The translations under genes and the position numbers were made by a program. This document shows positions 1-64,000 of a DNA stretch of 64,000 nt, piece by piece. The notes beneath the pieces were generated by a model that searched no databases, had not been told where the DNA came from, and saw only the letters and a program-made list of their open reading frames with translations. How positions within the stretch are numbered: the stretch's first letter is position 1; every line of letters begins with the position of its first letter. The stretch comes from Colwellia sp. (GTDB taxonomy: Bacteria > Pseudomonadota > Gammaproteobacteria > Enterobacterales > Alteromonadaceae), in assembly GCA_020630795.1 (NCBI GenBank), contig JAHDIK010000002.1, positions 1 through 64,000 on the forward strand. The letters run 5' to 3'.

Positions 1-54
1 AGCAGTTGGCTTTTAACCAATTTGTCGAAGGTTCAAATCCTTCACGACCGACCA
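1..54 (+). tRNA. tRNA-Lys(TTT), 3' part
   Basis: The window opens inside a tRNA. An anticodon stem-loop with TTT flanked by the usual C-T and A-A positions, a T-arm with GGTTCAAATCC, and a 3' CGACCG-A-CCA end are visible. The 5' acceptor strand and D-arm lie outside the window. The anticodon reads lysine codons. CCA is encoded in the gene, as is usual in gammaproteobacteria. Confidence 0.9.
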
Positions 55-130
55 CCTCTTGTTATATCTTCCTATTTTTCGTTCAACATCCTGATTTAAT
101 TACTTTCTACACTTTAGCTTTTAGTTGCCG

Positions 131-136
131 TATAAT
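131..136 (+). promoter_or_regulatory. Candidate -10 box upstream of nadA
   Basis: A perfect TATAAT lies 40 bases before the chosen nadA start. No convincing -35 hexamer is seen at the expected distance, so this is a weak promoter call. It lies between the tRNA-Lys gene and nadA and would give nadA its own transcript. Confidence 0.4.
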
Positions 137-175
137 TCGCCCGTATTGTAATTTTCGTTATATTTGAGACTATTC

Positions 176-1225
176 ATGGCACAATCTAATTTAGCTGTAG
201 AGTTTGATTTTCAATTTCCAGCAAAACCAACTCCATTAACACCTGACGAGCGCGCAGATTATAAAGAGCGTATTAAAAAACTTCTCGTTGAAAAAAATGC
301 AGTGTTAATTGCTCACTACTATACAGACCCTGAAATTCAAGCCCTAGCTGAAGAAACAGGTGGTTGTGTTGCTGACTCTCTCGAAATGGCTCGTTTTGGT
401 AACAATCATTCAGCAGAAACGTTAATTATAGCTGGTGTAAAGTTTATGGGCGAAACAGCGAAGGTTTTAACACCAAACAAAACCGTAGTAATGCCAACAC
501 TTGAAGCAACATGCTCGCTTGATTTAGGTTGTCCAATTGAAGAGTTCAACGCGTTTTGTGATCAAAACCCTGATCGTACCGTTGTTGTGTATGCAAATAC
601 TTCTACGGCAGTTAAAGCTCGTGCCGATTGGATTGTTACATCTTCATGCGCGTTGGAAATTGTTGAGCATTTAGACTCAAACGGAGAAAAAATTCTTTGG
701 GGACCTGATAGACACCTAGGTGCTTATATTGAAAAGCAAACAGGTGCCGATATGTTAATGTGGCAGGGTGCTTGTATCGTTCATGATGAATTTAAAACAA
801 AAGCATTAATCGATATGAAGGAGCTTCATCCTGACGCAGCTATTTTAGTTCACCCAGAGTCACCAGCCGATGTTATAGAGCTGGCTGATGCAGTAGGTTC
901 AACAAGCCAACTTATTCAAGCTGCTCAAGACTTACCTAATAAAAAGTTTATCGTTGCAACAGATCGCGGTATTTTTTATAAAATGCAGCAGCTTTGTCCT
1001 GAAAAAGAGTTTTTCGAAGCTCCAACGGCAGGCGAAGGCGCAACATGTAGAAGTTGTGCACATTGCCCTTGGATGGCAATGAACGGTCTTAAAGCTATTG
1101 AAGAGGCATTAATAGACCCTACAGGAAAAGAAGTGTTTGTTGATATGACACTACGAGATGAAGCGTTAAAGTCATTAGATCGTATGTTAAGTTTTAACGC
1201 CGAATTAGCTGAAGCCCAAAGCTAG
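176..1225 (+). CDS. nadA: Quinolinate synthase A
   Basis: Cytosolic [4Fe-4S] enzyme that condenses iminoaspartate with dihydroxyacetone phosphate to make quinolinate, a step of de novo NAD synthesis. The protein is 349 residues, close to the 347 of the E. coli enzyme. The three cluster cysteines fall at positions 113, 200 and 297, exactly where the family has them; the last is in a C-x2-C-x2-C-P-W motif. The reading frame opens earlier at a TTG (164), but ATG 176 gives the standard N-terminus (MAQSNLA). It stands alone between tRNA genes, and nadB is not in the window. Identification is very secure. Confidence 0.97.
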
Positions 1226-1366
1226 ACATCACTCTGATAATTCATTGTTTTATTTAGTTATAAAATGCAGTTTATAGTTGCGTTATATTGATTATTTCCC
1301 TAACATAGCGCAGCTTTTCTAGAACATGTATTTTTGACAAAATCTAGTATATAAAGCTTCCATCAT

Positions 1367-1472
1367 GGTGAGGTGTTCGAGTGGACGCCGAGGCTGAATT
1401 GACGCGCCTAGCGTGATCATCGGCTGATCATCAAACGTAAAGATAATACGCTAACATATCAAGTTTCAAAAT
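1367..1472 (+). repeat. tRNA-Ser 5'-half tandem unit 1 (degenerate)
   Basis: This 106-base unit begins with GGTGAGGTGTTCGAGTGG, the acceptor and D-arm start of the tRNA-Ser gene at 1580 with one change. It then drifts through a CACGC-like anticodon-arm remnant, with CGCC-TA-GCG still visible, into about 60 bases unrelated to tRNA. No T-arm or CCA end is present, so it is not a functional tRNA. It is nearly identical to the next unit. Confidence 0.85.
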
Positions 1473-1579
1473 GGTGAGGTGTCCGAGTGGACGCAAAGGT
1501 TGAATTGACACGCCTAGCGTGCTCATCGACTGATCATCAAACGTAAAGATAATACGCTAACATATCAGATTTCAAAAAT
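1473..1579 (+). repeat. tRNA-Ser 5'-half tandem unit 2 (degenerate)
   Basis: Second copy of the tandem unit, 107 bases, directly abutting the true tRNA. Its first 18 bases match the real tRNA-Ser exactly. It contains a small perfect hairpin (CACGC, loop CTA, GCGTG... at about 1519-1531) where the anticodon arm would be, then the same 60-base tail as unit 1. The array looks like repeated partial duplication of the tRNA 5' half plus a linker. Confidence 0.85.
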
Positions 1580-1667
1580 GGTGAGGTGTCCGAGTGGCCG
1601 AAGGAGCACGCCTGGAAAGTGTGTAAGGCGCAAGCCTTCGAGGGTTCGAATCCCTCCCTCACCGCCA
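1580..1667 (+). tRNA. tRNA-Ser(GGA)
   Basis: A complete class II tRNA. The acceptor stem GGTGAGG pairs with CCTCACC, followed by discriminator G and an encoded CCA. The anticodon loop is CTGGAAA (anticodon GGA), a long variable arm (AAGGCG-CAA-GCCTT type) is present, and the T-arm is GGTTCGAATCC. It follows the two truncated tandem copies without a gap. Confidence 0.96.
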
Positions 1668-2147
1668 TATTTAGATAAAAACGTTAAAAAATAAACTATT
1701 AACTTCTTTGTTTTTAGGTTTTATTCACCTTAGCCATATAACTTACTCACATAGGCCAAGTTATGGTTAATCTACAGAATTATCTCTGTAAATACCCCCT
1801 TTCAAAAACTTTATTTCAAAGCTCTAATTCCAAACCTATTAATTTATAAGTATTCGCTTGTAAACCAGTTTTATCAGTAGTCTAAGAGCTTCAAATAACG
1901 TTAATTTCCAATGGATTAGTATTAGTTGTTAAATTCTATTTTGACGAAGGAGAGTTTAATACTATTCAATAAGTGGATTGCCAAAATTTCTAAATAAAGA
2001 AGATCAAAAAGCTGTAAATATAACAGGAAACAAAAACGTATCTAAAAACTAAATTGTTTTTCCATTATATAGTTTTAAATAGCTTTATTTCGATTAGGTG
2101 TATTTCTTTATTTTCTCATTTTAATTTGTTCTACAAAGTAAAGTATA
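1668..2147. other. Intergenic stretch without a recognisable gene
   Basis: About 480 AT-rich bases between tRNA-Ser and the PadR promoter. No open reading frame with a recognisable family, no clear rho-independent terminator after the tRNA and no obvious repeat was seen. It may be the remains of decayed sequence. Confidence 0.5.
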
Positions 2148-2180
2148 TTGACGTTTTTATATATATACTCTACATTGTAG
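2148..2180 (+). promoter_or_regulatory. Promoter and candidate PadR operator
   Basis: TTGACG at 2148-2153 is followed after 17 bases by TACATT at 2171-2176, a plausible sigma-70 promoter. The -10 region lies inside a perfect 11-base palindrome CTACATTGTAG (2170-2180). PadR-family repressors typically bind short palindromes containing TACA/TGTA in their own promoters, so autoregulation is inferred. A second TATAAT at 2182-2187 has no matching -35. Confidence 0.5.
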
Positions 2181-2207
2181 TTATAATTTGGGCGTAAGAT
2201 ATTAACT

Positions 2208-2549
2208 ATGACAAATAAAGAAAAATATTTAGGTGAATTCGAGCAATTTATATTGCTTTCAACATTTAAACTAGGCGATAACGCATACGGTAGCACTATA
2301 CGCCAGTTACTTGCCGATATTATTCAACGGGATGTCACTATCGGTGCTTTATATACAACATTAGAGCGTCTTGAAAAAAAGGGACTACTAGAAAGTAAAA
2401 TGGGGGAAGCAACAGCTGAACGAGGGGGGAAAGCTAAGAAGTATTTTAAGGTTACAGCGAAAGGCGAGTATGCTCTAAAGCGTTCAAAACAAGCTTTAAC
2501 TTCTATGTGGGAGAATGTAGCGTTAAATTCGGGAGGTTACGAACAATGA
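2208..2549 (+). CDS. PadR family transcriptional regulator
   Basis: A 113-residue winged-helix regulator. The PadR signature is clear: an N-terminal EQFILL-type helix, the recognition region around GALYTTLERLEKKGLL (about residues 47-62), a glycine-rich wing with E-R-G-G-K-A-K-K-Y-F, and TAKG before the C-terminal helix. These proteins are usually small-molecule-responsive repressors of adjacent membrane genes. Its stop codon overlaps the start of the next gene (ATGA), so the two are translationally coupled. A palindrome sits in its own promoter. The ligand cannot be inferred. Confidence 0.92.
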   Translation: MTNKEKYLGEFEQFILLSTFKLGDNAYGSTIRQLLADIIQRDVTIGALYTTLERLEKKGLLESKMGEATAERGGKAKKYFKVTAKGEYALKRSKQALTSMWENVALNSGGYEQ

Positions 2550-3211
2550 AAAACGCACAGGATGTATTTTCTCAACCGCCAAAGATCGCCAGTCAATTTT
2601 TAATCTGGGCTTTACCTGACAATATAGTCGAACCTGTATTGGGGGATTTATCAGAAGAATATTTACAACGTATTGCTAACGATCTGCTTATTTCCGCTAA
2701 AATTTGGTACTGGAAGCAAGCAGTTAAGTCGGGAATACAATTTATGTTTAAAACTCAAAGAGGATTTGTAATGTTTATGTTTAGTATTTTTCTATTTGGA
2801 TCGCTGATATTATTGCTAATGGTTTTATCAGGAAATATTAGTACGTTTATTGATATTCAATCAATGATAGGTGTCTTCCCTCCCGCTATCGCTTTTACTT
2901 ATGCTGCAACATCCAAAATAAGTGTTCATCAAGCGTTTTCTATTTTATTAAATAATTCAATTAACCAATCAGATAGAGCTTATTCTACGGCAAGAAGAGT
3001 ATTTACTGTATTAGGTAATTCAGGCGTTATTTTAGGTACACTTATAGCCTTGATTAGTTTTGCCGCTATGGGCGCTAATATGGATGATTTAAGTTTTTTT
3101 GGGGCAGCTTTTTCATTTTCTATCTTACCCTTAATATATGGCACTACATTAAAAATGGTTTGTTATGTTGCTGAGAAAAAAATAGAAAATCTTTCTGAAA
3201 TAGATAGTTAA
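2546..3211 (+). CDS. Permease-prefix-domain-like membrane protein
   Basis: A protein of 221 residues, starting at ATG 2546 behind a GGGAGG ribosome binding site. The first 60 residues (PPKIASQFLIWALP, then LGDLSEEY) resemble the prefix domain found before ABC-type permeases that accompany PadR regulators. Several hydrophobic segments follow, at roughly residues 75-95, 103-120, 150-172 and 180-200. The large FtsX/MacB permease normally fused to this prefix is absent, so this is either a short free-standing relative or a reduced remnant. Overlap with padR says they are co-expressed. The transport role is inference. Confidence 0.6.
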   Translation: MKNAQDVFSQPPKIASQFLIWALPDNIVEPVLGDLSEEYLQRIANDLLISAKIWYWKQAVKSGIQFMFKTQRGFVMFMFSIFLFGSLILLLMVLSGNISTFIDIQSMIGVFPPAIAFTYAATSKISVHQAFSILLNNSINQSDRAYSTARRVFTVLGNSGVILGTLIALISFAAMGANMDDLSFFGAAFSFSILPLIYGTTLKMVCYVAEKKIENLSEIDS

Positions 3212-3319
3212 ATATTAAATACCTTCTACTGCTTTTGTTAATATCAACTTGATAAAAACCAATATTCAAATAGTTTTAGTTTATTCAAAGCTTTTTACTA
3301 GTATAACTCATATACATTA

Positions 3320-3339
3320 AGCGGTGCATAACCACCGCT
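3320..3339. terminator. Weak hairpin between convergent genes
   Basis: A 7-base stem AGCGGTG/CACCGCT with a 6-base loop lies between the ends of two convergent genes. There is no clear T-run on either side, so it is at best a weak bidirectional terminator. Confidence 0.3.
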
Positions 3340-3436
3340 ATTACCCATTAAACCTAATGTTAAAGATGTGAGATTCTTCTGCCAAAATTTGAAAGGCTTG
3401 AATCATATTGCCAAATATTACTTGCACTCATTGTAT

Positions 3437-4570
3437 TTAACGTACGTTATGATATTTTCTATAAGCTAAAGGTGTCATTCCAGTATTTTCTTTTAAGCAT
3501 AAATTAAAATATTGGGGGGTATTAAAGCCACATTGTTCAGATATTTCTTCCATTGATAATGTTCCTCCCATTAAATGTTTTTTTGCTCTGGTTAGGCGCA
3601 TAGCTAAAAGCTCAACTCGGCATGAATGTCCTAGTTCTTTTCTAAATGTTTTATCTAGATAACGTCGTGAAACACTTAACTCTGTTGCTAATTGATCTAA
3701 CGAGAAAAGAGGGCTGTGGCATAAGCTGGTCATTCGAGCCAATGCTTTCCTGACTAATTCGTTATTAACGGCTAAATAATCTGTACTTCGTCGAGAAGTT
3801 ACACCGGTTGGTGGGATCATTATCGTTGTATTATCTACAAATTCGTTATTCATTATTTTTGATAATAACTGCGCCCCTTCGTATCCGAGTCGTTCGACAT
3901 TGTGATTAACACTGGAAATAGGAACTTGTAAAGATTCAGTAATTAACTCGTTATTGTCGACGCCCATAATAGCTACCTGTTCAGGTACAGCTATATTATT
4001 GCGCAAGCAAAGATCTAGTAAAATACTGGCGTCTAAATCACGTGTCGTAAATACTGCAATAGGAAACGTTAATTGCTGTAACCATTGATTTATGGAGCGA
4101 TTTGATGGAGAACCATCTTTGCTAAATGACAGAGCATCTACAAATGTATTACACTTTTTTTGAATTTTTTCTTTAAACGCGTTTCGTCTAGTTGCCGCAA
4201 CTTTGTCGTTTGTTGATGAAAAAAAGCCAAAATTCACAAATCCGCGTTGTAAAAAATATTCTGCTGCTGTGTGGCCAATAGCTTGGTTATCAGCAGTTAT
4301 TCGCGGGGCGGGTATTTCATCTCTGAGTATTGAAAGATCAACAAATGGGCATCCACTTTCTAGTACCATGCTAACTAGCTCTTCATTTTCTCCCAGCATG
4401 GTAACAATACCATCTCCATTCCAATTATTAGGCATTCTCCCTGTAATCGCCATTTCACAATTAAGGTGCCAGCCGTGTTGCTGGGCAAAGCTTGCTACAC
4501 CTCGATGAGTACGGTGGTCATAGCGTGATAGCGCTAAAAGAATATTAGGGTGATTAAATTGGTGTGCCAT
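3437..4570 (-). CDS. XylR-like AraC-family regulator
   Basis: A 377-residue DNA-binding regulator built like E. coli XylR (392 aa). Residues about 8-270 form a LacI/periplasmic-binding-like sensor (ILLALSRYDHRTHRGVASFA..., later VAIMGVDNNELITE). The last 100 residues carry two AraC-type helix-turn-helix motifs (LDQLATELSVSRRYLDKTFRK and MEEISEQCGFNTPQYFNLCLK). It is divergently transcribed from the uronate operon starting at 4674 and most likely controls it, sensing a sugar intermediate. The inducer is not known from sequence; xylose is unlikely given the neighbours. Confidence 0.9.
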   Translation of the reverse strand: MAHQFNHPNILLALSRYDHRTHRGVASFAQQHGWHLNCEMAITGRMPNNWNGDGIVTMLGENEELVSMVLESGCPFVDLSILRDEIPAPRITADNQAIGHTAAEYFLQRGFVNFGFFSSTNDKVAATRRNAFKEKIQKKCNTFVDALSFSKDGSPSNRSINQWLQQLTFPIAVFTTRDLDASILLDLCLRNNIAVPEQVAIMGVDNNELITESLQVPISSVNHNVERLGYEGAQLLSKIMNNEFVDNTTIMIPPTGVTSRRSTDYLAVNNELVRKALARMTSLCHSPLFSLDQLATELSVSRRYLDKTFRKELGHSCRVELLAMRLTRAKKHLMGGTLSMEEISEQCGFNTPQYFNLCLKENTGMTPLAYRKYHNVR

Positions 4571-4602
4571 AGCGTGTCAAAAATTGTAATTTTAATTGTA
4601 TT

Positions 4603-4638
4603 AATTGCAATTGACGTATCTTAGTTGTGTTTGATAGT
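4603..4638 (+). promoter_or_regulatory. Promoter and candidate operator of the uronate operon
   Basis: In the 103-base divergent region a 10-base palindrome AATTGCAATT (4603-4612) overlaps a -35-like TTGACG (4611-4616). A GATAGT -10 candidate follows 16 bases later (4633-4638). AATTGTA-type half-sites recur just upstream. The placement suits a site bound by the XylR-like regulator, but this is an inference from position and symmetry. Confidence 0.4.
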
Positions 4639-4673
4639 CTTTTCAAATACAAAAACAACCATTTAAAAATAAA

Positions 4674-6701
4674 ATGAAAAAAATCTTCTTATTTATTGGT
4701 TTAGCGTCGTTGACGTTAGGGCTATTCTCATGTGACAAAAAAAATGACTTACGTGCTACAGAAGTCGCGACGACGGTACAACGTGTTGCCGACTGGCAAA
4801 TAGAGCATTTTAGAGATACATATAGTGATCGAAAAGAACCACATCATATACGTGATTGGACTAACGGCGCACTTTATGTAGGTATGCATAAATGGGCAAA
4901 ACTTTCTAAAGATCCACGCTACCTTGAGTGGCTAAAATATATTTCAGATAAGGGCGAGTGGTCTCTTCATTGGCGAAAATATATGGCTGATGACCATGTG
5001 GTTGGTCAATTGTACTTAGATTTATATACGCATTATAACGATCCGAAAATGATGGAGCGTACTAAGAAAAGTATCGACTTCATTCGTGCTAACCCAAGTA
5101 AGCAGCCAATTGAACTAGATAATTATGCAAACATGGAACGTTGGACATGGTGTGATGCATTGTTTATGGGGCCTCCTGTTTGGGCCAAGCTTGCCAAGAT
5201 TACAGGCGATAAGTCTTACGTAGATTGGATGATTGAAGAGTTTGAAGCGACAACTCAACATCTATTCGATAACGATGAAGCGCTTTACTATCGTGATAAT
5301 AGTTACATAGGAAAACTTGTACATGGCGAGAAAATATTTTGGTCTCGTGGTAACGGTTGGGTGTTTGGTGGATTAACACTTATTATGGATGAACTTGAAA
5401 AAGATAGTCCAGAATATAACTATTTCAAAGCTATCTATTTAAAAATGGCTCCTGCATTAAAAGCGATACAAACTGAGGAAGGACATTGGGCAATGAGTTT
5501 GCTTGATGCCAAAAGTTACCCAACACCTGAAACGTCTGGTACATCGTTTTTTACGTTTGGTTTTGCGTGGGGTGTAAATAACGGCTTGCTTGAAAAATCA
5601 GAGTATTTACCTGTTATTGAAAAGGCATGGAAATCTTTAACTAGTCATATTACTCCTGAAGGAATGCTTGGATATGTTCAACCAATTGGTGCTGCGCCAG
5701 GAAATGCATGGGCAGACAAAACTGAATTGTATGGTAGTGGCGCGTTTTTAGCTGCTGGTACAGAAATCTACAAGTTGTTAAAAGGCGACAAACAGCCAGA
5801 TATCGCTAACTCTGAGAAGCTTGAAGCAGCAATTAGCACGAGTAGTAAATTACTTGAGAAAGAATACGAGAAAAAAGCAAAGCGTCATAGCGAAGTTTTG
5901 TCAGCACGTTTTGTGCCTGAACGTAAAGATGACTTTGCTTGGGAAAACGACGTTGTAGCTTTCCGCGCATATGGACCTGCGTTGAGAAGAAGTAACGAGA
6001 ACTCAGGTACAGACTGTTGGCTTAAACGTGTTGATAAGCCGATTATTAATAGATGGTATGACTTAGCGCTTAATGAAGATAAAAGCTATCACGAAGATAG
6101 AGGTGAGGGTTACGACCCTTATCATGTTGGCTCTTCAGCGGGATGTGGTGGTACATCGCTATGGATTGACAACGAACGCAAAGCACTGAATACGTTCGTA
6201 AGTTATGAAAATGTAAATGTAGGGAACGATCACCTAACCTTTACGTTGAATTATGAGCAAGAGATTAACGGCGACCTATATAAAGAGCAAAAAAACGTGC
6301 GACTTAAACCAGGCCAACGTTTGTTTAATGTTGAATCTACGTTTTGGAAAAACGGTAAACTCGCTAAAAACTTACCTATTACGGTGGGATTAACCACTCA
6401 TGAAGATAAAGCGCAATTAACCTTCGATGAAAAACAAAAGCTACTTTTTGCTTGGGAATCAATTGATGCTCAAGGTTTAGGTACCGCAGTATTATTAGAA
6501 ACCTCTCAACCTGTTGAAACTAAACATGTATCGTCAAATAAACTTGATGAATCTCACGGTTTATTGATCACCCAAACGGATAATAACGGAAAAATTGTTT
6601 ATTACGCTGGGTACGGTTGGGAAAAGGCTAAAGCGATCACGTCTGTTACTAAGTGGCAACAATACCTGAATACATTTATCGAACAAAAACCTTACCATTA
6701 A
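4674..6701 (+). CDS. GH105-DUF4861 lipoprotein, unsaturated uronyl hydrolase
   Basis: A 675-residue two-domain lipoprotein. A signal peptide ends in a lipobox (L-F-S-C, Cys about 20) followed by DKKND, which would anchor it in a membrane. Residues about 30-375 are a GH88/GH105 (alpha/alpha)6-barrel, with the WCDALFMGPP motif carrying the likely catalytic Asp and the WSRGNGWV motif. Residues about 400-675 match DUF4861. Such enzymes cut the unsaturated uronic acid from the non-reducing end of lyase products of rhamnogalacturonan or ulvan. It heads the operon with kduI, the TRAP genes and kduD. The acidic residue after the lipobox cysteine resembles Bacteroidetes lipoproteins, so lateral origin is possible. 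No strong ribosome binding site is seen before ATG 4674. Confidence 0.88.
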   Translation: MKKIFLFIGLASLTLGLFSCDKKNDLRATEVATTVQRVADWQIEHFRDTYSDRKEPHHIRDWTNGALYVGMHKWAKLSKDPRYLEWLKYISDKGEWSLHWRKYMADDHVVGQLYLDLYTHYNDPKMMERTKKSIDFIRANPSKQPIELDNYANMERWTWCDALFMGPPVWAKLAKITGDKSYVDWMIEEFEATTQHLFDNDEALYYRDNSYIGKLVHGEKIFWSRGNGWVFGGLTLIMDELEKDSPEYNYFKAIYLKMAPALKAIQTEEGHWAMSLLDAKSYPTPETSGTSFFTFGFAWGVNNGLLEKSEYLPVIEKAWKSLTSHITPEGMLGYVQPIGAAPGNAWADKTELYGSGAFLAAGTEIYKLLKGDKQPDIANSEKLEAAISTSSKLLEKEYEKKAKRHSEVLSARFVPERKDDFAWENDVVAFRAYGPALRRSNENSGTDCWLKRVDKPIINRWYDLALNEDKSYHEDRGEGYDPYHVGSSAGCGGTSLWIDNERKALNTFVSYENVNVGNDHLTFTLNYEQEINGDLYKEQKNVRLKPGQRLFNVESTFWKNGKLAKNLPITVGLTTHEDKAQLTFDEKQKLLFAWESIDAQGLGTAVLLETSQPVETKHVSSNKLDESHGLLITQTDNNGKIVYYAGYGWEKAKAITSVTKWQQYLNTFIEQKPYH

Positions 6702-6713
6702 GAGAAACTTTAC

Positions 6714-7544
6714 ATGCAAATTAAATATACTGTTGGCCGTAATGAATACAGCCGAATGAATACACAAGAACTACGCGACAACTTTTTGATTGACGAGTTG
6801 TTTAGTGAAGGTGAAATTCAATTAACTTATTGTGAAGTTGAACGTAGTGTCGTTGGTAGTGCTGTTCCTACAGATCAAGTGTTAAGTCTAACTACCTGTC
6901 CTGAGCTTGCTGCCGATTACTTTTGTCAGCGTAGAGAAATGGGCGTGTTAAATATTGGCGGAACCGGATCTATCGCTGTTGATGGTGAAACCTATAGTTT
7001 AGCCAATTTAGATTGTTTATATATTGGTAGAGGAACTCAATCTATTACTTTTACCAGTGAAGATGCTAGCGCTCCTGCTAAATTTTATTTGTTAAGTTAC
7101 CCAGCTCATAAAGAGTATCCAACGAGCTACGCTTCAAAAGCGATGGCAAACCCAATTCATTTAGGTACAAGTGAAGACAGTAACTCTCGTACTATTTATC
7201 AATATATTCACCCTAAAGGCATTAAAAGTTGCCAATTGGTGATGGGATTTACTCAACTTAATTCAGGAAGTGTGTGGAATACCATGCCTGCACATACTCA
7301 TGAACGTCGTACAGAAGTTTATTTGTACTTTAATGTGGCGGAAGAGTCTGCAGTATTCCATTTTATGGGGCCGCAAGATGAAACTCGACATATTGCTATT
7401 CATAACCATCAAGCCGCCGTTTCGCCTATGTGGTCAATTCACTCAGGTTGTGGAACAAAGGCATATAGCTTTTGTTGGGGAATGGGAGGAGAAAATCAGC
7501 AATTTGATGATATGGATGGTATAGCCATCAAAGACTTGAGATAA
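6714..7544 (+). CDS. kduI: 5-dehydro-4-deoxy-D-glucuronate isomerase
   Basis: A 276-residue cupin isomerase, nearly the length of E. coli KduI (278). It converts 5-keto-4-deoxyuronate, which forms spontaneously from the unsaturated uronate released by the GH105 enzyme, to 2,5-diketo-3-deoxygluconate. The zinc ligands are visible as H-T-H-E-R-R-T-E (about residues 193-200) and a later His in SIHSGCGT, and the C-terminus ends in a typical MDGIAIKDLR-like motif. It starts 12 bases after the GH105 gene and is followed within 4 bases by dctP, so it is co-transcribed. Confidence 0.95.
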   Translation: MQIKYTVGRNEYSRMNTQELRDNFLIDELFSEGEIQLTYCEVERSVVGSAVPTDQVLSLTTCPELAADYFCQRREMGVLNIGGTGSIAVDGETYSLANLDCLYIGRGTQSITFTSEDASAPAKFYLLSYPAHKEYPTSYASKAMANPIHLGTSEDSNSRTIYQYIHPKGIKSCQLVMGFTQLNSGSVWNTMPAHTHERRTEVYLYFNVAEESAVFHFMGPQDETRHIAIHNHQAAVSPMWSIHSGCGTKAYSFCWGMGGENQQFDDMDGIAIKDLR

Positions 7545-7548
7545 AATT

Positions 7549-8571
7549 ATGACAGCCCGACGTTCTGCTATTGTATTTGGTTTCTTAATTGGTGTTGTTT
7601 TTTCTGCTGTAATGTTTGTTAGTTTACTTGGTGCGCCTCAGCAAGTATCTGATAAACAACAAAGTCCCAAAGTAACATTAAAGCTAGGTCATGCACTTGA
7701 TACGTCTCACCCTGTCCATAAATCAATGGAGTTTATGAAATATAAACTCCTTGAATTGTCGCAGGGTAGTATGCAAGTGGAAATTTATCCTAGTGGTGTC
7801 CTTGGCAGCGAAGTTCAAAGTATTGAACAGCTTCAACAAGGCGCACTTGCGATGACTAAAACGTCGGCAGCAGCTTTAGAGTCGTTTGTTTCAAACATGC
7901 AGTTGTTTGGCTTACCTTATTTATTTGAAGATCATCAACATTTCTGGCGTTTTTTATCTTCAAATACTGGCCAAGGTTTATTGAATAGTGCGCTTGATAA
8001 AAACCTCAGGGGCTTGGCGTATTTAGATGCGGGTAGCCGAAACTTTTACTCTTCTACAAAACCTATCAAAGAACCAGCAGACTTAGTGGGTATGAAGGTA
8101 AGGGTGATGAACAGTAAAATGGCAATAAATATGATAGAAGTGTTGGGAGGTTCTCCTACACCTATCGCTTGGGGCGAGCTATATTCTGCACTGGCACAAG
8201 GAACGGTTGATGCCGCGGAAAACAATCCACCAAGTTATGTATCTAATAAACATTATGAAGTGAGTCCGCACTTTAGTTTAGATGGACATACGCGTATTCC
8301 TGATATGTTATTAATCAGTGAACCTATTTTTAGTCAACTATCTACACAACAGCAACAGTGGTTAAAGCAAGCTGCTAGTCAAGCAAGTGATTTTCAAAAA
8401 ACGCTGTGGCAACAAACGAATAATGCAGCACTTGAAGAGGCAAAACAAAACGGTGCTCAAGTGTATGTTGTTAATACTAAAGCTTTTAATGAGAAAGCTA
8501 AACCTATTTATCATTCGATAAAAGATCCTGAATTGTTAGACATGATTAAAGTCATAGAGGCACTTAAATAA
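7549..8571 (+). CDS. TRAP transporter substrate-binding protein (DctP)
   Basis: A 340-residue periplasmic binding protein of the DctP family. An N-terminal hydrophobic segment (about residues 8-28) acts as a signal peptide or anchor. Typical family motifs follow: LGHALDTSHPVH, PSGVLGSEVQSIEQLQQG, the carboxylate-binding Arg in GMKVRVMNS, and GTVDAAENNPPSY. Together with DctQ and DctM it would import a uronate or unsaturated oligouronide using a sodium gradient. Its stop overlaps the next start (TAATG). The ligand is inferred from the kduI/kduD neighbours. Confidence 0.93.
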   Translation: MTARRSAIVFGFLIGVVFSAVMFVSLLGAPQQVSDKQQSPKVTLKLGHALDTSHPVHKSMEFMKYKLLELSQGSMQVEIYPSGVLGSEVQSIEQLQQGALAMTKTSAAALESFVSNMQLFGLPYLFEDHQHFWRFLSSNTGQGLLNSALDKNLRGLAYLDAGSRNFYSSTKPIKEPADLVGMKVRVMNSKMAINMIEVLGGSPTPIAWGELYSALAQGTVDAAENNPPSYVSNKHYEVSPHFSLDGHTRIPDMLLISEPIFSQLSTQQQQWLKQAASQASDFQKTLWQQTNNAALEEAKQNGAQVYVVNTKAFNEKAKPIYHSIKDPELLDMIKVIEALK

Positions 8572-9104
8572 TGTCTATGCCAAGTAATTTATGGGTGAAT
8601 GGTTTGGTGTCGATAAATAACACCCTTAATAAAATGATTAATAAAGCACTTATATGGGTAACTGCATTTTTAGCCTTAGACGTGTTGTGGGGAGTGATTA
8701 GTCGATTTTTGTTACAGAGCCAAAGCCCCTGGACAGAAGAGTTAGCACGTTTTTTATTAGTATGGATGGCTCTACTGGGTATTGCTTCAGTATTTCGTCA
8801 ACAACAGCATTTAGGCATTAACATTTTAGTGCAGAAGTTTGACTCAAGTATTCAGCGATGGTCGGTAATTGCTAAAAACCTGATTGTTATTGTATTTGTA
8901 CTCCTAATTTTTATTGATGGAGGTAGTAAGGTTATGCTGAATAGTTTTGTTATGGATCAGCAGATGGTTGCATTACCTTTTGCTAAGTTCTGGTTATATG
9001 CCATGTTGCCTGTAACGGGAGTTGTTATTTTAGCTTTTAGTATTGAAGAACTCCTTAGATTTGTATACGGCGATAAATCTAATTTACCAGGAGTATCTGA
9101 CTAA
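8571..9104 (+). CDS. TRAP transporter small permease (DctQ)
   Basis: A 177-residue inner-membrane protein with four predicted helices, at roughly residues 25-45, 55-75, 98-118 and 140-160. It carries the DctQ signature around SPWTEELARFLLVWMALLG. In TRAP systems this subunit pairs with the large permease. It overlaps dctP by one base and abuts dctM, which supports coupled expression of the three subunits. Confidence 0.92.
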   Translation: MSMPSNLWVNGLVSINNTLNKMINKALIWVTAFLALDVLWGVISRFLLQSQSPWTEELARFLLVWMALLGIASVFRQQQHLGINILVQKFDSSIQRWSVIAKNLIVIVFVLLIFIDGGSKVMLNSFVMDQQMVALPFAKFWLYAMLPVTGVVILAFSIEELLRFVYGDKSNLPGVSD

Positions 9105-10394
9105 ATGTTGTATACACTTTTACCATTTGTAATGGTTTTTATAGCCTTGCTCCTTCTTAACATACCTATTGCTGTTGCTGTTTGTTTGGCAACGTTTGTT
9201 GGTTTATTAGTGAGTGGGGCTGACGCTAGCTTTGTTGTTGCTTCTAAGTTAGCAAATGGTATCGATAGCTTTTCGTTGTTGGCTATTCCATTTTTCGTTT
9301 TGGCGGGTTACCTCATGGGGGAAGGAGGTATGGCTCGTCGATTAATGGATTTAGCCTCAGCTTTATTAGGGCGTTTCAAAGGAGGATTAGCATTAGCTAA
9401 CACGTTAACCTGCATGTTATTTGGATCAGTATCTGGCTCTGCAGCTGCCGCAGTTTCTTCTGTTGGTAGTTTTATGATACCTGAAATGAATCGCCGAGGT
9501 TATCCCAAAGACTTTAATATCGCGTTAACATCTACCGCCGCTACAACAGGGTTAATTATTCCACCGAGTAACGTAATGATCGTATACGCAGTAGCGGCTG
9601 GTGGCGTTTCAATTGCTGATCTGTTTTTGGCTGGTGTAATGCCGGGCATTATTGTTGGTTTAAGTATCGGAATCGTTTGTTTATGGGCGGCCCGAAAACA
9701 TGACTTTCCGTCTGAACCACCAGCTCCTGTTTCTCAGGTATTGGTAGCGGCTAAACGTTCAATTCTTAGTTTGTTACTTATTGTCTTGATATTAGGTGGT
9801 ATTTTATCGGGTTTTTATACTGCTACGGAAGCCGCCGCAATTGCCGTTGCTTACGCGTTTATTTTAACGGTTGTTGTGTATCGATCAGTTAAACCTTCTG
9901 AAGTTCCTAATATTCTACTTAAAACTGGCCAAACTACCGCGATTGTTATGTTTTTAATCGGGGCAAGTATGGGAATGTCTTGGATGTTAACGGCAGCCAA
10001 CATTCCGCAAATGTTAAGCGAGGCCATATTAGCGCTGTCTGAAAACAAGTGGTTGCTTTTATTGTTGATTAATCTACTGCTTTTGGCGGTTGGAATCTTT
10101 ATGGACATCACACCAGCTCTACTTATTTTTACGCCAATTTTAATGCCTGTCGCTCAGGCGTTAGGCATTGATAATGTGCAATTTGGTTTAATTATGATCG
10201 CTAATTTGTGCATAGGGTTATGTACACCTCCTGTAGGTACATGTTTATTCGTTGGCTGTAGTGTTGGTAAGTCAGACGTGAGTAAAGTCGCACCGCAAAT
10301 GGTGCCATTTTTCATTGCAATGTTTATATCAGTACTAATGATTACAGCTTTTCCTTGGTTAACTCATTGGTTACCAAATTTAATTAATCATTAA
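9105..10394 (+). CDS. TRAP transporter large permease (DctM)
   Basis: A 429-residue membrane protein of the DctM family with about twelve hydrophobic segments. Characteristic stretches include IPFFVLAGYLMGEGG, the SGSAAAAVSSVGSFMIPEM helix-hairpin region and IGLCTPPVGTCLFVGC near the C-terminus. It forms the sodium-coupled elevator of the TRAP transporter. It directly follows dctQ, with kduD 12 bases downstream, so importer and catabolic dehydrogenase share one operon. Confidence 0.94.
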   Translation: MLYTLLPFVMVFIALLLLNIPIAVAVCLATFVGLLVSGADASFVVASKLANGIDSFSLLAIPFFVLAGYLMGEGGMARRLMDLASALLGRFKGGLALANTLTCMLFGSVSGSAAAAVSSVGSFMIPEMNRRGYPKDFNIALTSTAATTGLIIPPSNVMIVYAVAAGGVSIADLFLAGVMPGIIVGLSIGIVCLWAARKHDFPSEPPAPVSQVLVAAKRSILSLLLIVLILGGILSGFYTATEAAAIAVAYAFILTVVVYRSVKPSEVPNILLKTGQTTAIVMFLIGASMGMSWMLTAANIPQMLSEAILALSENKWLLLLLINLLLLAVGIFMDITPALLIFTPILMPVAQALGIDNVQFGLIMIANLCIGLCTPPVGTCLFVGCSVGKSDVSKVAPQMVPFFIAMFISVLMITAFPWLTHWLPNLINH

Positions 10395-10406
10395 CGGTAA
10401 GAAAAA

Positions 10407-11177
10407 ATGTCAATTTTAGAAAGTTTTAATTTATCTGGAAAAGTAGCGCTTGTTACGGGATGCAAGCGAGGAATTGGTAAAGCAATGGCTATTGCTTTAG
10501 CTGAGGCTGGCGCAGATGTTATTGGTGTAAGTGCATCGCTAGCTCTTGAAGGGAGTGAAGTTGAAAAGGCCGTAAAAAGCTTAGGAAGAAAATTTACCGC
10601 TTACCAATGTGATTTCTCAAATCGAGAATCGTTGTACGAATTCATCAATCAAGTAAAACAAGATGCACCGCGTATTGATATTCTTGTTAATAACGCAGGT
10701 ACTATTTTACGTGCTCCTGCTGCTGAACACGACGATGAACTATGGGATAAAGTTATTGAAGTAAATTTAAATGCTCAGTTTGTGCTAACCAGAGAGTTAG
10801 GTAAAGAAATGGTAAAAAGAGGAGAGGGTAAAGTTATTTTTACCGCTTCCTTATTAACCTTTCAAGGTGGTATTACAGTGCCAGGCTATGCAGCAAGTAA
10901 AGGGGGAATAGGGCAGCTAACAATGGCTTTTGCAAACGAATGGGCAAGCAAAGGGGTAAATGTTAATGCAATTGCACCTGGATATATAGCAACAGATAAC
11001 ACTGAAGCATTAAGAAACGATGCTACTCGAAGTGAGCAAATCTTGGCTCGTATTCCTATGGAACGTTGGGGAGAGCCTGAAGACTTTAAGGGGCCCATTG
11101 TATTTTTAGCGTCTAAAGCTTCTAACTATATGTCGGGTCATACAATGTTGGTTGATGGTGGATGGATGGGACGTTAA
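10407..11177 (+). CDS. kduD: 2-dehydro-3-deoxy-D-gluconate 5-dehydrogenase
   Basis: A 256-residue classical short-chain dehydrogenase. The TGCKRGIGKAMA nucleotide-binding loop is near residue 18, NNAG follows at about 95, the catalytic Tyr and Lys are in YAASKGG, and the C-terminus is LVDGGWMGR. KduD reduces 2,5-diketo-3-deoxygluconate, the product of KduI, to 2-keto-3-deoxygluconate. Kinase and aldolase for the last steps (kdgK, kdgA) are not in this window. The assignment rests on family similarity plus the kduI and GH105 context. Confidence 0.92.
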   Translation: MSILESFNLSGKVALVTGCKRGIGKAMAIALAEAGADVIGVSASLALEGSEVEKAVKSLGRKFTAYQCDFSNRESLYEFINQVKQDAPRIDILVNNAGTILRAPAAEHDDELWDKVIEVNLNAQFVLTRELGKEMVKRGEGKVIFTASLLTFQGGITVPGYAASKGGIGQLTMAFANEWASKGVNVNAIAPGYIATDNTEALRNDATRSEQILARIPMERWGEPEDFKGPIVFLASKASNYMSGHTMLVDGGWMGR

Positions 11178-11179
11178 TC

Positions 11180-12586
11180 ATGTTAAAATTTACATCATTT
11201 AATAAAAAAGCTTTAGTCGAAAACACAGTTAAAGCCGCCGTTTTGTCATTACTTACTTCTGTGAGTAGCTTAGCTGTAGCGTCGAATATGTCATCTCCCG
11301 TTATCATAAACGACAATGCTGGCTGGTGTTGGTTTCAAGATGAGAGGGCTGTAATACACAATGGGCAACTTTTTGTGGGATCAGTCGCGAGTCAATTAGG
11401 TACTGACGGAGCAAAACGCGGTGGCAATATCGAAGTTGCTCGATACCCTTTGAACCATTCACACGCGCCTGTTGTAAGTGTTATGCATGATGGTTTAGAA
11501 GATGATGATCACAATGTTCCTGCATTACTTGCACTGCCTAATGATGATATTTTAGCGATTTACTCAAAGCATAATACGGACAGAAAAATTCGATATCGAA
11601 TGCTTTCAGAAGTTACCGAAGATAAATGGTTACCAGAAGTCGCGATGACCAGAAAAGATAAGATTACTTACGCTAATTTATTCCGTTTAAGTGATGAGAA
11701 TAACGGTAAAGGCAGAGTATATAATTTTTATCGTGGAATTAACTTCAATCCTAGCTACGACATATCAAATGACGATGGAAAAACGTGGAGCCAAGGACAT
11801 CATTTTATCACTAACCAAGGTCGTCCGTACGTAAAATACATTTCAAATAACAAAGACGAAATTCACTTCGTAACCACTGAGCAGCACCCGAGAGTATTCA
11901 ATAATAGTATTTATCATGGGTATTTGAAAAATGGAAAAGTGTTTAACAGCTACGATGAACAAGTTCATGATTTAGCGAACGGGCCTTTAACCATTGATAA
12001 GTTAACTAAGGTATACCAAGGTGGAGCAGATAATGTAGCGTGGACGGTTGATTTACATTTAGATGAAGACGGAGTTCCATTTACTGTAATCTCGGTTCAA
12101 ATGAACGATGGCGATAAAAACCGACATAAGGGCCAAATGCATGGTGATGACATGCGTTACTTATACGCCAACATATCGCAGCCTAAATGGTGGCAGTTTG
12201 GACGTGAGGCCGCTTGGGAAGTTGAAGAGATTGCTTATGCGGGTTCTCGTTTATATGACCGAGAGCAAGACTACACAGGTCTTGCAGCATTAAATCCAAG
12301 TAATAAAGATGAGATGATCATATCAACAAACGCTGATCCTGTTACTGGTAAGCCTCTTATTAGTAGTGCTGACAATAAGCGCCATTGGGAGTTGTTTAAG
12401 GGAAAACGACTTGGTAAAGGTGATTGGAATTGGACGGCAATAACAACCAATTCATCGCAAGACAATTTAAGACCTATTATTCCAATAAACAATGAATCGG
12501 ATGATGTGTACTTATTGTGGATGCAAGGTCGGTATGTATCTTATACCGAAATAGACACTAATATTGTGTTAAAAGTTAACCCGTAA
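11180..12586 (+). CDS. BNR-4 beta-propeller protein, candidate polysaccharide lyase
   Basis: A 468-residue exported protein. ATG 11180 gives a clean signal peptide with likely cleavage after A-V-A (about residue 35); an earlier ATG at 11162 lies inside kduD. The mature part begins GWCWFQDERA and shows repeated propeller-like motifs (DDDHNVPALL, NFYRGINFNPSYDISNDDGKTWS, VAWTVDLHLDEDGVP), as in BNR-4 proteins. BNR-4 includes the seven-bladed ulvan lyases of families PL24/PL25, and the His residues in DDHN and SKHN could be catalytic. Sitting last in a uronate operon, it may generate the unsaturated oligosaccharides. Substrate and activity are unproven. Confidence 0.75.
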   Translation: MLKFTSFNKKALVENTVKAAVLSLLTSVSSLAVASNMSSPVIINDNAGWCWFQDERAVIHNGQLFVGSVASQLGTDGAKRGGNIEVARYPLNHSHAPVVSVMHDGLEDDDHNVPALLALPNDDILAIYSKHNTDRKIRYRMLSEVTEDKWLPEVAMTRKDKITYANLFRLSDENNGKGRVYNFYRGINFNPSYDISNDDGKTWSQGHHFITNQGRPYVKYISNNKDEIHFVTTEQHPRVFNNSIYHGYLKNGKVFNSYDEQVHDLANGPLTIDKLTKVYQGGADNVAWTVDLHLDEDGVPFTVISVQMNDGDKNRHKGQMHGDDMRYLYANISQPKWWQFGREAAWEVEEIAYAGSRLYDREQDYTGLAALNPSNKDEMIISTNADPVTGKPLISSADNKRHWELFKGKRLGKGDWNWTAITTNSSQDNLRPIIPINNESDDVYLLWMQGRYVSYTEIDTNIVLKVNP

Positions 12587-12602
12587 TCTAATAATTAAAA
12601 AT

Positions 12603-12646
12603 AAGTGTTTGAAGGTTGAAGAGGATTCGCTTTCAAACGCTTTTTT
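12603..12646 (+). terminator. Rho-independent terminator after the uronate operon
   Basis: Arms AAGTGTTTGAA (12603-12613) and TTCAAACGCTT (12632-12642) pair with G-U wobbles and are followed by a T-run. It lies just after the BNR-4 gene and closes the operon. Confidence 0.7.
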
Positions 12647-12864
12647 GATTTTGGCCGTTAATCATTTCTTTTAATTGTATAGATGTTTTGAGATGGTTTA
12701 GTTACGTAAAAGTAAGTAGATATTTCGATGTTTTATGTTAAATACTTTATTTTTTTTCAATTAGTAACGTCTTTTCTTAAAAAATTCATTAACATTGTTT
12801 TGATTATTTATCATGCTCAGTTTATTATCGGAATATAAAGGAATATTTTCTATTAGTGGGTTAT

Positions 12865-13593
12865 ATGAGTAAAAAGATCGTTGTCTTCACGGGCGCAGGG
12901 ATGAGTGAAGAAAGTGGAATAAGTACCTTTAGAGATACAAATGGTTTATGGAAAAACCATGAGCTTTTAGAAGTTGCTTCACTGGAAGGTTTTCAGAAAA
13001 ATCCTCAGCTCGTTTTAGAGTTTTATAATCAAAGACGCAAACAATTATTAGAAGTTTCTCCTAATTCGGGTCATACGGCATTAGTTGAACTTGAAAAGCA
13101 TTTTAATGTATCTATTGTTACTCAAAATGTAGATAACTTGCACGAACGTGCAGGTAGTACTAATGTTTTACATCTTCACGGCGAGTTATTAAAAAGTCAA
13201 AGCTCAGAAGATCCAGAGCTAGTCTTCGATTGCGTTTCAGACATTACATTAGAAGATAAATGCCCTCTAGGTAGCCAACTTAGGCCTCATATTGTTTGGT
13301 TTGGTGAAACAGTTACCATGCTAGACGAAGCCATCGCAGAAGTCATAGATGCAGACATACTTCTAATCATCGGTACTTCTTTACAAGTACACCCCGCTGC
13401 GGGCATTGTTGCCTTTGTTAAGCCGAAAACACAGGTTTATTATATCGATGCAAACCCTGCAATTAATCAAGAGTTGTCAGAGCTTTCTAATTTAACGGTT
13501 ATCAAAAACACTGCTGCACAGGGCGTTCCTTCACTAATAGAAGAGCTTATCTCTCAATGTAGCGTGTCTTCAACAGTAAGCGCTCAAAACTAA
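12865..13593 (+). CDS. Sir2-family NAD-dependent deacylase lacking zinc cysteines
   Basis: A 242-residue sirtuin. The NAD-binding FTGAGMSEESGISTFRD motif, TQNVDNLHERAG and the catalytic His in HLHGEL are intact, as is GTSLQVHPAAG. Canonical CobB proteins have two CxxC pairs for structural zinc between the catalytic His and the LRPHIVWFGE motif. Here that stretch has only two isolated cysteines and no CxxC. It resembles the zinc-less sirtuins common in Bacteroidetes. ATG 12865 was chosen over GTG 12856 for a better-spaced purine-rich site. Substrate is unknown; protein deacylation is the expected role. Confidence 0.9.
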   Translation: MSKKIVVFTGAGMSEESGISTFRDTNGLWKNHELLEVASLEGFQKNPQLVLEFYNQRRKQLLEVSPNSGHTALVELEKHFNVSIVTQNVDNLHERAGSTNVLHLHGELLKSQSSEDPELVFDCVSDITLEDKCPLGSQLRPHIVWFGETVTMLDEAIAEVIDADILLIIGTSLQVHPAAGIVAFVKPKTQVYYIDANPAINQELSELSNLTVIKNTAAQGVPSLIEELISQCSVSSTVSAQN

Positions 13594-13611
13594 ACGTCCT
13601 TTCTATTTCAA

Positions 13612-13652
13612 TTAAACGCCTGATGTGGTTTTCGTTGAGGCGTTTATTTTTA
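13612..13652 (+). terminator. Terminator after the sirtuin gene
   Basis: AAACGCCT (13614-13621) and AGGCGTTT (13638-13645) form a perfect 8-base stem followed by ATTTTT. It sits 20 bases after the sirtuin stop codon. Confidence 0.7.
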
Positions 13653-13719
13653 CCTTGTTCAAAGGTAGTATATTTTTCATAAATTTTTAATGTTCTCCCG
13701 TTAAGGGACAAGGATCGTT

Positions 13720-15015
13720 ATGTCTATAAACAAAAGAAGTTTTTTAAAGCTCGGAGTTGCAGCAGGAATTACAGGAGCTGTTAGCTCTGTTTATGCTTCA
13801 TCAGACAAATCCACAACTAAGCCAATAGTTGGTAATGATACTTTAGGGTTGAAAAGCATTACGTCATCGGCAGTGCCAATAACAACTCAAGAACGTTTAG
13901 CACGTATTAAAAAAGCACAGAAATTAATGGCTGTAAATAACATAGAGGCTATTGTGTTAGAGCCGGGTTCAGCAATGAATTATTTTACTGGAATTCAGTG
14001 GTGGCGTTCTGAAAGACTTACGTGCGTTATCATTCCCAAAGAAGGTGAAATAGGCATTGTTACTCCGTATTTTGAGGAGCCAAGTGTACGAGAAAAAATG
14101 TCTTTCGGTAAAGATGTTCGCACATGGCATGAGCATGAAAATCCTTTTAATCGTGTTGTTAACTTTCTTATAGATAGGGGAATTACAAAAGGTAATATTG
14201 GGTTTGAATCAACTGTACGCTATTTTGTTCATCATGGTGTTTTAAGTGCAAATACTAACTTGTCTATTGTACCAGCAGATCCTATAACGCTCGGGTGTAG
14301 AATGATAAAGTCGTCAAACGAATTGGCATTAATGCGTAAAGCCAATGAGATAACGTTACTTGCCTATCAAGCCGTGTGGAAGAATTTAGATGTAGGTATG
14401 ACCCAAGCAGACATCAATCACTTAATGAAAACAGCACAAACTCAATTGGGTGGTAAGGGCGTTTGGAATATGGCGCTACTTAATGAATCTAGTGCTTATC
14501 CACACGGAACAGACAAACCACAAACGGTTAAAGAGGGCTCAATTGTTTTAATGGATTGTGGTTGTAATGTACATGGTTATCAATCAGACATCAGTAGAAC
14601 ATTTGTGTATGGTGACGCGACTAAAAAGCAGAAACAAGTGTGGAGTACGGTACGAAAAGGTCAGCAAATCGCATACGAAACCGCTCAAGTTGGAGTAGAG
14701 GCTGGAGCCGTTGATGATGCGGTTAGACAATATTATGAATCTTTGGGTTTTGGACCCGGGTATAAAACACCAGGGCTAAGCCATAGAACAGGGCACGGTA
14801 TTGGAATGGACGGCCATGAAACTGCAAACTTTGTTCATGGAGAAAAAACTAAACTCGCCAAAGGTATGTGTTTCTCTAATGAGCCAGGTATTTATATCTT
14901 TGAAGAATTTGGTGTAAGGCTAGAAGACTGTTTATATATTGGTGATAAAGGAGCTGAGTGGTTTACGGTTCCACCTAAGTCACTCGATGATCCTATTGGC
15001 AGTATGGGAAGTTAA
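13720..15015 (+). CDS. Exported M24-family metallopeptidase (Xaa-Pro peptidase-like)
   Basis: A 431-residue protein with a Tat-like signal, NKRSFLKLG then a hydrophobic stretch ending near residue 27. It has K-R rather than the usual twin arginine. An N-terminal creatinase-like domain (about 55-190) precedes the pita-bread M24 domain. All five metal ligands are recognisable: two Asp in MDCGCNVHGYQSDISRTF, His in HGIGMDGHE, Glu in NEPGIYI and Glu in VRLEDCL. It would act in the periplasm on X-Pro peptides. It is a single gene with AAGGA before the ATG. Exact substrate is unknown. Confidence 0.87.
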   Translation: MSINKRSFLKLGVAAGITGAVSSVYASSDKSTTKPIVGNDTLGLKSITSSAVPITTQERLARIKKAQKLMAVNNIEAIVLEPGSAMNYFTGIQWWRSERLTCVIIPKEGEIGIVTPYFEEPSVREKMSFGKDVRTWHEHENPFNRVVNFLIDRGITKGNIGFESTVRYFVHHGVLSANTNLSIVPADPITLGCRMIKSSNELALMRKANEITLLAYQAVWKNLDVGMTQADINHLMKTAQTQLGGKGVWNMALLNESSAYPHGTDKPQTVKEGSIVLMDCGCNVHGYQSDISRTFVYGDATKKQKQVWSTVRKGQQIAYETAQVGVEAGAVDDAVRQYYESLGFGPGYKTPGLSHRTGHGIGMDGHETANFVHGEKTKLAKGMCFSNEPGIYIFEEFGVRLEDCLYIGDKGAEWFTVPPKSLDDPIGSMGS

Positions 15016-15181
15016 TTATATTGGGTTAACTGGTTGTAACGACTATTTAACCCGTTTTATATTATTTATGGGAACTATGAGTAAAATTCGGTAACTATAA
15101 ACCAATAGAAAAGAACCAATATAAAAATATAATATTTTAATTGTTTGATTATTAGATAAGAATAAATAGAAATTATAGAAT

Positions 15182-15258
<77 letters not shown>

Positions 15259-15266
15259 TCCGAATG

Positions 15267-15286
15267 GTTTAAGTGAACACTTAAAC
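15267..15286. repeat. Inverted repeat just upstream of tRNA-fMet
   Basis: Perfect 9-base arms GTTTAAGTG/CACTTAAAC with a 2-base centre lie 8 bases before the mature 5' end of tRNA-fMet. In the precursor this would be a hairpin directly beside the RNase P site, or it could be an operator in DNA. Confidence 0.7.
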
Positions 15287-15541
15287 AAGCCAGCAATTAT
15301 TGAATTCTATTGCTAAAGAAGAGTTCTTTGGTTAAGGTTTTTAGCCTTGTCCTGAGAACGAGGCGTATACTAAGGATAAAGGAAAAATAATGCAACTGAT
15401 TTATGCATTTTTTTACGTAAATGTTTTTGTTTGCACAAACTTTATTCGATTAGTGTTTTATTAATACAAATTCAATAATTTTCACGTTAATTACCTACTC
15501 ATGTTTGTATATTACAATGCCGCAGAAATTAAGTGGTTTTA

Positions 15542-16423
15542 TTAATAAAGCTTGTTACCCCAGCTTAATTTACTACGTAATACATTAAAGTAACTGTGAT
15601 CTAATGGGTGAATTAAACGAATGGTATTTTCACTTTTCTTAATAATCACTTCGTCACCTGGCATTACGGCTAAAATAACATGGCCGTCGCAGCTTACTTG
15701 CAAGTTCTCATAGTTTTCATTTGCTAACACCAACTTAATTTCACTGTCGCCGTCTACAACAATAGGGCGGCTCGTCAACGTATGAGGAAACATTGGTACG
15801 AGTGATAATGCGTTTAAGTTTGGGGTAAGAATCGGCCCTCCTGCAGACATTGAGTAAGCCGTTGAACCTGTAGGTGTCGATATAATGAGTCCGTCAGAAC
15901 GTTGGCTGAACATAAAACTGTTATCTATGTACACTTCAAATTCAATCATGTTCGCGACTTTACCAGCGTGCACTACTGCTTCGTTAACTGCACTGTTAGA
16001 ACTTTTTAGTTTTCCATGACGATAAACTTCAGCTTCAATAATAAAACGCTGCTCTGAATGAGATTCGCCTTTCAATATTGCTTGTAATGGCCCAATGATA
16101 TCGTCAGGCGATAAATCAGTTAAAAAACCTAAGTTACCTCGGTTAACACCAATAACACCAATGTTATAGCAGGCTAGAACTCTTGCTGCACCTAGCATGT
16201 AACCGTCACCGCCAACAACAATCGCCAAGTCAGCTAATTCGCCCACTTCTGTTAATGGATGAACAGACATGTTTTTAATATCAACTGATTGAGCAACTGA
16301 ATGCTCAACTACAACGTGGTAATGATTCAATCTTAGATATTCATGTAGCGCTTCAATGGTTGCTTTTGCTCCATCGTGATTTGGCTTACCGATCAATCCA
16401 ATCGTTCTATATAGCTGAGTCAT
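15542..16423 (-). CDS. nadK: NAD kinase
   Basis: A 293-residue NAD kinase, the same length class as E. coli NadK (292). It phosphorylates NAD to NADP using ATP. The family motifs are clear: [15 protein letters not shown] with the catalytic GGDG (about residues 72-75), [10 protein letters not shown], the NE motif in AVNEAVVH, and [23 protein letters not shown]. It lies divergent to grpE, a common arrangement in gammaproteobacteria. Confidence 0.97.
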
Positions 16424-16519
16424 AGTGATTTTTATTGTGATTTTATTTACTTAATGAGAGTTTCGCTGGTATTTATCGTGTTGTAAAGTTCACTTTTTAA
16501 TAAATCATTTACATTTGAG

Positions 16520-16545
16520 CTTGAATCGGCAAAACAAATCCCCAT
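16520..16545 (+). promoter_or_regulatory. Heat-shock sigma-32 promoter of grpE
   Basis: CTTGAA (16520-16525) and CCCCAT (16540-16545) are separated by 14 bases, which matches the RpoH consensus. It lies about 60 bases before the grpE start. Heat-shock control of grpE is the known behaviour of the family. Confidence 0.85.
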
Positions 16546-16604
16546 AATTAGGCTTATTGAAATTAATAAATTGTCATAAAGTAAGTTTTATCTTGGAGTT
16601 TTTC

Positions 16605-17225
16605 ATGACTAACGAGTCAACAGATAACAGAAGTGCAGAAGAAATTTTAGCCGACGAAATTGTTCAACAAGCAGAAGAGCAAGTTGAAGGTCAGTTTGAA
16701 GCTGCTGCAGAAAATATCAGCGAAGAGCTGGAAAAAATTAATGAACTTGAGCTTTCATTAGCGGCAGCTCAAGCAACAGTTGCAGAACAAAAAGATTCTG
16801 TAATTCGTGCAAAAGCTGAAGTTGATAACGTACGTCGTCGCGCTGCACAAGATGTAGAGAAAGCACGTAAATTTGCATTAGAAAAATTTGCTGGCGAACT
16901 TTTATCTACTGTAGATAACTTAGAGCGCGCAACAGACAGCATTGATGCTGAAGACGAAAAACAAAAAGCGATTGGTGAAGGTGTAGAGCTTACACTACAG
17001 AGCTTGTTATCAGCGCTTGATAAATTTGGTGTAAAAGCGGTAGATCCTAAAGACCAACCTTTTAATCCAGAGTTACACCAAGCAATGTCTATGCAAGAAG
17101 TAGACGGCGTAGCACCAAATACCGTTATCGCAGTTATGCAAAAAGGTTACGAGTTAAACGGCCGTTTAATTCGTCCTGCAATGGTAATGGTTTCAAAAGC
17201 ACCAAGTGTTGATACCTCAGCATAA
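16605..17225 (+). CDS. grpE: Nucleotide exchange factor GrpE
   Basis: A 206-residue DnaK co-chaperone that releases ADP from DnaK. A long N-terminal coiled coil (about 30-90, with [28 protein letters not shown]) leads into the beta-domain ending [22 protein letters not shown]. The frame opens at 16557, but ATG 16605 has a GGAG site and gives a normal N-terminus. It is preceded by a sigma-32 promoter and followed by its own terminator, so it is not co-transcribed with dnaK. Confidence 0.96.
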
Positions 17226-17250
17226 GCTTTATTAAATACATTTCAAACTG

Positions 17251-17278
17251 AAGCCAAACATAATGTTTGGCTTTTTTA
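17251..17278 (+). terminator. Terminator after grpE
   Basis: A 10-base perfect stem AAGCCAAACA/TGTTTGGCTT with a three-base loop is followed by TTTTT. It is a strong rho-independent terminator separating grpE from dnaK. Confidence 0.9.
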
Positions 17279-17362
17279 TGCGTACATTTAGATGTTATGG
17301 GTCGTTAATTCCTGTTGTTTTCACATTTTCTTTCAAAAAAAGCATATTTTTTTACTTTTTCT

Positions 17363-17389
17363 ATTGAAAACACTTTTTGCTGCCCCCAC
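17363..17389 (+). promoter_or_regulatory. Heat-shock-type promoter of dnaK
   Basis: ATTGAA (17363-17368) followed by AA and, 15 bases after the hexamer, CCCCAC (17384-17389) inside CCCCCACTAAAT. This is close to the RpoH consensus and lies 60 bases before dnaK. Confidence 0.7.
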
Positions 17390-17448
17390 TAAATGTTCAT
17401 CGCAAGATTAAACCATATTTTTTATATTAGTATTCGGAGATCCTAAAG

Positions 17449-19371
17449 ATGGGCAAAATAATTGGTATTGACCTAGGGACAACAAACTCATGTGTTGCTG
17501 TACTAGATGGCGACAACGTTCGTGTAATTGAAAATGCAGAAGGGGATCGTACAACTCCTTCAATTGTTGCTTATACAGAAGAAGGCGAAATTTTAGTAGG
17601 TCAACCTGCTAAGCGCCAATCAGTAACAAACCCTAAAAACACATTATTCGCAATTAAGCGTTTAATCGGTCGTCGCTTTGAAGATAAAGAAGTTCAACGT
17701 GACATCGACATTATGCCATTTGGTATTGTTAAAGCAGACAATGGTGATGCATGGGTTACGGCTCGTGATAAAAACATTGCTCCACCACAAGTTTCAGCTG
17801 AAGTTTTAAAGAAAATGAAAAAAACTGCAGAAGACTACTTAGGTGAAGAAGTGACTGAAGCTGTAATTACAGTTCCTGCATACTTTAACGATTCACAACG
17901 TCAAGCAACTAAAGATGCTGGTCGTATTGCTGGCTTAGATGTTAAGCGTATTATCAACGAACCAACGGCTGCTGCATTAGCATACGGTATGGACAAGCAG
18001 CAAGGCGACAAAGTTGTAGCTGTTTACGATTTAGGTGGTGGTACATTCGATATCTCAATCATCGAAATTGATGAAGTTGAAGGCGAGCACACATTTGAAG
18101 TACTTGCGACTAACGGTGACACTCACTTAGGTGGTGAAGATTTTGATAACCGTTTAATCAACTACCTAGTAGCTGAATTTAAGAAAGATCAAGGCATGGA
18201 TTTAACAACTGATCCATTAGCAATGCAACGTTTGAAAGAAGCTGCAGAAAAAGCAAAATGTGAGCTTTCTTCAGCACAACAAACAGATGTTAACTTACCT
18301 TACATCACGGCTGACGCGTCTGGTCCTAAGCACATGAACATCAAAGTTACTCGTGCTAAGTTAGAGTCTTTAGTTGAAGACATGGTTAAAGCAACACTTG
18401 AGCCGCTTAAACAAGCACTTCAAGATGCAGACCTTTCAGTAAGCGACGTAAACGATGTAATCTTGGTTGGTGGTCAAACACGTATGCCAATGGTTCAACA
18501 AGCGGTTACAGACTTCTTCGGTAAAGAGCCTCGTAAAGATGTAAACCCTGATGAAGCAGTAGCTTCAGGTGCTGCAGTTCAAGCTGGCGTACTTTCAGGT
18601 GACGTTACAGACGTTTTATTACTTGACGTAACTCCGTTATCGTTAGGTATTGAAACAATGGGTGGTGTGATGACTAAAGTTATCGACAAAAACACAACTA
18701 TCCCAACTAAACAATCACAAACGTTCTCTACAGCAGAAGACAACCAGTCAGCTGTAACAGTACATGTTGTTCAAGGTGAGCGTAAGCAAGCGTCTGCTAA
18801 TAAATCTTTAGGTCAATTTAACCTTGAAGGTATCGATGCAGCGCCACGTGGTACACCTCAAATTGAAGTTACATTCGATATTGATGCCGATGGTATCTTG
18901 CACGTAACTGCAAAAGATAAGAACACAGGTAAAGAGCAAAAAATCACGATTAAAGCGTCTTCTGGTTTGTCTGACGATGAAGTAGAACAAATGGTACGTG
19001 ATGCAGAAGCGAATGCTGATGAAGATAAAAAGTTTGAAGAGTTAGTTCAAACTCGTAACCAAGCTGACGGTATGGTTCACGCAACTCGCACTCAAATTAC
19101 TGAAGCGGGCGATGATTTACCAGCTGAAGATAAAGAGAAAATTGAAGCGGCATTAACTGAACTTGAAGAAGCAATTAAAGGCGATAGCAAAGAAGAAATC
19201 GATGCTAAGCAACAAGCTGCAATTGAAGCTTCAGCTAAGTTAATGGAAATTGCTCAAGCGAAAGCACAAGCTCAAGGCGGCGCGGCTCCAGAAGGTGCAG
19301 CACCGGAAGGCGCAGCTCCAGCTGATGATGTTGTAGATGCTGAGTTTGAAGAAGTAAAAGAAGATAAGTAA
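17449..19371 (+). CDS. dnaK: Chaperone DnaK (Hsp70)
   Basis: A 640-residue Hsp70. The ATPase domain starts [10 protein letters not shown] and contains the [13 protein letters not shown] and [13 protein letters not shown] motifs. The substrate-binding domain begins after [19 protein letters not shown], and the C-terminus is [21 protein letters not shown], with the conserved acidic EEVK-type tail and two EGAAP repeats. It folds proteins in the cytosol together with DnaJ and GrpE. A sigma-32-type promoter precedes it, and a GGAG-like site (CGGAGATCC) precedes the ATG. Confidence 0.98.
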
Positions 19372-19378
19372 CGAAAGT

Positions 19379-19404
19379 CAGTTATAGCTTAAAAGCTATA
19401 ACTG
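19379..19404. repeat. Perfect 12-base inverted repeat after dnaK
   Basis: Arms CAGTTATAGCTT and AAGCTATAACTG are separated by only two bases, starting 8 bases after the dnaK stop. No clear T-run follows. It probably forms a 3' stabilising or terminating hairpin in the dnaK mRNA. Confidence 0.65.
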
Positions 19405-19431
19405 CTTATTGTTAATATAGTTTTCTATATA

Positions 19432-19463
19432 AATAAAGCGTCGGTAATTATCGGCGCTTTATT
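19432..19463 (+). terminator. Terminator between dnaK and dnaJ
   Basis: AATAAAGCG (19432-19440) pairs with CGCTTTATT (19455-19463), with a further TCGG-type inner region. The A-rich left and T-rich right sides could make it work in both directions. The T-run is short. Confidence 0.5.
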
Positions 19464-19575
19464 CTGTTAAAAAGAACCAATTAATTCTAATTTGCTTGAT
19501 AGTATTTAGCACAAATACAAAGCCAAAATCGTTAAGCAAATTGGTATTCATTACATGTGAACAAAAGAAGTAACT

Positions 19576-20706
19576 ATGTCAAAACGCGATTATTATGAAG
19601 TACTTGGTCTGTCTAGAGATGCGACTGAACGAGAGATTAAAAAAGCTTATAAGCGATTAGCTATGAAGCTTCACCCTGACCGAAATCAAGGTGATAAAGA
19701 CAAGGAAGCTGAGTTTAAAGAAGTTAAAGAAGCTTACGAGATTCTTAACGACGATCAAAAGCGCGCTGCATACGATCAATATGGTCACGCAGCATTTGAA
19801 CAAGGCGGTCACGGTGGCGGCGGTGGATTCGGCGGTGGCGGATTCGGACAAGACTTTGGTGATATTTTTGGTGACATTTTTGGTGGTGGTCGTGGTGGCC
19901 GTCAGCAGCGTCAACAACGCGGTTCAGACTTACGTTACAACCTTGAACTAACGCTTGAAGAAGCGATTAAAGGTAAAACATTAGAAATAAAAGTACCTAC
20001 CTATGTAGCATGTGACCCATGTGACGGCAGCGGAGCTAAAAAAGGTTCTAGTGCTAAAACATGTTCAACGTGTCATGGTCATGGCCAAGTGCAAATGCGC
20101 CAAGGGTTATTTGCTGTTCAGCAAACTTGTCCAACGTGTAACGGTAAAGGAAAGGTTATTTCAGATCCTTGTACATCATGTCGCGGTCAAGGTCGTGTTC
20201 AGAAGAACAAAACGCTTTCTGTTAAAATTCCACCAGGAGTTGATACAGGCGATCGCATTCGTCTTTCAGGTGAAGGTGAAGCAGGCGAGCATGGGGCTCC
20301 AGCAGGCGACTTATATGTTCAAGCGAATGTTAAGCAACATAAGATTTTTGAACGTGATGAAAACGACTTATATTGTGAAATGCCGATTAGCTTCACAACC
20401 GCTGCATTAGGTGGCGAAATTCAAGTACCAACACTTGAAGGAAAAGTTAAGCTTAAAATACCTAAAGAAACACAAACAGGTAAAATGTTCCGCCTACGTG
20501 GCAAAGGTGTTAAGTCGGTTCGTAGCCATACAACGGGTGATTTAATGTGTAAAGTAGTGCTTGAAACTCCGGTAAACTTATCTGGTGACCAAGCGGACTT
20601 ATTACGCCAATTAGAAACGAAAGTGGGAACGAATAAGAAACATAGCCCGAAAGAGTCTGGTTTCTTTGATAGTGTTAAGAGTTTTATTGATGACTTAAAA
20701 AGTTAA
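19576..20706 (+). CDS. dnaJ: Chaperone DnaJ (Hsp40)
   Basis: A 376-residue type I Hsp40. It has a J-domain with the HPD motif (about residues 34-36), a Gly/Phe-rich linker (about 75-110), and four zinc-finger repeats in the 146-210 region ([42 protein letters not shown]). C-terminal substrate-binding domains follow. It stimulates the DnaK ATPase and delivers clients. It is located 204 bases after dnaK, with a strong terminator after it. Confidence 0.98.
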
Positions 20707-20729
20707 TCGTTAAGCTTTTAAATGTGATA

Positions 20730-20768
20730 AAAAATCCCGCTTACTTGTAAAAGTAAGCGGGATTTTTA
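20730..20768. terminator. Strong bidirectional terminator after dnaJ
   Basis: A 16-base stem (20730-20745 with 20752-20767) has GC-rich CCCGCTTAC/GTAAGCGGG at its core, A-run on the left and T-run on the right. It can end dnaJ and the convergent minus-strand gene. Confidence 0.9.
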
Positions 20769-20834
20769 CGTTATAGCTATGTGATTTTTAAACGGTATTT
20801 AAACAACGGTTAAGAAATGTTAAGAATAATTAAG

Positions 20835-21755
20835 TTAAGCTTTGTCTTTAGATCTTGCATATTCTCTGTCTGACTTAATTACCGCTCGTATGCCAAGTAT
20901 TAAGATTAACCCCATAATGACAACTGTTGAATTACTTCCGCCGTGTACAATGATTTCTTCTACATATACTTGATCGTAGTCTGCACTTTCTAACGGAAGA
21001 TCATAAAGCGAGTTATTATCGTAAGAGCTGTAAGTCGCAACAATGTCTGAATATCCCACTTCGTAAATATCGATTAAAATATCGTAATGATTAGCAGCGT
21101 ACCCTTCAGTGAATGTTGTAATAACTTCATACGCGTCGTCATCACCATCTGCTTGAATAATAAAATCGTCCGTAGTGTAGTAATGAGTCCAATTCTCACC
21201 GTCTGTACTAATGTATAGTTCAGCATAAATCATACTTTCGCTAAAGCCACTTGGATTATATACATCAGCGTCAAATACAACACTAAATGTTCTATAGTAA
21301 CCATCGGCATCGTAATCGTCTTCTAAGTAAGTTACTGCATCATAAACAGAAAACTCAGGCGCATAATAACGTGGTGCATACGGTGAATAGCTTTTAGTAA
21401 TGCCATTTATTGCGTTGTTTTTTGTATGAGCGTTACTATTTAATACGATACTGCTTTTCTTGTTAGCAATTACTTCTTCGCGAGATTTATTTAATGCTTT
21501 ACCAATAACTTGGTCGCGAATAACATTATTTTTATGAGAATTAATTACATTTGTTCTGGTTGTGTCGCTGATACTTTTCGCAGTATTACCGTACGACACG
21601 GTTGATTGTGTTAATTCTTCAGCGACAGCGCCTTTTATTGAAAAACCAATAAAACCTAATACAACAAGTGATAGAACAACGCCTTTAAATGTATTTATTT
21701 TTTCTGTACGTTTAACTTTTTTATAAGTTTGATGAACTGTTGTTTTATTTTTCAT
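20835..21755 (-). CDS. Choice-of-anchor-H-like membrane protein
   Basis: A 306-residue envelope protein. The start is Met at 21755, nine bases after AAAGGA; an earlier in-frame ATG at 21764 abuts that site. An N-terminal hydrophobic segment ends in A-V-A. A Ser/Asn-rich linker leads to a domain at about 125-265 (DADGYYRTFSVVFDADVYNP, YAELYISTDGENWTHYYTTDDF, LPLESADYD) that resembles the choice-of-anchor H domain of Shewanella-type proteins. Near the C-terminus comes GGSNS, a hydrophobic helix and a basic tail, a GlyGly-CTERM-like sorting signal. Function is unknown. A PhoP-box-like repeat lies upstream, shared with the neighbouring two-component genes. Confidence 0.7.
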   Translation of the reverse strand: MKNKTTVHQTYKKVKRTEKINTFKGVVLSLVVLGFIGFSIKGAVAEELTQSTVSYGNTAKSISDTTRTNVINSHKNNVIRDQVIGKALNKSREEVIANKKSSIVLNSNAHTKNNAINGITKSYSPYAPRYYAPEFSVYDAVTYLEDDYDADGYYRTFSVVFDADVYNPSGFSESMIYAELYISTDGENWTHYYTTDDFIIQADGDDDAYEVITTFTEGYAANHYDILIDIYEVGYSDIVATYSSYDNNSLYDLPLESADYDQVYVEEIIVHGGSNSTVVIMGLILILGIRAVIKSDREYARSKDKA

Positions 21756-21844
21756 GATAAACATCCTTTAATAGCGTTTATGGATAAACTCATTCGTTAT
21801 GTCATGAGTGAAATTGTTTATGGTGCTATTAAAACGTAATTAAT

Positions 21845-21861
21845 CTGAACGGAACCTGAAC
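21845..21861 (-). promoter_or_regulatory. Direct-repeat regulator box 1 (GTTCAG-N5-GTTCAG)
   Basis: On the minus strand two perfect GTTCAG half-sites lie 11 bases apart, one helical turn. They are followed 11 bases later by TTTAAT, a -10-like hexamer, upstream of the choice-of-anchor-H-like gene. The geometry is that of PhoP/OmpR-family binding sites, where the repeat replaces the -35. Confidence 0.75.
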
Positions 21862-21914
21862 ATAATGTTCATTTTCAAAAAAATTTAGTGTGATTAAAGT
21901 AAACGCGTTATTGT

Positions 21915-21931
21915 GTTCAGCTAGTGTTCAG
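21915..21931 (+). promoter_or_regulatory. Direct-repeat regulator box 2 (GTTCAG-N5-GTTCAG)
   Basis: Two perfect GTTCAG half-sites 11 bases apart, with TAATAT starting 11 bases after the second half-site (21943-21948) as -10. The site points toward the PepSY-like gene and response-regulator operon, which suggests autoregulation. The 346-base region 21756-22101 holds only this box and box 1. Confidence 0.75.
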
Positions 21932-22101
21932 TTAACGTGTATTAATATATACAATAGGTAAGCTTTAGTTTATTTACCCAGAGCAATCTTTTAAACTGAT
22001 TAGCTGATAGCTTGTTAAAAATTATCTTAGTTAAAGGCTAAAGCAATAGGGCATTCCCTTAATTTACCTGCTTATTTTCTGTATAAATGTAGAGGTGTTA
22101 C

Positions 22102-22401
22102 ATGAAAAATACATTCTTAATTTTCCTAACGTGTTTTCTGTTCGTGTCTTTTTCGACGTTAACTCATGCTAACTATACCTACGGAGCAATGGCTGACGCA
22201 AAGGCTGCTAAGCAACGAAAGCCTTTGAAAGTAAGCAACTCTAGTCAAGCGGCCAAAATTGTTAAAAACCGAACAGGCGGTAAAGTGCTAAAGGTACAAA
22301 ACAGTGGTAAGTCTGGCTATAAAGTTAAAGTAATGAAAAAAAGTGGTCATATTGTTTCCCTTAAAGTTGATGCTAAGTCAGGGAAAATTAAAGGGAAATA
22401 A
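22102..22401 (+). CDS. Small exported PepSY-like protein
   Basis: A 99-residue protein with a signal peptide (MKNTFLIFLTCFLFVSF..., cleavage near THA, about residue 23). The basic mature region has AAKIVKNRTGGKVLKVQNSGKSGYKVKV followed by GHIVSLKVDAKSGKIKGK. This pattern, a helix then strands ending in DAKSGKI, matches a PepSY-like domain. Such proteins often sit next to two-component systems and may modulate a sensor or a protease in the periplasm. Its stop is two bases before the response regulator start, so they are coupled. GAGG precedes the ATG. Confidence 0.75.
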   Translation: MKNTFLIFLTCFLFVSFSTLTHANYTYGAMADAKAAKQRKPLKVSNSSQAAKIVKNRTGGKVLKVQNSGKSGYKVKVMKKSGHIVSLKVDAKSGKIKGK

Positions 22402-22403
22402 TA

Positions 22404-23075
22404 ATGAGGTTATTGTTAATTGAAGACGACCAAACACTACAAAACCATTTAAAAGAACAACTAGAGCAAGAAAAATATTCAGTCGACGTTGCGAGCGACG
22501 GCGAGTCAGGTTTGTTTCAGGGAATGGAATATCCATATGATGCAGCCATTGTAGACGTAGGCTTACCAAAAATTGACGGCATTAGTGTAATCAAAGCACT
22601 GCGCGAGAAAAACTTCACCTTTCCTATTATTATTTTAACGGCTAGAGACAGTTGGCAAGACAAAGTTGCTGGTTTAGATGCAGGCGCAGACGACTATTTA
22701 ACGAAACCTTTCCATCCGGAAGAGCTTATTGCTCGGTTAAACGCATTAATTAGACGTTCTGCCGGACAGGCAAGCCCTGTAATTGAAAACGGACCATTAA
22801 CCATTAATACAAAAAGTATGCTGGTAGAGGTTAATCAAGAGTCTATTAGTTTAAGTAGTTATGAATACAAATTGCTTGAATACTTAATGCTACATATAAA
22901 CGAAGTTAAATCTAAATCTGTGCTAACAGAACATATTTACGATCAAGATTTTGATTTAGACTCAAATGTTATTGAAGTATTTATCAGACGATTACGTAAG
23001 AAGCTTGATCCTGAAAGTAAATACAACTTTATTGAAACCTTACGTGGTCAAGGATACAAACTCAAAGCGTTTTAA
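22404..23075 (+). CDS. OmpR/PhoP-family response regulator
   Basis: A 223-residue response regulator. The receiver domain has the acidic pair in IEDDQ, phospho-acceptor Asp51 in AAIVDVGLP and the conserved Lys in YLTKPF. The C-terminal winged helix (about 130-222) ends VIEVFIRRLRKKLD...FIETLRGQGYKL, typical of OmpR-type DNA binding. PhoP, QseB and PmrA are the nearest well-known types. The expected partner kinase is encoded at 24148. GTTCAG direct repeats before three local transcription units are the likely binding sites. Confidence 0.95.
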   Translation: MRLLLIEDDQTLQNHLKEQLEQEKYSVDVASDGESGLFQGMEYPYDAAIVDVGLPKIDGISVIKALREKNFTFPIIILTARDSWQDKVAGLDAGADDYLTKPFHPEELIARLNALIRRSAGQASPVIENGPLTINTKSMLVEVNQESISLSSYEYKLLEYLMLHINEVKSKSVLTEHIYDQDFDLDSNVIEVFIRRLRKKLDPESKYNFIETLRGQGYKLKAF

Positions 23076-23122
23076 TTTGAGTAACGCTATTTAATAAACG
23101 TTAAAAGTACTAAAGGTAAAGC

Positions 23123-24142
23123 ATGAAAATAGCAGTTATCGGCGCAACGGGTATGATTGGCCACCATACTGCTATTGCAGTTGTTAACAGAGGACATGAA
23201 CTGATTATTGTTCATAGAGCGTCGTCTGATATAAGCAAGTTACACCACCTTCCATTTATGTCAGTTGTTGCAGATTTAGACGATGAACAAGCTATGTTTG
23301 ACGCTTTTTCTAATGTTGATGCCGTTATTAATTGCGCCGCACCTTATCCAACCGAACCTAAACCATGGCAAGAAGAAGTTCAAAGTGCGCTTAGCAAAAT
23401 GGATAAATTTTATAACGCCTGTAACCAACAACATATTAAAAAAGTTGTTTATTTAGGTGCTGCAATTGCTCTTCCCATACATCCACAAGGTAAGGAGGGA
23501 ACTGAAGAATTAAGTTACCTAAATGCTCCACGAGATAAAAATCCTTACTTACAATCAAAGTGGGCAATGGACAAACAAGCCCAAGACAAGGCTAAAGCAG
23601 GAATGCCTGTAGTTATTGGTATTCCGTCTATGACATTTGGAGAGTTTGATTACGGCCCGTCAACAGGGCAATTACTTGTTGGTGTGGCTAATCAATCAAT
23701 CCCTGGATACGTCAATGGTAAGCGCAATGTTATTTATGGTGGAGACGCAGGCGTAGGATTAGTACTTGCGTGTGAAAAAGGGCGCTCCGGAGAGCGTTAT
23801 TTGTTTACAGGGCAAAATATTACCATGCAACAGCTTGTTAGCTTAATGGTAAAAACTACGTCAGCACCACCGTTAAAAGCAATACCGCTTTTTGTAGCGA
23901 AAATTGTATCGCGGATTCAAACGTTGAAATATAAATACGGAAAAGGTGAACAACCAAAAATTAGTGATACTGCAATTGCGGTAATGTCGTCAGGGCAATA
24001 TTTAGACGGCAGTAAAGCTGAAAAAGAACTTGGGTTTAAAGCGACTCAGAATATTGAAGAAACCATTGCGAACGCATATAGCTGGTTTAAAAAAGTGGGG
24101 TATATTAGCCATAAAACGTCTCAAAGTGATTCATCGAGTTAA
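23123..24142 (+). CDS. NAD-dependent epimerase/dehydratase-like protein
   Basis: A 339-residue extended short-chain dehydrogenase. The Rossmann fingerprint GATGMIGHHTA is at residues 7-17 and an INCAAPY motif at about 73. An active-site region at about 135-150 (YLQSKWAMDKQA) retains the Lys but lacks a clear YxxxK tyrosine pattern (S-K), so catalysis may be atypical. The substrate is unknown; nucleotide-sugar, sterol-like and flavonol-like reductases share this fold. It lies between response regulator and kinase genes, with 47 bases before and 5 bases after, so it probably belongs to the same operon. Confidence 0.8.
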   Translation: MKIAVIGATGMIGHHTAIAVVNRGHELIIVHRASSDISKLHHLPFMSVVADLDDEQAMFDAFSNVDAVINCAAPYPTEPKPWQEEVQSALSKMDKFYNACNQQHIKKVVYLGAAIALPIHPQGKEGTEELSYLNAPRDKNPYLQSKWAMDKQAQDKAKAGMPVVIGIPSMTFGEFDYGPSTGQLLVGVANQSIPGYVNGKRNVIYGGDAGVGLVLACEKGRSGERYLFTGQNITMQQLVSLMVKTTSAPPLKAIPLFVAKIVSRIQTLKYKYGKGEQPKISDTAIAVMSSGQYLDGSKAEKELGFKATQNIEETIANAYSWFKKVGYISHKTSQSDSSS

Positions 24143-24147
24143 TTATT

Positions 24148-25539
24148 GTGAATGTAATTAAATCAATAATAACGCTTAAATACTTTAAATCGCAGTCGTT
24201 AAAAGCTCGATTAATGGTGAGTGCGTTAGCGATGATTATCGTTATGCTTCCTATTATTGGGTTAACACTGAGTAACGCATTTTCAGAACAACTTCAAAGT
24301 GCTTTAAAAAATGAGCTTAGAGCTTATAGCTACTCAATTTTCTCGGTAGCAGAAGTAGAAGAAAAAGAATTGATCATGCCAGAGCAATTACTGGAAAATC
24401 AATTTAACGTCATTCAATCTGGGTTATACGCCAAAGCAGTTAGCTACTCAATGAGCGAAGCGGAGCGAAGAAAAAAAGCGTTAATGTTATGGCGTTCTCA
24501 CTCACTTATTGGTGTATCAACACCTAATGTTTTACCTACGCCAAATATTGGTGATTCTCAGTTTAATGAAATGTTGATTGAGAACGAAATTCACATGGTG
24601 TACAGCATCACGGTAAGTTTTGGTGAAGAAGAACAATCGTTTCCGTTAACCTTGCATATTTTTAAAAACCAAACTGAGTTTTTGGCGATTACCAGTGAGT
24701 TTAAACAACAGCTATGGACGTGGTTAACGATTCTCATCATCGTATTTATTGTGGTGCAAATTATATGGTTACAGTGGACGTTAAAACCGCTTAATACCTT
24801 AACTAACGAGCTAGAGAATGTAGAACAGGGTAATCAAAATAGTTTAGTGCATACTTATCCTGAAGAGCTAGAACAAGTCACCACGCAACTAAATACCCTA
24901 TTAAGCACCGAACAAAATCAACGTAAACGATATAGAAATGCTTTGTCTGATCTAGCTCATAGCCTTAAAACGCCATTGGCAATTATTCAGAGCCAAAAAT
25001 CATTAACTGCAGAAACGAGTGAGCAAGTAACCGCTATTAGCCAAATGGTAGAGCACCAGTTAAAAAAGGCACAAAGTGCAGGCGAGTCTGCTTGGCATTT
25101 AGGTGTACCAGTGGAAACGACGGCTAATAAACTTATTAATACGTTAACCAAAATTTATAGAGACAAAGCAGTCAATATAACGTCAACCATTCAAAATAAA
25201 GCCATTTTTAAAGGCGATGAAGCTGATTTAATGGAAATACTTGGCAACTTATTGGACAACGCCTGTAAAGCGGCTAAATCTCGCGTTGAATTAGACGTAA
25301 GCTTTAACCCTCATTGTTTACGGTTTACGGTTGCTGATGATGGTAAAGGTATTGATGAATCTCAAAAAAATGAAATTTTAAAGCGTGGAACGAGAGCTGA
25401 TACTTATGAAAAAGGGCATGGTATTGGTTTGGCAATCGTGAGAGATTTGGTCACAAGTTACAACGGTGAAATTAATATTCAGAAATCGCCTAGCCTTGGT
25501 GGGGCGCTTTTTATCTTAACTTTTCATCTTAATAAGTAA
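24148..25539 (+). CDS. PhoQ-like sensor histidine kinase
   Basis: A 463-residue membrane kinase with a GTG start five bases after the previous stop. Two membrane helices (about 21-43 and 188-210) flank a periplasmic sensor domain with many acidic residues. HAMP-like and HisKA regions follow, with the phospho-acceptor His in DLAHSLKTPL (about 271). ATP-binding boxes are LLDNACKAA (N), VADDGKGID (G1) and KGHGIGLAIV (G2). The length and the LAHSLKTPL motif resemble PhoQ. It should phosphorylate the response regulator at 22404. The signal is unknown; divalent cations or cationic peptides are possible by analogy. Confidence 0.93.
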   Translation: MNVIKSIITLKYFKSQSLKARLMVSALAMIIVMLPIIGLTLSNAFSEQLQSALKNELRAYSYSIFSVAEVEEKELIMPEQLLENQFNVIQSGLYAKAVSYSMSEAERRKKALMLWRSHSLIGVSTPNVLPTPNIGDSQFNEMLIENEIHMVYSITVSFGEEEQSFPLTLHIFKNQTEFLAITSEFKQQLWTWLTILIIVFIVVQIIWLQWTLKPLNTLTNELENVEQGNQNSLVHTYPEELEQVTTQLNTLLSTEQNQRKRYRNALSDLAHSLKTPLAIIQSQKSLTAETSEQVTAISQMVEHQLKKAQSAGESAWHLGVPVETTANKLINTLTKIYRDKAVNITSTIQNKAIFKGDEADLMEILGNLLDNACKAAKSRVELDVSFNPHCLRFTVADDGKGIDESQKNEILKRGTRADTYEKGHGIGLAIVRDLVTSYNGEINIQKSPSLGGALFILTFHLNK

Positions 25540-25551
25540 CCTGAATAATAT

Positions 25552-25585
25552 GTTCAGCTAACGTTCAGTTTACTTTTTGTATGAT
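25552..25585 (+). promoter_or_regulatory. Direct-repeat regulator box 3 with -10
   Basis: GTTCAG at 25552-25557 and again at 25563-25568, 11 bases apart, followed after 11 bases by TATGAT (25580-25585). Spacing and half-sites are the same as in boxes 1 and 2. It drives the DUF3300 gene. Confidence 0.75.
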
Positions 25586-25621
25586 AACGTTCGTAATGTA
25601 TCAACCCAAAAGGATGACATC

Positions 25622-27031
25622 ATGAAAAGACTATTGTTATGCATCAGTTTACTTTTAACGTTAACGATTTATTCGGTAAACGCAAAAGAAACATTCAACG
25701 AGTCTGAATTCTCTCAAGCTCAATTGGCTCAAATGTTAGCGCCAATTGCACTTTATCCAGATAGCTTATTAACGCACATTTTAATTGCGTCTACTTATCC
25801 TATTGAGGTCGTAGAAGCGGAGCGTTGGGTCAGCAAAAACTCTACGTTGTCGGCAGAGCGAATGAGTAAAAAGCTCGAAAACAAAGATTGGGAGCCCTCA
25901 GTAAAAGCGCTAGTGATGTTTCCTAAGGTATTAGAGCGTTTAAGCGAAGATTTGAGTTGGACTCAGCAATTAGGTGATGCGTTCTTACAAGATGAAGAGA
26001 TCGTGTTACAAGTTATTCAAGATCTACGTTACCAAGCTCAAGAGGCTGGTAATTTAGACAAAATGGAAAACGTTAAAATAACGCGTGAGAAAAAGAATAT
26101 TATTATACAGCCAGTGCAAAAAGAGGTTGTTTATGTGCCTTATTACGACACTCGTCACGTATATGGTGATTGGCATTGGTTGATGAATCCACCTATTCAT
26201 TGGGATTGGGGACACCACGTAAGTTGGTCTCATCGTAATCCGTTTAGATGGCATTCAGGTATTCATATTTCGTTTAACTACTTTTTTAGCGCGTTTCATT
26301 GGCACAATCGTCATGTAGTGGTTGTTGACCACCGAAACACGCGTAAATACCGCTCTAAAAAGCATATTGTGCGAGGTGGTTACGCTAACCGTTGGGTACA
26401 CAAGCCGCAACATAGACGTGGCGTTACATACCGAAGTGAACGAGTAAATAAACGCTTTAAAAGCCACCGTCCTGTTGTGCGCAAAACGGTAGCTAAACAA
26501 CATGTGGGACCAAAGCTGTATTCTCACAAAAAAGACTACAGACCAGTTAAACCGAAGGTAAAGCATCATAATAAGCTTCATAAAAACTTAGCTAAACATG
26601 AAAATAAGTTGCCTAAGCATGAGGTTTTACAGCGTAAGTTTAAAACACACAATAAGCCAACCAAGCATGTTAATACGCATAAACACACGAAAGTGAATAA
26701 AGCGATTAACAACAAACAAACGGTTCGCGATAGAAAAGAGCTTGTTCAACATAAAGCGTTACAACACAAACGTCATGTAAACAATAAGCCGAGTATTAAT
26801 ACACAGCACAGAACAGAAAAACCAAGGTTTAATCAAAGTCGTTCTGTACAGCAAACGCCAAAATACACTCAGCCAAAACGAGAGTATTCAAAGCCAAGCT
26901 ACACTAAGCCACAAACTAAACCGCAACGTAGTGTGCAAAGAACTAGTCAGCGCAACAGTAACTACAATAAACCTGTTCGTCAGTCGCATTCAGGCGCTAG
27001 GCATTCAGAAAAACGTCGCGAGAGGCATTAA
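25622..27031 (+). CDS. DUF3300 protein with long basic tail
   Basis: A 469-residue exported protein starting at ATG 25622 behind AAGGA. The signal peptide ends near VNA (about residue 21). Residues about 28-225 match DUF3300, with QMLAPIALYPDSLLTHILIASTYPIEVVEAERW and the Trp/His-rich WHWLMNPPIHWDWGHH stretch. From about residue 240 to the end it is very rich in His, Lys, Arg, Gln and Asn, with many HK and KP pairs. The function of the family is unknown. The tail could bind metal ions or polyanions. It is probably controlled by the PhoPQ-like system through the upstream box. Confidence 0.85.
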   Translation: MKRLLLCISLLLTLTIYSVNAKETFNESEFSQAQLAQMLAPIALYPDSLLTHILIASTYPIEVVEAERWVSKNSTLSAERMSKKLENKDWEPSVKALVMFPKVLERLSEDLSWTQQLGDAFLQDEEIVLQVIQDLRYQAQEAGNLDKMENVKITREKKNIIIQPVQKEVVYVPYYDTRHVYGDWHWLMNPPIHWDWGHHVSWSHRNPFRWHSGIHISFNYFFSAFHWHNRHVVVVDHRNTRKYRSKKHIVRGGYANRWVHKPQHRRGVTYRSERVNKRFKSHRPVVRKTVAKQHVGPKLYSHKKDYRPVKPKVKHHNKLHKNLAKHENKLPKHEVLQRKFKTHNKPTKHVNTHKHTKVNKAINNKQTVRDRKELVQHKALQHKRHVNNKPSINTQHRTEKPRFNQSRSVQQTPKYTQPKREYSKPSYTKPQTKPQRSVQRTSQRNSNYNKPVRQSHSGARHSEKRRERH

Positions 27032-27116
27032 TATAAGGCCACTTAAACGTTAAACGATAGTTACAATACGTTTGTAATGGCTAAACCAAATTCAAATAGT
27101 TGCTTTTGAATGAATC

Positions 27117-27150
27117 AAAGCCCGAAAAGGTAAAACTTTTCGGGCTTTTT
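27117..27150. terminator. Terminator between convergent genes
   Basis: A 12-base stem AAGCCCGAAAAG/CTTTTCGGGCTT is followed by TTT. It lies between the DUF3300 gene and the convergent Lrp-family gene and can serve both. Confidence 0.85.
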
Positions 27151-27218
27151 ATTTCTATAGCAATGTATTCTGATAAGGGGAATACGAGGAACGAAATGAA
27201 TAAAGTGTTATGTTGTGT

Positions 27219-27686
27219 TTATTCGTCAAACTGAGGCAGTACGCTACTTCTGCTGTGTTCAAATACTAACGATGTTTCAACCGTTTGTACTTCATCGCGA
27301 GACGTTATTGCTTTAAAAACAAATTGGCGTAAATGTTCGCTGTCACTTACCGACATATGAATAAAGTAATCGTAGCTGCCACCCATATGATACAAACTGA
27401 TAATTTCAGGCAGCTTGAGTAAATCATCACGCAGTTGATTTACAATTTCTTCTGAATAAGGTTGAAGCCTAACTGCTGCAATAGCTTCAATGTTACCGCC
27501 GATACTTTTCAAGTTCACATCGATAAACGAACCTTTGATCACGCCACTGTTTTTTAAGCGTTTAACGCGCTCTAAACAGGTAGACGGAGCAATACCAATT
27601 TTTGCAGCAAGGTCTTTATTATTAATGTCTGCGTTGTTGTATAACAAGGTTAATATACGTAAATCAATGTCATCGAGCTTTTTCAA
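27219..27686 (-). CDS. Lrp/AsnC-family transcriptional regulator
   Basis: A 155-residue regulator. The N-terminal helix-turn-helix (LDDIDLRILTLLYNNADINNKDLAAKIGIAPSTCLERVKRL) is followed by an AsnC_trans_reg ligand-binding domain with AAVRLQPY and HMGGSYDYFIHM. No ATG is available near the N-terminus. The TTG at 27686 was chosen because GAGG lies 7 bases before it and the protein then begins LKKLDDIDLRIL, as in the family. The frame is open to another TTG at 27719. Likely an amino-acid-responsive regulator; its target is not evident. Confidence 0.88.
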   Translation of the reverse strand: MKKLDDIDLRILTLLYNNADINNKDLAAKIGIAPSTCLERVKRLKNSGVIKGSFIDVNLKSIGGNIEAIAAVRLQPYSEEIVNQLRDDLLKLPEIISLYHMGGSYDYFIHMSVSDSEHLRQFVFKAITSRDEVQTVETSLVFEHSRSSVLPQFDE

Positions 27687-28254
27687 AGTACTACCTCTAC
27701 AGTTGTTCACTAAAACCAATGGCTTGGGTGAACACTATACATATTAAATACAGAAATAATAGAGAACACTCGCTATTAATAGAACTATTTTCGTATAAAA
27801 ACAAAAAAGCCGAATATTAATAGTAATTAATGGTTTTGAGGTGATAAAAGCACAACGTTCACATGTTGAGATGATTATTTGAGATGAAATTACTAAAGTT
27901 GTGATTAAAACTTTACTACAGCGGTGAATGAGTGCTCATAAATGATGTGGATCCAATTGATTAATACACAGCTATATAAAGACTAACGAACTAAAATGAC
28001 AAAAGGTTGCAGTTAATTTTAACTATATCACTCTTTTTTTATTTATATAAAAATTGGTAACAATAAAAGCACCAACAAATATGAACTATATTGAAGAGTG
28101 GTGCGTATACGTTTGATTGTGTGTTCAGTGTCAAGTTGGTAATACATTCAAACAATAAAAATAACTTAACATAAACTTTACTAAACTATCTTTTTTATGA
28201 CATATTATGTCTTGATTTCTATTGCATTAATTTACACTATTTTTTAAGGACGTT
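27687..28254. other. Long intergenic region upstream of nhaA
   Basis: About 570 AT-rich bases between the divergent Lrp-family gene and nhaA. No gene was recognised. One isolated GTTCAG occurs at 28123 without its 11-base partner. The region presumably carries the promoters of both flanking genes. Confidence 0.5.
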
Positions 28255-29424
28255 ATGCCAGTAACTACTATTCAAAGTTTTTTAAAACAAGAGGCCGCAA
28301 GCGGAATAATATTAATGTTTGCTGCTGTGTTTGCCATGATCTTAGCTAACTCTCCGTGGGCGAGTTGGTACGATTTATTACTTGAAGTACCTGTTGTCGT
28401 TGCCGTGGGGAGCTTTGAAATTGCAAAGCCGCTATTACTTTGGATTAACGATGGCTTAATGGCGTTGTTTTTCTTCCTTGTTGGCTTAGAGCTTAAACGA
28501 GAGTTTTTAGAAGGCGATTTATCTAAACCTGGGCAAATTACATTACCAGCTATTGGGGCACTTGGTGGCATGGTTGTTCCTGCGCTTATTTATGTTGCGT
28601 TTAACATGGACAACCCAGCAGCAGCTAACGGTTGGGCAATTCCTACCGCTACAGATATTGCTTTTGCTTTAGGTATATTGGCCATTATTGGCAGCAAAGT
28701 GCCATTACAACTTAAAGTGTTTTTAACATCTCTCGCTATATTTGACGATTTGGGCGCCATTATTATTATTGCGCTATTTTATACCGAGCAGTTGTCTGTT
28801 ACTTCTTTAGTCGTGTCAGCCATTATTTTAACCGTGCTATTTGGCTTAAACAGAAAAGGCGTAAAAAGCACCTCACCTTATATTTTCTTAGGTGTTGTGT
28901 TGTGGGTTGCGGTACTAAAATCTGGTGTACATGCTACCTTAGCTGGCGTTATATTAGCTTTCTTCATTCCAATGGAAGGAGAAAAGGGCGAACCTTCGCC
29001 TCTTAAATCGCTAGAGCACAACTTACACTCTGCAGTTGCCTTTATTGTGTTACCTATATTTGCTTTTGCCAATGCTGGTATAAACTTTTCAGGCGTAGGG
29101 CTCGATCAAATTTTATCACCAGTGCCTTTAGGTATTGTATTAGGGCTCTTTGTTGGTAAACAAATTGGTGTATTTGGTTTTTGTTTTGTCGCGATAAAGC
29201 TCGGGTTGGCTAAGTTACCTACTAACGTTAACTGGCAACTAATGTACGGTGTAGCATTACTATGTGGTGTTGGTTTTACCATGAGTTTATTTATCGGCTC
29301 GTTAGCGTTTGAACAGTCGTCTGACTCACCATTATTTCAAGACCGTTTAGGTATTGTAATAGGCTCATTAATTTCAGGATTACTTGGCTACTTTGTGATT
29401 AAAAATGCAGTAAAAAAGATGTAA
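28255..29424 (+). CDS. nhaA: Na+/H+ antiporter NhaA
   Basis: A 389-residue inner-membrane antiporter, the length of E. coli NhaA (388). It exports Na+ in exchange for H+ and supports pH and salt tolerance, which suits a marine cell. The ion-binding Asp pair in IFDDLGAIII is at residues 164-165, and the unwound-helix motif TPTATDIAFALG-like (IPTATDIAFALGIL) precedes it. GVGFTMSLFIGSLAF near residue 340 is also typical. It is a single gene with AAGGA before the ATG and a terminator after it. No nhaR gene is adjacent. Confidence 0.97.
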   Translation: MPVTTIQSFLKQEAASGIILMFAAVFAMILANSPWASWYDLLLEVPVVVAVGSFEIAKPLLLWINDGLMALFFFLVGLELKREFLEGDLSKPGQITLPAIGALGGMVVPALIYVAFNMDNPAAANGWAIPTATDIAFALGILAIIGSKVPLQLKVFLTSLAIFDDLGAIIIIALFYTEQLSVTSLVVSAIILTVLFGLNRKGVKSTSPYIFLGVVLWVAVLKSGVHATLAGVILAFFIPMEGEKGEPSPLKSLEHNLHSAVAFIVLPIFAFANAGINFSGVGLDQILSPVPLGIVLGLFVGKQIGVFGFCFVAIKLGLAKLPTNVNWQLMYGVALLCGVGFTMSLFIGSLAFEQSSDSPLFQDRLGIVIGSLISGLLGYFVIKNAVKKM

Positions 29425-29475
29425 CCTAGTTTTATCTGTAGTTAACGATTCACAGTTTTAGTTAAAGTCTTTAAT

Positions 29476-29505
29476 AATCGGCGATGCATCAATCGCCGAT
29501 TTTTG
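29476..29505 (+). terminator. Terminator after nhaA
   Basis: A 10-base stem AATCGGCGAT/ATCGCCGATT with a six-base loop is followed by TTTTG. Confidence 0.85.
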
Positions 29506-29566
29506 TTAGAGTGGCGCAAAAATTTTAGTGTAAAAATTAACGCCAACACCATTAAAGTCACAATCA

Positions 29567-30112
29567 ATGCAACTTGCTACACAAGAACTATCACATCATT
29601 ATATCGATTTAATCGAGCTGTTTAGCGATACTTTTTATCGAGATTACAACACGCGCTTAGTTAAAGGTGATGACGAACCTATTTATCTTCCTGCATCTGA
29701 TACCTGTGAATATCATCAAATTGTTTTTGCTCACGGTTTTTATTCAAGCGCGTTACATGAAATTGCTCACTGGTGTGTAGCAGGTAAAGAACGTAGATTA
29801 CTTGAAGATTTCGGCTACTGGTATGTGCCTGATGGGCGGAACGAAGAACAGCAAAAAACATTTGAATCAGTAGAAATAAAACCACAAGCAATTGAGTGGG
29901 CGTTTTGCGTAGCGGCTCAAAAAAAGTTTCGTGTGTCGGCAGACAACCTTAATGGTGCAGAGGCAGATACTGAATCGTTTACCGCTGCAGTACTTGAACA
30001 AGTTAAACATTATTTAGCGCATGGTTTTCCAACGCGCGCTCAACAGTTTATAAACGCCATTGCTGCTTTTTATAAAACCCCCGTGCCATTAACACTCAGT
30101 CAATTTGAATAA
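29567..30112 (+). CDS. epmC: Elongation factor P hydroxylase
   Basis: A 181-residue protein matching EpmC/YfcM of E. coli (182 aa). It hydroxylates the beta-lysylated lysine of elongation factor P, the final step of EF-P modification. The metal-binding HEIAHWC motif (about 65-71), the preceding IVFAHGFYSSALH and the EFGYWY-like DFGYWYVPDGR stretch are conserved. It is followed closely by the ATP-NAD kinase-family gene and yfcL, probably as one transcript. Confidence 0.93.
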   Translation: MQLATQELSHHYIDLIELFSDTFYRDYNTRLVKGDDEPIYLPASDTCEYHQIVFAHGFYSSALHEIAHWCVAGKERRLLEDFGYWYVPDGRNEEQQKTFESVEIKPQAIEWAFCVAAQKKFRVSADNLNGAEADTESFTAAVLEQVKHYLAHGFPTRAQQFINAIAAFYKTPVPLTLSQFE

Positions 30113-30129
30113 CGAATAAGGTAAGTATT

Positions 30130-31341
30130 GTGAACACATTTAAACTCGGTTTCGTTATAAACCCTATTGCTGGCGTGGGTGGAAGTGTTGCTTTAAAAGG
30201 AAGTGACGGAAATAACACCGCTCAAAAAGCTGTTGCGCTTGGCGCAGAATTTAAAGCTAATCAACGTGCAAAAACTGCGCTTGAGGTACTGCTGCCATAC
30301 AAAGATAAAATTACCATTTACACCGCAAGTGGTTTAATGGGCGAGCAATGCGCAACAGACCTCGGTTTTAACGTTAAGGTTATTTATCAGCTTGATAGAG
30401 CAGATATTGATGGAGCAGATATTGGCGGCGCAAGTATTGAAAGAACGGGTTCGGATGAAACAGCTATAGCGCAATCCAGTCCTACCGACACCATTAATTT
30501 TGTTGAGCGACTTAACACAGAGCAGGTAGATTTACTCTTGTTTGCTGGCGGCGATGGCACTGCACGCGATATATGCTCAACAGCGTTAGAGTCGTTTCCC
30601 GTGTTAGGTATTCCAGCAGGTTGTAAAATTCATTCAGGTGTTTATGCCGTAACGCCAAAAGCGGCAGGGCGTGTAGTTGAAATGCTAGTTACTAATCAAC
30701 TCGTCACATTAACCGATGCTGACGTAATGGACATTGACGAAAGCCTTTTTCGTGAAGGTGTAGTAAAAGCCAAACGATACGGTGAAATGCAAATTCCTTG
30801 TGAACTTCGTTATGTTCAAGCGGTTAAGTCAGGCGGTAAAGAAACCGATGAACTCGTATTACAAGATATAGCGGCAGACATTATAGAAAACATGGAAGAC
30901 GAGCTATACGTAATGGGCTCAGGCTCAACTACAGCTTTTATTATGGACGAACTAGGTGAAACCAATACGCTACTTGGAGTAGATGTGCTGCACGAACAAG
31001 CGGTTGTAGCTAACGATGTTACAGAACCACAACTGTGGCAAATGATCCAACAAGCTAAAGCTGAGTCTGACGACGCACCTAAACTTGTTATCACGTTAAT
31101 TGGTGGGCAAGGGCATATATTCGGCCGTGGAAATCAGCAACTTAGCCCTCGAATCATCAAAGCGATTGGCAAAGAAAACATCATTATTGTTGCAACAAAA
31201 ACTAAACTTGCTGGGCTAAATAATCGACCGCTAATTATCGATACGGGCGATACCGAGCTTGATCAAGCCTTGTCAGGATATTTTCCTGTTACTACAGGTT
31301 ATAAAGATCAAGTGTTGTACCCCGCTAGCAGCCCATTATAA
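30130..31341 (+). CDS. ATP-NAD kinase family protein
   Basis: A 403-residue protein starting at GTG 30130 behind AAGG. The kinase fold motifs FVINPIAGVGG near the N-terminus and LLFAGGDGTARDI (GGDG at about 141-144) are those of the ATP-NAD/AcoX kinase family. It is distinct from the NadK at 15542 and about 110 residues longer, with an extra C-terminal domain containing IGGQGHIFGRGNQQLS. Physiological substrate is not established. A low-complexity ADIDGADIGGASIERTGS segment sits near residue 95. It is placed between epmC and yfcL. Confidence 0.87.
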   Translation: MNTFKLGFVINPIAGVGGSVALKGSDGNNTAQKAVALGAEFKANQRAKTALEVLLPYKDKITIYTASGLMGEQCATDLGFNVKVIYQLDRADIDGADIGGASIERTGSDETAIAQSSPTDTINFVERLNTEQVDLLLFAGGDGTARDICSTALESFPVLGIPAGCKIHSGVYAVTPKAAGRVVEMLVTNQLVTLTDADVMDIDESLFREGVVKAKRYGEMQIPCELRYVQAVKSGGKETDELVLQDIAADIIENMEDELYVMGSGSTTAFIMDELGETNTLLGVDVLHEQAVVANDVTEPQLWQMIQQAKAESDDAPKLVITLIGGQGHIFGRGNQQLSPRIIKAIGKENIIIVATKTKLAGLNNRPLIIDTGDTELDQALSGYFPVTTGYKDQVLYPASSPL

Positions 31342-31388
31342 TAAGCGCTAAGCAGCGTAAACTTACATTCAGTATTACAGGAAACCTC

Positions 31389-31661
31389 ATGTCTATCCAA
31401 AACCTAAATGCGCTTTATCAGTATCTTGACGACTTATGTTTAAAAGAAGATAACGACGATGAACTATTTGCCAGTAGCTATATTCGAGGCTTTATCGCAT
31501 TGTCAGCCAGTGAATTTGGTGATGAAACTCAAGCTTTATCAGTTGATTTAGCGAATAGCGTGTCTGAAAAAATGACAGCGTCTCGCTCAGAACTAACGCC
31601 GCAAGACCAACAAATAATCTCAAATTACTGGGCAGAGCTAAAGGCACATTTCACCCACTAG
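31389..31661 (+). CDS. yfcL: YfcL family protein
   Basis: A 90-residue acidic, probably helical cytosolic protein resembling E. coli YfcL, which also lies near yfcM (epmC). The conserved feel is in the middle (ASSYIRGFIALSASEFG) and near the end (LTPQDQQIISNYWAEL). Function is unknown. AGGAAA precedes the ATG, and the 47-base gap to the previous gene suggests co-transcription. Confidence 0.75.
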   Translation: MSIQNLNALYQYLDDLCLKEDNDDELFASSYIRGFIALSASEFGDETQALSVDLANSVSEKMTASRSELTPQDQQIISNYWAELKAHFTH

Positions 31662-31726
31662 TTACTCAATAACGCTTCCCTTATTTCCTATTAAAAACGT
31701 CTATAATCAACATTCATTAAATACTT

Positions 31727-31766
31727 AAATTGTGAATAATTTAATAACAAGAATTATTCACAATTT
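31727..31766. repeat. Perfect 15-base inverted repeat upstream of gcvT
   Basis: Arms AAATTGTGAATAATT (31727-31741) and AATTATTCACAATTT (31752-31766) are separated by 10 bases. They lie in the 350-base gap 31662-32011 between yfcL and gcvT, in which no gene and no glycine riboswitch was recognised. The repeat could end the yfcL transcript or be an operator. Confidence 0.8.
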
Positions 31767-32011
31767 CATCTACCTGTACCCGTAAATTTCTGATAATAAT
31801 TTTTTAAAACGCATCTATTAAAAATTTAATTTTGTATATGTTGTTTTTATGGTTTTATATTTTTATTTGTAATGTTTTATCTGTTGAATCAACGGTATTT
31901 GGTCGATATAATCAGCGCACTTTTTGTAAATCAATTTTTAGATTGTGTAGCTAACTGTTTATAACTATTACGTTTACACGCTAAAAATCGCTAACTTGGG
32001 GCAAAAGTCTT

Positions 32012-33100
32012 ATGAGCAACAAAACTATTTTACATGCAAAACATATTGAAGCTGGCGCTAAAATGGTCGACTTCCACGGTTGGGAAATGCCAATAAACTA
32101 CGGCTCTCAAATTGAAGAACATCATGCCGTACGTCAAAACGCGGGTATGTTTGATGTTTCTCACATGACCATTGTTGATGTAGAAGGCCCACAAGCTCAA
32201 GCGTATTTACGTAAATTAGTGATTAACGATGTAGCAAAACTTACTGTTGCAGGTAAAGCGTTATACACCGGCATGCTAAATGAAGAAGGCGGCGTAATTG
32301 ACGACCTGATTATTTATCACTTTAGCGAAACTAGCTACAAACTTGTTGTTAACTCAGCAACGCGTGAAAAAGACCTAGCGTGGATGAACAAACAAGCAGA
32401 AAGCTTTGACGTAACTATTACAGAGCGTCCTGAATTTGGCATGATCGCTGTTCAAGGCCCTCAAGCTAAAGCAAAAGTAGCTACATTATTAAGTGCAGAG
32501 CAAACAGAAGCTGTAGACGGTATGAAGCCATTTTTTGGTGTTCAAACGGGCGGCTTGTTTATCGCAACTACAGGTTACACAGGTGAAAACGGTTACGAAA
32601 TTGTTGTAGCTGAAGACCAAGCAGAAAACTTATGGCAGCAGCTATTAGATGCAGGTGTTACGCCATGTGGTTTAGGTGCTCGCGACACATTACGCCTTGA
32701 AGCAGGTATGAACCTATACGGTTTAGACATGGACGAAAGCGTATCTCCATTAGCAGCAAACATGGCTTGGACAATTAGCTGGGAACCTACCGACCGTGAC
32801 TTTATTGGCCGTTCAGTGCTTGAAGCACAAAAAGAAGCTGGCGACCAACCTAAATTAGTTGGCTTAGTGTTTGAAGAAAAAGGCGTATTACGTACAGGCT
32901 TAAAAGTAATAACACCAGCAGGTGAAGGCGTAATTACATCAGGCACTTTCTCTCCAACACTAGGGCACAGTATCGCAATGGCGCGCGTACCCCGTTCAGT
33001 AAAATTTGGCGACACTATTCAAGTAGAAATGCGCAAAAAGCTAGTTGATGTAGCGGTAATTAAGCCAAGCTTTGTTCGTAACGGTAAAAAAGTTTTTTAA
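32012..33100 (+). CDS. gcvT: Glycine cleavage system T protein
   Basis: A 362-residue aminomethyltransferase (E. coli GcvT has 364). It transfers the methylene group from the aminomethyl-lipoyl arm of GcvH to tetrahydrofolate. Typical motifs are [21 protein letters not shown] near the N-terminus, [17 protein letters not shown] and the C-terminal beta-barrel starting near [13 protein letters not shown]. It is first of the gcvT-gcvH-gcvP set in the same direction, which degrades glycine in the cytosol. Confidence 0.97.
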
Positions 33101-33216
33101 CAAACAAAACGATAAATAATTAAACATTTTGTTAATGAATATCGACTGAATTTTAGGCTATAGTATTTAATCTGTAGTCATAACAATTTTAAAAATTTAC
33201 ACATAAGGTTATAAAA

Positions 33217-33606
33217 ATGAGCAACATTCCTTCTGAATTAAGATATGCAACTTCTCACGAGTGGGTTCGTAACGACGGCGACGGTATTGTAACTGTTGGT
33301 ATTACAGAGCACGCACAAGAGCTACTTGGCGATATGGTATTTGTTGAATTACCAGATGTTGATGACGAAATTAGCACAGGTGACGACGTTGCTGTAGCAG
33401 AGTCTGTTAAAGCTGCTTCAGACATTTACGCGCCAATTTCAGGTACTGTTGTAGAAGTAAATGAAGACCTAGAAGATTCACCAGAGCTAGTTAACTCTGA
33501 TGCGTACGGCGACGGTTGGTTGTTTAAAGTTAAAGTTGACGACATGGGTGAGTTAGAAAGCTTACTTGATGCTGAAGGTTACGAAGGCTCTATCGACGAA
33601 GACTAA
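33217..33606 (+). CDS. gcvH: Glycine cleavage system H protein
   Basis: A 129-residue lipoyl carrier protein, the usual length. It shuttles the aminomethyl group between the P, T and L proteins. The lipoylated Lys65 is in [15 protein letters not shown], and the ends [10 protein letters not shown] and GWLFKVKV are typical. A 116-base gap separates it from gcvT and 217 bases separate it from gcvP, larger than in many species, so separate promoters are possible. Confidence 0.97.
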
Positions 33607-33740
33607 TTTTTTTGCTCCGCTAATTAAGTTTACGTGGCATTGCCTACACCTTAATTATCTTGGCAAAGTCTTAAACACTTTACGTAACACTACGCTGTTT
33701 TATCTACACGTTAGCGTATTGAAAAGTAAATTGTTTACGA

Positions 33741-33790
33741 AGCCCAATATTTTAAGCCTCTAACTACATTCAAGTTTGGGGCTTTCTTTT
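33741..33790 (+). terminator. Possible terminator between gcvH and gcvP
   Basis: AGCCC at 33741-33745 can pair with GGGCT at 33779-33783, followed by TTCTTTT; the loop is long. An alternative shorter stem uses AAGCC (33754) with GGCTT. Weak evidence for partial termination after gcvH. Confidence 0.35.
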
Positions 33791-33823
33791 ATATTACGTT
33801 TAAATATTAAGTGAAACTGTTTT

Positions 33824-36724
33824 ATGACTACTCAATCTTTATCTCAATCTACATTAAACGAATTAGAACAAAATCAAGACTTTATTCGTCGCCATATCGG
33901 TCCTGACGAAGCGCAAACTCAAGCAATGTTAAACGACATAAATGCCGAATCTGTAGATGCGCTTATTGATGAAATTGTTCCAAAAAACATTCGTTTGGCT
34001 GATTTACCTAACATTGAAGAAAGTAAAACAGAAGTAAAAGCACTTGCCGACTTAAAAGCCGTTGCAAGCTTAAATAAAGTAAACGACAGCTACATTGGTT
34101 TAGGTTATTACGGCACATTAACGCCAAACGTAATTTTACGTAACGTATTAGAAAACCCAGGTTGGTACACAGCATATACGCCTTACCAACCTGAAATCGC
34201 ACAAGGTCGTTTAGAGTCATTATTAAACTACCAACAAATGTGTTTAGACCTAACAGGATTAGACCTAGCGTCAGCATCATTGCTTGACGAAGGCACAGCA
34301 GCCGCTGAAGCCATGGCATTAGCTAAACGTGTTTCTAAAAACAAAAAATCGAACACTTTCTTTATTTCAAGCGATGTTTACCCACAAACTATCGACGTTG
34401 TTAAACAGCGTGCTGAAATGTTTGGGTTTGACGTAGTGATAGAAGCGGCAGACGAAGTTGTAAATCACGACGTATTTGGTGCCTTGTTACAATACCCAAG
34501 TGCAACAGGTGAAGTTCGCGACATCAGCGACCTTATTGCACAAGTTCACGCTAAAAAAGGGATTGTAGCTGTAGCTGCCGACATTATGAGCTTAGTGATG
34601 TTGAAAGCGCCGGGTGAATTAGGTGCAGACGCAGTAATTGGTTCAAGCCAACGTTTTGGTGTACCAATGGGATACGGCGGACCACACGCTGCGTTCTTTA
34701 CAACGTCAGACAAATACAAACGTTCGTTACCGGGTCGTATTATTGGTGTGTCTAAAGACACGCGCGGTAACAATGCATTGCGTATGGCTATGCAAACGCG
34801 TGAACAACACATTCGTCGTGAAAAAGCCAACTCAAACATTTGTACAGCACAAGTATTGTTAGCAAACATGGCAGCGTTTTATGCGGTTTATCATGGTCCT
34901 CAAGGTTTAAAAACCATTGCTAACCGTATTCACCGTTTAACAGATATTTTATGTTTAGGTACTGCAACAAAAGGCTTAACAGCAATTCATGCTAACTACT
35001 TTGACACACTAACGTTTAACACAAACGACAAAGACGCAATTGTAGCGCGTGCACTTGCCGCTAACTTAAATTTACGTACAGATGTTGACGGTCAAATCAG
35101 CGTTTCATTAGACGAAACAACCACAAGCGAAAACGTAGCAACATTATTTAACGTATTGCTTGGCGAAGGTCATGGATTAGACGTAGCTGAGTTAGACGCT
35201 CAAGTTATCGCGTCGGGTTATTCATCATTTCCTGCTGAACTTGTTCGTGAATCAGAGTTTTTAACGCACCCAGTGTTTAACTCACACCACAGCGAAACAG
35301 AAATGCTTCGCTACATCAAAAAATTAGAAAACAAAGATTTAGCATTGAACCACTCAATGATCTCTTTGGGTTCTTGTACCATGAAGTTAAACGCAACCGC
35401 TCAAATGATCCCAGTATCATGGCCTGAGTTTGCCAACATGCATCCATTTGCTCCTATTGACCAAGCACAAGGTTACAAGCAAATGATTGACGAGTTAGGC
35501 GATTGGTTAGTAGAGCTAACAGGTTACGACAACATTTCAATGCAACCAAACTCTGGTGCACAAGGTGAATACGCAGGCTTAATTGCTATTCATAAATACC
35601 ATGAAAGCCGTGGCGATGCGCACCGTAACATTTGTTTAATTCCATCTTCTGCACATGGTACCAACCCCGCGTCAGCACAAATGGTGGGTATGAAAGTTGT
35701 TGTTGTAGACTGTGATAAAAGCGGTAACGTAGACATGGCTGACTTAAAAGCGAAAGCTGAAGAGTTAGCCGACAACTTGTCGTGTATCATGATCACATAC
35801 CCGTCTACTCACGGTGTATATGAAGAAACAATTAAAGACATATGCGATATTGTTCATGCTAACGGCGGCCAAGTTTACCTAGATGGCGCAAACATGAACG
35901 CACAGGTAGGTATTACATCTCCAGGTTTTATTGGTGCCGACGTATCACACTTAAATCTACACAAAACATTTGCTATTCCACACGGTGGCGGTGGCCCAGG
36001 TATGGGACCAATTGGTGTTAAATCTCACCTTGCACCGTTTTTACCTGATCACGCTCTAATTAACGTGGCAGAAAGCACACAAGGTAACGGCGCAGTATCA
36101 GCAGCACCATTTGGTAGCGCAGGTATTTTATGTATTTCTTACCTTTACATCGCAATGTTAGGTAAAAAGGGCGTAACCGATGCCACTAAATACGCAATTA
36201 CTAACGCAAACTACCTAGCGCATAAACTTAGCCAACATTTCCCAATTTTATATACGGGTAACAATGGCCGTGTAGCGCATGAATGTATTGTAGATTTACG
36301 CCCACTTAAAGAAGCGTCAGGCATTACAGAAATGGACGTAGCTAAGCGATTAATGGATTACGGATTCCATGCACCTACCATGTCGTTCCCAGTAGCGGGC
36401 ACGTTAATGATAGAACCAACAGAGTCAGAAGCTAAACCAGAGCTAGATCGCTTTATTGAAGCAATGACGTGTATTCGTGACGAAATTCGTAAAGTAGAGC
36501 AGGGCGAGTGGACAGTAGAAAACAACCCTCTTCACAACGCACCGCACACACTAGCCGACATTACAGGCGAGTGGGACAGAGGTTACACCATTGCTGAAGC
36601 AGTATTCCCAGTACCAGCAGCGGCCGCTAACAAATTCTGGCCGACAGTAAACCGTATTGATGATGTTTATGGGGATAGAAATTTAGTATGTAGCTGTCCT
36701 GCTACGGAAACGTATAAAGATTAA
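33824..36724 (+). CDS. gcvP: Glycine dehydrogenase (P protein)
   Basis: A 966-residue PLP enzyme of the fused type (E. coli GcvP has 957). It decarboxylates glycine and passes the aminomethyl group to GcvH. The N-terminal half carries [17 protein letters not shown] and the GYYGT motif. The C-terminal half holds the PLP-binding Lys714 in [18 protein letters not shown]. The C-terminus NLVCSCP is also typical. It is the last conserved chromosomal gene before the defence/mobile island. Confidence 0.98.
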
Positions 36725-36751
36725 TAACTAATTGATTGTCACTTTCGAATT

Positions 36752-36801
36752 AAGTTTGAAACAATAGAAACAAGTTTGAAACTTTAATAAAGTTTGAAAG
36801 T
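36752..36801 (+). repeat. Three AAGTTTGAAA repeats after gcvP
   Basis: The 10-mer AAGTTTGAAA occurs at 36752, 36772 and 36790, all in the same orientation, between the gcvP stop and its terminator. No function is known to me. The spot is the junction between housekeeping genes and the island. Confidence 0.75.
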
Positions 36802-36811
36802 AAAAATAGTG

Positions 36812-36839
36812 AAAGGCGAGCCAATAGGCTCGCCTTTTT
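36812..36839 (+). terminator. Terminator after gcvP
   Basis: An 11-base stem AAAGGCGAGCC/GGCTCGCCTTT with a four-base loop is followed by TT. The next 268 bases hold no gene; an AACTTA-N6-TAAGTT inverted repeat is seen at 36953-36970. Confidence 0.9.
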
Positions 36840-37107
36840 GTTATTAACTGCTTTTCCTTCAATTTAGCGTTCATTGGCATTAGATTGATTAACCTAGGGC
36901 AATACCTAATTAACTAGAACAATTCAAATTTTAAACAAATCCTTAAAAGTTTAACTTATTTAAGTAAGTTTAATTCAAACAATTAACCTGTTGAAAGTAA
37001 TAGCTTTATGTTATTTTAAAATAAGTTGATTTACGTTTTCTCGCTAGGGCGAAATATATTATGCAGAAAACCTAGTTCAAAAACTTCATATTGTTCAAGG
37101 AGGCAGA

Positions 37108-38949
37108 ATGATTAGATTAGAAAAAGTAGCTATTACGGGTTACAAAGGGATCGCTGTTCGAACGGTAATCCCTGCAAAAAATTTTAACGTAATTGTTGGT
37201 AAGAATGATTCTGGCAAATCAACAATACTCAAAGCGATTGATTTATTTATAAATAATAAGCAGTACCTTCCTGAAGACCTAAATAATAGAACCCCCCAAT
37301 TTACAGAAATAGAGTTATTCTTTTCGACTAATAACACTCAAATAGTAATCGATGAAAATGTTACAACTACATTTGAAAGCGAAGGCTTAGTTAATAGTGA
37401 TGGGCTACTTCATATAACAAAAAAATGGGATGGAACAAAAAGCGGAAAGATAACGCCAGAGTGTTTTATCACTAGAAAATCGTTTGGCTCTTTAGATTTC
37501 TTTTCGCTGACAGAAGCAAGGTTAATTAGGCTTTGCAGAGATAATGGTCTTGAAGCTGAAGCTGGATTAATGACAAACCCGGATACGGGAGTTGAATATA
37601 ATAATGCGGAAAAGCGACAGAGGTTAAAGGAGATATATTTAGAAAGAAATTTCGAATTTGAATTTGTTTCAGAGAAACTACCATCATCTGGACAGAGTAG
37701 GTTAAAAAAGACCGAACAAGAAATTAAAAAGTGCTTACCACAATATGAATATTTTCTTGCAGACTCTCCTTTGTCAGAAAGTGACAATTCAATTCAAAAA
37801 TACTTCAAAGAAATGGCATTCAAAGTAATAAATGACCAAGTAGATACTGATACGCTCGAAGATACAGTAAGAGAACAATTACAAACAGTACTAACAGCTA
37901 TTACAGAAAAAATTAATTCTGTTGTGGCAGATGATGAACAAGTTAGAGCTAGAGTCGATTTTGACTGGAGTAAGTTGATTTCTACAAGTTTTGAAAGTGA
38001 TGGAAATCAAGGAGCTGTGCCTTTATCTGCTAGGGGCGATGGCTTTAGAAGGATAACTATGATGTCCTATTTTGAATATCTTGCAGAAGAGAGAAGCGAC
38101 GCTCATCAAAATATAATTTTTGCATTTGAGGAACCAGAAACGTTTTTGCATCCTTCAGCGCAAGAAAATCTATTTGAAAAATTGATAGATATATCAGGAG
38201 CTGGTTATCAAGTTTTTTTAACAACTCATTCTCCTGTATTAGTATCTCAAACCAGGCGTACAGACTTGCATCATGTTTTCAAAAATGATGGAAATTATTG
38301 CTATAACTCTGAAGTAAATAATCATGAAGAAATTGCCAATGATTTAGGGGTTACTGTAGACAATCAATTTATTTCAATGTTTGACAACGCAAGGTGTTTA
38401 TTGCTTCTGGAGGGGGTTGATGACTGCAAGGCATTTGAGCACCTTGCTAGCACCTATAAGGCCAATGGAGCTATTGAATCAACATTAGAAGAACTAGGAG
38501 TTGTTTCTATTCCTATTGGTGGATGTGACAGCATCAAGCACTGGGTTTCATTAGACCTTCTTAGAACTTTAAATAAGCCTTTCTTTATATATTTAGACTC
38601 AGATAAAGAAAGAGAGGGTGATGGTTCACCTAATACTGCGAAGTTAATAAGACAAGGTTTTGTTGAAGATCAAAACTTCTTAGTATCGAGAAAGAGAGAA
38701 TTAGAAAACTATATAGCGCCTAGTGCGATTGAACGATTAGTTCCTGGAAGTGATATTGATTTCACTGATTGGTGCGATGTTAAACATATTTCGAAAACTC
38801 ATGTTCGACAAGTTAGCTTAGGAGGGAAAAAAATTGCAAACAAACACTTTAGTTCCCTGACATACGAAGAATTACAGTTATCTTTTAATCCAACTGAAAA
38901 TGATGATGAGTTCATAAAAGTATATGAGAAAGTGTTCAATCTTATATAA
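37108..38949 (+). CDS. OLD-family ATPase/TOPRIM nuclease
   Basis: A 613-residue protein with an N-terminal ABC/SMC-type ATPase: Walker A GKNDSGKST at residues 31-39, Walker B region FEEPETFLHP at about 340 and TTHSPVL at about 371. A C-terminal TOPRIM domain follows, with the Glu in LLEGVDD (about 433) and DxD in YLDSDKE (about 495). This is the layout of OLD-family (overcoming lysogenization defect) nucleases, including GajA of Gabija. No UvrD-type gajB follows; the next genes are HamA- and HamB-like. A strong AAGGAGG precedes the ATG. It is the first gene of the island and probably acts in phage defence together with its neighbours. Confidence 0.88.
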   Translation: MIRLEKVAITGYKGIAVRTVIPAKNFNVIVGKNDSGKSTILKAIDLFINNKQYLPEDLNNRTPQFTEIELFFSTNNTQIVIDENVTTTFESEGLVNSDGLLHITKKWDGTKSGKITPECFITRKSFGSLDFFSLTEARLIRLCRDNGLEAEAGLMTNPDTGVEYNNAEKRQRLKEIYLERNFEFEFVSEKLPSSGQSRLKKTEQEIKKCLPQYEYFLADSPLSESDNSIQKYFKEMAFKVINDQVDTDTLEDTVREQLQTVLTAITEKINSVVADDEQVRARVDFDWSKLISTSFESDGNQGAVPLSARGDGFRRITMMSYFEYLAEERSDAHQNIIFAFEEPETFLHPSAQENLFEKLIDISGAGYQVFLTTHSPVLVSQTRRTDLHHVFKNDGNYCYNSEVNNHEEIANDLGVTVDNQFISMFDNARCLLLLEGVDDCKAFEHLASTYKANGAIESTLEELGVVSIPIGGCDSIKHWVSLDLLRTLNKPFFIYLDSDKEREGDGSPNTAKLIRQGFVEDQNFLVSRKRELENYIAPSAIERLVPGSDIDFTDWCDVKHISKTHVRQVSLGGKKIANKHFSSLTYEELQLSFNPTENDDEFIKVYEKVFNLI

Positions 38950-38988
38950 AAAATCAATTGATGATGCTAAAAACTATATGGAAAAAAT

Positions 38989-39819
38989 ATGAGCGTGAAT
39001 AAACAAGTTTCAGCCCAAAGTAAGTTAATAGGTGAACACCCGAGGTCTGGTTTGTTTTTTGACTGGTTTAAATGTGAGGATACGCCAGCCACGGCGAATA
39101 AAAAGCATAGGAAGCTTACAAATAGAGGGATAAGTAACGCTACTTTAGTTGATCATTTGTCGCAATGGATAATTAATCATCATGCAACTGAAGCGCGTAT
39201 GGCTAGAATTGAGAGGAAAAAGCAGCTTTTGGATAAGCATGGTTTCGCTAAGTATATGGAAGGTAAAGTGCCTTTTCCCGTTAAATCAGCAACTACGCAG
39301 AAAGGAAATCTTGGTGAAATAATCCTTGCGGAGTATCTCACTGAAACATCAGGTTTAGAAATTCTTGTATACAAATTAAGATACAATCCAAATGTAGAAC
39401 AATCTATGAAGGGGGACGATTTATTACTTTTTGAAAAACAAAATATTCAAAATAGAGTCATAATGGGAGAAGCCAAGTTTCGAGCTACTAAAAGTAAAAA
39501 AGCTTTAGACGATATTGTTGAATCGTTATCGAGTAAGAATCTCCCTATATCTTTGACTTTTGTGAGCGATAGATTAGACGAAATGGGGGATGGTTCTCTA
39601 GCGAATGAAATTGATGATTTAATCACAAACCTTCATGCAAAAAAAACTCCAGTCACATATGTTGGTTTTTATCATAGTGAAGCTTCTACATATAAGACGA
39701 TAGAGAAAAACTTAAACTCTAATAATAATGATCTTATCATTGTATCGTATGGTGAAGATAACCCAGCTGAACTTGTACAAAATTGCTTTGACGAAGCTCT
39801 GAAAATGGTGATTAAGTAG
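38989..39819 (+). CDS. hamA: HamA-like nuclease of a Hachiman-type system (DUF1837)
   Basis: A 276-residue protein with DUF1837/HamA-type layout. The central region shows a PD-(D/E)xK pattern: KGNLGEIILAEYL (about 105-117, with the leading Glu), GDDLLLFE (Asp about 143) and GEAKFR (E-x-K at about 160-162). In Hachiman, HamA is the effector nuclease held by the HamB helicase and released on phage infection. It starts 39 bases after the OLD gene and ends two bases before the helicase gene, so the three form one operon. Family assignment is from motifs and context. Confidence 0.8.
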   Translation: MSVNKQVSAQSKLIGEHPRSGLFFDWFKCEDTPATANKKHRKLTNRGISNATLVDHLSQWIINHHATEARMARIERKKQLLDKHGFAKYMEGKVPFPVKSATTQKGNLGEIILAEYLTETSGLEILVYKLRYNPNVEQSMKGDDLLLFEKQNIQNRVIMGEAKFRATKSKKALDDIVESLSSKNLPISLTFVSDRLDEMGDGSLANEIDDLITNLHAKKTPVTYVGFYHSEASTYKTIEKNLNSNNNDLIIVSYGEDNPAELVQNCFDEALKMVIK

Positions 39820-39821
39820 AT

Positions 39822-42800
39822 ATGGATATCGAAAAAGCTCAGGAACTATTTGATAAACTTGAAAACGATGAATTCGCTCAAAATTTAATAGCACAATCTA
39901 ATGCGAAGAATATTCTGTTAGCTGTCAAAGAAGATGAAATTAACTTTCCAAATTTTACAGAAGGATTAACTGATAGGATTAATGGTATTGCCTTCGCATA
40001 TATGTCTATAGGTTGTGCCATAACCGAAAAAAGAGAAATCAATAATGTAGCTGTCCAAGCATTTGAGAAAGCTGGTGATATTATTCATTACATTCACTCC
40101 CAAAATACAGAAGTTGACGAGCAAAGTAGCTTCTATTTGGTTGTTAGTAGTCTATCTTTTTACCTAGCTTCTCAATATTCTAAATCGTTTATAGCGATCA
40201 AAAATGTTAAAGCTGAATCACCATTAATAAAGTTAATTAGCAATTTTTTGAGAAAAGACCTGCAATCACTTATTCAGGAAATTAACAACATTCAGTTTGA
40301 TGATGAATATGATAAAGTTTCTGAAAATGAGCTAGAACAGAATAACAAGTATTATGCAGTTATCTTGTCTAAATCATTAAATTTAGTCTTGGAATACATT
40401 TATTCTGGCAAAGATGAGCACCTCTATTTGGGAAGTGAGTTTTTGTCTGACTTGAAAGAGTTGGCTTCAATAGATGACGAACCCGTTGTTTGGTGGTTAT
40501 CAAGGTTGTTAAAAATATTGTATGGTGTGTTCAAGCATTACTCATTTTGGAATGTGTTACCAAAATTAATTAAGAGTGATATTACTGATGATTATGTAGC
40601 GCAACTAGCATTGCGGACACCGCCAATCACAGAGTTATTTTACGCTCAATATAATGCGTTACATGCAATGAAAGATGAAAATGACATTGTCTTGAGCCTT
40701 CCAACTAGTAGTGGAAAAACAAGAATAGCAGAAATCGCTATTTTGGAAGCTTTGATTGATAACCCCTTTTCCAAAGTTCTATATCTAGCCCCTTTCCGAT
40801 CGTTATCTTATGAGGTAGAGGAGTCAATGGAGAAAACATTAGCTCCTTTGGGATTCTCTACCACGTTCCTATACGGTGGAGGACAGTTTAGTCAGCTAGA
40901 TAAGGCGCTTATTGAAAACTCAAATGTGATTATTGCTACGCCCGAAAAAGCAAAGGCAATTGTAAGGGCTGATGAAGGTATTGCCAACGAAATTGGTTTG
41001 CTTATCATCGATGAAGGGCACTTGCTTGGAGCTGAAGAAAGGTTAATTAGAATTGAGTTATTTATCGAGGAGCTAAAGCATCATGTCAATAAAAATAATG
41101 GCAAGATTATGCTTCTTTCTGCTGTTCTCCCAAATACAAGTGATATTGCCCAATGGATAGCTAAAGATAGCAACAGTGTTTACGAAACCAATAAGACAAT
41201 TGCAGACAAGCGGTTTGGGATAATAAAATGGACTCACTCTAAAAGTGTAACAATAGAGTGGCTTGGCGAACCAACCTCATTTAACAGGAATTTCGTTGAG
41301 AAATTTTTACCACCTCGTGCAAGAACTAAATATTTTCCCAATGATAAAAATGAAGGTATTGCCGCTACAGCATTGAAGTTGTCGCAACTTGGAACTGTTT
41401 TGATGTTCATTGCTCAGGCTAGATATGTTGTTTCCTCTGCTAATAGAGTGTTAAGAGCAATGGGAGGCACTCCTGAATTACACAATTATAAAAATGAAGA
41501 GCTTTTCGATTTATTTGAACTCGCATGTAATGAAGCTGGGGTTAGTGAAATATACGATTTGGCTCGATACGGAATTCTATGTCATTACGGAAAACTACCT
41601 TCAGATGTTCGAATTTTGATTGAGCAATTAATGCGTTCAGAAAATGTTAAGGTTATCGTTTCGACAACGAGTTTAGGCCAAGGTGTCAATATTGGCATAT
41701 CAACAGTAATATTTGCTGATGTATTTATGAACCATCAGGACGAAAGAAGAATCGGCTCAAAAGATTTTTGGAATATAGCAGGGAGAGCAGGTAGAGCATT
41801 TACGGATATAGAAGGCAAAGTCTTGTACTGTATCGATGAGACTAACTGGAGCAGTCAAAGGGATCTTGGTTTTTGTAATGATTACTTTGATTCATCGAAA
41901 ATGGAACGTGCAGAGAGTGGGATACTGGCTCTAGTGAGAGCACTAAAAAGCACTGCCAAAAGTTGTAATGTAGACTTTGATTTGTTACTACAGTTGGTCG
42001 CTAATAATGACTTTTCTCTGTTGCAAAATGGAGAGAATAGTTATTCTGAGAGCTTCAAAGCAGTATTTGATTGGTTAGATGATACGTTACTAGCATTGAA
42101 TTATAAGAATGGTTCAAATAGGCAAGAAGACTCTTCCGCTTGGATTGATATTGTATTTAGGCACTCACTCGCTTTTATTCAAGCAGAACAAGACAATGAA
42201 GTTTCTCAAGAAGAGGTTATAAGCTTTCTTAAAAATAGAAATAAAGCAGTGATTAATATGGCTGGCGATTATGTGAATTGGGAAGGTATGGTTAAGTCAG
42301 GCATTCCATTAAGCTCTTCCAAAGCATTAGACGATTTTATAGAGCCAATAAAAGAGTGTACAAAAGCTTTCAAAGAGTCAGAAGGTCGTGCAGAAGACCT
42401 AGCAAAATTCTCTAAAAGTATTGAAGAGTTAATTCAACAACTCCCAACAGTTACTTTTAAGCATGATTATGAAGAAGCTGAATTAGATGAAGTAAGGTTG
42501 AAGTGGTTCAGTGCAAAACCACTGTCAGAAATTTCTGTTCATGAAAACGGTCAAGATATTTGTGTTTCTTATCTTTCAATGACTCTACCTTGGGCTATTA
42601 ATGCAATTACAAGAAAGCTTTTCGATTTGGAACTTGCAGATGAAGCTGAATCTCTAGAAGAATTAGCGCTTTTATGCGAGACAGGTGTTCCTAATATGGA
42701 CTCTGTGAAGATATATTTAGCAGGTTTAAAATCACGAGTAACTGCTTTCGAACTTTCTAGCATACTCGATGGAAAACTTACTGGTTTAAGTAAATCAAAA

Positions 42801-43145
42801 TTAATTAAACTGCTTAAAGAAAACTCTTTAAATATTGAGTTACTCTGTAATTCAGTAACCAATAAATGGGTAGAGTTATTTACGAGGGAGACAGAAGGAA
42901 AAAATGAAGATGAACTACCCCATATTAATAACTTTAGTTTAAGTGATAATGAGCCTATTAGTGATCAACTAAGTGTTCGAGGTTTCAATGGCAACCTATT
43001 TTTATGTAGCCCTGATTTATCTTCAAAAATACCTGTTGGTTCCAATGATAAATTTCCATTTGAGTCTGTTGCTAATAACTCAAGAATTTATTTCCAGAGG
43101 GAAGGTTCACATTGGGAAATGAGAATTAGAGCAAGCAGGAAGTAA
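39822..43145 (+). CDS. hamB: HamB-like superfamily 2 helicase
   Basis: An 1107-residue DExH-box helicase with a long N-terminal extension of about 270 residues. Helicase motifs: Walker A LPTSSGKTRIAE (about 292-303), IIDEGHLLG (about 394), STTSLGQGVNIG (about 611) and NIAGRAGRAF (about 650). The Ski2/Hel308-like ratchet region follows. In Hachiman the helicase senses damaged or foreign DNA and controls HamA. The gene directly follows the HamA-like gene with a two-base gap. The C-terminal 400 residues have no motif that I recognise. Confidence 0.82.
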   Translation: MDIEKAQELFDKLENDEFAQNLIAQSNAKNILLAVKEDEINFPNFTEGLTDRINGIAFAYMSIGCAITEKREINNVAVQAFEKAGDIIHYIHSQNTEVDEQSSFYLVVSSLSFYLASQYSKSFIAIKNVKAESPLIKLISNFLRKDLQSLIQEINNIQFDDEYDKVSENELEQNNKYYAVILSKSLNLVLEYIYSGKDEHLYLGSEFLSDLKELASIDDEPVVWWLSRLLKILYGVFKHYSFWNVLPKLIKSDITDDYVAQLALRTPPITELFYAQYNALHAMKDENDIVLSLPTSSGKTRIAEIAILEALIDNPFSKVLYLAPFRSLSYEVEESMEKTLAPLGFSTTFLYGGGQFSQLDKALIENSNVIIATPEKAKAIVRADEGIANEIGLLIIDEGHLLGAEERLIRIELFIEELKHHVNKNNGKIMLLSAVLPNTSDIAQWIAKDSNSVYETNKTIADKRFGIIKWTHSKSVTIEWLGEPTSFNRNFVEKFLPPRARTKYFPNDKNEGIAATALKLSQLGTVLMFIAQARYVVSSANRVLRAMGGTPELHNYKNEELFDLFELACNEAGVSEIYDLARYGILCHYGKLPSDVRILIEQLMRSENVKVIVSTTSLGQGVNIGISTVIFADVFMNHQDERRIGSKDFWNIAGRAGRAFTDIEGKVLYCIDETNWSSQRDLGFCNDYFDSSKMERAESGILALVRALKSTAKSCNVDFDLLLQLVANNDFSLLQNGENSYSESFKAVFDWLDDTLLALNYKNGSNRQEDSSAWIDIVFRHSLAFIQAEQDNEVSQEEVISFLKNRNKAVINMAGDYVNWEGMVKSGIPLSSSKALDDFIEPIKECTKAFKESEGRAEDLAKFSKSIEELIQQLPTVTFKHDYEEAELDEVRLKWFSAKPLSEISVHENGQDICVSYLSMTLPWAINAITRKLFDLELADEAESLEELALLCETGVPNMDSVKIYLAGLKSRVTAFELSSILDGKLTGLSKSKLIKLLKENSLNIELLCNSVTNKWVELFTRETEGKNEDELPHINNFSLSDNEPISDQLSVRGFNGNLFLCSPDLSSKIPVGSNDKFPFESVANNSRIYFQREGSHWEMRIRASRK

Positions 43146-43274
43146 TATAATATGTATTAATTAAAGTTAGGTTCTGATGAAGCGGAGTATAGAGGAATAG
43201 CTCTTTTGGGGCTTATTCCTATGTTCCGTAAATTTATTGACTCCCTTGGTGATGTTTAAGCTATTGATTTAAAT

Positions 43275-43322
43275 CGTTAAATCGTTAAATTGTTAAATCG
43301 TTAAATTGTTAAATTGTTAAAT
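43275..43322. repeat. Six tandem copies of an 8-base repeat
   Basis: Six perfect-length units of YGTTAAAT (Y is C, C, T, C, T, T in order) run from 43275 to 43322, preceded by a related TTTAAAT. The array overlaps the last four codons and the stop of the minus-strand WYL regulator. As 8 is not a multiple of 3, a change in copy number inside the coding part would alter the end of that protein. Confidence 0.9.
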
Positions 43323-44193
43323 TTTGGTTTGGCTTATTGCCTTTAAATCCAGGTGCAATTCGCATTGAACTAACCTCAAACAGCTCATGTAAATTTAACA
43401 ACCTATATTGAAAGTATTCTGGACTTAACGTGCCTTCAGGTGATGCGTCTACTGCTAACTCTGCTAATTTAAAACCCGCAAGAGCCTTTGGGACTGTCAA
43501 ATTAAATACCGGTTTATCCAGTAACCCTAGATCTTTATTTAGACCCTTAGGGTTATGATGATTTGGATGAGCACCAAGGGTTAAAGTAACAGTTTCAAAC
43601 CAGTCTTTGTCATCTATAATTTCTGTTAATTTTTGAACAGAAGTTCCAAGGACACTGTTTATTCTAATAAACTTAAATGTTTTATATCCGCTATCTTTTA
43701 AGTCGAATACACGCACATACCAATTCCCTCTACTCTCAAAAATAGCTAAAGGTAAAATAGTTCTTTTTTCTTGAGGTGATTGAGTACCGTAATACTCAAT
43801 ATCGATAGGTGATTTGCTATAAATTGCACGAGTAATATCAGGAACAATATCTGACGATAGCTTTGAATTCTCATTCGAGACTACCGCTGGGCCAATTGTA
43901 TTTAAATAGCCTGTTTGTGTTCTTTGTTGACCATATGCCAGTAATGTAAGGGCATCTTCCGCAGCTATACTGAAGTTACTTTTAAAAATGTCAGTAATTT
44001 CATAGCGCTTATTTTCAACCACGTACTTTAAGTTATCTTCATTATTCTCTTTATACTTTTTAATGGTGCGAGTTGCGGTAGCAATGGACATTCCGGTTAA
44101 GTCCATTAATTGCTGCCGGTTAAAGGAACCAGTATAACTTAAAAGTAAATCAACCAAATATACGCTATTAATCATTTTGATTTTGTGAATCAT
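43309..44193 (-). CDS. WYL-domain transcriptional regulator
   Basis: A 294-residue regulator. An N-terminal helix-turn-helix (FNRQQLMDLTGMSIATATRTIKKY, about 22-45) is followed by a WYL domain with RTILPLAIFESRGNWYVRVFDLKDSGYKTFKFIRI (about 153-187) and a C-terminal tail. It resembles BrxR/CapW-type repressors that guard defence operons and respond to nucleic acid ligands. It is divergent from the Wadjet-like operon with an 88-base gap. Its 3' end lies in an 8-base tandem repeat. Met at 44175 is an alternative start; no strong ribosome binding site supports either. Confidence 0.85.
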   Translation of the reverse strand: MIHKIKMINSVYLVDLLLSYTGSFNRQQLMDLTGMSIATATRTIKKYKENNEDNLKYVVENKRYEITDIFKSNFSIAAEDALTLLAYGQQRTQTGYLNTIGPAVVSNENSKLSSDIVPDITRAIYSKSPIDIEYYGTQSPQEKRTILPLAIFESRGNWYVRVFDLKDSGYKTFKFIRINSVLGTSVQKLTEIIDDKDWFETVTLTLGAHPNHHNPKGLNKDLGLLDKPVFNLTVPKALAGFKLAELAVDASPEGTLSPEYFQYRLLNLHELFEVSSMRIAPGFKGNKPNQNLTI

Positions 44194-44213
44194 TTTAAAC
44201 TGTATATTTAAAC
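44194..44213. promoter_or_regulatory. Candidate operator in the WYL/SMC divergent region
   Basis: TTTAAAC occurs at 44194-44200 and 44207-44213, 13 bases apart, immediately upstream of the WYL gene start. Each half-site is nearly self-complementary. By position it could be the autoregulatory site of the WYL protein; the full 88-base region has no other symmetric element I noticed. Confidence 0.4.
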
Positions 44214-44281
44214 TCTACCACATCATTTGATTCTGGTGTAATATTTGTTTTAACTATTTTGGATGCTAGAAAAAGGGAATT

Positions 44282-47200
44282 ATGTCTCACTTAAACCGCA
44301 TTATAGCTATCGATAATTTGAGCCGTGGGCAGTTTGTTGTTCTTAACACAAATGGCCACACTAATTTTGATGGTAGAAACAAAGCCGGTAAAACCACGAC
44401 TTTAAAATTGGCTTTATTATTTTACGGTGTAAAAGGCAGCGACCTTGCAAAACAAAAAGGGCTGGTTACGCAAAGCTTCGTTAATTATTACTTACCAAAT
44501 CCGAGTAGTTATCTAGTTTATGAGTATGTACGGGGCGATGAGACACATTGTGTGATCTGTAGCTCAACAGATAACTCTATTCGATATCAATTTTTGTCAG
44601 GAGCCTTTGATAAAAATATTTTCCTCCTAGATGAATTAGGCGGTAAAGCTATTGTGCAAAATAACGCATTACGAACGAACGCAGATCGTTTTGAGCGTGA
44701 GCTAAGCCCAAAGTTAACTGGTGAAACGTATAGAAACATTATTCAATCGAATAAGCCGTATAGGCTGAAAACGCCCGATAGTGAATCTATTAGAAAGTGG
44801 AGACCTCGTTATTCATTTCCCATCCAAGGTGACAGCATTGATAATATTGATCGCGTACTAATTGGTATTTTCAGAGGGAAAGTATCAATGGATGCGGTTC
44901 GCTCTACGTTGACCAATATCTTGGTCGAAGAAGGAGCTATACCAAGCCAATTGTTATCATTGAATAACCACTCAATTGAAATCAATGATTGGATGGCTGA
45001 GCGTAAAGCTTGGCTAGCCATTGACCGTCAAAAACCAAAAAATGTTGAGTTAACTAATGCAGCAATAGCTCAGCAGGGCTACTGTGATGATATCTCAGGT
45101 TTACTGCATGTTATTGGTAATATTCAAAATCAACTTGGTATTGAACAAGCGAAAATTGAAAAAGAAATTCAAGAGTTAACCTTAAAGCAAAGTAGTACCA
45201 ATCAATCTTTTGTGGATTTTGATACGCAAGACAAATTGACCACCAATGATCTAGAAAATACCGTAAAGAAGGTATCTCGTGAAATTGATAATTTGTTAGA
45301 GCTAAAGCTGGATTTTGAATCGCCTAGTGAAAAGTATTTACCTATTGCTGAGTTACAAGCGCTTTTTGAACAAGTAGGTACTCTGGAATATCAAAGTAAA
45401 AAAACAAAAGAACACTACGACAAAGTATCTTCTGGTGTAACGAACATAAATGAAACCTTCGAAAAGCAACGTTCTGAGTTAGATACAACAATATCAAATA
45501 TTCAGTTAAATTTATCTAATTCAACTCAGGACTTTAACAATCAAAGCCAGAAAGATAAAGATAACCTTATAGCCTCTTACGATCTCAAATTTAAATCATT
45601 AAATGACCAGTTTAGTTTGGACAAAGAAAGTTTTAATAAGAAAGAGCGTAGCGTGATCGGTGAAGAAGCTCAGCTTAAAGTGCGCTTTGAAAACCCCGTG
45701 TTAAAACTAGAGTTTAAGGAACAACTAGAGCAGTTGAACCATGAGCATGTTGAATCAAGTAAAAATTTATCTGAAGCACAATCTGAATTATTAAATGAAA
45801 CAAATGCATTTAGTGAACTTAAGGATGAACGAGAGAAGAAGTTAGAAAATCTTAAAATCTTATCAGCACGTAAACAAAGACAAACAGAACAACAAGCTGT
45901 TTTAAAATCAAGAATTGAAGATGGAACGCTTTTTAACTATTTACGCGATACTGTCCCTAATTTTGAGGATACCTTAGGTAAGGTTATTAACCCTGAATTA
46001 TTATTACGAAAAAACCTACAACCAGAGTTCAATCACAGTGAATCAAGCTTCTATGGCTTGAAGATTGACCTAAGTCAAATAGAGTCTGAAGGCTTTGGCA
46101 ATGTGCAATCTATCATCGAAGAAATACAAGGGCTAGACAAAGAGATTGCTGATCTTGAAACACAGATAACAAAAGTAGAGTCAGAAACAAAAACATTATC
46201 GAGTAAATGCGATGCTAAAGAGCATGACGTAGCAAGAGTTAGGAATGAAGTAAAAGGAGAACTAGCCCATAACGAGCAACTAGAAGCAGATATTAAGGAT
46301 AAGAAAACACAAGCAGAGCTTTGGTTAAAAGAGCATGTTGCAGGTATAGAGGCTGCTTTATCTAAATGTCAGTCGAATCTGAGGGAACTGATTGAGCAAA
46401 AAAGAGCGTTAGTTGCTCTTAACGAGAAGAATGTCGGAAAGCTTAATACAGAGAAGCAAACATCACTTGAGCGTATTGATGAGAAGCTGAGTGAGCAAGT
46501 AAATGCGGCGACGACAGTCGCTGAAGCAAAATTGACAGAATTAAGGCTTCAAATTGAAAAAAGTAAAGAGGACGAAAATAAAGCCATTCGTGATAACGGC
46601 TTTAGTGATGAAGCTATTAATAAGGCTAAAGAAGCGTCTGTGCTTGCTCAGAAACAACATGACAGAGCTTTAAATGCAGGTAATCGTGTAACCCGTTATA
46701 AGAAATTCCTGCGGGATGAATGGGTAAAACATCCACAATTAAACGAAGACAAAATCAAAGCAGAACAGGCATTGGCAGAACATCAAAGATTATCTCAGGA
46801 ACAAAGAACTGCTTTTGAGTCAGAGAAAAGCCAAATAAGTGCAGACCTAGTTAAAAGTAGTGAAGTTAATGTGCAACTTGTAACTCAACTGAAAGAGCTA
46901 AGCCTTATGGTGGAGTCTGGGCAAACTTTAAATATTGGCCTAAATGAAGCACATAGCTCTCGTTATGTTAATTATGACGTTGAAAGGTTGAAGCTAACTC
47001 TAGATAAATTAGTAGAGCAGATTGAAGAAACTCAACAGTCAGGTAAGGATACATTTAACCAATTGCAAAAAGTTTTTATTCGAGTTCAGCGTACACATCC
47101 CGCACGATTTTTTGAAAAGATGCGTCAAGAAGTCCTTGATAAAGTTGAGCCTGAAAACTTATGGATAAAAGCGGCTCTTGAGATTAGAAATTACTTTAAA

Positions 47201-47983
47201 GAAGACCATGTATCTCAAGAGTCATTACTTCGTTCAAATTATACTGTTGTCGCAGAAAGTATCAGTAATTTTAGTACTAGCGTTAAGGAAGCTGATAAGC
47301 AGTTGAGCGCTAAAGGACGTCAATTAACTACGAGAATTGGTCAGGTATCAAACCCATTTGAAAGCATGGGACAGATTGATATTAAAGTGTCATCTAGGTT
47401 AAAAACACTAGCTTATTTCTCTAGCCTTGAAGATTTTGCTAAGGCACATAATCGTTGGAAGTTTCAGCAGTTAAACGAGCTACCGGATGATGAACTTATT
47501 AGTAAGTTAACCAACTTAGTTAACTTACTTAATACTCATAAACCAGTTATAGATATCGCTAAGTATTTTGAATTCACTGTTGATTATATGGATGGCGAAA
47601 CTTCTAAAATGGCGACTAATGATCAAGAAATAGCTGAACTCAGTTCAAATGGCCTAACATATCTAATTATCGTATCCATCTATATTGGTCTAATTAATCT
47701 TATGCGAAGTGATACCAATGTTAAATTGGCATTTTGTGTTGATGAGTTTGATAAAATAGATGCTGAAAATTCTAAGCTTTTAATTAAGTTATTTGATGAA
47801 CAAGGAATTCGAATTTTAAGTGCTCAACCTTCTGGAAAAGGCGATATTTTGCAGTATTACCAGCACTGTTATCAAATTGAAAGTCAAAAAGGGCATAAAC
47901 GTGTTTACCGGGAATATTCTGCTGACAGTATTAATTCTACTGAAAGTAAATTAACTGAGTTACTAGAAGCTGAAGAGGCCTAA
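44282..47983 (+). CDS. jetC: Wadjet-like SMC ATPase (JetC-type)
   Basis: A 1233-residue SMC-like protein. Walker A GRNKAGKTTTLK lies at about residues 31-42 and Walker B LAFCVDEFDKID at about 1148-1159. Between them are long coiled coils (about 250-480 and 640-900) around a hinge-like middle. The signature-like ELSSNGLTYLIIVSIYIGL precedes Walker B. MukB/MksB-type SMCs in four-gene operons with kleisin, MukE-like and TOPRIM partners form Wadjet systems, which extrude and cut plasmid DNA. It is first of its operon, divergent from a WYL regulator and two bases before the next gene. Confidence 0.78.
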   Translation: MSHLNRIIAIDNLSRGQFVVLNTNGHTNFDGRNKAGKTTTLKLALLFYGVKGSDLAKQKGLVTQSFVNYYLPNPSSYLVYEYVRGDETHCVICSSTDNSIRYQFLSGAFDKNIFLLDELGGKAIVQNNALRTNADRFERELSPKLTGETYRNIIQSNKPYRLKTPDSESIRKWRPRYSFPIQGDSIDNIDRVLIGIFRGKVSMDAVRSTLTNILVEEGAIPSQLLSLNNHSIEINDWMAERKAWLAIDRQKPKNVELTNAAIAQQGYCDDISGLLHVIGNIQNQLGIEQAKIEKEIQELTLKQSSTNQSFVDFDTQDKLTTNDLENTVKKVSREIDNLLELKLDFESPSEKYLPIAELQALFEQVGTLEYQSKKTKEHYDKVSSGVTNINETFEKQRSELDTTISNIQLNLSNSTQDFNNQSQKDKDNLIASYDLKFKSLNDQFSLDKESFNKKERSVIGEEAQLKVRFENPVLKLEFKEQLEQLNHEHVESSKNLSEAQSELLNETNAFSELKDEREKKLENLKILSARKQRQTEQQAVLKSRIEDGTLFNYLRDTVPNFEDTLGKVINPELLLRKNLQPEFNHSESSFYGLKIDLSQIESEGFGNVQSIIEEIQGLDKEIADLETQITKVESETKTLSSKCDAKEHDVARVRNEVKGELAHNEQLEADIKDKKTQAELWLKEHVAGIEAALSKCQSNLRELIEQKRALVALNEKNVGKLNTEKQTSLERIDEKLSEQVNAATTVAEAKLTELRLQIEKSKEDENKAIRDNGFSDEAINKAKEASVLAQKQHDRALNAGNRVTRYKKFLRDEWVKHPQLNEDKIKAEQALAEHQRLSQEQRTAFESEKSQISADLVKSSEVNVQLVTQLKELSLMVESGQTLNIGLNEAHSSRYVNYDVERLKLTLDKLVEQIEETQQSGKDTFNQLQKVFIRVQRTHPARFFEKMRQEVLDKVEPENLWIKAALEIRNYFKEDHVSQESLLRSNYTVVAESISNFSTSVKEADKQLSAKGRQLTTRIGQVSNPFESMGQIDIKVSSRLKTLAYFSSLEDFAKAHNRWKFQQLNELPDDELISKLTNLVNLLNTHKPVIDIAKYFEFTVDYMDGETSKMATNDQEIAELSSNGLTYLIIVSIYIGLINLMRSDTNVKLAFCVDEFDKIDAENSKLLIKLFDEQGIRILSAQPSGKGDILQYYQHCYQIESQKGHKRVYREYSADSINSTESKLTELLEAEEA

Positions 47984-47984
47984 A

Positions 47985-48617
47985 ATGAACTTAAGAAACG
48001 TATTGGAAAAGTTATATAACGAGAAAAAGTTCATTTGTCCTTACACCGATGAAGAGTGTTATGAGTTTCTTGAAACAAATGAAGGTCAAATTCAAATTGA
48101 TGCAGCAATGGCTGTATTTGACAGAAAACTAACAAGAGTTAATGAAAATGGCGCTTTTTATCTCACGTCAACTGATCCAGAGCATGCAACAGATAGACTA
48201 TTGCTGAAGAAAGAGTTTTTGAAAGTTAGAGATGAGATTGAGCCGGTAGTTGAGTTCTTAGTATTTATTTCTAAGGTTAAAAGCGATGCGGGTGTTCTCG
48301 TTTCTGGTGACATTATTCGTTACGCAGAGATACTGAATTTAGTAACAGACAACGAGTTGCATCTAAAGCATTTAAATCAATTAGTTCAGTTATCAGCGTT
48401 TAAAACTGTTAAAAAGTCTACAACTGATAAGTTAATCGCATTGTTTGACGGGCTAGAACGTTTAAATTTACTGGTTGTTAAAAATCGCAGCGAGATGCTT
48501 TACCAAATCACAGGTAAAGTAGATTACATTCATACTGTGATGGAGTTTATTGCTGAATATGAAGTGATAGCAGTCGATGAAGAAGAAGCGGAACAAATAG
48601 AGTTAGCACATGAATAG
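47985..48617 (+). CDS. jetB: MukE/KITE-like subunit (JetB-type)
   Basis: A 210-residue acidic protein between SMC-like and kleisin-like genes. It appears to be composed of winged-helix-like segments (FLVFISKVKSDAGVLVSGDIIRYAEIL and LNQLVQLSAFKTVKKSTTDKLIALFDGLERLNLLVVKN). Size and place match the MukE/MksE-type KITE subunit that binds the kleisin. It overlaps the next gene by eight bases, indicating coupled translation. Direct sequence recognition is weak; the call leans on position. Confidence 0.6.
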   Translation: MNLRNVLEKLYNEKKFICPYTDEECYEFLETNEGQIQIDAAMAVFDRKLTRVNENGAFYLTSTDPEHATDRLLLKKEFLKVRDEIEPVVEFLVFISKVKSDAGVLVSGDIIRYAEILNLVTDNELHLKHLNQLVQLSAFKTVKKSTTDKLIALFDGLERLNLLVVKNRSEMLYQITGKVDYIHTVMEFIAEYEVIAVDEEEAEQIELAHE

Positions 48618-49836
48618 CTTAGCGGAAAAATTTGCCGAACTAGGTAAGGCGTTAACACAAAATGCTGAAGCTATAGCACGACTTACCGAGCTGAACGGAG
48701 AGGAAGAAAGTGATTTAGGTGAACTAACTCGTCTCTTTAATACTTTAACTAGTTATAACATTATTCACGGTAATGAAGTTGAAGGTTTTAGTGCATCATC
48801 TGTTTTAGTTGAGCTTTCATACCTACTAAATAAGCAAGAGGCAAATAGACGTTTATCACCAGATGTGAACGAATGGTTAGCCCAATTACACCTTAAAATA
48901 TCACAGTTGAACCAAGCGAAAGAAAGTAAAAATACTCGAACATATGGTCAGCATTTAACTGATATACGCGGTATGGTTTTTCTAATGCGTGATGGGATTG
49001 GCAATGAAGTTAGATCAATTGAAATTGCTTTACATACAAAGTTTGGTCATGTTGAGTCAATTGCTGATAAGCAAGCAGAAAACAAGTATTTAATTAATCG
49101 CCTTGATCGACTCACTAAAAAGTTGTTGGTATTAGATCTGCAAACCTTAAATGACTTGGCTGGCAGCAACCCTGAGTTAAGAAAAATATTAAGCGTTAAA
49201 TTATTTCGCAGCATTGATGATTGTCGAGAAGCTATATTAGCCTCTATTCCACGTTTAAAGCATTTATTATGGGAGTTTGAGAAACAATCTAAGGACTCAA
49301 AACGTGTATGGGCTTTTTATAATCACTTTAGAACTCATAGCCAAGGTTTTAAATACGATCCTACTGATGACGAGCTCACTGAGTTAGTTTTACCTTGTCA
49401 TACTGATAATAACATTAAAGAATTAGCTGCTGATGTAGAGAACCAAAGTTATTTTGCAAGCCATATAGATTTGCTTAATACACTTAAACCAAGGCATGAA
49501 CTTAATCTTGACCAAAACCAAGAGAGCAAAGAGCCACCGAATTTTGAAGGTGAAGCTAATTCAGAAGAATTAATTGAATACAGCGATAGGATGGAAGCTC
49601 ATCTTATTGAAATGTTGCGCTTATCAAAAGTTGAAAGGGTTTCATGTAGAGAATATTGGAAGTTGAATCTGGGCGAAACAGGCTACCCATATGGATTTAT
49701 GTCTTATGCTTATAAAGAGCTTAATCAAATAAAGTCGCTCAAGACAAAGCGAAAGTTAACTGTAAAAACTAAGAAGGCATTTGAGCAATCTGCAACAGTT
49801 AGTGTTACTGATTTAATTTTGGAGCCGCTAAGTTGA
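48610..49836 (+). CDS. jetA: Kleisin-like subunit (JetA/MukF-type)
   Basis: A 408-residue, mostly helical protein. An N-terminal region (about 40-75) looks like a dimerisation winged helix (LVELSYLLNKQEANRRL), the middle (about 150-235) is helical, and the C-terminal 60 residues are basic. Placement after the MukE-like gene and its size fit a MukF/MksF-type kleisin that bridges the SMC heads. It overlaps both neighbours by a few bases. No single diagnostic motif was recognised, so the call depends on operon context. Confidence 0.58.
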   Translation: MNSLAEKFAELGKALTQNAEAIARLTELNGEEESDLGELTRLFNTLTSYNIIHGNEVEGFSASSVLVELSYLLNKQEANRRLSPDVNEWLAQLHLKISQLNQAKESKNTRTYGQHLTDIRGMVFLMRDGIGNEVRSIEIALHTKFGHVESIADKQAENKYLINRLDRLTKKLLVLDLQTLNDLAGSNPELRKILSVKLFRSIDDCREAILASIPRLKHLLWEFEKQSKDSKRVWAFYNHFRTHSQGFKYDPTDDELTELVLPCHTDNNIKELAADVENQSYFASHIDLLNTLKPRHELNLDQNQESKEPPNFEGEANSEELIEYSDRMEAHLIEMLRLSKVERVSCREYWKLNLGETGYPYGFMSYAYKELNQIKSLKTKRKLTVKTKKAFEQSATVSVTDLILEPLS

Positions 49837-50666
49837 GTATTACAATTGGAGAACAAGACTACTACCAACTTAGCAAGTACTTGAGAACGGCATGCGATAA
49901 CGTTCCTGCTAAAGGTATTTGGCTAGCATTATTCAATGAATATAATGTTGGCACTCGACAAGTCGATTTAATTACTCTTACAGCTACTAACCGTGCATTT
50001 ATAAGAGAAAAAGTTAAAAGCTTAACAGGCTTCGATCCTATTGATGAGCCAGCTGAAAAGTTAGCGCAACGCACTCGAACTCAAAATAGTAAGTCTGGAA
50101 AAAATGAAAAATTTATCTCGCTTAAGCCGCGAGAGATTTTCATAGAGTATCGAGTACTTACTTCCAAAACTGTCACTCAGGGCTATTTTGGCGGTGATAT
50201 TGAACAAGTATTATCTTTGGGTATTGAAGCAGTTGTTAGTGTCGAAAACTTCGATACTTTTGCATCTGTTTCTTACACTCAATTATCTGAAGCAATTAAT
50301 ACCTCAGAGCCAGTAATCGTTATTTACAGAGGGGATAATATTGCTTCCCCTAAAGCTGTATCGACATTACGGGAGAGGTTTAAGGGAGCATGGTTTCACT
50401 TTGGTGATTTTGATCCTCAAGGAATCAATATTGGCGTTGTAGATATGAAAGCTAATGGCATTATTTTACCTACTTTGGAAGATATTGAAGCTCATCTATC
50501 TCTTTCTAAAAAAGATACGTATTTAAGGCAGAATAAAAACTTGATGCTTGCACATATAGAAACTCCCTTAAAAGATCATATTGAACTGATGAAGTCTGAA
50601 AAGCTAGCAATCATGCAAGAGCATATTTGTGCTCATCAATTAAGATTGACCAGTATTTTAATGTGA
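49833..50666 (+). CDS. jetD: TOPRIM nuclease subunit (JetD-type)
   Basis: A 277-residue protein. The C-terminal half contains a TOPRIM-like arrangement: Glu in VVSVENFDTF (about 137), then VIVIYRGDN and the DxD in HFGDFDPQGINIG (about 193-195). This pattern is that of the topoisomerase VI A-like domain of Wadjet JetD (DUF2220-type), which makes the DNA cut. It overlaps the preceding gene by four bases and is last in the operon. It is shorter than many JetD proteins. About 250 bases separate it from tnsA. Confidence 0.72.
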   Translation: MSITIGEQDYYQLSKYLRTACDNVPAKGIWLALFNEYNVGTRQVDLITLTATNRAFIREKVKSLTGFDPIDEPAEKLAQRTRTQNSKSGKNEKFISLKPREIFIEYRVLTSKTVTQGYFGGDIEQVLSLGIEAVVSVENFDTFASVSYTQLSEAINTSEPVIVIYRGDNIASPKAVSTLRERFKGAWFHFGDFDPQGINIGVVDMKANGIILPTLEDIEAHLSLSKKDTYLRQNKNLMLAHIETPLKDHIELMKSEKLAIMQEHICAHQLRLTSILM

Positions 50667-50874
50667 TTTTAGAAAGAGCTTTAAGCTACATATAGCTAAC
50701 TCGCTAATATTTTTTTAAATTATTTTAGCAGTACCTTTTACTCTAAATCATGAGTTTTTAGAAAAAACACCAATATAAGACATTGAAAGTTTTGAATAAA
50801 AAAATCGTATTGACATAACAGTTATTTACTGAAATATTAAGTAAAATCAATAGCTTGCTTGATCTGTCTTTGTT

Positions 50875-50912
50875 TTTACACTATATCTGAATTAATTAGA
50901 TATAGGTGTAAA
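50875..50912. promoter_or_regulatory. Inverted repeat covering the tnsA ribosome binding site
   Basis: TTTACACTATATCT (50875-50888) and AGATATAGGTGTAAA (50898-50912) form a near-perfect hairpin with one bulged base and a 9-base loop. The right arm contains the AGG of the ribosome binding site and ends one base before the tnsA ATG. It may be an operator or an mRNA hairpin limiting transposase translation. Confidence 0.65.
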
Positions 50913-50913
50913 T

Positions 50914-51768
50914 ATGAAACCAAAATATAAAGTCAATTTAAAAGAACTCGCTAGACTTCGAGAATGGAAAGCCAAAAATAAGAAAGGTCGAAAGCAAAAG
51001 CTTGAACATCCTCTTCAGTATTACCGTTCATTTATTGATATTGACGCTGTTAATTCAATTAGCCGAAGACACCTCTATCACTGTCCTGTTCAAAAACGAC
51101 TTGTTCACCTTTTAAGTGATGGTGAAGCCAATGCATATAAGCGATTAATGTATGAACCAGATGTTATTGGCATTCGAGAACAGTTTCCACTCCACCTACC
51201 TAAAACATTAAAAATAGCGAGTAAACTGAGATTTATTCATCCAAGGAATTGGAAGACTAAAGAACTTTATATCATGACAACAGACTTACTCGTTGATCGT
51301 GTTAACTTCACTTCGGGTGAGGTTTATCAGCAAGCTTGTAACTTCAAATACTGGGATGCTATTTATCAGTACACTGATGAGGGCATTGTGATTAAAAAGA
51401 GCTGGCGTACTTGGCAAAAAAATCAGATAGAAGAAATCTATTGGCTGGAAAATAACGTTGAATGCATTCAGGCAACTGAGCGAGATTCAACAAAAATAGC
51501 AGTTCAAAATATCTCTTGGTTTCAAATGCGTCACGATTTAAATGTCGCTCAAAGTGAGCTTCAATATTTTAAACGGTTATTCTTTAAATCATATTCAAAT
51601 AACCCTAGAGCTTGGTTAGAAGTACACCTAGCTTACGTTTGTAAGCTCATGGGGGCTTCATTTCGTGATGCTCAAGCTATCTTTCAATTTGCAGCGTATC
51701 ACCACGAGCTTAGTTTAAATATTGAATACCCAATAAGGCTTTCAGAGCCAGTAGCGGTGAACTTGTAA
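50914..51768 (+). CDS. tnsA: Tn7-like transposase TnsA (endonuclease)
   Basis: A 284-residue protein with the TnsA layout. An N-terminal restriction-enzyme-like domain carries Glu in YEPDVIGIREQFPL (about 88-92), Asp in IMTTDLLVDRV (about 123) and a Lys in QACNFKYWDA (about 145), followed by the Glu-rich KNQIEEIYWLENN. A C-terminal winged-helix-like part follows. In Tn7, TnsA cuts the 5' strands so that the element leaves cleanly. Its stop overlaps the tnsB start (TAATG). A hairpin covers its ribosome binding site. Confidence 0.9.
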   Translation: MKPKYKVNLKELARLREWKAKNKKGRKQKLEHPLQYYRSFIDIDAVNSISRRHLYHCPVQKRLVHLLSDGEANAYKRLMYEPDVIGIREQFPLHLPKTLKIASKLRFIHPRNWKTKELYIMTTDLLVDRVNFTSGEVYQQACNFKYWDAIYQYTDEGIVIKKSWRTWQKNQIEEIYWLENNVECIQATERDSTKIAVQNISWFQMRHDLNVAQSELQYFKRLFFKSYSNNPRAWLEVHLAYVCKLMGASFRDAQAIFQFAAYHHELSLNIEYPIRLSEPVAVNL

Positions 51769-54047
51769 TGTTTGGCGTTAATGAGGTCTATAGCAATATT
51801 AAACAAGGTATTCAGTTAAAAGTTTGCCATGTTGCAATCGATTTGGCCAAACTTGCTGTGGTTGATTTAGTTCGTTTGGAAGATGGGAAACCTATTTGCA
51901 AACCCAAATCATTTCAATTTGATGAATTTGCGGCATATATCAAAGAGAACAAGCTACAGCGAACTATTGAGATGCTACCTGCATGGATTAATTTCGACGA
52001 TGAAAAACTAGTAGGTTTAGGTAAAGAAAACTGGATAGTAAAACGAGATAAAAAGCTAAAAATAGCTGGTTCATTGTTCACAGAAGAAACAATAGATGAG
52101 TACCTCTACGGTGGTGGAGTTGGAGATCAGATAAGTGATCTTCTAAAATCTAGCACAAAGTGGAAAAAATCTAGTAATTACTACCGCCAACTCAATCGTT
52201 ACATCACTTATGGTTGCATAAATAATGCTTTATTACCTTTCAGTTATGAAAACTGTGGTAGTAATTATTTTATCCCAGAAGAAAGAGGTGAGAATAATGT
52301 AAAGCGTGGACGTAAAACAATGCCAGCAAAATTGGATGGACACCCACCGCAACCAGTTTTTTCGAAATCCCCTGGAATTACAAAGAAAGAAATTCGCCGC
52401 ATTCGCAAAGTTGCTAGAACTGCTATCCGTTCAGTTAGAAAAAATATCACTGCCCGTGCAAGATTAATGTATCGACGTGAAAATGAATGTCGATTTGTAG
52501 ATGAAGAGACCCCATACGGTACGAATAAAAAATTAGTGTGGAATGATGATACTGAGTGCTTATCTGATGGCCAATTCAGGCGTCAATTTCAAAAGTTTCT
52601 GAGTGAAGAAGACAAAATAGTAGCAGCGAAAGGGCAAGTAACGTTCGATAAAGACTATGCAGATCGAAGTGGTTCTACTTGGGAGTTTTTGATTGGTCCA
52701 ACTCACCTTTATGAAATAGATGCAACGGTGATGGATCTTCATATTCGTTATCCATATTCAGACAATGAAAGATTGGCAATGGGTAGAGCTGTGTTATATG
52801 TCGTTGTTGATGTTTATTCAACATGTATTGTCGGAATTTATATCGGCTTTCATGGCCCTGACTGGATTGGCGCAGCAGAAGCATTAGTTAATGCTTTTAT
52901 GGATAAAGTCTCTTTTGCAGCACGTTATGGCTTGGAAATAAAACCTGAAGACTGGCCTTGCCATCATATCTGTTATTGGATTAATAGTGATAATGGTGGT
53001 GAATATTCTTTAGGTAATATATCACCATTACTGAAAGCTAATTTAGGGGTTCAAGAATGGACAAAAACTCGTAGCTACATGGGCGTTGCTAAAGCTGTTT
53101 CAGAAAGAAAGTTCGGTGTTATTAATGACAGCTTTCTTCATTATCAACCAGGTGCTGTCTATGAAGTTCGCAGGGAAGAACAAGATCCCTCACAAAATGC
53201 TGTTTGGGATTTACAGTCTTTATATCAAGCCGTCATTCTAGAAGTTATTCACTATAACCATACCGCTATGCGAGAAGAGCACCATGACTTCAAAGCATCT
53301 AAAATGCATGCTGGTTTTTCTCCTCAATCCATATTCAATTTTTTTATCGATGAAGAAATGGCAGGCGGAAATCCGACAACATCAGAGGATGAAGGACGAA
53401 TACGGTTAGCCTGCCTTCCTGAAGGTGAAGCTTCAGTCACAGATCAAGGAGTAAAATTTCAAGGAGTGTATTACACATCTCCTTATGCAAAAAAACAAAA
53501 ATGGTACTTTAAAGCGAAGCAGTTTGGTGTTTTTAACATAACCGTTAAGTGGAGCCGCACATCTGGTGACACTATCTGGTTTCAAACCCCAGAGAATAAA
53601 GTTATTGCTTTCAAAATAAAGCCAGACAAGAGTCGTCGCTATCAGAGACAAGCTTGGGAGGCAATTGCAATTCGTCAAACAGAGTATGCACGAGAGCGTC
53701 ACGATGCGAAACGTAAAAAAGCTCAAAGTGAATTGGAAAAAGATCATAAGCAACGTCAACTGCTACAAGGCAATCAGGATGAAATAAAAGGCTTACCAGT
53801 AAACACCGTTAAATCAAGGCAGAGTGGTATTCAAGAACGAAAAGACGAACAGTCAATTATCGATAAATCGAATATTGATAAACGTAATAAAACAGCTATT
53901 TCAAAAATAGTAACTAAACATCCAGATGAAGGCGATAGCACTGATGAGCCTATCTCTAAACCATCAAATAAAAATGCGAAGAAGCGAAAAAGAAAAAGCT
54001 TAAATTCGCGTTTACAAAACTCAAAGAATCAAAAGAAGGATAGCTAA
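51768..54047 (+). CDS. tnsB: Tn7-like transposase TnsB (DDE)
   Basis: A 759-residue transposase of the Mu/Tn7 rve family. The DDE triad is visible: Asp in YEIDATVMDLHIRYP (about 324), Asp in WINSDNGGEYS (about 407) and Glu in AKAVSERKFGVIND (about 447). N-terminal DNA-binding domains and a beta-barrel after the catalytic core are present, and the last 130 residues are a charged Lys/Gln/Ser-rich tail likely to contact TnsC. TnsB binds the ends and joins the 3' strands to target DNA. It abuts tnsC with no gap. Confidence 0.93.
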   Translation: MFGVNEVYSNIKQGIQLKVCHVAIDLAKLAVVDLVRLEDGKPICKPKSFQFDEFAAYIKENKLQRTIEMLPAWINFDDEKLVGLGKENWIVKRDKKLKIAGSLFTEETIDEYLYGGGVGDQISDLLKSSTKWKKSSNYYRQLNRYITYGCINNALLPFSYENCGSNYFIPEERGENNVKRGRKTMPAKLDGHPPQPVFSKSPGITKKEIRRIRKVARTAIRSVRKNITARARLMYRRENECRFVDEETPYGTNKKLVWNDDTECLSDGQFRRQFQKFLSEEDKIVAAKGQVTFDKDYADRSGSTWEFLIGPTHLYEIDATVMDLHIRYPYSDNERLAMGRAVLYVVVDVYSTCIVGIYIGFHGPDWIGAAEALVNAFMDKVSFAARYGLEIKPEDWPCHHICYWINSDNGGEYSLGNISPLLKANLGVQEWTKTRSYMGVAKAVSERKFGVINDSFLHYQPGAVYEVRREEQDPSQNAVWDLQSLYQAVILEVIHYNHTAMREEHHDFKASKMHAGFSPQSIFNFFIDEEMAGGNPTTSEDEGRIRLACLPEGEASVTDQGVKFQGVYYTSPYAKKQKWYFKAKQFGVFNITVKWSRTSGDTIWFQTPENKVIAFKIKPDKSRRYQRQAWEAIAIRQTEYARERHDAKRKKAQSELEKDHKQRQLLQGNQDEIKGLPVNTVKSRQSGIQERKDEQSIIDKSNIDKRNKTAISKIVTKHPDEGDSTDEPISKPSNKNAKKRKRKSLNSRLQNSKNQKKDS

Positions 54048-55427
54048 ATGAAATTATTCGAACCTGCGTTTCCTAAACCTATTTTGATTGATCAAGCAAC
54101 TTACCATGACCATCAAGATGAGTGGCTAAATGAAAACCCATTGATTCGAGCTATACCTGTAAAAGATACAGAGCTAATTAAAAAAGAAGTCAGATTTATA
54201 CCTGAACTCCCAAATCACCTTAATAACTTACTTGGCGTTTATCAAAAAACGACTTTAAAACGACTAAGCTGTATTAACGTTGTACACCCTTGGGTTGGTA
54301 CGCTTTATGAAGATATCCTATCTTCGATTTTGTTTAGTTATATAGACCGTGATCCCAGAAGACCTGAGATTAGAAGATTTCAAAAAGAGTTAACAGCGCT
54401 ATGTAGTGAGAAAGATCGCGATAAAATCTATGAGAAAATCATAGTTTCGCCGCTCAGCCCTTTGACAAGTACCAATAATGCTGTAGTTACAGGCCCTTCA
54501 GGTAGCGGTAAAACAACAACAATACGACGAACACTCTTATCTATTCCACAAGTGATCATTCATCCAGAGTTTGATAATACCCCCGAAAAATTAACCCAAA
54601 TAGTATGGTTAAGTTTTGATATGGCGGCAAGTGACTCACCTAAAGCACTTGCGCTGGCATTTTTCAGATCAATAGATATGGCAATAGGTACTACTTATTA
54701 CAGTATATGGAAGGGAAGAAAGTCAGATAGTATTGAGCATCATTATGCAGCAATGCAGTTATTAATACTTGAATACAATATCGGGTTTATTCATATTGAT
54801 GAACTGCAATTTATGTTGAAGTTTGGCTCAGGACGTAACTCGATTACATTGCAAGCTGTAGAAGCTTTATTTAATAAGCTATCTGTACCAACTCTCATAA
54901 GTTGTACGCCCGAAGGATTAACATTATTTGATCCCATCATAGCTGAGTCATCAGTTGATCTTGGTGTTATTACAACAACACGACGAATATATTCAGATCA
55001 AATTTATGTATTCGAATTAGCGCCTGTAGACTCTGACTTATTTGATGATTTATTTACCGCATTTTTCCCTGCTTCACTAAGCCAAAACCAAAACGGCTTT
55101 CAAGAATCTTTCAAAGTAAAAGTAGCAACACTCACAGCAGGACTTCTAGCTGTTATTACTCGATTGGCTCAGTTATATCATCGGATCGCCCTAAGAATAA
55201 CCGACATACCTGAAGATGAGTTACTTGAAGGTGTTTTTGTAGAGCAATTTGGCCCGCTAGCTGAAGCCCTACAGAATTTACATGAAACAGGTAACGAAAA
55301 AATGTTGGAAAATTTATTAAGTCGAGATGATGCAAATAACGTTGTTTGGGCACTGGAAGAGCAGAAAGGAAAAAACGTAAATATACGGGTAGATGTTACT
55401 GATATCAGTAATGAGCATAAAGGTTAA
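54048..55427 (+). CDS. tnsC: Tn7-like AAA+ regulator TnsC
   Basis: A 459-residue AAA+ ATPase. Walker A GPSGSGKTTTIRR (about 148-160), Walker B FIHIDELQFM (about 246) and a sensor motif LISCTPEG (about 285) are clear. It bridges the TniQ/TnsD target selector and the TnsAB transposase and provides target immunity in Tn7. It directly follows tnsB and is followed after five bases by the first TniQ gene. Confidence 0.92.
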   Translation: MKLFEPAFPKPILIDQATYHDHQDEWLNENPLIRAIPVKDTELIKKEVRFIPELPNHLNNLLGVYQKTTLKRLSCINVVHPWVGTLYEDILSSILFSYIDRDPRRPEIRRFQKELTALCSEKDRDKIYEKIIVSPLSPLTSTNNAVVTGPSGSGKTTTIRRTLLSIPQVIIHPEFDNTPEKLTQIVWLSFDMAASDSPKALALAFFRSIDMAIGTTYYSIWKGRKSDSIEHHYAAMQLLILEYNIGFIHIDELQFMLKFGSGRNSITLQAVEALFNKLSVPTLISCTPEGLTLFDPIIAESSVDLGVITTTRRIYSDQIYVFELAPVDSDLFDDLFTAFFPASLSQNQNGFQESFKVKVATLTAGLLAVITRLAQLYHRIALRITDIPEDELLEGVFVEQFGPLAEALQNLHETGNEKMLENLLSRDDANNVVWALEEQKGKNVNIRVDVTDISNEHKG

Positions 55428-55432
55428 ACCAT

Positions 55433-56356
55433 ATGAGCGTTTATCATTTTCCAGCACCGCTTGAAAGAGAGCACCTATTGAGTTGTTTAATGCGTTATGC
55501 CATATCTCAAGGCCGAAAGGAATACGTTAAAGTTGCTAAACAAGTATCGACGAATGTAAGCAAAGTTGATTGCAATAGTTATTGGCGGACAATATATCGT
55601 GATGCTTTGATCCAATATCTACCGAAGTATCATTCTCAGATTGCATTTGATAATACACTGCTAAAAGTTTATTCAAGTTTTACTCAATGCGATTTTTCCA
55701 CTTTATTAACACAGCAATTAGATCAACCTCATAAGTTGCAACTTAAGTATGCCAACCTTGAACAAGTTCACCATGGTTGGAAATGGTGCCCAGAATGCGT
55801 GATTGAAGATGAAGAAACGTATGGTGTAGCATACTGGCACTGCGACCATCAATTTGCACTTAAGAAACGCTGTAACCAACATGGCACGTTACTAATATCT
55901 GAATGCCAACACTGTAATTACTCATTTAACTCAATATTACAGGGAGCTCCGCCATTAAGCTCTTGTCCTAAATGTGGAGAAAGCTTTGAACATCAAAATA
56001 GAGAAGATTCAGGCGAAGATTTGTGGGTTGAAGACTATGCCAACCGTATTTTACAGGACGACTTTGAATTCAATAAGCCTGAGGTTCAAGCGTACTTTAA
56101 GGCTCAATATGGGTTTAATGAACTAAAGCGTCAATGGACTTTAGCTGAAAGAAAGCACATAACTTATCAGCAGGATTTATTTGGTAAATGGCTTGATACA
56201 CTAGATTTATCAAACCACCTAGTACCGTTATCGAATAATAAGCCTTATTCACAGGTCTCTGCATTTAATGTGAGTTCCTATACGTTCAAAAATCACAATC
56301 TAGCGCCGATGATTCATCTGCTATTTAAGCGTTACTGGTTGGAAAGGTTATGTTAG
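55433..56356 (+). CDS. tniQ: TniQ-family targeting protein, short
   Basis: A 307-residue TniQ protein. The N-terminus FPAPLEREHLLSCLMRYAISQG is the TniQ start motif. Two zinc-binding blocks follow: WCPECVIEDEETYGVAYWHCDHQ...CNQHG (about 120-148) and SECQHCNYSF...CPKCGESF (about 157-185). It lacks the long C-terminal DNA-reading region of TnsD. Short TniQ proteins act as adaptors to TnsC. It overlaps the next TniQ gene by seven bases, so the two are made together. Confidence 0.88.
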   Translation: MSVYHFPAPLEREHLLSCLMRYAISQGRKEYVKVAKQVSTNVSKVDCNSYWRTIYRDALIQYLPKYHSQIAFDNTLLKVYSSFTQCDFSTLLTQQLDQPHKLQLKYANLEQVHHGWKWCPECVIEDEETYGVAYWHCDHQFALKKRCNQHGTLLISECQHCNYSFNSILQGAPPLSSCPKCGESFEHQNREDSGEDLWVEDYANRILQDDFEFNKPEVQAYFKAQYGFNELKRQWTLAERKHITYQQDLFGKWLDTLDLSNHLVPLSNNKPYSQVSAFNVSSYTFKNHNLAPMIHLLFKRYWLERLC

Positions 56357-57786
56357 GTATTCTTCCCAACGAGAGCATTTATAGCTATCTCATTCGTTAT
56401 TGCTTAAAGGATGGTTATCCAACGTTAACTAGCGCCCTTAAATACTATATTGGTAGTACAAGTAAGCAATGGAGTGCTCAGTTTCCAAGCTTCATTTCTC
56501 AAGTTTCAGCATTTTCTGGAATACCATTTCAACAGCTTCTTTTTGAACACAGTGTTTATCCTGTCTACAGAGCATTTCTCTCAAAGGGAGTGGCAAATAA
56601 AGTAGAAGAGCTGTTACAAATAGGTAGTTCACTAAACGTTGAATCAAAAATGTCACTGGTTGCTAACCGTTTGCAGGCTTCAGGCGAGTTAAAATATTGC
56701 CCTTTGTGTGTGCAAGATGATCTTGAAAATTACGCTTGGGAATATTGGCATATTCAGCATCAGTTGCCGGGAGTTATTGCTTGTGTTGCTCATCAATGCA
56801 AACTCATAGTGTTTCAAATCAATAGGAAGCGTTTATTACTGCCTCCGACAGAAAAAAATATTCATTTATCAGCTAGTGATGCTGCAATTAAATTGTCAAC
56901 GCTTAGTGAAAGCTTATTTGAGTTAAACGACTTTATATTAAGAAGTGAAGTGCTTAACAATGTTTATCGCTATCGTTTGGTTGAACTTGGTTTAGCTACT
57001 AATAACAGTTCTATTCGAATTAAAGTTACTCAATGGCGAGAACAGTTAAAGCAATTTTGGGAGCCGGTTAGCAATGACCCTCAAATATCAGAAATATTAA
57101 ATAAACATAAGTGCTGGCAGTATCCTGCAAATTTATTTTATGGCAAAGATAAAGCTTTCCACCCTTTAAAGCATTTGCTTGTTATAGGTCACTTATTTGA
57201 GACGTTTGATGACTTTATAGCGCAATACCGCTTGGTAGAAAAAGGGTATGAACCAACCACCGTTATAGAAGATAAAACCCATGATAACAATGGTGATGAT
57301 AAGCCTGACGATAAAATTATTGCGCTTCTTAGGGCTGGCTACAGTTTAAGAAAGGCTTCTTCTAAATGTGACGTCAGCATTGGGTATGCGAAGAAGCTTG
57401 CTCAAATAAACGGTATTGCTATAGATAGACGAGTTCAATTTATTAATGAACCCGAGCGGCGTGACATTTGGCGGAAGTTATTCATAGGTCAAACGACAGA
57501 AAATATAGCTGACACCATGGGTATCTCTGTTGGTGCTGTTGAACAAATATTGTCTTGTTACCCTGAGCTTGTTCAGCTCAGGAAGAAAATCCGCTATTTC
57601 AATAAGCGACAGAAGCACCGACAAAACCTTATTAAATCAATTCATAAATACACCACTCGTAAAGGGATTAGGGCTGACTGCTCTGCAAGTTATATTTGGT
57701 TATACAAACATGACCATCATTGGCTTTATTTAACTTTACCAGAAGCCATACCAAGACAAAAAAGATATTTAAGTAAGGAGAAGTAA
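56350..57786 (+). CDS. tnsD: TnsD-like TniQ-family targeting protein
   Basis: A 478-residue TniQ/TnsD-type protein. The start GILPNESIYSYLIRYCLKDGYP and the zinc motif YCPLCVQDDLENYAWEYWHIQHQ...CVAHQC (about 117-150) define the TniQ part. The C-terminal half (about 315-478) contains two helix-turn-helix-like segments (IIALLRAGYSLRKASSKCDVSIGYAKKLA and GQTTENIADTMGISVGAVEQIL) and ends in a basic domain. TnsD proteins read a fixed chromosomal attachment site. The target here is unknown. The next gene starts directly after its stop. Confidence 0.85.
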   Translation: MLGILPNESIYSYLIRYCLKDGYPTLTSALKYYIGSTSKQWSAQFPSFISQVSAFSGIPFQQLLFEHSVYPVYRAFLSKGVANKVEELLQIGSSLNVESKMSLVANRLQASGELKYCPLCVQDDLENYAWEYWHIQHQLPGVIACVAHQCKLIVFQINRKRLLLPPTEKNIHLSASDAAIKLSTLSESLFELNDFILRSEVLNNVYRYRLVELGLATNNSSIRIKVTQWREQLKQFWEPVSNDPQISEILNKHKCWQYPANLFYGKDKAFHPLKHLLVIGHLFETFDDFIAQYRLVEKGYEPTTVIEDKTHDNNGDDKPDDKIIALLRAGYSLRKASSKCDVSIGYAKKLAQINGIAIDRRVQFINEPERRDIWRKLFIGQTTENIADTMGISVGAVEQILSCYPELVQLRKKIRYFNKRQKHRQNLIKSIHKYTTRKGIRADCSASYIWLYKHDHHWLYLTLPEAIPRQKRYLSKEK

Positions 57787-58290
57787 ATGACTATAGCAAT
57801 CAACCACTGGGTTGTATTCGATATTTTTAGTGACGATGAACTAACTGAATACTTTGGCCGGGCGTTATCTGGTTTTGTAACAAATGCTGGTAGCCCAAGA
57901 TTGGAGTTAGGAGAAAGAGTTTGTACTGCTGGTGTAACTGATATTTGCATGAATGATAAGCTTGTTCGAACAAAATCTGGAGAGGCATTTAACTTAAAAG
58001 GGAACGGTCAGTTTATTGAGCTTGCTATTGCTGATTTTGATTCATTTAGTCGAACCGGTTATAGCGAACAGCTATTTGAAAATCATTTATCAATGGAGCA
58101 AGTGCCGTCTGATATTAAAAGCCAATTGAACTTGCTTTTTAAATTTAATGAGAAAGTCATAGTTGAATGGTTGGTTAACCCCAAACGACCACTAAACGGA
58201 CAAGCACCAATTGAATTACTTGGCGCTGAAGAAGGCATCGAGCAGGTCCTAGGTATGCTTGAGCGAATGCGAACAGGGGACTTTTCCTAA
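57787..58290 (+). CDS. DUF2384 (Xre/MbcA/ParS-type) antitoxin-like protein
   Basis: A 167-residue protein. The last 50 residues (FNEKVIVEWLVNPKRPLNGQAPIELLGAEEGIEQVLGMLERMR) match the toxin-binding domain of Xre/MbcA/ParS antitoxins (DUF2384). The first about 90 residues (HWVVFDIF..., RVCTAGVTDICMNDKLVRTKSGEAF) are beta-rich and not recognised; no Xre helix-turn-helix is seen. It starts immediately after the TnsD-like stop and ends one base before the phosphatase-like gene. No RES-type toxin is nearby. A role with the transposon or with the phosphatase is inferred from gene packing only. Confidence 0.72.
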   Translation: MTIAINHWVVFDIFSDDELTEYFGRALSGFVTNAGSPRLELGERVCTAGVTDICMNDKLVRTKSGEAFNLKGNGQFIELAIADFDSFSRTGYSEQLFENHLSMEQVPSDIKSQLNLLFKFNEKVIVEWLVNPKRPLNGQAPIELLGAEEGIEQVLGMLERMRTGDFS

Positions 58291-58291
58291 C

Positions 58292-58618
58292 ATGAACATC
58301 TTATTCCTTTGCACTGCAAACATTCAAAGAAGTAAAACGGCAGAAGAGCTGTTCAGAGCGCTTGATAATAGCAACGAGTATCGGTCAGCGGGGTTAAGTG
58401 CCAAATATGTCAATAAAGCTGGCTCAACGCTTTGTACTGAGGAAATGCTGAAATGGGCTGATAAGGTGTACGTATTCGAAATTGAGCATATTAAGCGTAT
58501 CCATAAGCATACAGGTGATGTATTTATTTCGAAAATAGTGAACTTAGACATAGCAGATCAGTATTCTTACTTTCAACGAGAGCTGATTTTGACCTTATTG
58601 GAAAAGTGTAAATTTTAA
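58292..58618 (+). CDS. Small low-molecular-weight tyrosine-phosphatase-like protein
   Basis: A 108-residue protein with an LMW-PTP signature: Cys7-x5-Arg13-Ser14 in FLCTANIQRSKTAEE, and a late acidic motif NLDIADQY with Asp86/Asp89 as possible general acid. It is shorter than classic LMW-PTPs (about 150) but like the 105-residue subgroup whose C-terminus reads LDIPD-Y. ATG 58292 is one base after the preceding stop, so translation is coupled. An upstream in-frame start at 58259 lies inside that gene. Substrate is unknown; protein or nucleotide phosphates are possible. Confidence 0.8.
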   Translation: MNILFLCTANIQRSKTAEELFRALDNSNEYRSAGLSAKYVNKAGSTLCTEEMLKWADKVYVFEIEHIKRIHKHTGDVFISKIVNLDIADQYSYFQRELILTLLEKCKF

Positions 58619-58651
58619 GATCACGGTATAAATAATAATTAGGGCAGTACA

Positions 58652-58939
58652 ATGAAAGAACCTTTGACTGAACAATACGTTTTAAACAAGCTTAGAGAAT
58701 GGACGAGTGATGAAAAATTCACGCCAAGTCTTCTTATTTCACAAGATGATGCTTCATTTCACCTTGGTTTTTATCAAGGCATGGGGAACTCTGATAGCAC
58801 ACCTATTGAAAGGTTAGCCCCTTTATATAAGGAAATTATTAACCAGCTTTATCAGGAGGGAGAGCTGCAAGCTTCAGGTAAGGCCTATAAGTTTTATCCA
58901 GGTAGCGACTTTTTCAATAAGCTAGTTTTTAGTTCCTGA
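58652..58939 (+). CDS. Hypothetical protein
   Basis: A 95-residue soluble protein that I do not recognise. It looks mixed alpha/beta with no membrane segment or signal peptide (YVLNKLREWTSD, YQGMGNSDSTPIERLAPLYKEIINQLYQEGELQ). It starts 33 bases after the phosphatase-like gene, with a GGGCAG stretch before the ATG, and probably ends the long operon that begins at tnsA. Confidence 0.6.
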   Translation: MKEPLTEQYVLNKLREWTSDEKFTPSLLISQDDASFHLGFYQGMGNSDSTPIERLAPLYKEIINQLYQEGELQASGKAYKFYPGSDFFNKLVFSS

Positions 58940-59355
58940 TTGTTATCAGCTATAGCTAGTAATAGTTCATTTTAAGAGGAGTGAAACCCAGCATAAACTG
59001 CTGCGATAAATTTAAGTTTGGTTTTATCTTCTGAATATCAATCAATTGACTTTTTTTACTGTAAATTTCTGAAAACCGGGGCTCCTTATATAATTGAGGA
59101 CAATAAAAATTAAAATTGCCGAGATTACTTCTTCTACACTGGAAATTAATCATTAGTGGTTTTTTCTCATTTCGAAGAAATGAGGTATACCGACGCGTGG
59201 CGTCGAATAGTCCAGTTTCTTCTATTGACTAATTAACTTTAAATGTAACTTTTTTGTCGATTGATACTAGTTTTACAAAAATACAATGTATAAAACTATT
59301 GAAAGTTGTAGGATGGATTAATAAAGAAAATATTATTGTAAAACATGGAGTAAAC
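58940..59355. other. Intergenic region with two tandem hairpins
   Basis: About 415 bases without a convincing gene. Two perfect short hairpins follow each other: CTCATTTC-GAA-GAAATGAG at 59166-59184 and CGACGC-GTG-GCGTCG at 59191-59205. The reading frame upstream of the next gene is open back to a TTG at 59254, but ATG 59356 has a far better ribosome binding site. Confidence 0.55.
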
Positions 59356-60705
59356 ATGCTCAAGGAATTGGACCCGTATCAATTAACATCGCTCTTATTA
59401 ATATTATTGACAGCTACGATATTTTATATTGCTAATTCTACTTTACGCAAACGAAAGGTGCTGGCAAGTGAAATTGAGCGCAAACAAAAAGCACTTGAAA
59501 GTAAGTCAGTGGAAGTAATAGTCAATGAGTTACAGCAGTCATTACAAGAAGTTCAACAGAAGATAGACTCTGGTACACCTATTTTCAATAAGTTAGCTGG
59601 AACATTAAAGCACTCTTCAGAGCAGCTAAAGTATATAGATGTTGGCTTATTACCTCCTACCTTTAAGTTTGATGATCGTGAAGCATTAAAAGAGCAAATA
59701 GACGAATGCCTTGAACAACAGTTTAAAGTTATAAATAGTGGTGGTGCGACAACTGCTTATTCAGATTGGGAGTGGTTTGGTAGTAAAAGTAAAGGCACTC
59801 AAATGGTTAAGGCTTATCAAAGTTTATTGCTAAAAGCATTTAATGCGGAATTTGACGTAATTAGAAAGCAAATGCGGCACTCAAGTTACGATACTGCGAT
59901 TAAAAAGCTATATAGGCTTGAAGAACAGCTAGAAAAGCTAGGTGAAACAGCTAATGTTACTATTTCTCATGAATACTTTAACTTGAAAGAAGAAGAACTC
60001 CGGATTTGGCATAATGAATTAGAGCATAAAGAAAAGCTGAAGAAAGAGAAAAAGAAACAGCAAGCACTGCTTCGAGAACAAGCTAAGCAATCAGGTAGTG
60101 ATACTGACGAACTAGAAGATGATATCTATTATCGTAAATCTGATTTGAAGAAAGCTCAAAAGCTAGCTCAGCAATTACATGGAGCAGGCGCAGCTGACAT
60201 GGAACTGAAAATCAGTCGAATGCAAAAGGAAATTGACAAGCTTGAAGCTAAATTTGAAAGAGCAACTTCACAAGCCCAAATAACGAAAGTTGGTTATATT
60301 TACGTAATATCAAATATAGGCAGTTTTGGTGAAGGAGTTGTGAAAATTGGAATGACACGTCGACTTGAACCTATGGATCGTGTTAATGAGTTGGGTGACG
60401 CAAGTGTTCCGTTTAAGTTTGATGTTCACACACTGGCTTTCGTTGATAATGCCCCAAGAATCGAAAAAACATTACACCGTAAATTCAATGACAAGCGTGT
60501 AAATGTAGAAAATCATCGTAAAGAGTTCTTTAAAGTTACTCCACAAGAAGTTGCTGTTGCAATGGAGGAACTAGATATCGAGTGTGATTGGTATTTTGAT
60601 GTTGAAGCTAAACAGTTTAGAGAGAGCTTACTTATGAGAGAAGCACTTAAACAAGAGGCTACTAAAACTCAAACAGCTTCAAGCCACTTACCAGAATCAA
60701 TATAG
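59356..60705 (+). CDS. Membrane-anchored DUF4041/GIY-YIG protein 1
   Basis: A 449-residue protein starting at ATG 59356, five bases after GGAG. A single hydrophobic helix at about 10-27 is followed by coiled coil, a DUF4041-like region (about 80-230, GLLPPTFKFDDREALKEQIDECL) and a second, highly charged coiled coil (about 230-305). The C-terminal domain (about 312-400) is GIY-YIG-like of the T5orf172/MUG113 type: GYIYVISN, EGVVKIGMTRR, a Glu in RIEKTLHRKF and NHRKEFF. The membrane anchor plus nuclease-like domain suggest action at the cell envelope, perhaps on incoming DNA. It is followed 11 bases later by a paralogue. Confidence 0.78.
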   Translation: MLKELDPYQLTSLLLILLTATIFYIANSTLRKRKVLASEIERKQKALESKSVEVIVNELQQSLQEVQQKIDSGTPIFNKLAGTLKHSSEQLKYIDVGLLPPTFKFDDREALKEQIDECLEQQFKVINSGGATTAYSDWEWFGSKSKGTQMVKAYQSLLLKAFNAEFDVIRKQMRHSSYDTAIKKLYRLEEQLEKLGETANVTISHEYFNLKEEELRIWHNELEHKEKLKKEKKKQQALLREQAKQSGSDTDELEDDIYYRKSDLKKAQKLAQQLHGAGAADMELKISRMQKEIDKLEAKFERATSQAQITKVGYIYVISNIGSFGEGVVKIGMTRRLEPMDRVNELGDASVPFKFDVHTLAFVDNAPRIEKTLHRKFNDKRVNVENHRKEFFKVTPQEVAVAMEELDIECDWYFDVEAKQFRESLLMREALKQEATKTQTASSHLPESI

Positions 60706-60716
60706 AGGAGTCGAAT

Positions 60717-61988
60717 ATGTATATTACTATTGCTTTATCTGTACTTTTTTCGATATCAATCTATTTCTTGATAGTTTCTCGTTCAAAACTAAATGAACTT
60801 GAAGCTCAAAATATGGATATTCAAAAAACTTATGAACCTGCATCACTTGAAGAAAAAAAACTATCTCAATTATCAAATGAATACAGTACGTTACAATCCA
60901 GTTACCAAGAAAAGCTAGCTACATTACGTAAATCTGAAAAACGTTTGTCACAATACTATTTAGGTGTTGGTACAACTGATTCAGTTTCTTATAAAAGCCT
61001 TACGAAAGAAGAAAGTATTGATGCCGTTGAAGCTCGGCTTTTAGATATTAAAACTTCGCTGAAACACTTAGTAAGTGAAAAGAAAGCGTGTATATGTAGT
61101 ATGGGGAAAGATGTTGTTGTTAACGGTAAAAAGTCAGAGGCAAAAAAACTATTTAATCGTGAGATAAAGCTTCGTCTTCGTTGCTTAGATAATGAATTCA
61201 AAGCTGCGTTAGCAATAATAGATTGGAATAATGTCAACCGTATTATTCAAAGAACTAAAGATACATTTAGTGAAATTAATGCAACGGGTTCAATAGTCAA
61301 AACTTATCTGAAAGATCAGTATTTAAATCTAAAGATTGAAGAGTTGAGACTTACATATGAATTAAACCAAATTAAACAAGACATAAAAGAAGCTGAACGT
61401 GAGGAAGCTCAGATAGTTCGCGAAGCCGAGCGAGAAGAAAAGCGTATTAAAGCAGCAGCTGAAAAAGCCGAGAAAGATCGTAAGCTAATGGAAAAGCTAG
61501 TGGCAGAAGAGTTGAGTAAACTTGAGTCTAGTTCGGAAGAGCAAAAAGCTTTATACGAACTTCATAAACAACAGTTGCATGACTTGAGAGAGAAAGAAAA
61601 GCGTGCTGTTTCTTTAGCTCAAACAACTAGAGCCGGTTATGTGTATATCATATCTAATGAAACCTCTTTTGGTGAAGGTGTAGTTAAAATAGGTATGACT
61701 AGGCGTGCAGATCCAAATGATAGGGTAAAAGAGCTGGGTGATGCTTCTGTTCCTGAGCTTTTTGATGTTCATGCTTTTGTGTTTACTGAGGATGCACCTG
61801 TTCTTGAAAAGTTTCTGCATAACGAATTTTCAGATCAAAGAGTTAACTTAGTTAACGGTCGAAAAGAGTTTTTTTATACAAAACCAAATGATGTTCTTTC
61901 TAAACTCAAAGAATATGGTCAAAACATAGAAATAAATGAATTCGAAGTTGAGTTAAAAGAGGTAGTACCTAGCAACCCTGAGCTCTAA
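60717..61988 (+). CDS. Membrane-anchored DUF4041/GIY-YIG protein 2
   Basis: A 423-residue paralogue of the preceding protein, with GAGGAG before its ATG. An N-terminal helix (about 2-20) is followed by coiled coil, a DUF4041 block (about 95-215, VVVNGKKSEAKKLFNREIKLRLRCLDNEF) and a long Glu/Lys/Arg-rich coiled coil (about 215-300). The GIY-YIG-like domain at about 304-390 (GYVYIISN, EGVVKIGMTRR, ELGDASVPELFDVHA, LEKFLHNEF, NGRKEFF) is almost identical in key motifs to protein 1, while the rest has diverged. Retention of both copies suggests a heteromeric membrane complex, which is inference. Confidence 0.8.
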   Translation: MYITIALSVLFSISIYFLIVSRSKLNELEAQNMDIQKTYEPASLEEKKLSQLSNEYSTLQSSYQEKLATLRKSEKRLSQYYLGVGTTDSVSYKSLTKEESIDAVEARLLDIKTSLKHLVSEKKACICSMGKDVVVNGKKSEAKKLFNREIKLRLRCLDNEFKAALAIIDWNNVNRIIQRTKDTFSEINATGSIVKTYLKDQYLNLKIEELRLTYELNQIKQDIKEAEREEAQIVREAEREEKRIKAAAEKAEKDRKLMEKLVAEELSKLESSSEEQKALYELHKQQLHDLREKEKRAVSLAQTTRAGYVYIISNETSFGEGVVKIGMTRRADPNDRVKELGDASVPELFDVHAFVFTEDAPVLEKFLHNEFSDQRVNLVNGRKEFFYTKPNDVLSKLKEYGQNIEINEFEVELKEVVPSNPEL

Positions 61989-62159
61989 AGTAATTTGTAG
62001 TAGCTCATATCTGATCTTGCAGTTTCGATGAATAACTTTGGACTTCACCTGACAGGCAACTTTAAGCTATCAAGAGAGGTTCGTTATCACTTACAACGAT
62101 TTGAACATTTTTACAAAGCGGACGTTTAAGTAACTCAACCTTACCCAAAAGGATTAATT

Positions 62160-62275
62160 TGATTTATTCATAGCTATTTATAAATCAAAATCCCTCTGGA
62201 TATGATTTATAAAATACAGGCTTTTAAATCATAATTCGATATAAAGTGATTTATAACGAACAAAGGTTTAAATCA
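62160..62275. repeat. Array of three 28-29 base palindromes
   Basis: Three dyads with TGATTTA at the left and TAAATCA at the right occupy 62160-62187, 62203-62231 and 62247-62275, a period of 43-44 bases. The first also has a self-complementary centre ATAGCTAT and is symmetric at 24 of 28 positions. The array lies in the 352-base gap 61989-62340, where no gene was recognised. Regular helical spacing suggests a protein-binding or recombination site. Confidence 0.8.
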
Positions 62276-62287
62276 CATGTATCTGTA

Positions 62288-62309
62288 GTGGTCAACTAAT
62301 TTTGGCCAC
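62288..62309. repeat. Imperfect hairpin near the ankyrin gene end
   Basis: GTGGTCAA and TTGGCCAC (one mismatch, G-U in RNA) flank a six-base loop, 31 bases beyond the ankyrin gene stop. It may end that minus-strand gene or be a remnant of an insertion-sequence end; it is too short to decide. Confidence 0.45.
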
Positions 62310-62340
62310 TTTAGTTCTACGTGCCTAGCTACCTTGAGCT

Positions 62341-63918
62341 CTAACTTAATTCATGCCCATTTACTTGTGAATTAGTAAGTAAATGCGCAAATAATCTTTT
62401 ATAGTTATCATGACTAACTACCTGCCTTTGCTCAGCTTGCAACTGCATAGATAAAAAAATGTAACGATCATCATTGTTAGCTAGTTCTTCCGCAAGCATT
62501 AATGGAGTTCTATAGTTAAATTCTTTTTCATCTAGTAAATGCGGGAAGTTATTCATAAGTAACTCAGCTATTTTTATTTCCCCCATTCTTACAGCAGTAT
62601 GAAGCGCTGTAGCGCCCTCAATGGAAGTAATACGCTCATCAATTTTGTATCTAATAAGTAATTTTACACACTCTAATGTGCGACTAGCACAGGCTGAGTG
62701 CAGTGCTGTTCTGCCTTTAATATCTTGTAAGTTAGGATTAGCACCAGATTTTAATAGCGCTTCAGCCGTCTCATAATCTTTGTTATGTACAGCTATCATT
62801 AGTGGTGTTTGCTGCTTGAAGTCAGAAAGGTCAACAATTTTTGGCCACTCAAAAATGACTTCCCTTAACCTTGAAAGTTGATTATGCCATATAGACTTCA
62901 TTTCTTTAATTGACTCTGAGTAATATGGTGAGCCATTCAATACTGAACTTTTTGCTAACATCTCATATGAAATTTTGAGTAATAATAAGATAATGCTATC
63001 GGACTGCGGTGACTTTAGTTGCTTATTTTTTAAGTTATTGTGTTTATTAAGCACATGTTTAATTGATTCATTGTTTTGTATGCAAGGCATAAAGTCCTTT
63101 ATGAATGCCTCAAAATCTTTTTTAGATGCTGAATATAGGGGCTCATAAGCAGGGTATTCTTTATATAGACGGGTCCAAAAGTACTCGTGAAGTTGGCGGG
63201 ACGCATCGAAGATATTTGTAGAACTAAAGTCGCCTTTAGGCTCCCAACCACCAAAAAACATAATATCTCTAAAGTAAGTTTCATGATTGGTAGGTATTAG
63301 TTTTTGATTAGAAATAGCTAATGCAAAAGCATCACGAGCTAACTTTCCACGTAAAGCTCCAAAGCTACGAACCTTACACTCATCTATAGCCTTTTTTAGT
63401 AGCTTTTCAGCTTCCTTTAGCTTGTTTTGACCTATGCAATGATAAGCGTTTAATTTAAGTAGTAATGGCAACCAATATTGATGTTCAGGGTTACTCCAAG
63501 CTAGCTTTAAAAGTTCTTCTATTTGTGTTTCTGTTTTTCTATCAAATTTATCTTGGTTTAATAACCAGTTTAGTTCGAGTATTGCACTTTTAATTTTGTC
63601 ATCATTTGATTTTGCTAACTCTTTCAATCTTGCAAAAACTAGTTGAGTGACCTTGGGGTTAGGGTAGTCACCTTTAGCTAACTCGTAGACTAATTTAAAA
63701 TCATTAATGCATTTTAATAGCTTAAACGGGGCTTTATTCTGCTTTAGCTTTGTGCCGTAACTTTCAATGTTTTCATTTAAGGTTTGAGTGTACTGAATAT
63801 AATTAATAAAGTTTTTGCTAATTTGTTCCATACTTTCTTTGTTAATAGGAAATATATCATCAAGAAAAGTTTCTCTTTCAGCTTCTGAAAATATATCAGT
63901 TAAGCGAGGCGCAACCAT
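62341..63918 (-). CDS. Ankyrin-repeat protein, possibly cut by the window edge
   Basis: A protein of at least 525 residues. Residues 1-350 are helical and TPR-like in feel but not clearly assigned. Residues about 368-490 hold four ankyrin repeats (TPLMIAVHNKDYETAEALLKSGANPN, GRTALHSACASRTLECVKLL, GATALHTAVRMGEIKIAELL, RTPLMLAEELA). Ankyrin repeats mediate protein binding. ATG 63918 has no good ribosome binding site, and the frame stays open to base 64000, so the true start may lie outside the window. It points toward the GIY-YIG pair. Function is unknown. Confidence 0.75.
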   Translation of the reverse strand: MVAPRLTDIFSEAERETFLDDIFPINKESMEQISKNFINYIQYTQTLNENIESYGTKLKQNKAPFKLLKCINDFKLVYELAKGDYPNPKVTQLVFARLKELAKSNDDKIKSAILELNWLLNQDKFDRKTETQIEELLKLAWSNPEHQYWLPLLLKLNAYHCIGQNKLKEAEKLLKKAIDECKVRSFGALRGKLARDAFALAISNQKLIPTNHETYFRDIMFFGGWEPKGDFSSTNIFDASRQLHEYFWTRLYKEYPAYEPLYSASKKDFEAFIKDFMPCIQNNESIKHVLNKHNNLKNKQLKSPQSDSIILLLLKISYEMLAKSSVLNGSPYYSESIKEMKSIWHNQLSRLREVIFEWPKIVDLSDFKQQTPLMIAVHNKDYETAEALLKSGANPNLQDIKGRTALHSACASRTLECVKLLIRYKIDERITSIEGATALHTAVRMGEIKIAELLMNNFPHLLDEKEFNYRTPLMLAEELANNDDRYIFLSMQLQAEQRQVVSHDNYKRLFAHLLTNSQVNGHELS

Positions 63919-64000
63919 ATCAACAGTATTAAATTTTTCTGTAGCTACACAAAGTAATAGGTCGAATCTTAGGAAGGGAGGGAGGCTTTCGGTAAATAGT

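Follow-up and report, generated by a model that had tools for sequence, protein, structure and literature searches.

A Tn7-like element behind gcvP

The window, the whole stretch of 64,000 nucleotides analyzed here, belongs to a 360-kb contig in a genome of 3.9 Mb and carries a tns operon, all on the + strand. By Pfam, tnsA (50914..51768) matched Tn7_TnsA-like_N (4.5e-7), tniQ (55433..56356) matched TniQ (3.4e-10), and tnsD (56350..57786) matched both TnsD (1.7e-22) and TniQ (2.7e-18), in each case over the cut-off; tnsC (54048..55427), encoding an AAA+ protein, matched AAA_22 (3.4e-10), with TniB below the cut-off. The gene tnsB (51768..54047) was weak by Pfam (Mu-transpos_C, 0.017) and was assigned by its position, its size, and clear homology to genes at the same place in other elements. 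Behind tnsD follow P0001 (57787..58290), P0002 (58292..58618), and P0003 (58652..58939, 95 aa, no family), likewise on the + strand. The genes tnsA and tnsB overlap by 1 base, tnsB and tnsC abut (0 bases), tnsC and tniQ are 5 bases apart, tniQ and tnsD overlap by 7 bases, tnsD abuts P0001 (0 bases), and gaps of 1 and 33 bases separate P0001 from P0002 and P0002 from P0003. The tight packing of tnsA-B-C-tniQ-tnsD with P0001 and P0002 described in the earlier note was thereby confirmed (50914-57786 running straight into 57787-58290 and 58292-58618). A ribosome-binding-like AAGGAG, read directly from the sequence, stands 6 bases ahead of the P0001 start, within the end of tnsD, and a promoter and terminator scan of 57300-59400 gave nothing above chance.

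The Tn7-like element is complete, with a length of 29,959 bp, identical 26-bp inverted ends, and a duplication of TTGAT. Its gcvP-side end (36737..36762, + strand; TGTCACTTTCGAATTAAGTTTGAAAC) adjoins the duplicated TTGAT (TSD) at 36732-36736, and TGTCACTTTCGAATTAAGTTTGAAAC recurs inverted at contig positions 66670-66695 (L200:2670-2695, past the window), followed by TTGAT. Extra copies of AAGTTTGAAAC/G are located at 36772 and 36790. The target gene gcvP (33824..36724, + strand) was recognized by eye, and the element is inserted 12 bp past its stop (stop at 36724, end starting at 36737). Inverted TGT...ACA ends, repeated sites, a 5-bp duplication, and a fixed site, as expected of a Tn7-like element, are thus present. 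TnsB sites were also sought next to tnsA, where none was convincing; the element end lies 14 kb further out. An orthologous sister element in Litorilituus lipolyticus (L067; TnsA, TnsC, and TnsD 81%, 91%, and 82% identical, respectively) has the end TGTCAGTTTCGAATAAAGTTTGAAAC, matching that of the window element, at L067:12358. Elements with distant tns genes (TnsD 32 to 33% identical) were also seen right behind gcvP in L072 and L161/L029. Among open-licence PMC papers, none was found that joins Tn7-like elements, TnsD, and gcvP.

Cargo flanks the tns operon on both sides. One side holds an AAA/OLD-like ATPase, a DEAD helicase, a WYL regulator, and the four genes of an SMC-like operon, and the other holds P0003, two PD-Lambda-1 proteins (3e-110 and 2.6e-96), and an ankyrin protein. 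The WYL regulator and the SMC-like operon occupy 43309-50666 (DUF3584, DUF7281, weak JetD likeness); this operon is Wadjet-like, without a clear Wadjet match in PADLOC. The two tandem PD-Lambda-1-like proteins, at 59254-61988 behind P0003, carry T5orf172 domains. A relative of P0003 (60% identity) also follows the pair of genes equivalent to P0001 and P0002 in L060, and a different gene does so in L067.

The two proteins and their recurrence

P0001 is antitoxin-like, and the C-terminal DUF2384 domain that the earlier note had assigned to it was borne out by Pfam (Xre_MbcA_ParS_C, PF09722; residues 115-164, 32.9 bits at a cut-off of 24.5); no HTH domain was found in it by Pfam. The N-terminal half is a separate domain; elsewhere in the order, relatives of residues 1 to ~100 exist as stand-alone proteins of ~104 aa. 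The P0001 N-terminal stretch itself matched no Pfam family, even at an E value of 10, and in the alignment of this domain, 9 of 12 members matched DUF6957 and 2 of 12 matched SANTA (PF09133; best, 9.3e-5). In an AlphaFold2 model of the stretch (pLDDT of 82), the best PDB match was the SANTA domain of M18BP1 (Foldseek E value of 4e-3), which also came first in VIA-align with a Z of 5.9 (next, 4.3), a value low enough (<8) to arise by chance. Judged from its relatives and the predicted fold, the N terminus of P0001 (residues 1 to ~100) appears DUF6957/SANTA-like. DUF6957-type domains with SANTA likeness were observed at 57787-58119 and in L004, L007, L009, L010, L012 to L016, and L022. A sequence search of the PDB with P0001 gave nothing, and the PDB matches of its N-terminal profile to a designed repeat protein and ParM look like chance. 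P0001 and P0003 were without a PADLOC match at 0.1, P0001 had no match in plasmids, and no paper on DUF6957 was found among open-licence PMC papers.

P0001 ends in GDFS, and in alignment A2 of small DUF2384 proteins the last four residues were G-D-[FLM]-S in all 21 rows (18 F, 2 L, and 1 M). DUF2384 proteins of other types (L017, L070, the 105-aa protein of L149, and L176), which were kept out of A2, end differently, and the tail is shared by small DUF2384 proteins that show neither a phosphatase nor RES beside them (e.g., L005, L006, L018, and L019, in 1.5-kb flanks). The tail is therefore not specific to a phosphatase partner.

P0002 is a mini LMW-PTP of 108 aa. Its Pfam match to LMWPc (26.6; cut-off, 23.2) is limited to residues 3-42, and the C-x5-R-S loop reported in the earlier note is intact (C7-x5-R13-S14), with the general-acid Asp D89 also present; we take C7, R13, S14, and D89 to have the corresponding catalytic roles. 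In alignment A3, which included the viral row L114 and excluded the broken phosphatases of L073 and L078, C7 and D89 were present in 27 of 27 rows, R13 in 26 (changed only in L063), and S14 in 26 (changed only in L072). The AlphaFold2 model (pLDDT of 96, pTM of 0.88) had LMW-PTPs as its 50 listed PDB matches, with YwlE, YfkJ, and Wzb as top folds and ArsC entries lower down. A PADLOC match of P0002 at 0.018 looks like chance.

Because the phosphatase alone served as the query of the genome scan, the neighbor counts carry no bias toward DUF2384. We kept 28 distinct loci, made up of the 24 close ones (L057 to L080) of 57, the window, L026, L028, and L029; these include L073 and L078, in which the phosphatase is broken. 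Left out were L027 and L030, whose contigs are those of L066 and L076, and 33 weaker loci (L081 to L113), nearly all of them partial matches to longer LMW-PTPs, with L082 as a broken pair (its phosphatase is broken as well). A DUF2384 gene lies directly upstream of the phosphatase in 12 of the 28 loci, with gaps of 0 to 56 nt (window, L057 to L061, L063, L064, L067, L075, L076, and L078). In the other 16, the gene directly upstream encodes a protein of a family here named X (4/28: L072, L079, L028, and L029), a 215- to 228-aa protein (3/28: L065, L066 [Pseudoalteromonas luteoviolacea B], and L026), or a basic ~100-aa protein (2/28: L068 and L074); DUF2384 is two genes upstream in L070, convergent with the phosphatase in L080, and absent in 5/28 (L062, L069, L071, L073, and L077). 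DUF2384 is thus not obligatory, since 16 of 28 close phosphatases do without it directly upstream. The pairing is more than chance: 12 of 28 phosphatases have a DUF2384 partner, and the P0001 search of 394 genomes gave only 12 non-self DUF2384-type places. The adjacency of the two genes that the earlier note had left to be checked in other genomes therefore recurs, and further marine bacteria carry the pair in defense islands. The N termini of the DUF2384 partners vary, being absent, of an 84-aa form, unassigned and of ~60 aa (L057/L058), or DUF6957/SANTA-like (window and L067). An AbrB-like N terminus suspected by eye in L057/L058 had no Pfam or PDB confirmation.

As to genomic surroundings, tns genes are present within 8 kb in 8 of the 28 loci (window, L029, L067, L072, L075, L076, L078, and L079). 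The earlier note had tied the pair to transposons, which holds for the 5 of 12 DUF2384 pairs that adjoin tnsD and not for the other 7, which have no tns gene over 8 kb or as far as the contig reaches. A TniQ search of the genomes of 6 of these 7 tns-free pairs (L064 left out) found none near the pair; among 17 of the 18 loci without nearby tns genes (again without L064), 9 genomes had TniQ, which seems to share a contig with the phosphatase only in L074 (at a distance of 14.5 kb) and perhaps in L070 (>100 kb), with contig identity inferred. A weak TnsB-like open reading frame in L062 (7e-5, 24%) was not reported by profile and was not counted. A WYL regulator is divergent from 5 of 12 pairs (L059, L060, L061, L063, and L064; WYL by Pfam/PADLOC for 4 of the 5) and from an X-phosphatase pair in L235, which also has HsdM nearby; L028 has a WYL regulator and HsdM and no tns genes. 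BREX PglX-BrxC-BrxF stand beside L059, an HKD+Snf2 helicase and PDC-S46 beside L061, and a TIR protein (L236) is ~5 kb off; a tyrosine recombinase adjoins the pair in L063 and is ~5 kb off in L057, and SIR2-HerA adjoins the degenerate pair L082. The label Gamma-mobile-trio, considered for the neighbors of L063/L064, was not confirmed and was dropped.

A proposed effector under an antitoxin and the alternatives

From the gene arrangement, we consider it about an even chance (probability of roughly 0.5) that P0001 and P0002 are the antitoxin and the effector of a pair of the Xre/MbcA/ParS type, with a small cysteine phosphatase in place of the RES NADase. Such a module fits the adjacency, the fusion to an antitoxin, the exchange of N termini, and the residence in mobile and defense islands. 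The fusion occurs in L063/L064, where a protein of 244/243 aa, encoded behind a short DUF2384 gene, consists of the phosphatase joined to a full antitoxin with an Xre-like HTH and DUF2384; HTH and DUF2384 are below the Pfam cut-offs, this protein is 48 to 51% identical to the RES antitoxin resident in the window's genome, and its phosphatase has lost R13 in L063. No RES gene was seen in these two loci, none was found by profile in 11 pair loci, and the partner is, as the earlier note had it, a phosphatase and not RES, no RES gene being found near any pair. Its suggestion of a new toxin-antitoxin (TA)-like or signaling pair, which stays putative, gained from the recurrent adjacency, the fusion to a RES-type antitoxin, the varied DUF2384 N termini, and the failure to find RES nearby. 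Counting against the pair are the 16 of 28 phosphatases without DUF2384 directly upstream, the occurrence of the tail away from phosphatases, the loss of R13 in L063, and the broken phosphatases of L073, L078, and L082.

In the proposed mechanism, the DUF2384 domain of P0001 would bind the phosphatase and the tail would block its active site, as NatR does on NatT; PMC11535050 describes NatR as inserting its C-terminal helix into the active site of this RES toxin, and from that analogy we infer a tail that may plug the P-loop of the phosphatase. Loss or displacement of P0001, by loss of the element or phage attack, would free the phosphatase, which could then remove a phosphate from a protein, an RNA end, or a nucleotide, so that growth stops. 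The N-terminal domain of P0001 may provide autoregulation or sensing, and in this element the tns operon would have acquired the module at its end. We know of no TA system with phosphatase effector chemistry, which would be an addition.

A somewhat doubtful alternative places the mini-PTP in a phosphatase branch of the nucleotide, ADP-ribose, and RNA-end defense network, where it would act on small molecules or RNA (e.g., on terminal phosphates of ADP-ribose or RNA ends), with DUF2384 as a regulatory or scaffold subunit and no toxicity by itself. It draws on distant relatives, for which we inspected 19 order-level loci (about 6-kb flanks; 19 of 23 places) and 28 phylum-level loci (1.5-kb flanks), which share three genomes and thus comprise 44 distinct loci; neither DUF2384 nor X was found near the mini-PTP in any of them, a point against the antitoxin-effector pair. 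Distant mini-PTPs of ~111 to 115 aa were observed in or near RNA-repair genes in L182, L184, L185, L192, and L197: by Pfam, the L185 operon encodes RtcB, a PrfH-like RF-1, the PTP, an RNA ligase, and an HD/kinase protein; by eye, L184 has much the same genes, and L197 likewise, plus an additional gene ahead of the PTP; L192 encodes KptA, NADAR, a macro domain, a basic protein, and the PTP; and L182 has Thg1 close to the PTP on the opposite strand. A small basic protein precedes the mini-PTP in L182, L192, and L196. RNA repair is reportedly the subject of Burroughs and Aravind (2016). These contexts suggest RNA-end or ADP-ribose phosphates as candidate substrates, and RES, the usual partner of DUF2384, likewise acts on NAD+. 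PMC9503650 describes the coupling of Cys-based phosphatases to ADP-ribosylglycohydrolases and WYL regulators. However, the relatives in question are ~33 to 41% identical to P0002 and outside its clade, and RNA-repair-type neighbors were absent at L183, L187, and L191 (among the matches listed). The nearest folds to P0002 are protein phosphatases (YwlE, YfkJ, and Wzb), in contrast to the RNA-repair contexts, and these folds settle no substrate.

Phages and plasmids also carry relatives of the phosphatase. Among phage records, P0002 had 5 matches, three of them in huge uncultured phages (41 to 50% identity) and two in short records (38%). The huge-phage mini-PTPs are those of L054 to L056, where no DUF2384 was found, and L054 has a NADAR-like gene (by eye) ~0.9 kb upstream of the mini-PTP, a further point for action on ADP-ribose or RNA ends. 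A 508-kb viral contig (L114) encodes a mini-PTP 44% identical to P0002. A viral-contig scan with P0002 alone gave nothing, one with alignment A1 gave five distant loci, none with DUF2384, and a plasmid search with P0002 gave 10 records (29 to 39% identity).

A role in transposition as accessory or regulatory factors substituting for tnsE (in choosing targets, modulating TniQ/TnsD, or controlling dosage), the other option in the earlier note, is unlikely in our view; by the note's own condition of a pair occurring mostly away from transposons, that part of it was nearly refuted. In its favor, P0001 joins tnsD with zero bases between them, the DUF2384 gene overlaps the tnsD end by 4 bases in L075/L076/L078, and two tns lineages, whose TnsD proteins are 38% identical, have pairs directly behind tnsD. 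P0001 is also under purifying selection and as tightly conserved as tnsD: against the Litorilituus sister element (84% identity), its dN/dS is 0.18 (tnsD, 0.16). Searched alone, P0001 had 22 non-self places in 394 genomes, 6 of them within ~3 kb of tnsD (L003, L010, L013, L017, L018, and L019); as the 31 tnsD stretches surveyed make up only ~0.0001 of the searched DNA (an estimate), this is far above chance. The WYL and tnsD-neighbor profiles were built partly from the loci scanned, so that their E values are flattered, a circularity of which the P0001-only counts are free. Among the best 31 of 46 non-self tnsD places, a gene for DUF2384, DUF6957, X, or the phosphatase lay at most 2.6 kb downstream of tnsD in 10 (two on the other strand [L157 and L169] and one weak [L176]), and such a gene was missing behind tnsD in the other 21, which speaks against this role. 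X proteins accompany DUF2384 behind other tnsD genes, and those of the phosphatase loci are their homologs. Small genes in varying sets (Y84, X, D75, and DUF2384) were seen directly or shortly behind tnsD in L151, L152, and L165; D75 had looked DUF2384-like, for which profile comparison gave no support. The phosphatases adjacent to tns genes are not one clade, the tree (distant rows left out) needing 4 label changes, and its well-supported (starred) branches forcing 4. P0002 groups with pairs and with phosphatases outside Tn7 elements, at an exact place in the tree that is poorly supported.

Against this role, 7 of the 12 pairs have no tns genes nearby, some standing instead beside WYL, BREX, or recombinases, so that a TA-like pair is the better fit and transposition the weaker reading of the two. 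Most of the phosphatase is exchanged relative to the sister element (88% identity over residues 1-24 and 48% beyond), as expected of cargo, whereas the tns genes are not; from this divergence and the differing next gene, we read a position that stayed fixed while its cargo was swapped. The five proteins scanned downstream of tnsD did not include TnsE. What persists of the earlier suggestion is the occurrence of pairs after tnsD in two lineages, the 4 tree changes, and the recurrence of DUF2384/DUF6957-type genes.

It is very improbable that P0001 is a spare antitoxin that neutralizes a host RES toxin as an anti-addiction measure, with P0002 an unrelated neighbor: the genome's only RES place found by PF08808, a RES-Xre pair at contig 72270-73336 (L200:8270-9336) with the toxin gene at 72270-72947, is 5.6 kb past the far end of the element, and L149/L150 encode, shortly behind tnsD, an Xre-like DUF2384 protein 48 to 53% identical to the resident RES antitoxin over 57 to 66 residues, but that RES already has its own antitoxin outside the element and its nearness may be accidental, the recurrent phosphatase link and the fusions would be left unexplained, and PF08808 found no RES at all in 8 of 10 other pair genomes (L064 left out), the remaining 2 having 3 RES places at least 46 kb from the pair or on other contigs (contig identity inferred).

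Returning to the antitoxin-effector pair, a broader proposal can be made only tentatively, with a chance we would put at about half that of the pair itself: DUF2384 may be a toxin-binding module of general use, independent of RES and here governing a cysteine phosphatase in a new TA/defense class; the SANTA-like domain may sense or bind DNA; and Tn7-like elements may have repeatedly wired the module into the tns operon, coupling effector control to transposition. If DUF2384 can neutralize a phosphatase, a widespread antitoxin family gains a second, unrelated class of partners, and an interpretation opens up for many of the orphan DUF2384 genes of mobile elements. The recurrence behind tnsD lets one ask whether Tn7-like elements couple a maintenance or defense module to their own expression, and bacterial SANTA relatives offer a simple setting for a domain known from centromere proteins.

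Comparison with known systems

Both domains and their carrier are of known kinds. The earlier note knew of no described system of this make-up, and our analysis agreed: the combination was not found in PADLOC, nor was DUF2384 together with a tyrosine phosphatase in open-licence PMC papers. With Tn7-like transposons (tnsABC, tniQ, and tnsD), the element shares the operon, TnsD, end repeats, the 5-bp duplication, and a site downstream of a conserved gene, here gcvP. Tn7 has tnsE at the place held here by the DUF2384-phosphatase pair, and the present element further differs from Tn7 in that its tns operon has cargo to either side. With LMW-PTPs such as YwlE, YfkJ, and Wzb, P0002 shares the C-x5-R-S loop, the acid D, and the fold (TM-score of ~0.7 over the query), but it is shortened to 108 residues instead of ~150 and has other partner genes. 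The possible likeness of the P0001 N terminus to the SANTA domain of the eukaryotic chromatin proteins M18BP1/KNL2 comes from profile matches (2/12) and predicted fold, whereas the domain here is bacterial and either fused to DUF2384 or stand-alone. Compared with the Xre/MbcA/ParS-RES systems (MbcTA, NatR-NatT, and Xre-RES), the partner, a putative toxin, is an LMW-PTP instead of RES, and where those antitoxins have the HTH, P0001 carries a domain that appears SANTA-like; the pair is likewise a small two-gene unit with the antitoxin gene first and a DUF2384 domain with a conserved C terminus, and its fusion relatives carry an HTH+DUF2384 antitoxin.
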